Source: Bacteroidota bacterium | Lineage (GTDB): Bacteria > Bacteroidota > Bacteroidia > Flavobacteriales_E > Vicingaceae | DNA length: 34,128 bases | Direction: 5' to 3' | Assembly (NCBI GenBank): GCA_016183805.1 | Contig: JACPDX010000072.1 | Location: forward strand, 1 to 34,128 | Part shown: positions 1-34,128 of the stretch, piece by piece | How the letters are laid out: every line of letters starts with the position of its first letter | How positions within the stretch are numbered: position 1 is the stretch's first letter | Notes under the pieces: model-generated | The model's database searches: none | The model's input: only the letters and a program-made list of their open reading frames with translations | What the model was told of the DNA's origin: nothing | Program-made: the position numbers and the translations under genes

Positions 1-1
1 A

Positions 2-169
2 GGTTTTGATACCGCAGGCACGTTTAATATCAATTTGCAAATAACCGATGCCAACGGAGTAGATGACACTACTATTTCAATTACGGTAAATCCATTACCT
101 GTTGTAGTGGCGAATGCTACAGCTACAGTAATATGTGAAGGAGATACAGTAACCCTATCAGGAAGTTGA
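2..169 (+). pseudogene. 5' fragment of broken T9SS PKD/Ig-like adhesin gene
   Basis: The frame is open from the window edge and runs into a TGA at 167-169. It encodes the end of a PKD domain and the beginning of an Ig-like repeat (ICEGDTVTLSGS, then the stop). After the stop the same frame continues without a break as ATSYSWDNGVTDGVAF, which completes the usual repeat motif GSGATSYSW. The TGA therefore stands where a GGA glycine codon is expected, a single G-to-T change. The gene starts outside the window. It could be a real nonsense mutation or an assembly error. Recoding of TGA is unlikely because other genes here use TGA as stop. Confidence 0.75.
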
Positions 170-286
170 GCAACAAGTTATAGTTGGGACAATGGAGTAA
201 CCGATGGAGTAGCTTTTATACCAACAGCAACAACGACCTATAACGTAACAGGAACAGATGGAAACGGATGTCAGAATACAGATGAT

Positions 287-1069
287 GTGGCAATTATAGT
301 AAACAACTGTACCCAACCAACTGCCTCTTTCACTGTTTCTTCAATGAGTATCTGTGCAGGTCAAACCATTACATTTGTTGACAATAGTACCGGAGGAATT
401 ACCAACTGGAACTGGACATTTAATGGAGGAACACCAGGATCAGCCAATACACAAGGTTCTCATGTCGTAACCTATTTTACAGCAGGTACTTTTAATGTTA
501 CATTGCAAGTTTCTAATTCAAATGGAGCAGATGATACATCAATGACAGTTACAGTAAATCCAAAACCTCAGGTTACTTTCTTAACAACAGATGATAATTG
601 CAAAGAGTCTTCTGGAAATATTACAGGAATTGTTACCTTGGGTTCTTACCCTGTTACATTTAACTGGAACAATGGAAGTACTGACTCTACTTTGTCAAAT
701 TTAACATCAGGAACATATAGTGTGTTAATTACTGACAACAATGGTTGTATGAATACAGAACAAGTAATTATTAACGATTTACAAGAAGGTTGTGATTATT
801 TTGTATATGTTCCAAATGTATTTACACCTAATGGAGATGGAAATAATGATATTTTCTATGTAAGAGGAAAAGGAATTAGATCCATGAATTTAGAAATATT
901 TAATCGATGGGGAAATAAAGTTTTCGAAAGTTCAAATATTGAAGTTGGGTGGGATGGTAAATTCGGTGGAGCAGAACAGAATTCAGCGGTATTTGTTTAT
1001 GTAATAAGTGCTGTTTTAGAAAATGGTAAAAAAGTAGAAGAAAGTGGTAACATTAGCATAATAAAATAA
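287..1069 (+). CDS. T9SS type B sorting-domain protein with PKD domain (C-terminal part)
   Basis: This is the C-terminal part of a large secreted or cell-surface protein. The coding frame is already open from base 170, directly after the in-frame TGA; 287 is only the first GTG and is probably not a natural start. Residues about 10-92 are a PKD domain (NWNWTFNGGTPGS, then TFNVTLQVSNSNG), followed by an SprB-like repeat (GNITGIVTLGSYPVTFNW). The last 90 residues (VPNVFTPNGDGNNDIF, then LEIFNRWGNKVFES and GWDGKFGG) are the gliding-motility-associated C-terminal domain (CHU_C, TIGR04131) that directs export by the type IX system. Proteins with this type B signal usually need a PorP/SprF-like partner, which is encoded 83 bp downstream. 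Fragmentation by the upstream TGA is the main oddity. Confidence 0.85.
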   Translation: MAIIVNNCTQPTASFTVSSMSICAGQTITFVDNSTGGITNWNWTFNGGTPGSANTQGSHVVTYFTAGTFNVTLQVSNSNGADDTSMTVTVNPKPQVTFLTTDDNCKESSGNITGIVTLGSYPVTFNWNNGSTDSTLSNLTSGTYSVLITDNNGCMNTEQVIINDLQEGCDYFVYVPNVFTPNGDGNNDIFYVRGKGIRSMNLEIFNRWGNKVFESSNIEVGWDGKFGGAEQNSAVFVYVISAVLENGKKVEESGNISIIK

Positions 1070-1152
1070 GGTACACTATGAAGAGGATAATTTTTAGAAC
1101 TCTCCTTTATTAATAACCATCCCGATAATTATCTCGGTTAAACTTTAATAAT

Positions 1153-2226
1153 ATGAAAAATATAACAAAAACGATACTGATAGCATTAGTGCTAATCTTA
1201 AATATCGAACTTCAAACTTCGAGCCTGCAAGCTCAGGATATACATTTTTCTCAATTTACAATGACATCATTATTGTTAGACCCTTCTCAGGCAGGTAAGT
1301 TTGGTGGAGATGATCGTGCAATTTTAAATTATAGGGATCAATGGAGAAGTGTTGCATCACCATATAAAACATATGGATTTTCTTATGATTTGGGATTTAA
1401 CAGACAACACCAAAGAGATAACTTTTTTGGCTTAGGAATTTCTGCTTTTAGCGATAAAGCAGGAGATATTAATCTTGGTTCGACTTTTTTGAATCTTTCT
1501 TTGGCATACCACATTCGTTTAAATAAAGACAGTTATTTGTCGGCTGGAGCAAAAGGTGGTTTTATGCAGAGAAGTGTTGATGATTCGCAATTTCGTTTTG
1601 ATAATCAATTTGATGGCTCAGGGCATAATGATGCTTATGCGTCGGGTGAGCTGGTATCTAACAACTCATTTTTCGCTCCTGATTTTTCGGCAGGATTATC
1701 ATATTCTTTTGGAACAATATCCAACAATGTTATTAGTAATAATGGATTTGACAATACTAAGATAAATGTAGGCTTTGCTGTACATAATGTTTCAAACCCA
1801 AACTATTCGTTTCTGGATAGGGGTAATGAGAATTTATATTTTAGATATGTTTTTCATACTAATACTTCATTTGGTGTAAGGGGCTCAAATTTGGCTCTGC
1901 AACCTTCAGGTTTTATCGCATTTCAACAAAATGCTACAGATATTGTAATCGGGACTTTTTTTCGATACAACCTAAAAGAAAAATCTAAATTTACTAAGTT
2001 TTCTAATGGTGCTGCTTTTAGTGTAGGTGCCCATTATAGGGTGTTAGACGCATTTATCCCGTCTTTATTAATAGAAACAGGGGCATTTGCCTTTGGGTTA
2101 AGTTATGATTTGAATATTTCAGGATTAACTCCTGTAAGTAATGGAAATGGTGGCTTTGAAGTTTCTGTCAGATACGTGTCTCCAAATCCGTTTGGAAGAA
2201 AAAGGTCGGCTGCCAGATTTTTTTAA
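1153..2226 (+). CDS. PorP/SprF family T9SS outer-membrane protein
   Basis: The 357-residue length and the sequence fit the PorP/SprF family (TIGR03519). These outer-membrane beta-barrels are needed for secretion or attachment of cognate type B T9SS cargo. The mature N-terminus QDIHFSQFTMTSLLLDPSQAG, with FGGDDRAILNYRDQWRSV, is the family signature. A signal peptide covers residues 1-27 and probably ends at LQAQD. The rest is rich in alternating beta-strand segments (FFGLGISAFSDKAGDI, YHIRLNKDSYLSAGAKGG). It follows the broken adhesin gene by 83 bp in the same direction, so it is probably its dedicated partner and cotranscribed. Part of the signal peptide is encoded by the repeated words AACTTC/AAACTTC at 1206-1224, which recur between actC and actD. 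Confidence 0.9.
   Translation: MKNITKTILIALVLILNIELQTSSLQAQDIHFSQFTMTSLLLDPSQAGKFGGDDRAILNYRDQWRSVASPYKTYGFSYDLGFNRQHQRDNFFGLGISAFSDKAGDINLGSTFLNLSLAYHIRLNKDSYLSAGAKGGFMQRSVDDSQFRFDNQFDGSGHNDAYASGELVSNNSFFAPDFSAGLSYSFGTISNNVISNNGFDNTKINVGFAVHNVSNPNYSFLDRGNENLYFRYVFHTNTSFGVRGSNLALQPSGFIAFQQNATDIVIGTFFRYNLKEKSKFTKFSNGAAFSVGAHYRVLDAFIPSLLIETGAFAFGLSYDLNISGLTPVSNGNGGFEVSVRYVSPNPFGRKRSAARFF
1206..1224. repeat. AACTTC word repeat inside the PorP signal peptide
   Basis: The 12-mer AACTTCAAACTT at 1208-1219 also occurs at 9130-9141 in the actC-actD spacer. Here it encodes part of the signal peptide (residues IELQTSS). A hydrophobic segment that tolerates sequence change appears to have absorbed a dispersed word repeat. 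A chance match cannot be excluded for a single 12-mer. Confidence 0.4.
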
Positions 2227-2232
2227 GAAAGA

Positions 2233-2658
2233 TTATTCGTTATTCAATAGTTGTTCAACTTCAATTTCGTCCTTCACAATAAAACAATTAGGAAATTGAA
2301 GTTGAATTTCTTTTTGAAATTTATAAGCTTCCAATTTTGTTCTAAAATCACCTACCCTTATTTTAAAAAAAGGTTGTTGATATACTTCGTGGGCTTTTAC
2401 AGAAGAATACAAATTTAAAAACTTAGCCTTTTCGTCTCTGGCTGGTTGTTTTTTATTGTCCGAAAAAATCTGAATTCTATAACCTGATAAAGAATAGGAC
2501 GATTTGTAGGTGTTTAATATTTCATTTATTCTAGTGTCCTTAATAACAGATACGTTCGAAACCGTATTTAAAGAGTCAGATGCTGAATTGTCCTGACTAT
2601 ATATATTGAAGTGAAATAAGATAAGTGTAAAAAATAGGGCAGTTTTTAATAATATCAT
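2233..2658 (-). CDS. SPOR domain-containing secreted protein
   Basis: This is a 141-residue protein with an N-terminal signal peptide (MILLKTALFFTLILFHFNIYS, cleaved near YSQ). Its C-terminal SPOR domain spans about residues 58-132. The domain is seen as GYRIQIFSDNKKQ, then PFFKIRVGDFRTKLEAYKF and FPNCFIV, the usual beta-alpha-beta layout of peptidoglycan-binding SPOR repeats. SPOR domains bind denuded septal glycan, so a cell-envelope role is likely; the exact function is unknown. The gene converges on porP with only 6 bp between the stop codons and no obvious terminator. A TAnnTTTG element lies 20 bp upstream of the ATG. Confidence 0.85.
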   Translation of the reverse strand: MILLKTALFFTLILFHFNIYSQDNSASDSLNTVSNVSVIKDTRINEILNTYKSSYSLSGYRIQIFSDNKKQPARDEKAKFLNLYSSVKAHEVYQQPFFKIRVGDFRTKLEAYKFQKEIQLQFPNCFIVKDEIEVEQLLNNE

Positions 2659-2678
2659 TTTAATGTAATTTTAAAATA

Positions 2679-2686
2679 CAAATTTA
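2679..2686 (-). promoter_or_regulatory. Bacteroidota -7 element for the SPOR gene
   Basis: The minus strand reads TAAATTTG, an exact match to TAnnTTTG, ending 20 nt before the SPOR gene ATG. No convincing -33 TTG was seen, so this is a partial promoter match. Confidence 0.45.
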
Positions 2687-2754
2687 AACTAAATTATTTT
2701 CTTGTGATAAAAATTATAATTGAACTCAAAAATTGACCCAAATCATAAAACATT

Positions 2755-2780
2755 ATTTAGAATCGTTCTAAATTACGATT
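2755..2780. promoter_or_regulatory. overlapping inverted repeats upstream of act operon (candidate operator)
   Basis: Bases 2755-2773 form a perfect dyad with 8-bp arms ATTTAGAA and TTCTAAAT around TCG. A second dyad, AATCGT (2761-2766) with ACGATT (2775-2780), overlaps it. The site lies 50-75 bp upstream of the likely -7 box of the respiratory operon, in a spacer shared with the divergent SPOR gene. The geometry suits a dimeric regulator; which one is unknown. Its arms do not match the FNR half-site TTGAT. Confidence 0.45.
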
Positions 2781-2829
2781 TGCACACACATTTTTTCTCA
2801 AATCATAGATAAAAAAACAAGGTTTCTTA

Positions 2830-2837
2830 TAAATTTG
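2830..2837 (+). promoter_or_regulatory. -7 element for the act operon
   Basis: TAAATTTG matches TAnnTTTG exactly and lies 48 nt upstream of the actA ATG. A -33 TTG at the usual spacing is absent. This is the best promoter candidate for actABCDEF. Confidence 0.5.
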
Positions 2838-2885
2838 TCGGCGTTGAACTAACACATATCATAAAATTATTGTAACTATTTTAGT

Positions 2886-4502
2886 ATGAATAAGATAATA
2901 AATAAAGTAAAAAAATCAACACTACTTAAATTATCATTTTTGTATGTTGCTTCACTTTTTGCTCACACAACCGTGTACGCTCAAGGGGGTAAAGATTTGT
3001 TTAAAACAAACTGTTCTGCTTGCCACACTGTAGGAGCTAATAAATTGATTGGTCCTGGTTTGGAGGGTATAAACACTAAAAGAAGCAAAGAATGGTTGAA
3101 TAAATGGATAAAAAATTCTACAGAACTTATTGCTAGTGGAGACAAAGATGCAAAAGCCATTTTTGAAGAATTTAATAAAATTCCAATGCCAGCTCAAGTG
3201 TTGACTGACGAACAAATCACCCAAATTCTGGATTATGTTGCAAATCCAAATGCAGAGGCTGCTGTTGCTCAAGCAGAAGCTCCAAAAGCTGAAGGTGCAA
3301 GTGAGGAAGTATTATTGGGAGAAAAACTTTTTAAAACAAACTGTGCGGCTTGTCATACAATTGGTGATAATAAATTGGTTGGACCAGGTTTAAAAGGTGT
3401 AAATGAAAGAAGAAATGCAGAATGGTTAGTGAAATGGATTACAAATTCTGCAGAACTAATAGCAAGTGGTGATGCTGATGCAAAAGCAATTTTTGAGCAA
3501 TTCAATAAAGTTCCAATGCCAGCTCAAACAGTAAATGCAGATGAGATTAAAGCAATATTAGCATACATTAAAAATCCCCCGGTTAAACAAGGAGAAGTTG
3601 CCCAAACTGATGTTGCGGCTACAGAAACTAAATCTGACTCAAAAGCTACATTGATTATTATCATTATTTTAATTGTTATTCTAGCAGGAATGATACTGTT
3701 GCTTAACAAAACAAGAGTTACCATTGCAAAAGCAGCAGCAGATAAAGAAGGTGTTGAATTTACTGGTCCAGTTTCATTGGTTGATGCTTGCAAACACACT
3801 ATAAGTAAAAATAAAGGCTTGGTAGCTGCTTTGGTTATTGTATTGTTTTTTGCAGGGTTAGTAAAATTGATGGACGGAGCATTTACTATTGGTGTTCATA
3901 CAGGTTACAAACCGGAACAACCTATTAAATTCTCACACAAAGTTCACGCAGGAGACAATAAAATAGATTGTAATTATTGCCACTCTAGTGCAAGACATAG
4001 TAAAACTTCAGGTATTCCTTCACTAAATGTTTGTATGAATTGCCATAAATATGTTGATGGTACAAATGGTAAAACATTCACTTATAATGGAGAAGAGTTC
4101 CCAATGCCGGAAGAAATCAAAAAGATTTATAAAGCTTTAGATTACAATCCTGAAACTCAAGTTTACGGTAATAATCCAACTCCTGTAAAATGGATTAAAA
4201 TTCACAATTTACCAGACCATGCATTTTTTAGTCACTCACAACACGTTTCAGTGGGCAATCAAACCTGTCAAACATGTCATGGTGCTGTTGAAACGATGGA
4301 TGTTGTAGAACAATTCTCTCAATTAACCATGAAATGGTGTATTGAATGTCATGATAAAACAGGTGTTGCTAACGAAGGTAATGGCTATTACGAAGAAATG
4401 CACTCAAGAATGACAGAACAATACAAACAAAAATGGTTGGGTGATGGAAAACTTACGGTTGAAGAAATTGGTGGTTGGGAATGTGCAAAATGTCATTATT
4501 AA
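2886..4502 (+). CDS. actA: Alternative Complex III subunit A, multiheme cytochrome c with seven CxxCH motifs
   Basis: ActA is the multiheme cytochrome c subunit of Alternative Complex III, which oxidises quinol and reduces c-type cytochromes on the periplasmic side. After a signal peptide (residues 1-33) there are two mono-heme cytochrome c domains, CSACH at 43-47 and CAACH at 153-157, each with a likely Met ligand (M101, M211). A transmembrane helix at about 255-273 and another at 311-329 follow. The pentaheme domain then carries CNYCH 362, CMNCH 383, CQTCH 461, CIECH 485 and CAKCH 533. The well-studied ActA proteins have a pentaheme core, so the two extra domains are an extension. They are about two-thirds identical to each other at a 110-residue offset, which indicates tandem duplication. 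It is the first gene of the operon. Confidence 0.93.
   Translation: MNKIINKVKKSTLLKLSFLYVASLFAHTTVYAQGGKDLFKTNCSACHTVGANKLIGPGLEGINTKRSKEWLNKWIKNSTELIASGDKDAKAIFEEFNKIPMPAQVLTDEQITQILDYVANPNAEAAVAQAEAPKAEGASEEVLLGEKLFKTNCAACHTIGDNKLVGPGLKGVNERRNAEWLVKWITNSAELIASGDADAKAIFEQFNKVPMPAQTVNADEIKAILAYIKNPPVKQGEVAQTDVAATETKSDSKATLIIIIILIVILAGMILLLNKTRVTIAKAAADKEGVEFTGPVSLVDACKHTISKNKGLVAALVIVLFFAGLVKLMDGAFTIGVHTGYKPEQPIKFSHKVHAGDNKIDCNYCHSSARHSKTSGIPSLNVCMNCHKYVDGTNGKTFTYNGEEFPMPEEIKKIYKALDYNPETQVYGNNPTPVKWIKIHNLPDHAFFSHSQHVSVGNQTCQTCHGAVETMDVVEQFSQLTMKWCIECHDKTGVANEGNGYYEEMHSRMTEQYKQKWLGDGKLTVEEIGGWECAKCHY
2988..3578 (+). repeat. tandem duplication of the cytochrome c domain within actA
   Basis: Residues 35-121 and 145-231 of ActA align without gaps. 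Shared blocks are LFKTNC, ACHT, GPGL, NS-ELIASGD, DAKAIFE, FNK and PMPAQ. By hand count about 57 of 86 positions are identical. The linker between copies is Ala/Glu-rich (AAVAQAEAPKAEGASEE). Confidence 0.85.
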
Positions 4503-4531
4503 TATATAGAACTTTTAAGCTTTAATAGATT

Positions 4532-7500
4532 ATGGCTAATACAAAAAAATACTGGAAAGGTTTAGAACAATTTAATGAGGATGCTAAATTTTTAGAATCT
4601 TCAAAAAATGAATTTCCCGAACATTTACCTGTTGACGAATTTTTAGGTGATGCATCATCTTTAGAAAGTTCTTCAACTTCAAGAAGAGATTTTCTTAAGT
4701 TTTTAGGATTTGGTGTTGCTGCAGCTTCATTAGCTGCTTGTGAAACCCCTGTAACTAAAGCTATCCCTTATTTAAATAAACCCGAAGAAATTACTCCAGG
4801 AGTTGCAAATTATTATGCATCAACTTATTTTGATGGTAATGATTATGCACCTATTTTAGTAAAAACTAGAGAAGGAAGACCAATTTTTATAAGTGGAAAT
4901 ACATCGTCAACTTTAACTAAAGGAGCTGTTAATGCAAGAGTAAATTCGTCAGTTTTATCTTTATATGATAACAACAGATTAAAAAATCCATTAGCTAATG
5001 GAAAAGACTCGGATTGGAATACAGTTGACAGTGCGATTAAAAATGAATTAGCCTCAGCAAAAAATGTACGGATTTTATCTTCTACAATCATTAGTGAAGC
5101 CACAAGAAGTATTTTGTTTGATTTTGCAGCCAAAGAAGTAAAGGATGAAAAAGGAGTTGTAAAAGGTCGTCAGTTAGACGGTTGGGTTCAATACAATCCT
5201 ATTTCTTATTCGGGAATAATAAATGCTAACCAAGAAACTTTTGGAAAAGGAGCAATTCCAACTTATAACTTTAAAAAGGCAAAAACTATCGTTAGTATTG
5301 GTGCAGATTTTATGGGCAACTGGTTAGATGCCTTGATGTATATAAATGATTACGCTCAAACTCGTAAACCTGACAATGATTGGATGTCGAAACATTATCA
5401 GTTTGAAGCAAACATGTCATTGTCTGGCACAAATGCAGATGTAAGAGTTCCGGTTAAACCTTCTGAATATGGTGCAGTAGTTGCACAAATTTTAAATAAA
5501 TTAGGTGGTGGTGTTAGTGCTGCAGCTACAAAATACGATACTTACATTGATGCAGTTGTAAAAGCTTTAAAAGCTACAGCAGGAGAATCAATTGTAGTTT
5601 GTGGTTCGAACGATAAAAACGTACAAGTTTTAGTTAACGGAATTAACAACTTGCTTGGTAATTATGGTAATACCATTGATTTAGTTCGTCAATCAAACAC
5701 CAAAAAAGGTGATGACGCTGAATTATTGAAATTAATCAAAGAAATGAATGCTGGTGAAGTGGATGCTTTATTCATTTATGGCGTTGATCCAGTAGCTACT
5801 TTAGGAGATGAATTTAAAGCAGCTTTAGCTAAAGTTAAACTTTCAGTATCTTTTGCATCAAAATTAAATGATACCGCAGCAACTTGTAAATATGTTTGCC
5901 CTGATAATCATGGGTTGGAATCTTGGAATGATGCTAATCCTGTTGAAGGTCATTATTCGTTAGCACAACCAACCATTTCAAAATTATTTAATACTCGTCA
6001 AGCACAAGAAAGCTTCTTAACTTGGAAAGGGAATAATACTTCTTATTACGATTATTTAAAAGCATATTGGGAGGCTAACATTTTTACAAAACAAACCAAC
6101 CAATTATTTTTTACTGATTTTTGGAACAAAGCTTTACACGATGGAGTTGTTGAAATCTCAACTCAATCTACAGAAGTATTATCATTTAATGCTGATTTAA
6201 ATGCTGCATATACGGCTGTTAAAACTATTAAAGGTGGTGAGTTAGAGATTGTATTAACTCAAAACATGGGTATTGGTGATGGGGCTGGAGCAGATAACCC
6301 TTGGTTACAAGAAATGCCCGACCCATTGACTAAAGTTACTTGGGACAATTATGTTACCATGAATCCAGCAGAAATGCTTGATAGAGGTTACAACATTAAT
6401 TTAGGTCAAGAACAATTGGCAAATGTTGTTAATGTTACTGTAAATGGCAAAACGGTTGAAAATTTACCTGTTGTTGCTCAACCTGGTCAAGCAAAAGGAA
6501 CCATTGGTGTTGCTCTTGGTTATGGTAAAAAGGTTGGTAACATGTCAGAACCAACAGGTAAAAATGCTTACCCATTAGTAACATTAACCGAAAATGGGTT
6601 GAGTTATTATGGTGTTGCTACTCTTGCTGATGTTTCAATGGAATACCATGTTGCTGCAACTCAAACCCAACAAACTATTATGGGTAGAGATTCTATTATC
6701 AGAGAAACGGTTTTAGATGTCTATAAAAAAGGAAACAAAGAAGATTACAATCCAGCTCATACATTGTTGTTTCATGAAAAAGGTGAAGCGATTCAAAAAA
6801 GTGTAAAAGAAATCGATTTATGGGGTGCTCAACCGGTTGAAAATATCGGTCACAGATGGGGAATGTCAATTGATTTGAATACGTGTATAGGCTGTAGTGC
6901 TTGCGTTACTTCTTGTGTATCAGAAAACAATATTGCTGTAATAGGAAAAGATGAGGTAAGAAGAGGTAGGATAATGCATTGGATGAGAATTGACAGGTAT
7001 TATTCTAGTGATTATCAAGAAATAGGTAAAATTGGTGATACCCATGAAAAAACCAAAGCTGGGGATAATGTAGGAGGTATTTCTGCTTATGCCAAAATGG
7101 AAAGAGCTGCTGATAATCCGATGGTTGTTCATCAACCAATGATGTGTCAGCATTGTAATCATGCAGGTTGCGAAACAGTTTGTCCTGTTGCTGCTACAAC
7201 TCATAGTAACGAAGGGTTAAACATGATGGCATACAACCGTTGTATTGGAACCAGATATTGTGCAAATAACTGTGCTTATAAAGTAAGAAGATTTAACTGG
7301 TACAATTATAAAGCATATAATAAATTTACGGAAGTAAATCCTTCACAAGATGATTTAGGACGTATGGTATTAAATCCGGATGTTGTAGTTCGTTCAAGAG
7401 GGGTAATGGAAAAATGTAGTTTATGTGTTCAACGAATTCAAGCTGGTAAATTGGATGCTAAAAAACTAAGTGCTAAAGTTGTTGATGGAGCTATACAAAC

Positions 7501-7681
7501 AGCTTGTTCATCAGCTTGTCCTACTAATGCAATTACTTTTGGTGATTTAAACGATACATCAAGTAAAGTTGCCGAAGGAAAAAACCATAACAGAGCTTAT
7601 TTAGTAATTGAAGAGGTTGGTCAACAACCAAATGTTTACTATCAAACTAAAGTAAGAAATTTAAAAAATAGCGAAGCTTAA
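4532..7681 (+). CDS. actB: Alternative Complex III subunit B, molybdopterin-like/iron-sulfur protein
   Basis: ActB is the peripheral periplasmic subunit that carries the iron-sulfur wire of Alternative Complex III. The N-terminus has a twin-arginine motif at residues 51-52 (SRRDFLKFLGFG), then LAAC with Cys70 as a possible lipid attachment site. Residues about 90-770 resemble the molybdoenzyme fold, which in characterised ActB binds no molybdenum. The C-terminal ferredoxin-like part has CIGCSACVTSC at 785-795, CQHCNHAGCETVCP from 872, CIGTRYCANNC from 904, CSLC from 962 and CSSAC from 992. Thr replaces one Cys in CIGT, as expected for the cluster pattern in this family. The length of 1049 residues is normal. 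It starts 29 bp after actA. Confidence 0.95.
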   Translation: MANTKKYWKGLEQFNEDAKFLESSKNEFPEHLPVDEFLGDASSLESSSTSRRDFLKFLGFGVAAASLAACETPVTKAIPYLNKPEEITPGVANYYASTYFDGNDYAPILVKTREGRPIFISGNTSSTLTKGAVNARVNSSVLSLYDNNRLKNPLANGKDSDWNTVDSAIKNELASAKNVRILSSTIISEATRSILFDFAAKEVKDEKGVVKGRQLDGWVQYNPISYSGIINANQETFGKGAIPTYNFKKAKTIVSIGADFMGNWLDALMYINDYAQTRKPDNDWMSKHYQFEANMSLSGTNADVRVPVKPSEYGAVVAQILNKLGGGVSAAATKYDTYIDAVVKALKATAGESIVVCGSNDKNVQVLVNGINNLLGNYGNTIDLVRQSNTKKGDDAELLKLIKEMNAGEVDALFIYGVDPVATLGDEFKAALAKVKLSVSFASKLNDTAATCKYVCPDNHGLESWNDANPVEGHYSLAQPTISKLFNTRQAQESFLTWKGNNTSYYDYLKAYWEANIFTKQTNQLFFTDFWNKALHDGVVEISTQSTEVLSFNADLNAAYTAVKTIKGGELEIVLTQNMGIGDGAGADNPWLQEMPDPLTKVTWDNYVTMNPAEMLDRGYNINLGQEQLANVVNVTVNGKTVENLPVVAQPGQAKGTIGVALGYGKKVGNMSEPTGKNAYPLVTLTENGLSYYGVATLADVSMEYHVAATQTQQTIMGRDSIIRETVLDVYKKGNKEDYNPAHTLLFHEKGEAIQKSVKEIDLWGAQPVENIGHRWGMSIDLNTCIGCSACVTSCVSENNIAVIGKDEVRRGRIMHWMRIDRYYSSDYQEIGKIGDTHEKTKAGDNVGGISAYAKMERAADNPMVVHQPMMCQHCNHAGCETVCPVAATTHSNEGLNMMAYNRCIGTRYCANNCAYKVRRFNWYNYKAYNKFTEVNPSQDDLGRMVLNPDVVVRSRGVMEKCSLCVQRIQAGKLDAKKLSAKVVDGAIQTACSSACPTNAITFGDLNDTSSKVAEGKNHNRAYLVIEEVGQQPNVYYQTKVRNLKNSEA

Positions 7682-7708
7682 CAAGTTGTTTTAAAAAAAT
7701 TTAAAAGA

Positions 7709-9118
7709 ATGCACAAAGAGTCAGCAATAAGAGAACCGTTAATATTGGGACAAGACGTTACGTATAGTAAAATTACTAACGACGTTTTGCATACTATTGA
7801 GAACGAACCTACCAAAATGTGGAAAATACTAATGACCATAGCAACATTAATTGCTTTGTGGGGAGTTGGTTGTATTTTATATTTATTAGGTACTGGAATT
7901 GGAACATGGGGTTTAAACAATACAGTAGGTTGGGCTTGGGATATCACTAACTTTGTTTGGTGGGTTGGTATCGGTCACGCAGGAACATTAATTTCAGCAG
8001 TATTGTTGTTATTCCGTCAAAAATGGAGAATGGCTATAAATAGACCAGCAGAAGCGATGACCATTTTTGCTGTGTTTATGGCGGGAACATTTCCAATGAT
8101 TCACATGGGTAGAATTTGGATGGCTTATTGGGTTTTACCTTTACCAAATCAATTTGGTTCTTTGTGGGTAAACTTTAACTCACCATTGTTGTGGGACGTT
8201 TTTGCAATCACCACGTATATGTCTGTTTCTTTAGTGTTTTGGTATATCGGTTTGATACCTGATTTTGCTACCATTAGAGATAGAGCTAAAAAACCAGTTC
8301 CAAAATTAATGTATGCTTTATTAAGTTTTGGTTGGACAGGAAATGCAAAAGCTTGGCAACGTTTTGAAGAAGTTTCTTTGGTATTAGCAGGTTTAGCAAC
8401 ACCACTGGTATTCTCCGTTCACTCTATTGTATCTATGGATTTTGCTACATCAGTAATACCTGGTTGGCATACCACTATTTTCCCTCCATATTTTGTGGCT
8501 GGGGCTGTGTTCTCTGGTTTCGCAATGGTACAAACATTAATGATTATTGTTCGTAAAGCCATGCGATTAGAACAATATGTTACCATCAAACATATTGAAT
8601 ACATGAACATTGTAATTATTGTTACAGGTTCTATTGTTGGAGTTGCGTATTTAACAGAGCTTTTCATGTCGTACTATTCAGGAGTTGAATATGAATCTTA
8701 CGCATTTATTAATCGTTTTTCTGGACCTTATGCTTGGGCTTATTGGACGATGATGACTTGTAATGTTGTATCACCTCATTTGTTTTGGTTTAAAAAATTA
8801 AGAACAAGTTTAGGATTTACCTTCTTCATGTCTATTATTGTTAACATCGGTATGTGGTTCGAACGATTTGTAATTATTGTAACTTCAGTACACAGAGATT
8901 ATTTGCCATCAAGTTGGTCTATGTTCTATCCAACATGGGTTGATTTAGGTGTTTACATCGGAACAATAGGTATATTCTCAGTATTCTACTTATTATTCTT
9001 AAAATATTTTCCTGTATTGGCTTTCAATGAAGTAAAATCTATTTTGAAATCATCTGGAGAGAAATATAAAAACATGTCGGATGAAGAATTTAAAAAGTTA
9101 CATCCAGTAAAAAAATAA
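7709..9118 (+). CDS. actC: Alternative Complex III subunit C, NrfD/PsrC-like membrane quinol-binding protein
   Basis: This 469-residue polytopic inner-membrane protein of the NrfD/PsrC family has about ten hydrophobic segments. In Alternative Complex III, ActC is the subunit proposed to bind and oxidise menaquinol and pass electrons to ActB. Recognisable family parts are NFVWWVGIGHAGTLISAVLL, FPMIHMGRIWMAYWVLPLPN, LVFSVHSIVSMDFATSVIPG and FERFVIIVTSVHRDYLPSSW. The start at 7709 leaves a 27-bp gap after actB and gives the usual cytoplasmic N-terminus with REPLILG. The gene is third in the act operon. Confidence 0.95.
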   Translation: MHKESAIREPLILGQDVTYSKITNDVLHTIENEPTKMWKILMTIATLIALWGVGCILYLLGTGIGTWGLNNTVGWAWDITNFVWWVGIGHAGTLISAVLLLFRQKWRMAINRPAEAMTIFAVFMAGTFPMIHMGRIWMAYWVLPLPNQFGSLWVNFNSPLLWDVFAITTYMSVSLVFWYIGLIPDFATIRDRAKKPVPKLMYALLSFGWTGNAKAWQRFEEVSLVLAGLATPLVFSVHSIVSMDFATSVIPGWHTTIFPPYFVAGAVFSGFAMVQTLMIIVRKAMRLEQYVTIKHIEYMNIVIIVTGSIVGVAYLTELFMSYYSGVEYESYAFINRFSGPYAWAYWTMMTCNVVSPHLFWFKKLRTSLGFTFFMSIIVNIGMWFERFVIIVTSVHRDYLPSSWSMFYPTWVDLGVYIGTIGIFSVFYLLFLKYFPVLAFNEVKSILKSSGEKYKNMSDEEFKKLHPVKK

Positions 9119-9129
9119 CAAAAATCTTA

Positions 9130-9160
9130 AACTTCAAACTTTGAACATTAAACCTTAAAG
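9130..9160. repeat. AAACTT word repeat in the actC-actD spacer
   Basis: The spacer consists of variants of one word: AAACTTC, AAACTTTG, AACATT, AAACCTT. It ends just before the actD ATG at 9162. Such word strings are common fillers between Bacteroidota genes; function is unknown. Confidence 0.6.
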
Positions 9161-9161
9161 T

Positions 9162-9692
9162 ATGTCAGACAAAAAAATATATGCGATTTATGATGATGAT
9201 TATGTGCTTTTAGAAAGTGCAAAACATTTGGTTGCTAAAGGCATTTATATTAGAGATATATTCTCGCCATTTCCAATTCATGGTCTTGATCCAGTAATTG
9301 GATTAAAAAGAACTCGAATTGCTATGGCAGCATTTATTTATGGAATGACTGGAGTATCTCTTGCTTTATTAGGTTTATGGTATTTTATGATTCAAGATTG
9401 GCCATTGAATATTGGTGGTAAACCTAATTTTTCTTTGTGGACTAACTTGCCATCTTTTATTCCAGTAACTTTTGAGTTTGGTGTGTTGTGTGCGGCTCAT
9501 GGAATGGCAATCACTTATTTATTACGTAATTGGACTTTACCAGGATTTAAAGCAAGAAATCCTTATCCAAGAACTACTGATGATAGATTTGTGATGGAAA
9601 TTCATACTCATGACAATGATATTAGTGAAAATGACATAAAAGCATTGATTAATGAAACTTGTGTTTTAGAAATTGATGTAAAAAATTCATAA
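9162..9692 (+). CDS. actD: Alternative Complex III subunit D (DUF3341)
   Basis: ActD is a DUF3341 membrane subunit of Alternative Complex III. The 176-residue protein has a cytoplasmic N-terminal domain with the family motif GIYIRDIFSPFPIHGLDPVI (residues about 27-46). Two transmembrane helices follow (MAAFIYGMTGVSLALLGLWY and FEFGVLCAAHGMAITYLL), then a C-terminal tail with NPYPRTTDDRFVMEI. In known complexes ActD contacts ActC and is essential for assembly rather than redox chemistry. The length and order between actC and actE are as expected. Confidence 0.93.
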   Translation: MSDKKIYAIYDDDYVLLESAKHLVAKGIYIRDIFSPFPIHGLDPVIGLKRTRIAMAAFIYGMTGVSLALLGLWYFMIQDWPLNIGGKPNFSLWTNLPSFIPVTFEFGVLCAAHGMAITYLLRNWTLPGFKARNPYPRTTDDRFVMEIHTHDNDISENDIKALINETCVLEIDVKNS

Positions 9693-9710
9693 TAATAGAA
9701 AGTAAATTTT

Positions 9711-10367
9711 ATGAAAAAGAATTATAAAAATAGTTGCATAAAACTTAGTTTAGCTTTGGTGGTTGTTTCACTTTTTTCGTGTAAAGAAAAAAATGGATTG
9801 GCTCCTGAATATATGCCAGACATGTTTCGTTCTCCATCTATTGAAACTTATGTAGATTATGGTGAAGTAAGAGACAAACAACATCCTGAAATGAAAGATA
9901 AAATATCGGCAATGTTACCTGTTAAAGGAACAATTCCTAGAGGTTTTACTCCATATCCATACGAAAACACACCAGAAGGGTATGAATTGGCGGGTGCTAA
10001 TTTAAAAAATCCTTTGGTTTATAACGAACAAGTTGTTAAAGAAGGAGAGGTGTTATTTGGAATGTTTTGTGTTCATTGTCATGGAACAACTGGACAAGGT
10101 GATGGGATTTTAGTACAAAGAGAGAAATTTCCTCCATTACCAGTAAAATTTGCACCAGGATTAGCCATTCCTGAAGGAAAAATGTTTCATTCTATTACTT
10201 ACGGTAGAAACTTAATGGGGGCACATGCTTCTCAATTAACTAAAGAAGAACGATGGAAACTCGTTTTATTCATTAGAACAAAGTTTATGAATGAAAATCA
10301 AACAACAATTGCTATTGATAGTAATGCTGTTGATAGCGTTGTAACTAAAGATGTTTCACAAAAATAA
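9711..10367 (+). CDS. actE: Alternative Complex III subunit E, mono-heme cytochrome c lipoprotein
   Basis: ActE is the mono-heme cytochrome c of Alternative Complex III. A lipoprotein signal (LVVVSLFSC, Cys24) anchors the 218-residue protein to the membrane. The heme motif is CVHCH at 120-124, and M169 in GRNLMGAH is the likely axial ligand. The region NTPEGYELAGANLKNP before the heme is typical of the family. It follows actD by 18 bp. It probably hands electrons toward cytochrome oxidase together with the ActA hemes. Confidence 0.94.
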   Translation: MKKNYKNSCIKLSLALVVVSLFSCKEKNGLAPEYMPDMFRSPSIETYVDYGEVRDKQHPEMKDKISAMLPVKGTIPRGFTPYPYENTPEGYELAGANLKNPLVYNEQVVKEGEVLFGMFCVHCHGTTGQGDGILVQREKFPPLPVKFAPGLAIPEGKMFHSITYGRNLMGAHASQLTKEERWKLVLFIRTKFMNENQTTIAIDSNAVDSVVTKDVSQK

Positions 10368-10384
10368 TCCGTCGATTGACGGAT
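10367..10384. other. intercistronic hairpin between actE and actF
   Basis: ATCCGTC and GACGGAT form a perfect 7-bp stem around a GATT loop, beginning at the last base of the actE stop codon. No T-run follows, so it is not an intrinsic terminator. It could stabilise or process the mRNA, and it lies 15 nt before the actF ATG. Confidence 0.6.
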
Positions 10385-10399
10385 AAAACACTTATAAAA

Positions 10400-11608
10400 A
10401 TGGAATATAAAGTATCAAATAAAGCGAACATTACAACTATACTTTTAATTGTAATTGGTTTATCGGCATTCTTAATTGGGTTATTTACAAGTCATGGACA
10501 TACAGGACAACGAGTGTGGGCAAATTTATTGGTAAATGGATATTTCTTTTTTACCATTTCTTTAGCTTCGTTGTTTTTTGTTGCTCTTCAGTATATTTCT
10601 GAAATGGCTTGGGGCGTAACAACACAAAGAGTTTTCCAAGCAACCATGAGTTTTATGCCTGTTTCAGCATTAGTTTTGTTAGTGGTATTTATTGGTGGTT
10701 CAATGCATTGGAATCATCTTTACCACTGGATGGCTGAAGGAATTACCGATCCCAAAAGTGAACATTATGATGCTATAATTACTGCTAAATCAGGATACTT
10801 AAATCTTCCTTTTTTCTGGGGTAGAACCATTGCTTATTTTGCAGTTTGGTTGTTTTTTGCTTATTGGTTCGTAAAAAAATCAAAAGAAGAAGATCAATTA
10901 ACACTTGCTAAGGGTGAAACTTCTCCAGTTTACAAGAAAAAAATATTTATGGGAGTTTTATTTGTAGCGTTCTTTGCCTATACATCTTCATCGTCAGCTT
11001 GGGATTGGTTAATGTCAATTGATGTTCATTGGTTCAGCACCATGTTTGGATGGTATGCTTTCTCAGGAATGTGGGTGTCTTCTATTATTGTGGTTTTATT
11101 GTTAGTTCTCTATTTAAAATCATTGGGTCATCTTAAAGAAGTTAACGATAGCCATATTCATGATTTAGGTAAATGGATGTTTGCAATTAGTATGTTGTGG
11201 TCATATTTATGGTTTTCTCAATTCATGTTAATTTGGTATTCAAATATACCTGAAGAAGTTACCTATTATATGGAAAGATTTAATGATTATAAATTACTAT
11301 ATGTGGGAACTTTCTTTGTTAACTTTTTATTACCATTCTTCGTGTTAATGTCGAGAGATGCAAAAAAGAATGTAGTGTTTTTATTGCCAGTGGCTTTAAT
11401 CATCTTTTTTACTCATTGGTTAGATGTGTTAACAATGGTGTTGCCTGGAACTATGCACGACTATGGTTCTTTAGGCTCAATTGAAATAGGTATGTTTTTA
11501 ATGTTTTTAGGATTGTTTATCATGGTAACATTAAGATCATTATCAAAAACACAATTAATGGCAAAAAATCACCCAATGTATGATGAAAGTATTCATTTAC
11601 ACACATAA
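10400..11608 (+). CDS. actF: Alternative Complex III subunit F, NrfD-like membrane protein
   Basis: ActF is the second NrfD-like polytopic subunit of Alternative Complex III and a structural paralogue of ActC, proposed to contribute to proton movement. I start it at ATG 10400 (MEYKVSNKANITTILL), giving 402 residues. The in-frame TTG at 10376 lies in the loop of the intercistronic hairpin and is an unlikely start. About ten hydrophobic helices are visible. Recognisable parts are GHTGQRVWANLLVNGYFFFT, SFMPVSALVLLVVFIGGSMH, SSSAWDWLMSIDVHWFSTMF and LPGTMHDYGSLGSIEIGMFL. A strong terminator follows 22 bp after the stop codon and closes the act operon. Confidence 0.94.
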   Translation: MEYKVSNKANITTILLIVIGLSAFLIGLFTSHGHTGQRVWANLLVNGYFFFTISLASLFFVALQYISEMAWGVTTQRVFQATMSFMPVSALVLLVVFIGGSMHWNHLYHWMAEGITDPKSEHYDAIITAKSGYLNLPFFWGRTIAYFAVWLFFAYWFVKKSKEEDQLTLAKGETSPVYKKKIFMGVLFVAFFAYTSSSSAWDWLMSIDVHWFSTMFGWYAFSGMWVSSIIVVLLLVLYLKSLGHLKEVNDSHIHDLGKWMFAISMLWSYLWFSQFMLIWYSNIPEEVTYYMERFNDYKLLYVGTFFVNFLLPFFVLMSRDAKKNVVFLLPVALIIFFTHWLDVLTMVLPGTMHDYGSLGSIEIGMFLMFLGLFIMVTLRSLSKTQLMAKNHPMYDESIHLHT

Positions 11609-11622
11609 GAAATAAAAATTTG

Positions 11623-11630
11623 TAATTTTG
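11623..11630 (+). promoter_or_regulatory. -7 element abutting the act terminator, probable promoter of the FNR-like gene
   Basis: TAATTTTG matches TAnnTTTG exactly and ends at the base before the act terminator stem (11631). A transcript starting about 4-7 nt downstream would begin inside the 5' arm of the terminator and lack a full stem. No good -33 element was found. Confidence 0.45.
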
Positions 11631-11664
11631 AGCCCATAAGTCAAACGACTTATGGGCTTTTTTT
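11631..11664 (+). terminator. intrinsic terminator of actABCDEF
   Basis: A perfect 12-bp stem, AGCCCATAAGTC (11631-11642) with GACTTATGGGCT (11647-11658), closes an AAAC loop. The T-run spans 11658-11664. It lies between actF and the FNR-like gene, whose ATG is only 8 nt beyond the T-run. Confidence 0.92.
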
Positions 11665-11672
11665 AATATAAT

Positions 11673-12371
11673 ATGGAAATAAAATGTTTAGGTAACTGTG
11701 TAGGGTGTTTAAAAGTTAATCTTTCTTTATTTAGCGATTTAAATGAAAATGAACTTGAGTTAATAAATAGAGGGAGAGATAAATTTTATTACAAAAAGGG
11801 TGACGTGATTTTTAAAGAAGGTTCTCAACCTATTGGGTTAAATTGCCTTAGTTTGGGCAAAGTTAAGTTAGTAAAGACTGGAAAAATTGAAGATGAGTTT
11901 ATTGTAGGATTATTTAAACCGGTAGATTTTATAGGTTTTGATCATTTAATGTCAAATTCACCTTATAGTTATTCAGCCATTGCATTAGAAGATGTAAATA
12001 TTTGTATCATCAAAAAAGAAAATTTATTTGGTGTTATTTCAAAAAATTTAGGGCTTTCCACGAAAATAATTGACCACCTTTCACAAAAACTTATCAGTCA
12101 AAATGAAAGATTATTAATTCTTACTCAAACAAAACTTGAATCAAGATTAGCATACACTCTGCTAGATTTAATTAATTTTTTTGGATTTGAAGCTGATGGA
12201 AAAACACTTGCAGTTGAATTAAAACGAAAAGAAATAGCCTCATTATCAAGCATGAATACCGCAAATGTGATAAGAATGATGTCGCATTTTAAGAAATTAA
12301 AAATAATTAATACCAAACTTAGAAAAATTCAGATTCTTAGGTTGGATTTACTAAAAAATCTCGTAGATTAG
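11673..12371 (+). CDS. Crp/Fnr family regulator with FNR-like cysteine set
   Basis: This 232-residue transcription factor has a cyclic-nucleotide-binding-like sensor domain (residues about 15-125) and a C-terminal winged helix-turn-helix (residues about 184-210, KRKEIASLSSMNTANVIRMM). The N-terminus has C5, C9 and C12 in CLGNCVGC, the same spacing as C16, C20 and C23 of E. coli FNR. C111 in EDVNICIIKK aligns with FNR C122. The counterpart of FNR C29 is S18. An oxygen-sensitive iron-sulfur cluster is therefore plausible, perhaps with C5 as replacement ligand. The recognition helix has A197, I200 and R201 where FNR has Glu, Ser and Arg, so its site probably differs from the FNR box. The position between act and cox genes suggests it controls respiration. 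Confidence 0.85.
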   Translation: MEIKCLGNCVGCLKVNLSLFSDLNENELELINRGRDKFYYKKGDVIFKEGSQPIGLNCLSLGKVKLVKTGKIEDEFIVGLFKPVDFIGFDHLMSNSPYSYSAIALEDVNICIIKKENLFGVISKNLGLSTKIIDHLSQKLISQNERLLILTQTKLESRLAYTLLDLINFFGFEADGKTLAVELKRKEIASLSSMNTANVIRMMSHFKKLKIINTKLRKIQILRLDLLKNLVD

Positions 12372-12398
12372 TGGATTGAATTTTTTTTCCAAAAATAG

Positions 12399-12429
12399 TT
12401 GTGATATTTTAAGATAATTTCTACTTTCG
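12399..12429 (+). promoter_or_regulatory. candidate promoter of the cox operon
   Basis: TTG at 12399-12401 and TACTTTCG at 12422-12429 are 20 bp apart, the usual spacing. The -7 box has one mismatch to TAnnTTTG. It lies 59 nt upstream of coxB in the only sizeable gap before the oxidase genes. Confidence 0.4.
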
Positions 12430-12488
12430 GGCTTTTAAAAGGTGTTATACAACATATATTTTAATAATAATTTAAGAATAATCACATT

Positions 12489-13508
12489 ATGATGGTATTA
12501 TTGGTAAGTGTAACTGTATTATTGGTTATCATTTCGGCAGCACAAATATTAAAGATTGCTGAATTAAGTGCTATTAGTAAAGGCGTTAAAGTTTACGAAA
12601 TTTCTGAGAAGGACAATAGAGTTCAAGCGGTTTTAATGTTAGTCTTTTTAGTGTTTTATTTTTCCTTTTTTGCATGGCAATATCTTAAATGGAGCCATTT
12701 AATGTTACCCGTTTCTGCATCTGAACATGGTGTTGGGGTAGATAGTTTAATGAATGTTACTTGGTTGTTTATTATTCCAGTATTTATTATTACTCATATT
12801 TTGTTGTTTTGGTTTGCGTTTAAGTACGCTTTTAAAGCCAATAGAAAAGCAGTTTTCTTTTCTCATAGTAATAAATTAGAACTTGTTTGGACATTAGTTC
12901 CTTCATTGGCTTTAACGGTATTAATTCTTTATGGATTAAATAACTGGAATAAAATTATGACACCAGTAAATTCAGAAGAAGACCACGTGTTAATTGAATT
13001 ATTAGGACAACAATTTTCATGGGGAGCAAGATATGCTGGGGATGATAAAAAATTAGGAAGGGCTAATGTAAATTATATTGAAGGTGCAAATTTTATGGGA
13101 ATAGATTCCACTGACAATAATTGCAAAGATGATATTGTCGTAAAAGGAGAGTTTCATATTCCAGTTAATGTGCCAGTTCAATTTGTAATGCGTTCTAATG
13201 ATGTTTTGCACAGTGCATATATGCCTCATTTTAGAGCTCAAATGAACTGTGTGCCAGGGATGAAAACACAATTTAACTTTGTTCCTACCATCACTTCTAA
13301 AGAGATGAAAAAAATTACCAATAACGAAAACTTTGAATACCTATTATTGTGTAATAAAATTTGTGGAGCAGCACATTACAATATGCAAATGAATATTGTT
13401 GTTGAAAGTAAAGAAGATTATGCAAAATGGCTTTCATCACAAAAAAAGTTTGGAAGTAGCCTCCCCAACCCATCCGAAGGAGGGGCTTTAGTAGAGACAC
13501 AAAAATAG
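12489..13508 (+). CDS. coxB: cytochrome c oxidase subunit II (CuA)
   Basis: Subunit II of an aa3-type oxidase accepts electrons from cytochrome c at the binuclear CuA centre. The periplasmic cupredoxin domain (residues about 163-315) has C288, C292, H296 and M299 in CNKICGAAHYNM. It also has HSAYMPHFRAQMNCVPGM, which carries the upstream His and acidic/aromatic region. No fused cytochrome c domain is present. There are four hydrophobic segments (about 2-18, 47-66, 90-110, 131-150), two more than the classical pair, an arrangement common in Bacteroidota. The tail SLPNPSEGGALVETQK lies beyond the folded domain and is encoded by a dispersed repeat. It is the first gene of the cox operon. Confidence 0.95.
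   Translation: MMVLLVSVTVLLVIISAAQILKIAELSAISKGVKVYEISEKDNRVQAVLMLVFLVFYFSFFAWQYLKWSHLMLPVSASEHGVGVDSLMNVTWLFIIPVFIITHILLFWFAFKYAFKANRKAVFFSHSNKLELVWTLVPSLALTVLILYGLNNWNKIMTPVNSEEDHVLIELLGQQFSWGARYAGDDKKLGRANVNYIEGANFMGIDSTDNNCKDDIVVKGEFHIPVNVPVQFVMRSNDVLHSAYMPHFRAQMNCVPGMKTQFNFVPTITSKEMKKITNNENFEYLLLCNKICGAAHYNMQMNIVVESKEDYAKWLSSQKKFGSSLPNPSEGGALVETQK
13457..13486. repeat. GGAGGGG-type repeat encoding the CoxB tail
   Basis: AGCCTCCCC and GGAGGGGCT form an imperfect inverted repeat around a 12-nt centre. The core TCCGAAGGAGGGG resembles, in opposite orientation, the element at 18292-18307. It is G/C-rich compared with its surroundings and encodes the C-terminal LPNPSEGG of CoxB. Confidence 0.55.
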
Positions 13509-13509
13509 A

Positions 13510-13540
13510 AACTGTAAACTGATAACTATTAACTATTAAT
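13510..13540. repeat. AACT word repeat in the coxB-coxA spacer
   Basis: The whole 32-bp spacer is built from variants of AACTGT, AAACTGAT, AACTATT and AACTATTAAT, ending at the coxA ATG. It is similar in kind to the actC-actD spacer. Confidence 0.55.
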
Positions 13541-15319
13541 ATGAGTACACATCATCATCACGACCAAGATTTTTTATTTAAATATGTCTTTAGTCAAGAC
13601 CATAAAATGATTTCAAAACAGTTTTTAATAACTGGTTTCATCATGGGTTTTATTGGGTTGATAATGTCAACGCTTTTTAGGTTACAATTGGGTTGGCCTG
13701 GCGAAAGTTTCTGGATTATAGATAAACTACTAGGCTCGTGGGCAGAAAATGGAGTGATGGCTCCTGATAAATACTTGGCTTTGGTTACCATGCATGGAAC
13801 CATTATGGTGTTCTTTTTATTAACTGCCGGATTGAGTGGAACTTTTAGTAACTTATTAATTCCACTTCAAATTGGTGCTAGAGATATGGCTTCAGGATTC
13901 TTAAACATGCTGTCGTTTTGGTTTTTCTTTCTTTCAAGTGTTATTATGTTAATTTCATTAGGTGTTGAAGGTGGTGCTGCATCTGCCGGGTGGACTATCT
14001 ATCCACCATTAAGTGCATTACCTCAAGCAATACCTGGTTCCGGTTTAGGAATGACATTGTGGTTAGTAGCTATGGCATTGTTTATTGTAGGGTCGTTATT
14101 GGGTAGCTTAAACTACATTGTAACCATTTTAAATTTACGTACAAAAGGAATGAGCATGACTCGTTTACCTTTAACCATCTGGGCATTTCTTTTAACAGCA
14201 ATTATTGGAGTGGTTTCTTTCCCTGTTTTATTATCGGCTGCTTTATTATTAATTTTTGATAGAGGTTTTGGAACAAGTTTCTACTTATCAGATATCTATA
14301 TTGGTGGACAAGTATTAGAACATAATGGCGGAAGCCCAATTTTATTTGAACATTTATTCTGGTTTTTAGGCCATCCTGAGGTTTACATTGTTTTACTTCC
14401 GGCATTGGGTATTACTTCCGAAATTATTTCTACCATGACTCGTAAACCAATTTTTGGTTACAGAGCGATGATTGGTTCAATGGTTGCCATTGCGTTTTTA
14501 TCTACCATTGTTTGGGGTCATCACATGTTTGTTACAGGTATGAACCCATTTTTAGGGGCAGTATTTACCTTTACCACTTTATTAATTGCAATTCCTTCAG
14601 CAGTAAAAGTGTTTAATTATTTAACAACATTATGGAAAGGAAATATTAAATTTTCTCCTGCAACATTATTCAGTATTGGATTAGTTTCTACCTTTATTTC
14701 AGGTGGATTAACAGGTTTAATACTTGGTGATTCCGCTCTTGACATTAACGTTCATGATACTTATTTTGTGGTTGGTCACTTCCATATTGTAATGGGGTTA
14801 TCGGCAATTTTTGGAATGTTCGCCGGAGTTTATCACTGGTTTCCAAAATTGTTTGGTAGAATGATGAACAATAAAATAGGGCAGCTTCATTTTTGGATTA
14901 CTATTGTTTGTGCTTATGGAATTTTCTTCCCTATGCACTTTTTAGGATTAGCCGGTGTTCCGAGAAGATATTATACGAATTCTGAGTTCCCACTTTTCGA
15001 TAACTTGTTAGATATTAATGTCTTGATAAGCACATTTGCAATTATTATTGCTTTCGGTCAATTGTTATTCTTGTATAATTTTGTATTTAGTGCCTTAAGA
15101 GGTCCAAAAGCTCCACAAAATCCTTGGGATAGTAACTCTTTAGAATGGACTGCTCCTGTTGAACATATTCATGGAAACTGGTATGGCGATATTCCTGAAG
15201 TATACAGATGGCCTTATGATTATAGCAAAGTAGATGAAAATGGTGAATACATTGGCGGAAAAGATTTTATTCCTCAAACAACACCTTTATATGATAATGA
15301 AACTGACGAAGCACATTAA
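13541..15319 (+). CDS. coxA: cytochrome c oxidase subunit I
   Basis: This is the catalytic subunit of a heme-copper oxygen reductase, which reduces O2 and pumps protons in the inner membrane. Ligands are visible: H85 in MHGTIMVF and H415 for low-spin heme, H278, H327 and H328 for CuB, and H413 in VGHFHIV for the high-spin heme. FLGHPEVY, with E280 and the cross-linking Y282, marks an A1-type oxidase. The 592 residues include about twelve helices and a hydrophilic C-terminal tail (NSLEWTAPVEHIHGNWYGDI). The His-rich start MSTHHHHDQD is normal for relatives. No ctaB (heme O synthase) gene lies nearby. Confidence 0.97.
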   Translation: MSTHHHHDQDFLFKYVFSQDHKMISKQFLITGFIMGFIGLIMSTLFRLQLGWPGESFWIIDKLLGSWAENGVMAPDKYLALVTMHGTIMVFFLLTAGLSGTFSNLLIPLQIGARDMASGFLNMLSFWFFFLSSVIMLISLGVEGGAASAGWTIYPPLSALPQAIPGSGLGMTLWLVAMALFIVGSLLGSLNYIVTILNLRTKGMSMTRLPLTIWAFLLTAIIGVVSFPVLLSAALLLIFDRGFGTSFYLSDIYIGGQVLEHNGGSPILFEHLFWFLGHPEVYIVLLPALGITSEIISTMTRKPIFGYRAMIGSMVAIAFLSTIVWGHHMFVTGMNPFLGAVFTFTTLLIAIPSAVKVFNYLTTLWKGNIKFSPATLFSIGLVSTFISGGLTGLILGDSALDINVHDTYFVVGHFHIVMGLSAIFGMFAGVYHWFPKLFGRMMNNKIGQLHFWITIVCAYGIFFPMHFLGLAGVPRRYYTNSEFPLFDNLLDINVLISTFAIIIAFGQLLFLYNFVFSALRGPKAPQNPWDSNSLEWTAPVEHIHGNWYGDIPEVYRWPYDYSKVDENGEYIGGKDFIPQTTPLYDNETDEAH

Positions 15320-15327
15320 TTAAAAAT

Positions 15328-15921
15328 ATGGCCTCAATTACATTACAAGACTTGAATACTAAAGCTGAAATTCGCAAGAAAACAGCGAAGCCATTACTTT
15401 GGATTGGCATCGTTAGTATTGTGATGTTTTTTAGTGGCTGGACGAGTGCCGTAATTGTAAGTAAAGGCGGAAATGGAAACTGGTTAAACATTGAGCTCCC
15501 TTTTGCTTTTTCATTAAGCACTATAATTATTGTATTGAGTAGTCTTTTGTTTCATTATGGATTAATCTCCATAAAAAAAGATAACAAAAAGATGTTGAAA
15601 TTAGCAGTTTCGTTAACACTTGTTTTAGGGTTGTTGTTTGTGGTTAGCCAGTTTTATGGTTGGAAGGAACTATACTCTAATGGAATTGTTGCCACAGGTT
15701 CGAGTAGTACAAATGCAAGTTCATTTATCTATTTAATAACCGTTTTTCATGTGTTGCATTTGTTGGCGGGTATTATTTCGTTAATTGTTGTTTCGGTAAA
15801 ATCGTATAAGGAAAAATATAATTCTACCAATTTTTTAGGTGTTGAAGTAAGTATTATTTACTGGCACTTTTTAGGAGCATTATGGATTTATTTGTTTTTA
15901 TTTTTAAAATATATAGCTTAG
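15328..15921 (+). CDS. cytochrome c oxidase subunit III-type protein (first copy)
   Basis: This is a 197-residue five-helix member of the heme-copper oxidase subunit III family. Hydrophobic segments include ITVFHVLHLLAGIISLIVV. The C-terminal WHFLGALWIYLFLFLKYI is the family hallmark. It begins 8 bp after the coxA stop codon. Subunit III stabilises subunit I and proton uptake. A second subunit III gene follows by 20 bp; tandem short and long copies are usual in Bacteroidota oxidase operons. Confidence 0.88.
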   Translation: MASITLQDLNTKAEIRKKTAKPLLWIGIVSIVMFFSGWTSAVIVSKGGNGNWLNIELPFAFSLSTIIIVLSSLLFHYGLISIKKDNKKMLKLAVSLTLVLGLLFVVSQFYGWKELYSNGIVATGSSSTNASSFIYLITVFHVLHLLAGIISLIVVSVKSYKEKYNSTNFLGVEVSIIYWHFLGALWIYLFLFLKYIA

Positions 15922-15941
15922 TTTAATAATACATTACTATT

Positions 15942-16802
15942 ATGTCAAATACAATTTCAATAGATAAAAAATCTGCATGGGCTGGTGATAATAAGTCGCC
16001 ATTTAATGTAGGTTATGGTAAGTTAATGATGTGGTTTTTTTTGGTGTCAGATGCATTATCTTTCACCGGATTTTTAGCATCTTACGGTTTTTATCGTCAT
16101 TATTATGGTTCTGTTTGGCCTAGTGCCGAAAATGTGTTCACACACTTTCCATTTATGCACGGACATCATCCTTTGTTGTATGTAGCATTAATGACCTTTA
16201 TTCTTATCATGAGTTCTGTTACCATGGTGTTAGCTGTTGAAGCTGGTCATCGTATGGATAAAAAGGGTGTTACTTTATGGATGCTTTTAACCATTGTTGG
16301 CGGAGCTATTTTCTTAGGCTCACAAGCTTGGGAATGGGGTCATTTTATTCATGGAACAGAACTAGGTGCTATTGAATTGGGTAAAGGAGTTTTTACATTG
16401 CCTGATGGCTCAGTAGAAATGACTAAAGGGTTGATTGCACGTTGGTCAGACGAATCAAAACAAACCTTGTTATTACCTTGGAAAGATGGTGCTGAATACA
16501 TCAAAGTTACAGGGGCTCAAATGTCAGAAATGGTTGCAAATGGAAAAGAAATTTTTGGAGCAAATTTAACCCACAACGAATACGGACATCCATTATTTGC
16601 TGATTTCTTCTTCTTCATTACTGGTTTTCACGGAACTCACGTGTTGAGTGGTGTTATTCTTAATTTCATCATTTTTGTTAATGTGATTATGGGAACGTAT
16701 CAAAAAAGAGGTCATTACGAAATGATTGAAAAAGTTGGATTATATTGGCATTTTGTTGATTTAGTTTGGGTATTTGTTTTCACATTCTTCTATTTAATTT
16801 AA
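15942..16802 (+). CDS. cytochrome c oxidase subunit III (second, longer copy)
   Basis: This is a 286-residue subunit III-family protein. Family segments are KLMMWFFLVSDALSFTGFLA, GSQAWEWGHFIHG, FFFITGFHGTHVLSGVILNF and GLYWHFVDLVWVFVFTFFYL. A loop of about 60 residues (about 140-200) between helices is longer than in mitochondrial COX3. Together with the shorter paralogue upstream it belongs to the aa3 oxidase. The gene lies 20 bp after its paralogue and 18 bp before the subunit IV gene. Confidence 0.92.
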   Translation: MSNTISIDKKSAWAGDNKSPFNVGYGKLMMWFFLVSDALSFTGFLASYGFYRHYYGSVWPSAENVFTHFPFMHGHHPLLYVALMTFILIMSSVTMVLAVEAGHRMDKKGVTLWMLLTIVGGAIFLGSQAWEWGHFIHGTELGAIELGKGVFTLPDGSVEMTKGLIARWSDESKQTLLLPWKDGAEYIKVTGAQMSEMVANGKEIFGANLTHNEYGHPLFADFFFFITGFHGTHVLSGVILNFIIFVNVIMGTYQKRGHYEMIEKVGLYWHFVDLVWVFVFTFFYLI

Positions 16803-16820
16803 TTATAAAAAATATTTATT

Positions 16821-17210
16821 ATGGGACATTCAGAACATTCAGATCACAACGGACACACAGAGGAAGTATATCAATATGCTGTTCATCATTCTGAGGAAGT
16901 TGGAAAAAAAATGAGAAAAAGAATCTGGCTCATTTTCTGGGTTTTATTAGGGATAACTTCTGTCGAAGTATTTCTAGGTATTTCCTGGAAAGAAATGGGC
17001 TTGCCTTGGTCAGTTATTAAAATGACTTTCATTATTTTAACCATTGCAAAAGCATTTTATATTGTATCAGAATACATGCACTTAAAACATGAAGTAACTT
17101 TTTTTAAAAATATTATTATTGTGCCTTACGTATTATTAGCATTGTATCTAGCTTATTTTGTTGTTACAGAAGCAGTTTATTCTGATATGATGGCAAAATG
17201 GTTGTATTAA
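16821..17210 (+). CDS. cytochrome c oxidase subunit IV-type protein
   Basis: This is a 129-residue small oxidase subunit of the prokaryotic COX4 (CyoD/CtaF-like) type. Three hydrophobic helices are visible (about 33-53, 60-80 and 93-115). KAFYIVSEYMHLKHEVTFFK between the second and third is typical of the Bacteroidota form. The N-terminus is His-rich (GHSEHSDHNGHTEE). It is the last gene of the cox cluster; a terminator follows. Confidence 0.88.
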   Translation: MGHSEHSDHNGHTEEVYQYAVHHSEEVGKKMRKRIWLIFWVLLGITSVEVFLGISWKEMGLPWSVIKMTFIILTIAKAFYIVSEYMHLKHEVTFFKNIIIVPYVLLALYLAYFVVTEAVYSDMMAKWLY

Positions 17211-17233
17211 AAATATTAATAAATAGAATTAAT

Positions 17234-17264
17234 AAAAGATCACAAGTAACTTTGTGGTCTTTTT
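17234..17264 (+). terminator. intrinsic terminator after the oxidase genes
   Basis: The stem AGATCACAA with TTGTGGTCT, one T-G wobble, is extended by A/T pairs and closes a GTAACT loop. TTTTT follows. It starts 24 bp after the subunit IV stop codon. The TAACTTTG promoter element of the next gene lies in its loop and 3' arm. Confidence 0.8.
17247..17254 (+). promoter_or_regulatory. -7 element nested in the oxidase terminator
   Basis: TAACTTTG fits TAnnTTTG exactly and is 29 nt upstream of the SCO1 ATG. It overlaps the loop and 3' arm of the terminator, so transcripts starting here would not form its hairpin. No -33 TTG was found. Confidence 0.45.
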
Positions 17265-17283
17265 AGTTTAATAATAGTTCAAA

Positions 17284-17991
17284 ATGAATCCAAAAATTAA
17301 AAAATCCATATATTTAATAGCAATATTATTATTGCAATCCATTTTCTATTTATTTTTATATACAGGTAAACATAATTTTCATCGATTAGAGTTTATTGGA
17401 CCAAAAGAAGCCGTTTTAAATGATGAAGGTAAATACGACACTATTTATCATCAAATTCCTTACTTTGAATTTGTTAATCAGGATGGAAATAAAATAACCA
17501 GAGATGATTTATTGGGTCATGTTTACATTACCGATTTCTTTTTTGCAACTTGCCCCACTATTTGCCCAAAAATGACAACCAACATGTCGTATCTTCAAGA
17601 TAAATTTAAGGATAATAAAAACCTAAGATTTTTATCCATTACCGTAAATCCTGAACACGATTCGGTTTCAGTATTAAAAGAATATGCCGAAAAAGTTCAT
17701 GCCGACACCAAAAATTGGGATTTTGTTACCGGAAATAAAGATTCTATTTATGATATTGCATTTAATGGCTTTTTTGTCAGTACTCAACGAGATTCGATAG
17801 CTCCCGGAGGTTTTTTACATTCAGGTATGTTAATTTTGGTGGATAAAAATGCACACATTAGAGGCTATTTTGATGGTACAACCCACAAAGAAATTAAAGA
17901 AAAATTGATTGATGCCATCGATATTTTATACAAAGAAGATGTGGTTCCTTTGAAGGGGAAAAAGAAGTCAACTATTGAACAAATAAAATAA
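17284..17991 (+). CDS. SCO1/SenC/PrrC family copper chaperone
   Basis: This 235-residue membrane-anchored thioredoxin-fold protein helps assemble the CuA site of cytochrome oxidase. One N-terminal helix (residues about 7-27) anchors it. The copper site is C90 and C94 in FFATCPTICPKM with H179 in GGFLHSGM. All three ligands are present. FLSITVNPEHDSVSVLKEYA is the usual family segment. The position directly after the oxidase genes supports the role. It may be transcribed both from its own nested promoter and by read-through. Confidence 0.95.
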   Translation: MNPKIKKSIYLIAILLLQSIFYLFLYTGKHNFHRLEFIGPKEAVLNDEGKYDTIYHQIPYFEFVNQDGNKITRDDLLGHVYITDFFFATCPTICPKMTTNMSYLQDKFKDNKNLRFLSITVNPEHDSVSVLKEYAEKVHADTKNWDFVTGNKDSIYDIAFNGFFVSTQRDSIAPGGFLHSGMLILVDKNAHIRGYFDGTTHKEIKEKLIDAIDILYKEDVVPLKGKKKSTIEQIK

Positions 17992-18002
17992 GAGTTGTTG
18001 CT

Positions 18003-18010
18003 TAACTTTG
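18003..18010 (+). promoter_or_regulatory. -7 element 4 nt before an ATG
   Basis: TAACTTTG matches TAnnTTTG exactly, with only TTTT between it and the ATG at 18015. The transcript would be leaderless or nearly so. TTG at 17975-17977 is 25 bp upstream, slightly far for a -33 box. Confidence 0.45.
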
Positions 18011-18014
18011 TTTT

Positions 18015-18236
18015 ATGAGTATTCGCCTTTTTATTTTAGGATTTTTGATTTGTTTAACTAATGTTAAACTACTAGCACAATGTGCCATGTGTAAAGCTGT
18101 TGTTGAGTCTGATGCTGGTTTAGCAAAAGGAGTTAACGATGGTATTTTATATTTAATGGCTATCCCATATATTTTGTTGATTGTTATTGGCTATTTTGTG
18201 TACAACCATTATAAGAAGACTAAAACTAATGTTTGA
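18015..18236 (+). CDS. small secreted/membrane protein with CAMC motif
   Basis: This 73-residue protein has a signal peptide (residues 1-22, ending LLAQ), then CAMC at 23-26 (QCAMCKAVVESDAG), and one transmembrane helix at about 46-64. Similar small CxxC proteins are found with oxidase accessory genes in Bacteroidota, but I know no demonstrated function. The two cysteines at the mature N-terminus would face the periplasm, suitable for metal or thiol chemistry. It lies 23 bp after SCO1. It overlaps the next gene by 8 bp, which suggests translational coupling. Confidence 0.8.
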   Translation: MSIRLFILGFLICLTNVKLLAQCAMCKAVVESDAGLAKGVNDGILYLMAIPYILLIVIGYFVYNHYKKTKTNV

Positions 18237-18930
18237 GTACTTAAAAAAAATAGTTACTCTTTTCGTTATATCATTTTTTTTTCAGCTACTTCCCCTCCTT
18301 GGAGGGGCAGGCGTGGGTTATGCTCAAAATTCGTCAAACAAAATATTTGAAGATGATTTTAAAAAGTCATTTAAAAGCAAACCACAATTAGACGTTAAAT
18401 TCGACTCTCGATTTTCATTTATTCGCGGAAACGATCTTAGAACAAGTGGATTTAAAATTGGGGCTAGTTTTAATCGAAAATTTAAAATGGGATTAGGGTA
18501 TAATCAGTTAATTATTCCCACAAAATCATCAATTATTGATGATAATGGTAAAAAAATTGATGTCGAATTAAAATACATTTATTTTTCACCATATTTTGAA
18601 TACGTATATTTTAGTTCAAAACGATGGGAATTTAACTTGTCGGCTCAAGTGGGCATTGGTAGTGGGCATTATCAGTATTATAATGAAGACATACAAAAAA
18701 CAATTCGGACTAGGTACTCAACAATTCTTTCGTACGAACCGGCTATGCTAATTGATTATAAAATTATTCGTTGGGTTGGTATTGGAACTGGCGTAGGTTA
18801 TCGACTGATTTTTTACAAAAATAACGACATCGAAGAGCATTTAAGTTCACCTGTTTATATTGTAAAGTTAAAAATTTATCTTGGCGAAATTGTTCGAACT
18901 TTAACAGGAAAACAAATTCAGGCGGAATGA
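18229..18930 (+). CDS. predicted outer-membrane beta-barrel protein, function unknown
   Basis: I start this at ATG 18229 (MFEYLKKIVTLFVIS), which gives a proper signal peptide and overlaps the preceding stop region; an in-frame ATG at 18181 lies inside the previous gene. The product has 233 residues. After the signal peptide (end near GYAQN), alternating polar/hydrophobic strands (KIGASFNRKFKMGLGYNQL, LKYIYFSPYFEYVYF, WEFNLSAQVGIGSGHY, VGIGTGVGYRLIFY) suggest an 8- to 10-stranded barrel. No family is recognised. The signal peptide contains LLPLLGGAGVG, encoded by a palindromic dispersed repeat. Coupling to the CxxC gene hints at a shared role. Confidence 0.8.
   Translation: MFEYLKKIVTLFVISFFFQLLPLLGGAGVGYAQNSSNKIFEDDFKKSFKSKPQLDVKFDSRFSFIRGNDLRTSGFKIGASFNRKFKMGLGYNQLIIPTKSSIIDDNGKKIDVELKYIYFSPYFEYVYFSSKRWEFNLSAQVGIGSGHYQYYNEDIQKTIRTRYSTILSYEPAMLIDYKIIRWVGIGTGVGYRLIFYKNNDIEEHLSSPVYIVKLKIYLGEIVRTLTGKQIQAE
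18292..18307. repeat. CCCCTCC/GGAGGGG palindromic repeat in a signal peptide
   Basis: Perfect 7-bp arms flank TT. The flanking GCAGGCGTGGGTT resembles, on the other strand, AACCCATCC in the element inside coxB. This G/C-rich block stands out in an A/T-rich gene and encodes PLLGGAG in the signal sequence. Confidence 0.65.
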
Positions 18931-18968
18931 GTTTGAAAGGATGGTTTTTTCTTAATAACTAAATTCCT

Positions 18969-18976
18969 TATCTTTG
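18969..18976 (+). promoter_or_regulatory. -7 element 5 nt before the metal-efflux locus
   Basis: TATCTTTG matches TAnnTTTG exactly and is followed by CACCG and the ATG at 18982. It is the likely promoter of the His-rich gene and downstream efflux genes; the transcript would be leaderless or nearly so. Confidence 0.5.
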
Positions 18977-18981
18977 CACCG

Positions 18982-19362
18982 ATGAAACGATTTTTTTTCA
19001 TACTATTATTAATTGGATTTCTCAGTTCAACCACCGAGTTACACGAATTATTTAAACTACCACATCTGGTATATCATTTTTTTGAGCATCGTTCAGAGCA
19101 TACGGAAACCTCATTAGCCCAGTTTCTAAAAATTCATTTTTCAAAAGAGAATAAAAATCAAAAAGAAGATAATCACGATCATGGTTGCCTACCTTTTCAA
19201 GGGGAACACCACCATCCCATACAATTGTTGCATTTTTACGCTAATAATACTACCGATTTTAGATTAATTCCACAGTGCAATTCGAAAAAAAATCAATATT
19301 CTAGCCAGTCCTCGCTCTCTTCAACCTATTTTGCCAAAATCTGGCAACCGCCTAAAATTTAA
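18982..19362 (+). CDS. His-rich secreted protein of metal-efflux locus
   Basis: This is a 126-residue protein with a signal peptide (MKRFFFILLLIGFLSS). The segment TTELHELFKLPHLVYHFFEH and a later His-rich stretch (DNHDHGCLPFQGEHHHPIQL) follow. I recognise this type as a small unnamed protein often placed before CzcA/CusA-like pumps in Bacteroidota. The histidines and one cysteine suggest periplasmic metal binding, as buffer or sensor, but this is inference. The promoter directly upstream and the 99-bp gap to the pump gene suggest one operon. Confidence 0.75.
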   Translation: MKRFFFILLLIGFLSSTTELHELFKLPHLVYHFFEHRSEHTETSLAQFLKIHFSKENKNQKEDNHDHGCLPFQGEHHHPIQLLHFYANNTTDFRLIPQCNSKKNQYSSQSSLSSTYFAKIWQPPKI

Positions 19363-19389
19363 AAAAAACAATTAGCAAAGTACAAGATG

Positions 19390-19430
19390 CAATAAGCAAT
19401 AGACAATGAAAATTTACTCATTGCTTATTG
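19390..19430. repeat. CAATAAGCAAT inverted word repeat before the RND gene
   Basis: CAATAAGCAAT (19390-19400) is matched inversely by CATTGCTTATTG (19419-19430). A closer pairing of AATA..CAATGA with TCATTG..TATT is also possible. The 11-mer AATAAGCAATA recurs at 23821 at the other end of the pump gene. T-rich sequence follows at 19439-19447, so weak attenuation is conceivable. Confidence 0.6.
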
Positions 19431-19461
19431 TTAATTCGTTTTTTTTTATAATTCGTAGTAT

Positions 19462-22400
19462 ATGATAGATAAAATAATTTCCTTTTCAATAAGGAACAAA
19501 ATGATAATAGGGTTATTTACCCTTGCCCTCATTGCTTGGGGAGCATATTCCCTCAAACAACTGCCTATTGATGCAGTCCCTGACATCACCAATAATCAAG
19601 TGCAGGTCATCACGGTTGCCTCCACACTTTCTGCACAGGAAGTGGAACAATTTATTACTTCGCCAATTGAATACAATCTCACTACAATTCCTGATGTGAT
19701 TGAATTACGTTCCGTTTCTCGATTCGGATTGTCCGTAATAACAGTTGTATTTAAAGATGAAATTGAAATCTATAAGGCAAGACAGTTAGTGAACGAACGT
19801 CTTAAAGAAGCCGAAACAAAAATTCCAGACGGCTTTGGAAGCCCTGAACTTGCTCCTGTAACAACAGGATTAGGAGAAATTTATCAATACGTTTTGCATC
19901 CAAAAAAAGGATATGAGAAAAAATATTCTGCAACCGATTTACGAACCATTCAAGATTGGATTGTTAGACGACAGTTATTAGGAACAGTTGGCGTTGCCGA
20001 TGTTAGCAGTTTTGGAGGTTATCTTAAACAGTATGAAGTAGCAGTGAACCCCGATAAATTGAGAAGTATGAATGTTTCGCTAAACGAAATATTTGAAGCT
20101 CTTACAAAAAATAATCAAAATACAGGAGGTTCGTATATTGAAAAAAAACCAAACGCTTACTTCATTCGAGGAATTGGTTTAGTAACCTCTTTAGAAGACA
20201 TCGAAAAAATTGTTGTGAAAACAAATGCAGCAAATGTTCCCTTGCTTATTCGTGATGTGGCAAATGTACAATACGGTAATGCGGTTCGTTATGGGGCAAT
20301 GACACGAAACGATGAAGGAGAAGTTGTAGGTGCTATGGTGTTGATGTTAAAAGGAGCCAACTCAGCACAGGTAATTGAGGATGTAAAAAAACGCATTACC
20401 CAAATTGAAAAAACATTACCCGAAGGTTTAGAAATTGATCCCTTCTTAGATAGAGCCAAATTGGTTAACAATGCCATCGGTACAGTAGAAAAAAATTTAC
20501 TAGAAGGAGGATTAATCGTTGTATTTATTCTTGTTTTATTACTTGGAAATTTAAGAGCTGGATTAGTGGTGGCATCCGTTATACCATTGGCAATGCTTTT
20601 TGCTATTGCAATGATGAATTTATTTGGAGTATCAGGAAATTTAATGTCGCTTGGAGCAATTGATTTTGGTTTAATTGTGGATGGAGCGGTAATTATTGTT
20701 GAAAGTATTATTCACCGAATCAGCATGAGCAAAAACCATCACCTCGGCATAAAAAAACTTTCTTCCGAACAAATGGATAATGAGGTTTATCAAAGTGCGA
20801 AACGGATGATGAACTCCGCTTCATTTGGGCAAATAATAATTCTCATTGTATATTTTCCAATCCTCGCATTAATTGGCATTGAAGGGAAAATGTTTATGCC
20901 CATGGCTCAAACCGTTTCATTTGCAATCATTGGTGCATTAATTCTTTCACTTACTTATGTACCAATGATGTCAGCACTATTTTTAAGCAAAAAAACAGAA
21001 CATAAAAGAAATATTTCTGACAGAATAATAGATTTTTTTCAAAAAATATACCAACCAGTACTTGATTTTTCACTCAAAAGAAAAGCAATTGTTATAGCTA
21101 TATCCGTTTTTCTGTTTATTGTTTCATTGTTTGTGTTCAACAGGATGGGAGGTGAATTTATTCCTACTCTTGAGGAAGGCGATTTTGCAGTGGAAACACG
21201 ACTCATGTCAGGAACTTCATTATCACAAACCATTGAAACGATGCAGCAAGCAGCAGGAATCATTAAGAAAAATTTTCCAGAAGTAAAAGAGGTTATCGGA
21301 AAATTAGGTTCTTCCGAAATTCCCACCGACCCCATGCCCATTGAAAGTGGAGATATGATGATTATTTTAAAAGATAAAGACGAATGGACAAGTGCCGACA
21401 ACCGTGAAGAACTTGCCGAAAAAATGAGCAAAGCGTTAGCAATAATTCCTGGAGTTGAATTTGGATTCCAACAACCCATACAAATGCGTTTCAATGAAAT
21501 GATGACAGGAGCAAGACAGGATGTAGCAATAAAAATTTACGGTGAGGATTTGGATTTGCTTGCCGAAAATGCCGAAAAAGTTTCAAAACTGATTCAAAAT
21601 ATTGAAGGTGTACAGGATGTTTTTGTAGAAAAAATTACGGGACTTCCACAAGTGCAAGTAAAATACGATCGTGATAAAATAGCACAATACGGTTTAACGA
21701 TTACCGATGTGAATCAGGTTTTAGAAACTGCATTTGCTGGTAAAGTGGCAGGAATTGTTTTTGAAGGCGAAAAAAGATTTGATTTAGTGGTGCGTCTTGA
21801 AAATAAATTCAGACAAAGTATTGATGATGTGAAAGACCTTTATGTTTCGCTTCCATCGGGTAATCAAATTCCAATCGGACAAGTTGCTGATGTGCAGTTT
21901 AAATTAGGACCAACACAAATTTCTCGTGAAGAAGGTAAACGTAGAATTACAGTTGGCTTTAACGTAAGAGAAAGAGATGTGGAATCTGTTGTGCAAGAAA
22001 TACAACAAACGTTGGATAAAAAATTAAAACTCCCCGCTGGATATTTTCCGACTTATGGTGGACAATTTCAAAACTTGATAGAAGCAAAAGAACGTTTGTC
22101 TATTGCCTTACCTGTTGCTTTGTTGCTTATCTTTATTTTATTGTTTTTTACCTTCAAATCACTCAAACAGGGTCTGCTTATTTATACTGCAATACCGCTT
22201 TCGGCAATAGGAGGGGTATTTGCGTTATGGTTGCGTGATATGTCTTTCAGCATTTCTGCAGGAGTTGGATTTATCGCTTTGTTCGGTGTGGCAGTACTCA
22301 ATGGAATTGTCCTCATAGCAGAATTTAACCGACTGAAAGATGAAGGGGTAAAGGATATTTATGAACGTGTCCGTAAAGGAACAAAAACAAGATTGCGACC

Positions 22401-23799
22401 AGTAATAATGACGGCTGCTGTTGCTGCACTTGGGTTTTTACCGATGGCAATTTCTTCTTCGGCAGGTGCTGAAGTGCAAAAACCATTGGCTACTGTTGTA
22501 ATTGGAGGTTTGATAACAGCTACTTTACTCACACTTTTAGTTTTGCCAGTGTTGTATATTTTATTTTCAGGTAAGAAAAAAATTAAACCAATGAATACTA
22601 CAACGACAATTATTATTTTGCTCTTTGCAAGTTTCATCATTTCTCAAAAAACATTCGCACAGGGCAATAAACCTATTACAATTGAAGAAGCAATAAGCAC
22701 AGCTCTACAAAACAATCCACAAATAAAATCCTCAACCCTTGAAGTGGAACAGCAGCATGTGTTGAAGAAAACCGCCTTTGATTTGCCAAAAACAAATGTT
22801 TCAATTATAAACGGACAATCAAACAGCGAAATAAATGACACTTATATTGGCGTAACACAGGATATTTATTTTCCGACTGTTTATATTCAGCAAAGTAAAG
22901 TTCAAAAACAAAATATTTTATTGAGTGAAAAAAAACTTGCTGTATCTAAAAACGAATTAATTCGCAACGTAAAATCAGCTTATTATCAACTTTCGTTTGG
23001 AAAGGAAAAGTTAAAACTGCTGACCTATCAAGACAGCATTTATAAAAAGTTTTCTGATGTTGCCGAGCTCAAATACAAAACAGGCGAAACATCCTATCTT
23101 GAAAAGTTAGCTGCACAAAGTAAGTATCAGGAAATTCAGATTTACAGAAAGCAAGCTGAGGCTGATATAAAAATTTGGCAGCAGGAGTTGGAAAAACTTT
23201 TAAATGCGAAACAAGCTATATCAATTGCAGATAATAAATTAGAAAAGCAAGTTCTTTCCATAAGTACTGATTCATCAGCAATGGAACAGAATCCATTACT
23301 TGCCTTTTACAATCAAAAAATTTCACTTGCCAGTTCTCAATTGTCATTGGAGAAAAACAAATTTCTTCCCGATTTTTCCCTAGGATATTTCAATCAATCG
23401 ATTGATAATGTAAAAGGGTTTCAGGGTCTTCAATTCGGAATAGGTATTCCGATATTCTTTTGGGGACAACAAGGAAGAGTTCAATCAGCAAAAATTCAAA
23501 CACAAATTGCTCAAAATGAATATGAAAATGAACAGAACAATTTAAAAACTCTTTTTAATCAACAATTACAAAATTACCAGAAATTTCAGGATTTATTCAA
23601 TTACTATGAAAGTATAGGTATGGAACAAGCTGATGAGATGTTGAAAGTTTCACATCTTGCTTACGCTAAAGGGGAAATTGGCTATGTGGAATACATTCAG
23701 CATCTAACTCAAGCCATTTTAATTAAATCGGAATATTTGAATTCACTCAATCAATTCAATCAAACAGTCATTAACATTAACTATTTAACAGGAAAATAA
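19462..23799 (+). CDS. heavy-metal efflux RND transporter fused to TolC-like outer membrane factor
   Basis: This 1445-residue fusion starts with an HME-type RND pump (about 1-1040): first helix, then LPIDAVPDITNNQVQV, two large periplasmic domains and twelve predicted helices. The helix-4 motif DFGLIVDGAVIIVE has D401, D407 and E414, the CzcA (HME1) pattern linked to Co/Zn/Cd rather than the Cu/Ag type. At residue 1044 a new signal-like segment begins (MNTTTTIIILLFASFIISQK). A TolC-family domain of about 400 residues follows (ITIEEAISTALQNNPQIKSS, GEIGYVEYIQHLTQ). The internal hydrophobic segment would return the chain to the periplasm. Such CzcA-TolC fusions occur in Bacteroidota. The membrane fusion partner follows after 1 bp. 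Confidence 0.93.
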   Translation: MIDKIISFSIRNKMIIGLFTLALIAWGAYSLKQLPIDAVPDITNNQVQVITVASTLSAQEVEQFITSPIEYNLTTIPDVIELRSVSRFGLSVITVVFKDEIEIYKARQLVNERLKEAETKIPDGFGSPELAPVTTGLGEIYQYVLHPKKGYEKKYSATDLRTIQDWIVRRQLLGTVGVADVSSFGGYLKQYEVAVNPDKLRSMNVSLNEIFEALTKNNQNTGGSYIEKKPNAYFIRGIGLVTSLEDIEKIVVKTNAANVPLLIRDVANVQYGNAVRYGAMTRNDEGEVVGAMVLMLKGANSAQVIEDVKKRITQIEKTLPEGLEIDPFLDRAKLVNNAIGTVEKNLLEGGLIVVFILVLLLGNLRAGLVVASVIPLAMLFAIAMMNLFGVSGNLMSLGAIDFGLIVDGAVIIVESIIHRISMSKNHHLGIKKLSSEQMDNEVYQSAKRMMNSASFGQIIILIVYFPILALIGIEGKMFMPMAQTVSFAIIGALILSLTYVPMMSALFLSKKTEHKRNISDRIIDFFQKIYQPVLDFSLKRKAIVIAISVFLFIVSLFVFNRMGGEFIPTLEEGDFAVETRLMSGTSLSQTIETMQQAAGIIKKNFPEVKEVIGKLGSSEIPTDPMPIESGDMMIILKDKDEWTSADNREELAEKMSKALAIIPGVEFGFQQPIQMRFNEMMTGARQDVAIKIYGEDLDLLAENAEKVSKLIQNIEGVQDVFVEKITGLPQVQVKYDRDKIAQYGLTITDVNQVLETAFAGKVAGIVFEGEKRFDLVVRLENKFRQSIDDVKDLYVSLPSGNQIPIGQVADVQFKLGPTQISREEGKRRITVGFNVRERDVESVVQEIQQTLDKKLKLPAGYFPTYGGQFQNLIEAKERLSIALPVALLLIFILLFFTFKSLKQGLLIYTAIPLSAIGGVFALWLRDMSFSISAGVGFIALFGVAVLNGIVLIAEFNRLKDEGVKDIYERVRKGTKTRLRPVIMTAAVAALGFLPMAISSSAGAEVQKPLATVVIGGLITATLLTLLVLPVLYILFSGKKKIKPMNTTTTIIILLFASFIISQKTFAQGNKPITIEEAISTALQNNPQIKSSTLEVEQQHVLKKTAFDLPKTNVSIINGQSNSEINDTYIGVTQDIYFPTVYIQQSKVQKQNILLSEKKLAVSKNELIRNVKSAYYQLSFGKEKLKLLTYQDSIYKKFSDVAELKYKTGETSYLEKLAAQSKYQEIQIYRKQAEADIKIWQQELEKLLNAKQAISIADNKLEKQVLSISTDSSAMEQNPLLAFYNQKISLASSQLSLEKNKFLPDFSLGYFNQSIDNVKGFQGLQFGIGIPIFFWGQQGRVQSAKIQTQIAQNEYENEQNNLKTLFNQQLQNYQKFQDLFNYYESIGMEQADEMLKVSHLAYAKGEIGYVEYIQHLTQAILIKSEYLNSLNQFNQTVININYLTGK

Positions 23800-23800
23800 T

Positions 23801-25063
23801 ATGAAAAACTTATTAAAACAAATAAGCAATATGCAATATGCAACATACAAAAATAAAAAATTACCCGTTGCCTATTGCCTACTGCCCATTGCCTACTGCC
23901 TATTGGTATTAACAGCTTGCGACAGCAAAACAGAAAAAACTGATACTTCTCCCACTTCAGGAGAGGTCAGTAGGGAACTAACTATTGAACTAACTACCGA
24001 ACAATTCAAAGCAGTCGGGATAGGGTTAGGAGCAATTGAGCAGAAAAATTTAAGAACCGTTGTAAAAGCAAGTGGTTACTTAGAAGTGCCACCACAAAAC
24101 AAAGCCAGTGTTTCAACTTACATCGGTGCAGTTGTAAAATCAATTTCCGTTTTGGAGGGTAGTTTTGTAAAACAAGGTCAACCCCTAGCCCTTTTAGAAC
24201 ATCCTGATTTTATTAAGTTGCAAGAAAATTACATCACATCAAAAAATGAATTGGGACTAAGTGAAAAAGAATATTTTCGACAAAAAGAATTGTTTGAACA
24301 GAATGCAGGAACAGGAAAAGTTTTTCAGAAAGCTGAATCGGATTATCATTCAGCAAAAGCAAAAGTAAGTTCACTTGAAAATCAATTGAAATTACTTTCG
24401 GTTAACACCAATGAACTTTCTCAGGGAAAAATCATTTCTTCTTTTGCTCTAATTGCACCCATCGAGGGGTATGTAGGACACATCAATGCCAATACTGGAG
24501 CGTATGCCGAACCCAATAAAACTCTTTTTGAAATCATTGATAACACAAAAATTCATTGCGATTTACTCGTGTATGAAAAGGATTTGTTTAAAGTAAAAAT
24601 TGGGCAGAAAGTAAATTTCATTCTAGCAAACAATCCCGAACATCAGGATGAACATAATAGAGAAACCATTGAGGGAGAAATTTTTGGCATCAATAAATCA
24701 TTTGAAAATGATACAAAAGCCCTTACCGTTCATGCATCAATAAAAAATGAGAAACATGAATTAATTCCAGGCATGTACGTAAATGCTTTGATTGACGTTG
24801 ACGAACAAACTACAATGGTTGTGCCTATTGATGCTGTTGTAAAATCAGACGGTAAAGAATGGATTTTTGTAGTAGTTGATTCCGTCCCCTTTGACAAAGG
24901 TAAGAGTACAGCTGCTTTTAAAATGACAGAAGTAATTACAGGAATTTCAGATTTGGGTTATATTGAAATCAAACCTCTGGAATTGGTTTCGGCGAATGCA
25001 AGAATTGTAATTAAAAATGCTTTCTTCATTCTATCAAAATCAAAAGAAGGGGAGGAAGATTGA
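23801..25063 (+). CDS. efflux RND transporter periplasmic adaptor (membrane fusion) lipoprotein
   Basis: This HlyD/CusB-like adaptor has 420 residues and bridges the RND pump and its outer-membrane factor. A lipoprotein signal ends at LLVLTAC (Cys at about residue 40). The barrel-sandwich halves are ASVSTYIGAVVKSISVLEGS and FALIAPIEGYVGHINANTGA, separated by a coiled-coil hairpin (about 140-210). A beta-barrel domain (IHCDLLVYEKDLFKVKIGQK) and a membrane-proximal domain follow. The start lies 1 bp after the pump stop codon, so the two are translationally linked. The first 36 residues are unusual: they are encoded by two dispersed word repeats. Confidence 0.92.
   Translation: MKNLLKQISNMQYATYKNKKLPVAYCLLPIAYCLLVLTACDSKTEKTDTSPTSGEVSRELTIELTTEQFKAVGIGLGAIEQKNLRTVVKASGYLEVPPQNKASVSTYIGAVVKSISVLEGSFVKQGQPLALLEHPDFIKLQENYITSKNELGLSEKEYFRQKELFEQNAGTGKVFQKAESDYHSAKAKVSSLENQLKLLSVNTNELSQGKIISSFALIAPIEGYVGHINANTGAYAEPNKTLFEIIDNTKIHCDLLVYEKDLFKVKIGQKVNFILANNPEHQDEHNRETIEGEIFGINKSFENDTKALTVHASIKNEKHELIPGMYVNALIDVDEQTTMVVPIDAVVKSDGKEWIFVVVDSVPFDKGKSTAAFKMTEVITGISDLGYIEIKPLELVSANARIVIKNAFFILSKSKEGEED
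23821..23906. repeat. two word-repeat blocks encoding an adaptor signal peptide
   Basis: Block one (23821-23848) is built from AATAAGCAATATGCAATATG-like words. Block two (23861-23906) is made of TTGCCTATTGCC, TACTGCCCATTGCC and TACTGCCTATTGG. They translate to the repetitive YCLLPIAYCLL hydrophobic core. Block one shares AATAAGCAATA with 19391-19401. Confidence 0.8.
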
Positions 25064-25105
25064 AAAAATAATATTATGGTCACTTCATACATTTAAACTA
25101 ATACT

Positions 25106-25113
25106 TACTTTTG
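25106..25113 (+). promoter_or_regulatory. -7 element 4 nt before ruvB
   Basis: TACTTTTG matches TAnnTTTG exactly and is followed by AAGT and the ruvB ATG. The 14-mer AATACTTACTTTTG is identical at 28843-28856 before the NamZ gene. A leaderless transcript is likely. Confidence 0.55.
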
Positions 25114-25117
25114 AAGT

Positions 25118-26140
25118 ATGAACCTCAATCTAAACCCCGATAATGAAAATCTAAATTCGACTGAAAGAGAATTTGAAAAAGTGTTGCGCCCACTTTCTTT
25201 CGATGATTTTACTGGGCAGGTTCAGGTGTTAGAAAACTTAAAGGTTTTTGTTAAAGCCGCTGAACAAAGGGGGGAAGCTCTCGACCATGTTTTATTGCAC
25301 GGACCTCCGGGATTAGGAAAAACTACCTTAGCCAATATTATTGCCAACGAATTAAAAGTTGGTTTTAGAGTTACTTCTGGTCCGGTTTTGGAAAAACCAG
25401 GAGATTTAGCCGGGTTATTGACTAATTTGGAACAAGGTGATGTGTTGTTTATTGACGAAATCCATCGATTATCGCCTGTTGTAGAAGAGTATTTGTATTC
25501 TGCCATGGAAGATTACAAAATCGATATTATGATTGATTCAGGTCCAAATGCCAGAAGTGTACAAATAGAATTAAATCCGTTTACGTTGGTTGGAGCAACC
25601 ACTCGAACAGGTTTATTGACCTCTCCTTTGAGAGCACGTTTTGGAATTACCTCTCGTTTAGAATATTACGATGTTGAATTGCTAACTACCATTATTCAGC
25701 GTTCTGCAAGTATCATTAAAGTGGAGATTGACGAAGAGGCTGCCATAGAAATTGCAGGTAGAAGTAGAGGTACACCTCGTATTACCAATGCTTTACTTCG
25801 CAGAGTAAGAGATTTTGCACAAGTAAAAGGAAACGGAAAAATTTCGAAAGAAATTGCTTTGTATGGCTTAAATGCATTAAATGTAGATAAGCATGGATTA
25901 GACGAAATGGACAACCGAATATTGGTAACCATTATTGATAAATTTAAAGGTGGTCCGGTAGGGTTAACAACTATTGCCACAGCTGTTAGCGAAGAAGCAG
26001 GAACTATTGAAGAAGTTTATGAACCATTTTTAATAAAAGAAGGATTTTTAATGCGAACGCCCCGTGGTAGGGAAGCTACCGAAAAAGCCTTTAAACATTT
26101 AGGAAGAATAAAACATCCCAACCAAGGGAATTTGTTTTAA
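25118..26140 (+). CDS. ruvB: Holliday junction branch migration helicase RuvB
   Basis: RuvB is the hexameric AAA+ motor that, with RuvA, drives branch migration of Holliday junctions. The 340-residue length is typical. Walker A is GPPGLGKT at 62-69 and Walker [10 protein letters not shown] at 109-117. Sensor 1 lies in VGATTRTG, and the arginine-finger region in SPLRARFG. The C-terminal winged-helix domain includes [20 protein letters not shown] and [11 protein letters not shown]. It has its own promoter immediately upstream and a strong terminator after it. ruvA and ruvC are not in the window. Confidence 0.98.
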
Positions 26141-26143
26141 ATA

Positions 26144-26175
26144 AAAAAACCGATAGTAGCAACTATCGGTTTTTT
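26144..26175. terminator. bidirectional terminator between ruvB and the CBS-like gene
   Basis: CCGATAGT and ACTATCGG pair around AGCA, and the flanking A6 and T6 tracts extend the stem to 14 bp. It has T-runs on either strand, so it can stop both the ruvB transcript and the convergent one. Confidence 0.9.
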
Positions 26176-26179
26176 ATTC

Positions 26180-26210
26180 TCATCACTCATCACTCACCAC
26201 CCATCACCCA
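26180..26210. repeat. TCATCACTCATCACTCACC word repeat overlapping a stop codon
   Basis: Variants of TCATCAC, TCATCACTCACC and ACCCATCACCC run from the terminator into the end of the minus-strand enzyme gene. The TGA stop of that gene (26204-26206) lies in the repeat. Confidence 0.65.
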
Positions 26211-27565
26211 ATAGCCTTAATCATATCTTGTTTGGTAATGATATGATATTTGTTGGTATCATAATTTACGATAACTGCTTTTTCGCCTTGTTGAAATACT
26301 TTTGAAACCTGTTCAAAAGTAGTTTTTTCATTAACTACAGGGAAAGGCTCTTGCATTAAATTCCGAACAGGCATTTCTTTTAATTCAGCATTTTCCAACA
26401 ATTTTCCAAACAAGTGGTTATCACTTAACGAACCCACAAACTTATTATTATCAAGTACCGGAATTTGAGAAATGTTGTATTGATTCATCAATAAAATGGC
26501 TTGAGTTACAGGCGTATCAGAACTTACCGTAACCAAATGTTTACCAATATGGTCTTTAATTAAATCCAATGCTGTTTTCTTTTCTTCGTTCAAAAAGCCT
26601 CTGTCACGCATCCAGTCATCGTTAAACATTTTGCCTAAATAACGAGTTCCGTGGTCGTGGAAAATTACCACCACAACATCGCCTCTTTTAAACATGTCTT
26701 TCATTTGAACAATCCCTGCCATTGCACTACCAGCACTATTTCCAACAAAAATACCTTCTTCACGAGGAATTCTTCTAGTCATAATTGCAGCATCTTTATC
26801 GGTAACTTTTTCAAAATGGTCGATTAAACTAAAATCAACATTTTTTGGTAAAAAATCTTCACCAATACCTTCTGTAATGTATGGATAAATCTCATTATCA
26901 TCAAAAACACCGGTTTCCTTGTATTTTTTAAATACCGAACCGTAGGTATCAATTCCTAAAATTTTAATGTTTGGATTTTTTTCTTTCAAAAATTTTGCAG
27001 TTCCACTAATGGTTCCACCAGTGCCAACTCCAACTACTAAATGAGTTATTTTTCCATCGGTTTGTTCCCAAATTTCAGGACCAGTAGATTCGTAGTGAGC
27101 AACAGCATTGCTTGGGTTATCGTATTGATTTGGTTTCCATGAGTTTGGGATTTCATTTACCAAACGGCTGGAAACTGAATAATAAGATGCTGGATCTTCG
27201 GGTGCTACGTTGGTTGGACAAACAAAAACTTCTGCACCAAAAGCACGTAAAGCATCAAATTTTTCTTTCGATTGTTTATCGGTAGAGGTAAAAATACATT
27301 TATAACCTTTAATTACGGCAGCTATTGCTAATCCCATACCTGTATTTCCGCTTGTGCCTTCAATAATAGTTCCGCCTGGTTTTAAACGACCGTCTTTTTC
27401 GGCATCTTCAATCATTTTCAACGCCATACGGTCTTTAATGCTGTTTCCGGGATTGGTAGTTTCAACTTTTGCCAATACCAAGGCAGGAATGTCTTTTGTA
27501 ATACTGTTTATTTTTATTAGCGGAGTATTTCCAATGGTTTCTAAAACGTTGTTGTAATATTTCAT
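26204..27565 (-). CDS. cystathionine beta-synthase-like PLP enzyme with CBS domains
   Basis: This 453-residue fold-type II PLP enzyme, I infer, condenses serine (or O-acetylserine) with homocysteine or sulfide. The PLP lysine is K44 in NPGNSIKDRMA. SGNTG at 72-76 binds the substrate carboxylate, and GTGGT at 181-185 binds the PLP phosphate. Residues about 335-453 form a CBS-domain pair (HLVTVSSDTPVTQAILLMNQ, NISQIPVLDNNKFVGSLSDN), as in cystathionine beta-synthase. The start MKYYNNVLETIGNTPLIKIN at 27565 matches the family. An upstream in-frame extension to 27811 overlaps the permease gene and does not look coding. Cysteine synthase activity cannot be excluded. Confidence 0.92.
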   Translation of the reverse strand: MKYYNNVLETIGNTPLIKINSITKDIPALVLAKVETTNPGNSIKDRMALKMIEDAEKDGRLKPGGTIIEGTSGNTGMGLAIAAVIKGYKCIFTSTDKQSKEKFDALRAFGAEVFVCPTNVAPEDPASYYSVSSRLVNEIPNSWKPNQYDNPSNAVAHYESTGPEIWEQTDGKITHLVVGVGTGGTISGTAKFLKEKNPNIKILGIDTYGSVFKKYKETGVFDDNEIYPYITEGIGEDFLPKNVDFSLIDHFEKVTDKDAAIMTRRIPREEGIFVGNSAGSAMAGIVQMKDMFKRGDVVVVIFHDHGTRYLGKMFNDDWMRDRGFLNEEKKTALDLIKDHIGKHLVTVSSDTPVTQAILLMNQYNISQIPVLDNNKFVGSLSDNHLFGKLLENAELKEMPVRNLMQEPFPVVNEKTTFEQVSKVFQQGEKAVIVNYDTNKYHIITKQDMIKAIG

Positions 27566-27589
27566 TCTTGAGTTATATTTTATTTTGTA

Positions 27590-27597
27590 CAAAAGTA
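27590..27597 (-). promoter_or_regulatory. -7 element for the CBS-like gene
   Basis: The minus strand reads TACTTTTG, exact to TAnnTTTG, 24 nt before the ATG and inside the 47-bp gap after the permease gene. The enzyme gene can therefore be transcribed alone as well as by read-through. Confidence 0.5.
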
Positions 27598-27612
27598 ATA
27601 AATAGCTTTTAT

Positions 27613-28842
27613 TTAATCGAATCTTATCGCTTTTACAGGAGAAATTTTTGTAATAACATACGATGGCAGAATCAACATCAAAAAACAAACGATTAGAGTA
27701 CCAATGTTTAAGACAATGATGGAATACAAATTCAATTGTATTGGTACTTCCGATACGTAGTAAGATTCTTCGGGTAATTTTAAAAATCCAAATTGTAGTT
27801 GCAGCAAACAAAGCCCTATTCCAACGATATTTCCAATTACTAATCCCTTAATGATTAAGTTTAATGCATTGTATAAAAAAACTTTTCTCACATTCCAATT
27901 GGGCATTCCTAATGCTTTTAAAATTCCTATCATGTTGGTTCGTTCCAAAATTAAAATCAGTAAAGCTGAAATAATGTTGATTACTGCTACTAAAACCATC
28001 AAAATAATAATAATCATCACATTAATATCTTGAAGTTCCAACCAATTAAAAATATCTGGATTTTTATCCAAAATGGTTGAAGAATATAAATCATAACCAA
28101 TGTGGTCATACACAAACTCATCTATCTTGGTTAAATCTTCATATTTATCAATAATTACTTCAAAACCACCAATTAAATTACTGCTCCAATTGTTCCTCTT
28201 CTGAATGTGAGCAATATCGGTAATCACATAAATATTATCAAATTGCTCTAATCCCGATTGATAAATTCCTTTTACGATAAAATCTTTTGGTCGCAATTGT
28301 CCATCGGTTTGAATAAAATAAAGAAACATTTTATCGTGTAACTTGATGTTCATTTTGTTGGCAATGGTTTGCGAAATAATAATATCGTTGTTCGGATTTG
28401 CGGTATCAATAACTATTGGAGTTCCTTCTTTTAATTTGTCGTTAAAAAAACTCCAATCGAAATCGCTTCCAATACCTTTAACAATAACGCCGTAAATATC
28501 TTCGTTGGTTTTTATGATACCTGCTTTTGTGGCAAAAATTTGGATGTGTTTAATTCCTTCAACGGTATCTAAACTTGGGTAAAAAGCTTGGTTTTTATCA
28601 ATTGGGGTGGCTTCGTAGGTATTTTGAGAATCGTATTTGGTAATTTGTATGTGTCCCCCAAAACCAATCACTTTGTTTCTGATTTCTCGTTGAAAACCCG
28701 AAACAATGCTCAAGGCAATAATCATAACTGTTATTCCTAACGCAATGGCTGCAATAGAAATTTTAATGATGGGCTGCGTAAACTTTTTAGAGTTACGGTC
28801 GCCTTTCATTATATTTTTTGATATGAAATATTCGAGATTCAA
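27613..28842 (-). CDS. LolC/E-type ABC transporter permease (FtsX/MacB-like)
   Basis: This is a 409-residue inner-membrane permease. One N-terminal helix (about 25-47), a periplasmic MacB-like domain (about 50-265) and three C-terminal helices (about 272-298, 325-350, 370-395) are seen. LILERTNMIGILKALGMPNW is the FtsX-family coupling region. Relatives extract lipoproteins with an ATPase such as LolD, but no ATPase gene is in the window. I accept TTG at 28842 because MNLEYFISKNI matches the usual family N-terminus; the next ATG is 11 codons downstream. The gene is divergent from the NamZ gene. Confidence 0.88.
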   Translation of the reverse strand: MNLEYFISKNIMKGDRNSKKFTQPIIKISIAAIALGITVMIIALSIVSGFQREIRNKVIGFGGHIQITKYDSQNTYEATPIDKNQAFYPSLDTVEGIKHIQIFATKAGIIKTNEDIYGVIVKGIGSDFDWSFFNDKLKEGTPIVIDTANPNNDIIISQTIANKMNIKLHDKMFLYFIQTDGQLRPKDFIVKGIYQSGLEQFDNIYVITDIAHIQKRNNWSSNLIGGFEVIIDKYEDLTKIDEFVYDHIGYDLYSSTILDKNPDIFNWLELQDINVMIIIILMVLVAVINIISALLILILERTNMIGILKALGMPNWNVRKVFLYNALNLIIKGLVIGNIVGIGLCLLQLQFGFLKLPEESYYVSEVPIQLNLYSIIVLNIGTLIVCFLMLILPSYVITKISPVKAIRFD

Positions 28843-28848
28843 AATACT

Positions 28849-28856
28849 TACTTTTG
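28849..28856 (+). promoter_or_regulatory. -7 element upstream of the NamZ-like gene
   Basis: TACTTTTG is exact to TAnnTTTG. An in-frame ATG at 28859 lies 2 nt after it and would be upstream of, or at, the transcription start. This favours translation from the ATG at 28904 with a leader of about 43 nt. Confidence 0.5.
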
Positions 28857-28903
28857 TAATGGAGTTTTTTCAAACTTTAACAAAAATAACAATTTGTAAC
28901 AAG

Positions 28904-30127
28904 ATGCTTTTTAAAGAACTTACTATTATTCTTATTGTTTCAATATTTGTTTCAAGTTGTTCCGGACAAGGCGATTTTTCATCTTCCGAAAAAGTGATGA
29001 GTTCAAGTCCGATTAAACATCCTGCACAAGAAAAATGTAGCGTGGTAGTAGGTGCCGAACAAACCAATCTTTATTTGCCTTTGTTACTAAACAAAAAAGT
29101 GGGAATTGTAGCCAATCATACCTCAATGATTAATGCTGTTCATTTGGTTGATTCATTACTAAAATTGAAAGTGAACATAAAAAAAGTGTATAGCCCAGAG
29201 CATGGTTTCAGAGGAAATGCTGATGCCGGAGAAAAAGTTAAATCGAACGTTGATGCTAAAACCAAATTGCCGATAATTTCGCTTTATGGAAAAAACAAAA
29301 AACCAACCCCCGAACAACTAAAAGGATTGGAGGTAATTATTTTTGATATTCAGGATGTTGGTGCACGATTTTACACCTATATTTCTACCATGCATTATGT
29401 AATGGAAGCTTGTGCCGAAAACAATATCAAATTTGTGGTGTTGGACAGACCAAATCCTAATGGAGATTATGTTGATGGTCCCATTTTAGAAAATGAATTT
29501 AAATCGTTTGTGGGTATGCATCAGGTACCAATTGTACATGGCATGACTGTTGGCGAGTATGCTCAAATGATAAATGGCGAAGGTTGGTTGGCAAAAGGTG
29601 TTAAATGCAATTTAGAAATCATTAAACTAAAAAATTACACCCACAAAACTATTTATGAGTTACCGATTAAACCATCGCCAAACTTGGCAAACATGCAAGC
29701 CATTTATTTGTATCCTTCGTTGTGTTTGTTTGAAGGAACTCCAATAAGTGTGGGAAGGGGAACGGATAGACCTTTCCAGGTAATTGGGCATCCGCAACTA
29801 AAAACTGATTTTTCTTTTGTGCCAAAACCAACTCAAGGAGCTAAAGAACCTTTACTCAAAGGAGAAACTTGTTATGGATTAGATTTGTCGGGTGTAGAGG
29901 TAAAAAAGGAATTGGATTTGTCTTATCTTATCCGGTTTTACAACGATTATCCCGACAAGGAACATTTTTTCAACAACTTCTTTAATACGTTGGCTGGAAA
30001 TGCCACTTTGCAAGAGCAAATAAAACAAGGAAAAACAGCTCAAGAAATAAACGCAACGTGGCAAAAAGGATTGCTGGAATTTAAAGCCAAACGTAAAAAA
30101 TACTTGTTGTATGATGATTTTGAGTGA
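28904..30127 (+). CDS. NamZ-like exo-beta-N-acetylmuramidase lipoprotein (DUF1343)
   Basis: This protein of 407 residues from ATG 28904 is a DUF1343/NamZ family member. Characterised relatives release terminal N-acetylmuramic acid from cell-wall glycan (GH171). A lipoprotein signal ends at VSSC (Cys19). Family motifs are KKVYSPEHGFRGNADAGE, FDIQDVGARFYTYISTMHYV, VVLDRPNPNGDYVDGPILEN and LFEGTPISVGRGTDRPFQ. The ATG at 28904 is preferred over 28859 because of the promoter position and the compact signal peptide. It probably takes part in peptidoglycan recycling in the periplasm. The stop codon is 1 bp from that of the convergent lipoprotein gene. Confidence 0.9.
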   Translation: MLFKELTIILIVSIFVSSCSGQGDFSSSEKVMSSSPIKHPAQEKCSVVVGAEQTNLYLPLLLNKKVGIVANHTSMINAVHLVDSLLKLKVNIKKVYSPEHGFRGNADAGEKVKSNVDAKTKLPIISLYGKNKKPTPEQLKGLEVIIFDIQDVGARFYTYISTMHYVMEACAENNIKFVVLDRPNPNGDYVDGPILENEFKSFVGMHQVPIVHGMTVGEYAQMINGEGWLAKGVKCNLEIIKLKNYTHKTIYELPIKPSPNLANMQAIYLYPSLCLFEGTPISVGRGTDRPFQVIGHPQLKTDFSFVPKPTQGAKEPLLKGETCYGLDLSGVEVKKELDLSYLIRFYNDYPDKEHFFNNFFNTLAGNATLQEQIKQGKTAQEINATWQKGLLEFKAKRKKYLLYDDFE

Positions 30128-30128
30128 T

Positions 30129-30989
30129 TTATGATGTTTTTGAAACCACAAAACTTCTATCTCCTGAATCATTAAAAGGACCATCAATCAGGTTCCCGTT
30201 TTTATCAATCAACTGAATACGTATGGTGTTTTCTGCTTTTGTTAAGCCTTTAATAGTGTAAGCAGCCCATTTGTCAATAATAAATTCGATAGAATTAATA
30301 GTAACTTTTACTTTGTTTCCGTTTTCAGCAATGGAAGTGTTTACCAAATAAAAATCTAAAATGGGTTGGGCAGATGTTGGTTGTGGTAAGTAAAAAAACA
30401 AATGCGGAACACCCATATTAAACAAAACATCCATATCACCAATAACTACATTTTTAAGCAAATGAGCGTTGTTTTTTTTAATACTGATGTTGTTTTCGTC
30501 GGTTAAAAATGCTAGAAACACATTGTTTCCGTACAAAAATTCTTTTTTAATGTTGGGTTGATTAAAGTAAGTTAACGTGTAGTTGTTTTCCAAAATAGCG
30601 ATGTTGTAATTAGAAATGCCTTCTACCAAAAAACTTAAGCTATTTGTTCCTTCTTTAAACTGTTTGGTTGATATACTCAACAAGGTGTTTGAAAACTCTT
30701 TGGCTTTAATTTCTACCAATGAAATTCCATCTTTAGTGTAGGTCTTTATTTCATTGTCGATTGCAGGTTCAATAATTACGGCTTCTTCGTTACTTACTTT
30801 TGGTGCAATAACTTTTGCTGCTGTTGAATCTTTTTTTACTGAGTTATCGTTGTTCGAGTTAGAACCTGAGCAAGCTACTAAGAAAAAGAAATATGCAAAA
30901 AAAATATTCCTGCTGGAGTTTATCCTGAGGAATCGAAGGGCAGGAATAACGAAAAAAAATAATTTAATAAATCTGTGAATCTGTGGCAT
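30129..30989 (-). CDS. lipoprotein of unknown function
   Basis: This is a 286-residue protein with a lipobox FFFLVACSGSN (Cys at about residue 40), a low-complexity linker (about 45-75), and a mainly beta C-terminal part. The latter includes GVPHLFFYLPQPTSAQPILD, FYLVNTSIAENGNKVKVTIN and LIDKNGNLIDGPFNDSGDRS. I have seen this ending in unnamed Bacteroidota lipoproteins and know no function. The N-terminus is odd: MPQIHRF comes from a dispersed repeat (30970-30989), and PALRFLRINSSR from another (30906-30947). The original start may have been lost and replaced. It converges on the NamZ gene with 1 bp between stop codons. Confidence 0.75.
   Translation of the reverse strand: MPQIHRFIKLFFFVIPALRFLRINSSRNIFFAYFFFLVACSGSNSNNDNSVKKDSTAAKVIAPKVSNEEAVIIEPAIDNEIKTYTKDGISLVEIKAKEFSNTLLSISTKQFKEGTNSLSFLVEGISNYNIAILENNYTLTYFNQPNIKKEFLYGNNVFLAFLTDENNISIKKNNAHLLKNVVIGDMDVLFNMGVPHLFFYLPQPTSAQPILDFYLVNTSIAENGNKVKVTINSIEFIIDKWAAYTIKGLTKAENTIRIQLIDKNGNLIDGPFNDSGDRSFVVSKTS
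30906..30947. repeat. ATTCCTGC/GCAGGAAT inverted repeat in a lipoprotein signal
   Basis: Perfect 8-bp arms (30906-30913 and 30940-30947) flank CCTGAGGAATCGAAGG, a word typical of dispersed Bacteroidota repeats. It encodes the middle of the lipoprotein signal peptide on the minus strand. Confidence 0.65.
30970..30989. repeat. AATCTGTG word repeat carrying a start codon
   Basis: On the minus strand ATGCCACAGATTCACAGATT begins with the lipoprotein start codon. It contains two copies of CACAGATT. The same word occurs widely as intergenic filler in Bacteroidota. Confidence 0.55.
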
Positions 30990-30991
30990 TT

Positions 30992-31480
30992 TTAAAAATT
31001 CAATAAAACTTGATTTTTTTCAACTGCATCACCTTTTTTTACCAAAATGTTTTTGATTATGCCGTCGGTTGGCGATTTTATCACGTTTTCCATTTTCATG
31101 GCTTCTAAAATCAACAGAGCATCACCTTTTTGAACAGTTTGACCCACTTCAACAGAGATGTTAATAACCAATCCGGGCATGGGAGCTTTTAAGTTAGCCA
31201 CTTTTGTGCTAATCAAATTGTCCATTCCAAGGCTTTTCAATAATTCATCGTATTTGTCTTTTACCACAAATTTGAATTTTTTACCATTCACTTTTATAAA
31301 AAAGTTTTTTTCTTCAGGATGTGCTTTTAAAAGCTCAATAGTATAAGATTTATGGTTTTTAATTACATGAAAAGTTCTGTCGTTAATTTTAGAAACATCC
31401 CAATTGAACGTAGTATTATCAATGGTTCCACTTTTTAATCCTTTGTCAAAAGCAATTTGATATGCTTTATAAACATATTT
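30992..31480 (-). CDS. biotin/lipoyl carrier protein with disrupted 5' end
   Basis: The C-terminal 75 residues form a biotinyl domain with the modified lysine in EAMKMENV, preceded by LKAPMPGLVINISVEVGQTV. This is the carrier part of an acyl-CoA carboxylase. The first possible start is GTG at 31291 (99 residues). Clear coding sequence continues 63 codons upstream in the same frame (SGTIDNTTFNWDVSKIND, TFHVIKNHKSYTIELLKA) up to a TAA at 31481-31483. That stretch has no ATG, GTG or TTG. An ATG at 31474-31476 exists in another frame. Either a 1-nt frameshift follows the ATG, or the 5' end was replaced by the inverted repeat beside it, or a rare ATT start is used. Confidence 0.75.
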   Translation of the reverse strand, partial: KYVYKAYQIAFDKGLKSGTIDNTTFNWDVSKINDRTFHVIKNHKSYTIELLKAHPEEKNFFIKVNGKKFKFVVKDKYDELLKSLGMDNLISTKVANLKAPMPGLVINISVEVGQTVQKGDALLILEAMKMENVIKSPTDGIIKNILVKKGDAVEKNQVLLNF

Positions 31481-31589
31481 TTACCGCAGAGCACACAGCA
31501 TTTTTACGCAGAGAATCGCTGAGAATATCCGATTTCATTTTTCTCTGTGGCTCTCTGCGTGTTCTTTTCTTTGTGTTCTCTGCGGTTAA
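31481..31589. repeat. imperfect inverted repeat of CCGCAGAG words
   Basis: The left arm starts TTACCGCAGAG and contains ACGCAGAGA. The right arm ends CTCTGCGGTTAA and contains TCTCTGCGT. Each arm is about 45 nt, and the pair would fold into a long imperfect hairpin. It fills most of the spacer between the carrier gene and the hydrolase, and touches the stop codon that ends the carrier frame. Confidence 0.8.
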
Positions 31590-31651
31590 TTACTTTTCTT
31601 CGTAACATCAGTTAAAAATAAGAACTTTGACCAAGATAAATAACTATTGAC

Positions 31652-32419
31652 ATGCAATTAAATTTTAAAAAAATTGGCGAAGGCACTCCATTAATTATTT
31701 TGCACGGCTTGTTTGGCTCGCTAGACAATTGGATGACCATTGCTAAAGAATTAGGTAAAGATTTTGAAGTTTATATTTTAGATGCTCGTAATCATGGGCA
31801 ATCGCCTCACGATGACGTGTTTAATTATCAGGTTATGGTTGAAGATTTGAAAGAGTTTATTGAAGAGCACCGGATGATTAACCCTATTATTTTAGGACAT
31901 TCCATGGGTGGAAAAACAGCCATGCAATTTGCAGTTGACTATCCACATTTAATTTCAAAATTGATTGTTGTTGATATTGCTCCAAAAGCCTATCCAATTC
32001 ATCACGATTTAATCATCAACAGCTTAAAATCGTTAAATTTTAACGAAATTAAAACCCGAAAAGAAGCCGAAGATAAATTAGCCCAATATATTTTTGATTT
32101 ATCTACCCGTCAGTTTTTATTAAAAAATTTGTATTGGGTGGCACAAGATCAACTGGCATTTCGTTTTAATTTAGGGGCAATTTCAAAAAATATTGACGAG
32201 GTTGGAGCAGAAATAGAATTCACTTCACCGTTTTATCAACACACCCTGTTTATAAGAGGGGACCATTCAAATTATATTTTGGATAGTGATTTTGAACAAA
32301 TCTTTACCATTTTTCCAAATGCACAAATAAAGACTATTGAAAACAGTGGGCATTGGGTTCATGCTGAACAACCGTTTACATTTTTGAGCCTAGTAAAAGC
32401 ATTTCTACTAAGACAATAA
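31652..32419 (+). CDS. alpha/beta hydrolase (YbfF-like esterase)
   Basis: This is a 255-residue alpha/beta-fold hydrolase. The nucleophile is S84 in LGHSMGGKTA. The oxyanion region is LHGLFGSLDNW at 17-27, and DARNHGQSPH at 44-53 is typical of the YbfF/esterase group. The catalytic His is in NSGHWVHAEQP near residue 233, and the acid is probably in FIRGDHSNYI. No signal peptide is present, so it is cytoplasmic. The substrate is unknown. It is transcribed away from the carrier gene. Confidence 0.9.
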   Translation: MQLNFKKIGEGTPLIILHGLFGSLDNWMTIAKELGKDFEVYILDARNHGQSPHDDVFNYQVMVEDLKEFIEEHRMINPIILGHSMGGKTAMQFAVDYPHLISKLIVVDIAPKAYPIHHDLIINSLKSLNFNEIKTRKEAEDKLAQYIFDLSTRQFLLKNLYWVAQDQLAFRFNLGAISKNIDEVGAEIEFTSPFYQHTLFIRGDHSNYILDSDFEQIFTIFPNAQIKTIENSGHWVHAEQPFTFLSLVKAFLLRQ

Positions 32420-32454
32420 TGCAACCTATGTAAGCTAAAAAACGTCCTACCAAA

Positions 32455-32511
32455 ACGACAATATTTGTAATATAATGTAGAATTTAGTAACATATTTAGT
32501 ATTATTGTCGT
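32455..32511. promoter_or_regulatory. long-spaced inverted repeat upstream of the SprB-like adhesin
   Basis: ACGACAATA (32455-32463) and TATTGTCGT (32503-32511) are perfect inverse copies 39 nt apart. Between them ATTTAGTA occurs twice at 12-bp spacing (32482 and 32494). No T-run follows, so a terminator is unlikely. The block is 33 bp upstream of the adhesin ATG and may bind a regulator. Confidence 0.4.
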
Positions 32512-32543
32512 AAGTATCCATATTTTGAATTAAAAAAGCATTA

Positions 32544-34128
32544 ATGAATTTCAAAAATTACTTTTTTACACTAACAATTATATTTATTTTAGCTGTTAGT
32601 CAGGCTTTTGCTGGTGATTTATACTGGGTTGGAAATAGTGGCAACTGGAACGATGCTTCTCATTGGGCTGCTGTTTCCGGTGGTAAAGGAGGGGTGGGTG
32701 TGCCAACTTTAAACGATAATGTGTTTGTTGACGATAAATCCTTTTCTCAAAAAAACGCTGTTCTTAATATCAACTCAAGCATTTCGGTAAACAACTTAAA
32801 CATTATTTCTCAAAAAGATTTTGCTATAACTTCATCTAAAAATACCGAAATAAACATTTTTGGTTCCATACAAGTTACGGCAAACTTTAACAATCAAATA
32901 AAATCGGACATTCGTTTTAAAAGTGCCAAAGATGAGACTGTACATTTAGGCTGGTTTGTTTGGCAAGCCAATATCTATTTTGATGGAACCGGAATTTACA
33001 AATTAACCAGTCCAATTCAAAATCACGAATATTCCATTTACCATAATAGTGGAACTTTAGATTTAAACCGTTTCGATGTATTGTGCGGTTCGTTTATTTC
33101 AAATTCTAACACCAAAAGAACCTTAATCTCAGAAAAATCAACCATTTTAACTTACCATCAATTTGATGTTCAAGATAAAAAAAATGGGTATGATTTTTCT
33201 CAAACTTTTTTATTCAATTTGAAGAATGAAGATGGAAACAATGGCTCAACTGATAAAACGGTTAATGTAGTCTCAATAATTACAGATACGTCATCATGTG
33301 GGGACGTGTGTGATGGAAGAATAATAGTAAACTTTACAACTACTTGCCCTTTTGCAAATGTTAATTGGACACCTGGAACTCCACAAGGAGATGATGATGG
33401 GGCTAATCCAATAACTACTGGAAGCGATACCATTTTTAATCTTTGTCCAGGTATAGAATATTCTGCTATAATAACCAATAGCTGTGATGGTAGCACAAAG
33501 ATTGCAAAGGCAACTGTATTAGGGCATGCTTATATTACCGAATTTCTTCCTGCAACTATTGATAGTACTTCTTGTAACGGAGTTTGTGATGGGCAAATTG
33601 ATGCCTTTATTGATGCGGCTTCTTTTGCTAATTTATCATATCAATGGACTCCAGGTGGTATTGGAGATACGTTAACCTCAATCTCCGGTTTATGTGATGG
33701 GAATTATTCATTAAGAGTTCGAGACGGGTTTGGGTGCGATACCACCTTTTTTTATACTGTTGATGAGCCTGATAGTGTTAGAGCAAATATTACTGTTACT
33801 GATGTAACATGTTTTGGAACATGTACAGGCAGTATAACATCTAATCCAACAGGAGGTACTGGGCCTAGTACATATACCTTTCAATGGTTTCCTACTGGAG
33901 ATATTACTCCTACAATAAGTAATTTATGTGACGGTTCTATTGATACTGTTATTGTTACAGATGCAAACGGATGTGTCGGAGATACTGTCGGAATTGTTAG
34001 TACTGTTCCTCAAATGCAATTAGATTCCTCCCAAATCAACGTAAGTTGCGGTGGATATTGTAATGGTATAGCAAATGTTACGGTAAATTCTGGTGGAGTA
34101 CCACCTTTTAACCATAATTGGAGTAATG
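32544..34128 (+). CDS. SprB-like repeat adhesin, 5' part (runs off the window)
   Basis: The frame is open from ATG 32544 to the window end, giving 528 codons of a longer gene. A signal peptide (MNFKNYFFTLTIIFILAVSQ, cleaved near AFA) precedes a module beginning DLYWVGNSGNWNDASHWA, seen at the N-terminus of many Bacteroidota T9SS surface proteins. From about residue 245, four SprB-type repeats appear: SSCGDVCDGRIIVNF, TSCNGVCDGQIDAF, VTCFGTCTGSITS and VSCGGYCNGIANVTV. Paired cysteines and endings such as LCDGNYSLRVRDGFGCD accompany them. SprB-like proteins are mobile cell-surface adhesins of gliding bacteria. A T9SS C-terminal domain is expected beyond the window. The gene resembles the broken adhesin at the window start. 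Confidence 0.85.
   Translation, partial: MNFKNYFFTLTIIFILAVSQAFAGDLYWVGNSGNWNDASHWAAVSGGKGGVGVPTLNDNVFVDDKSFSQKNAVLNINSSISVNNLNIISQKDFAITSSKNTEINIFGSIQVTANFNNQIKSDIRFKSAKDETVHLGWFVWQANIYFDGTGIYKLTSPIQNHEYSIYHNSGTLDLNRFDVLCGSFISNSNTKRTLISEKSTILTYHQFDVQDKKNGYDFSQTFLFNLKNEDGNNGSTDKTVNVVSIITDTSSCGDVCDGRIIVNFTTTCPFANVNWTPGTPQGDDDGANPITTGSDTIFNLCPGIEYSAIITNSCDGSTKIAKATVLGHAYITEFLPATIDSTSCNGVCDGQIDAFIDAASFANLSYQWTPGGIGDTLTSISGLCDGNYSLRVRDGFGCDTTFFYTVDEPDSVRANITVTDVTCFGTCTGSITSNPTGGTGPSTYTFQWFPTGDITPTISNLCDGSIDTVIVTDANGCVGDTVGIVSTVPQMQLDSSQINVSCGGYCNGIANVTVNSGGVPPFNHNWSN

Follow-up and report, generated by a model that had tools for sequence, protein, structure and literature searches.

The first gene of an Alternative Complex III (ACIII) cluster in the window, i.e. 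the whole stretch of 34,128 nucleotides of Bacteroidota DNA analysed here, encodes an ActA with two mono-heme cytochrome c domains (D1 and D2) in front of its pentaheme core. We think it likely that this complex has a doubled tethered carrier, with D2 as a shuttle of the known type and D1 as a second carrier on the same arm. One tethered domain on ActA is already known, and the second is a variant of this known design.

Architecture of ActA and its operon

ActA (window 2886-4502, plus strand, 538 amino acids) includes seven CxxCH motifs, at residues 43, 153, 362, 383, 461, 485 and 533, in agreement with the seven hemes that a sequence-only reading had assigned to it. The five motifs of the pentaheme core expected of an ACIII ActA are present, and where a Flavobacterium johnsoniae-type ActA has exactly one N-terminal mono-heme domain, the window ActA has two. 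Pfam Cytochrom_C matches two stretches of the protein. The gene heads an actA-F cluster that encodes an iron-sulfur ActB, an NrfD-like ActC, ActD, a mono-heme ActE and an ActF recognized by position only. The features of the region are:

2886-2984, plus strand: signal-peptide region of ActA (residues 1-33, MNKI...VYAQ), from the sequence and N-terminal helices in the model, with an inferred boundary
2988-3242, plus strand: ActA D1, mono-heme cytochrome c domain (residues 35-119; CSACH 43-47; Met101 in an invariant Met column; Pfam Cytochrom_C; 67% identity to D2)
3243-3314, plus strand: Ala/Glu-rich linker between D1 and D2 (residues 120-143; pLDDT below 50 at residues 128-133)
3315-3575, plus strand: ActA D2, mono-heme cytochrome c domain (residues 144-230; CAACH 153-157; Met211; Pfam Cytochrom_C)
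3576-3638, plus strand: linker connecting D2 with the first membrane helix (residues 231-251; pLDDT below 50 at residues 235-251)
3639-3887, plus strand: pair of ActA membrane helices with the intervening loop (residues 252-334; hydropathy and model helices)
3888-4502, plus strand: pentaheme core of ActA and stop codon (the CxxCH motifs at residues 362, 383, 461, 485 and 533; match to 6btm_A)
4532-7681, plus strand: ActB, iron-sulfur subunit (Pfam Fer4 families; named by position)
7709-9118, plus strand: ActC, NrfD-like subunit (Pfam NrfD)
9162-9692, plus strand: ActD (Pfam ActD, E 1.8e-51)
9711-10367, plus strand: ActE, mono-heme subunit with the predicted eighth heme (one CxxCH; Pfam Cytochrome_CBB3; lipoprotein-like by reading)
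10376-11608, plus strand: ActF (named from position and length; no Pfam match)
12489-13508, plus strand: CoxB, oxidase subunit II (Pfam COX2 and COX2_TM; CuA motif; no CxxCH)
13541-17991, plus strand: rest of the oxidase cluster, with CoxA, two CoxC-like ORFs, a CoxD-like ORF and a Sco-like ORF (from the ORF list, named by reading)

D1 and D2 are identical at 56 of 84 residues (67%) without a gap (E 4e-46, a single comparison), exactly the two-thirds identity first noticed, and this degree of identity rules out a chance repeat. The likeness extends to the DNA, where 2987-3197 is repeated at 3317-3527 (211 nt, 76% identity, spacing 330). Misassembly is an unlikely source of the pair, as the copies differ throughout (24% in DNA) and orthologues from other assemblies hold both domains. 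The column of Met101 and Met211 is Met in 11 of 11 D1s and 11 of 11 D2s, all from the clade g1+g4+g13 to which the window's own genus (g1) belongs, and in all 56 aligned single domains; the Met is therefore the likely sixth heme ligand, as had been proposed. With the single motif of ActE, the complex is predicted to load eight c-type hemes, a number that the earlier reading had also reached.

The AlphaFold model of ActA is heme-free and poor overall (mean pLDDT 63.1, pTM 0.37), with D1 and D2 helical at fair to good local confidence and the linkers weak. The linker between the domains (residues ~120-143), described at first sight as Ala/Glu-rich and flexible, has that composition as well as low local confidence. 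Hydropathy peaks in 19-residue segments starting at residues 248-263 and 305-319, and the model places helices at residues 252-288, 298-308 and 310-334. In a fold search with the model, the top match was F. johnsoniae ActA (6btm_A), followed by Rhodothermus marinus cytochrome c (3cp5). By sequence, 6btm_A aligns to residues 113-538 (E 4.1e-99), i.e. to D2 and the core but not to D1, and D2 (residues 144-230) matches 3cp5, so that this free cytochrome is related to D2 in both sequence and fold. C153, C156 and H157 of D2 are invariant across a 35-row alignment including single-domain ActAs, which align with D2. On this alignment, D2 is the counterpart of the single N-terminal domain in six-heme ActAs.

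The CoxB encoded downstream carries CNKICGAAHYNM, which fits C-x3-C-x3-H-x2-M, a pattern that we take to be the CuA motif. Since CoxB has this motif but no heme c motif, the oxidase needs an outside carrier. An ORF that reads as a Crp/FNR-like regulator lies between actF and coxB (11673-12371); a similar ORF is found at the same place in genomes G001 and G052, and none in G002. Unlike the window, the seven-heme genome G006 (locus L066) has an ACIII cluster that is not followed by cox genes in the 19 kb examined.

The closest described relative is the ActA of F. johnsoniae (6BTM), which shares the pentaheme core and a membrane-anchored, mobile N-terminal mono-heme domain with an aa3 partner, but has one such domain and six hemes where the window ActA has two and seven. 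The sixth heme is described as lying in this mobile domain, which cryo-EM left unresolved, and the domain was suggested to ferry electrons from ActE to aa3 (PMC8552683); the tethered-shuttle idea of the sequence-only reading had thus already been put forward for a single domain. The ActA of R. marinus has a homologous pentaheme core (6f0k_A) but, as described for its ACIII with caa3, lacks the N-terminal domain, an extra heme c being carried by the oxidase instead (PMC8552683).

Distribution and history of the second domain

In order to see how common two N-terminal domains are, we searched the family, the class and a collection of named genomes. Of the 46 genomes in the family search, 44 passed the E 1e-30 threshold for ActA and two (G004 and G056) did not; a gene-order search returned the same 46. 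Forty-three ActAs were read as sequence, that of G048 being cut at a contig end and left out; 11 of the 43 carry two N-terminal domains and the other 32 a single one. Two domains occur in three of four ActAs of the window's own genus, in all six of g4, in two of the 12 scorable of g13 and in no other genus. D1 is missing from 11 of the 22 scorable members of the clade g1+g4+g13 and is therefore not essential to the complex.

In a class sample at completeness of at least 90, 221 of 247 genomes match at E 1e-50. Among the roughly 150 matches listed, counted by hand, seven begin before query residue 40 (G000, G003, G006, G071, G273, G102 and G163); this count goes by match start. Reading confirmed seven hemes in G071, G273 and G163, while G102 starts at a contig end with both domains visible. 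The long frames of G227, G248, G138, G192, G072, G228 and G209 were also read and have one domain each. The 80 best loci in the named genome collection include 15 with seven motifs, 64 with six and one with five, a set biased towards two-domain proteins because its loci were chosen as best by score; L133, counted with the 64, is truncated and retains two N-terminal domains and four hemes of the core. Seven-motif ActAs in this set include those of Aureibaculum flavum A20, Lutibacter oceani 325-5 and L. litoralis JCM 13034, and the four closest loci are Flavobacteriales or Vicingaceae MAGs. Titles and abstract openings of the ACIII papers listed showed no two-domain ActA, which is not proof that none has been published. 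Two domains are a minority state (11/43 in the family, 7 of the ~150 class matches listed) and not the rule among relatives that the earlier reading had allowed for, but they are common to a clade and recur elsewhere, so that a two-domain ActA is not unique.

The clade g1+g4+g13 (23 rows, support 100/99 in the core tree) holds both seven- and six-heme ActAs, and the seven-heme state calls for eight changes over 72 rows and for five in the family. Deep forks are seldom resolved in trees of domains this short. The 11 D1s of the family all fall together in the domain tree (93/90), beside g11 single domains (81/90); D2s group with the single domains of the clade in the domain trees. One gain with several losses of D1 within the family would fit, and a single origin there is favoured. 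D1 forms one clade in a smaller tree (78/82), with support lost once other cytochromes are added. AU tests rejected a separate duplication in g1 (p-AU 0.009), but neither a separate duplication inside g13 (p-AU 0.348) nor a tree in which every domain of g1, g4 and g13, whether D1, D2 or single, falls in one clade (p-AU 0.18). Genus g6 is sister to the clade in the core tree and its single domain joins D1, not D2, in one tree (99/85); the duplication may therefore slightly predate the clade. Leftover linker in G002, G052 and G055 was considered as proof of D1 loss, an argument that is weakened because single-domain Flavobacteriaceae ActAs share Ala/Pro-rich N-termini.

The source of D1 was also considered. 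Genomes G022 and G013 encode a standalone mono-heme cytochrome (199 and 214 amino acids; loci L054 and L055) with 65-66% identity to D1 and 63% to D2, possibly an untethered counterpart of D1; both hosts have a six-heme ActA and NarG. The nar operons of Bacteroidota include a diheme cytochrome, presumably to be called NarC, whose first heme domain resembles D1 (47-57% identity in seven compared, 57% in three g13 genomes), while the protein itself is separate, has a different second domain and belongs to a narGHJI operon. D1 could have been captured from such a gene, standalone or narC, instead of being a tandem copy of D2: a tree with D1, D2, single, standalone and NarC domains does not resolve their order, and D1 joins the g11 single domains, not D2, in the domain tree above. 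We regard capture as unlikely, given that the family's D1s, D2s and single domains form one group apart from other lineages (97/88) in a tree without the standalone and NarC rows, and that the two domains of G071 are each other's sisters (100/83, and 86/61 in a second domain tree), as are those of G273 (100/99 and 100/96). The tandem duplication first proposed stands as the best account, with capture of a related cytochrome domain possible in the window's own clade. With the exception of the D2 of L133, the Flavobacteriaceae-type D1s and D2s group among themselves (29 rows, 96/87), apart from the family's. Considering the separate groupings of the family, G071, G273 and Flavobacteriaceae-type domains, at least three separate D1/D2 duplications are likely from the trees, and f49 may represent a further one.

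D1 bears marks of constraint. All 11 copies retain the Cys, His and Met. Of ten pairs compared over a 65-residue block, eight gave a D1 dN/dS of 0.03 to 0.27 and two yielded no dS, while D2 gave 0.04 to 0.19 in ten of ten; dS of 0.7-2.2 in the D1 comparison means that it is partly saturated. Compared with D2, D1 is more acidic (mean net charge -4.2 against -1.5, 11 rows each) and fewer of its columns are invariant. By these substitution patterns D1 is under purifying selection. The several gains and apparent losses, together with the fact that one domain is enough for most relatives seen, would be expected if D1 were a neutral by-product of repeat expansion with no function of its own; the low dN/dS, the invariant ligands, the shared charge shift and the presence of D1 in six of six g4 genomes make this quite improbable.

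Other cytochromes and nitrogen-oxide enzymes alongside seven-heme ActA

In actinobacteria, the diheme cyt cc of QcrC is described as linking complexes III and IV (III2IV2 supercomplex) in bacteria without small c-cytochromes (PMC8361435). The window ActA resembles it in that two heme c would tie a quinol-oxidising complex to an oxidase; QcrC, however, belongs to a cytochrome bcc complex while the neighbours of the window ActA are ACIII genes. With this precedent, and with two N-terminal heme c domains beside a CuA oxidase that has no heme c of its own, D1 and D2 might be a fixed serial relay to CuA that replaces soluble cytochrome c. Other Cytochrom_C matches (total minus ActA domains) have a median of 7 in the 11 seven-heme genomes and 3 in the 32 six-heme genomes (Mann-Whitney p 3.7e-5, with three genomes left out and relatedness ignored). 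This difference points away from D1 as a substitute for the soluble carrier. The window's genome, unlike the hosts of QcrC, has other c-type cytochrome ORFs that read as mono-heme and lipoprotein-like, as well as several c-dependent reductases (by reading), and one domain suffices in 32 of 43 family relatives. A fixed relay is very unlikely on these grounds, and the sequence-only suggestion that the tethered domains could replace a soluble cytochrome c is not supported, as both the window's genome and the seven-heme genomes carry further c-type cytochromes.

The excess of other cytochromes is in part the diheme protein of narGHJI operons, and NarG was tested for this reason. It scores over the cut-off in 10 of 11 seven-heme and 5 of 32 six-heme family genomes (Fisher 1.5e-5), and in 10 of 11 and 2 of 11, respectively, within the clade g1+g4+g13; G048, whose ActA is unscorable, also carries it. 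The one exception among the 11 is the window's own genome, which has no NarG over the cut-off but includes NosZ, NorB/NorC-like ORFs (by reading), a cbb3 FixO and a second, weaker FixO match. Four supported pairs are independent, with the same direction in 2.1 on average and the opposite never, and with four pairs no significance is attainable for the link. Outside the family, the seven-heme genomes G071 and G273 have NarG over the cut-off and G102 and G163 have weak matches only. Among six-heme genomes with ActA read, NarG is present in G110 and absent from G140, G217, G169, G194, G190 and G165; G237 and G135, with ActA not read, are without it. NarG was absent from all 15 seven-heme and all 34 six-heme genomes of a Flavobacteriaceae-type hold-out sample, the sole positive of 50 being L118, close to the family's G047. 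In view of this failure NarG is at most a local correlate of the seven-heme state, strong in the family and rejected as a general one. NosZ (over the cut-off in 2 of 11 seven-heme and 9 of 35 other genomes) was likewise rejected, as was the cbb3 oxidase, which does not separate the states (9/11 and 6/11 in the clade, Fisher p 0.36).

In G022 (L111, 4215-13329) a narC-narG-narH-narJ-narI run is followed, after ~310 bp on the same strand, by the actA-actB-actC genes of a six-heme ACIII (nar names by reading), and nitrate reductase and ACIII may be co-regulated there. This arrangement, the NarG counts in family and clade, the NarG of G071 and G273, and the NosZ, NorB/NorC-like and FixO genes of the window's genome could mean that D1 serves other branches (denitrification enzymes, cbb3 oxidase) while D2 alone serves the CuA oxidase. 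Against this division of labour, which we hold to be rather unlikely, are the discovery of the NarG link after looking, its four independent pairs, the seven-heme G102 and G163 without NarG over the cut-off, the six-heme G110 with it, the hold-out, and the NosZ and cbb3 counts given above.

Proposed electron route

Under the preferred reading of a doubled tethered carrier, the role of D2 is very probably that of the single F. johnsoniae domain. Lying beside the membrane helices, D2 would accept electrons from the pentaheme wire or ActE and deliver them to the CuA site of the cluster's own oxidase, which resembles an aa3-type enzyme. D1 would sit beyond D2, tethered to the end of the arm through a flexible linker of ~24 residues. 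Transfer in series, from the core or ActE to D2, then D1, then the acceptor, appears most likely, with D2 to D1 as the simplest geometry, although this order is conjectured. D1 might lengthen the reach of the arm, hold a second electron or serve acceptors beyond the bound oxidase, the acceptor being conjectural.

A wider proposal, speculative and unlikely to be right, would make ACIII an electron-distributing hub in Bacteroidota: its tethered domain would have been doubled repeatedly, the inner domain feeding the CuA oxidase and the outer, more acidic domain further periplasmic acceptors, with D1 dropped when its clients were lost. If so, one quinol complex would covalently bear two carriers with different clients.

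In the F. johnsoniae map the mobile domain was left unresolved, and deletion of actE is described as retaining aa3 activity, so that ActE is dispensable there; deletion and complementation of actA are available in that species (PMC8552683). Natural ActAs with two, one and zero (R. marinus) tethered domains, including those of named Lutibacter and Aureibaculum strains, form a variant set for the shuttle model, the electron route and the reach of the arm.

Two further regions were noted. A 1445-amino-acid ORF at 19462-23799 of the window reads as a CusA-type RND efflux pump and a TolC-like outer membrane part in one frame. Locus L100 (G000 C33, 6572-10797) includes another NrfD-like and 4Fe-4S cluster, with two CxxCH ORFs that have similar-looking cytochrome domains (names by reading).
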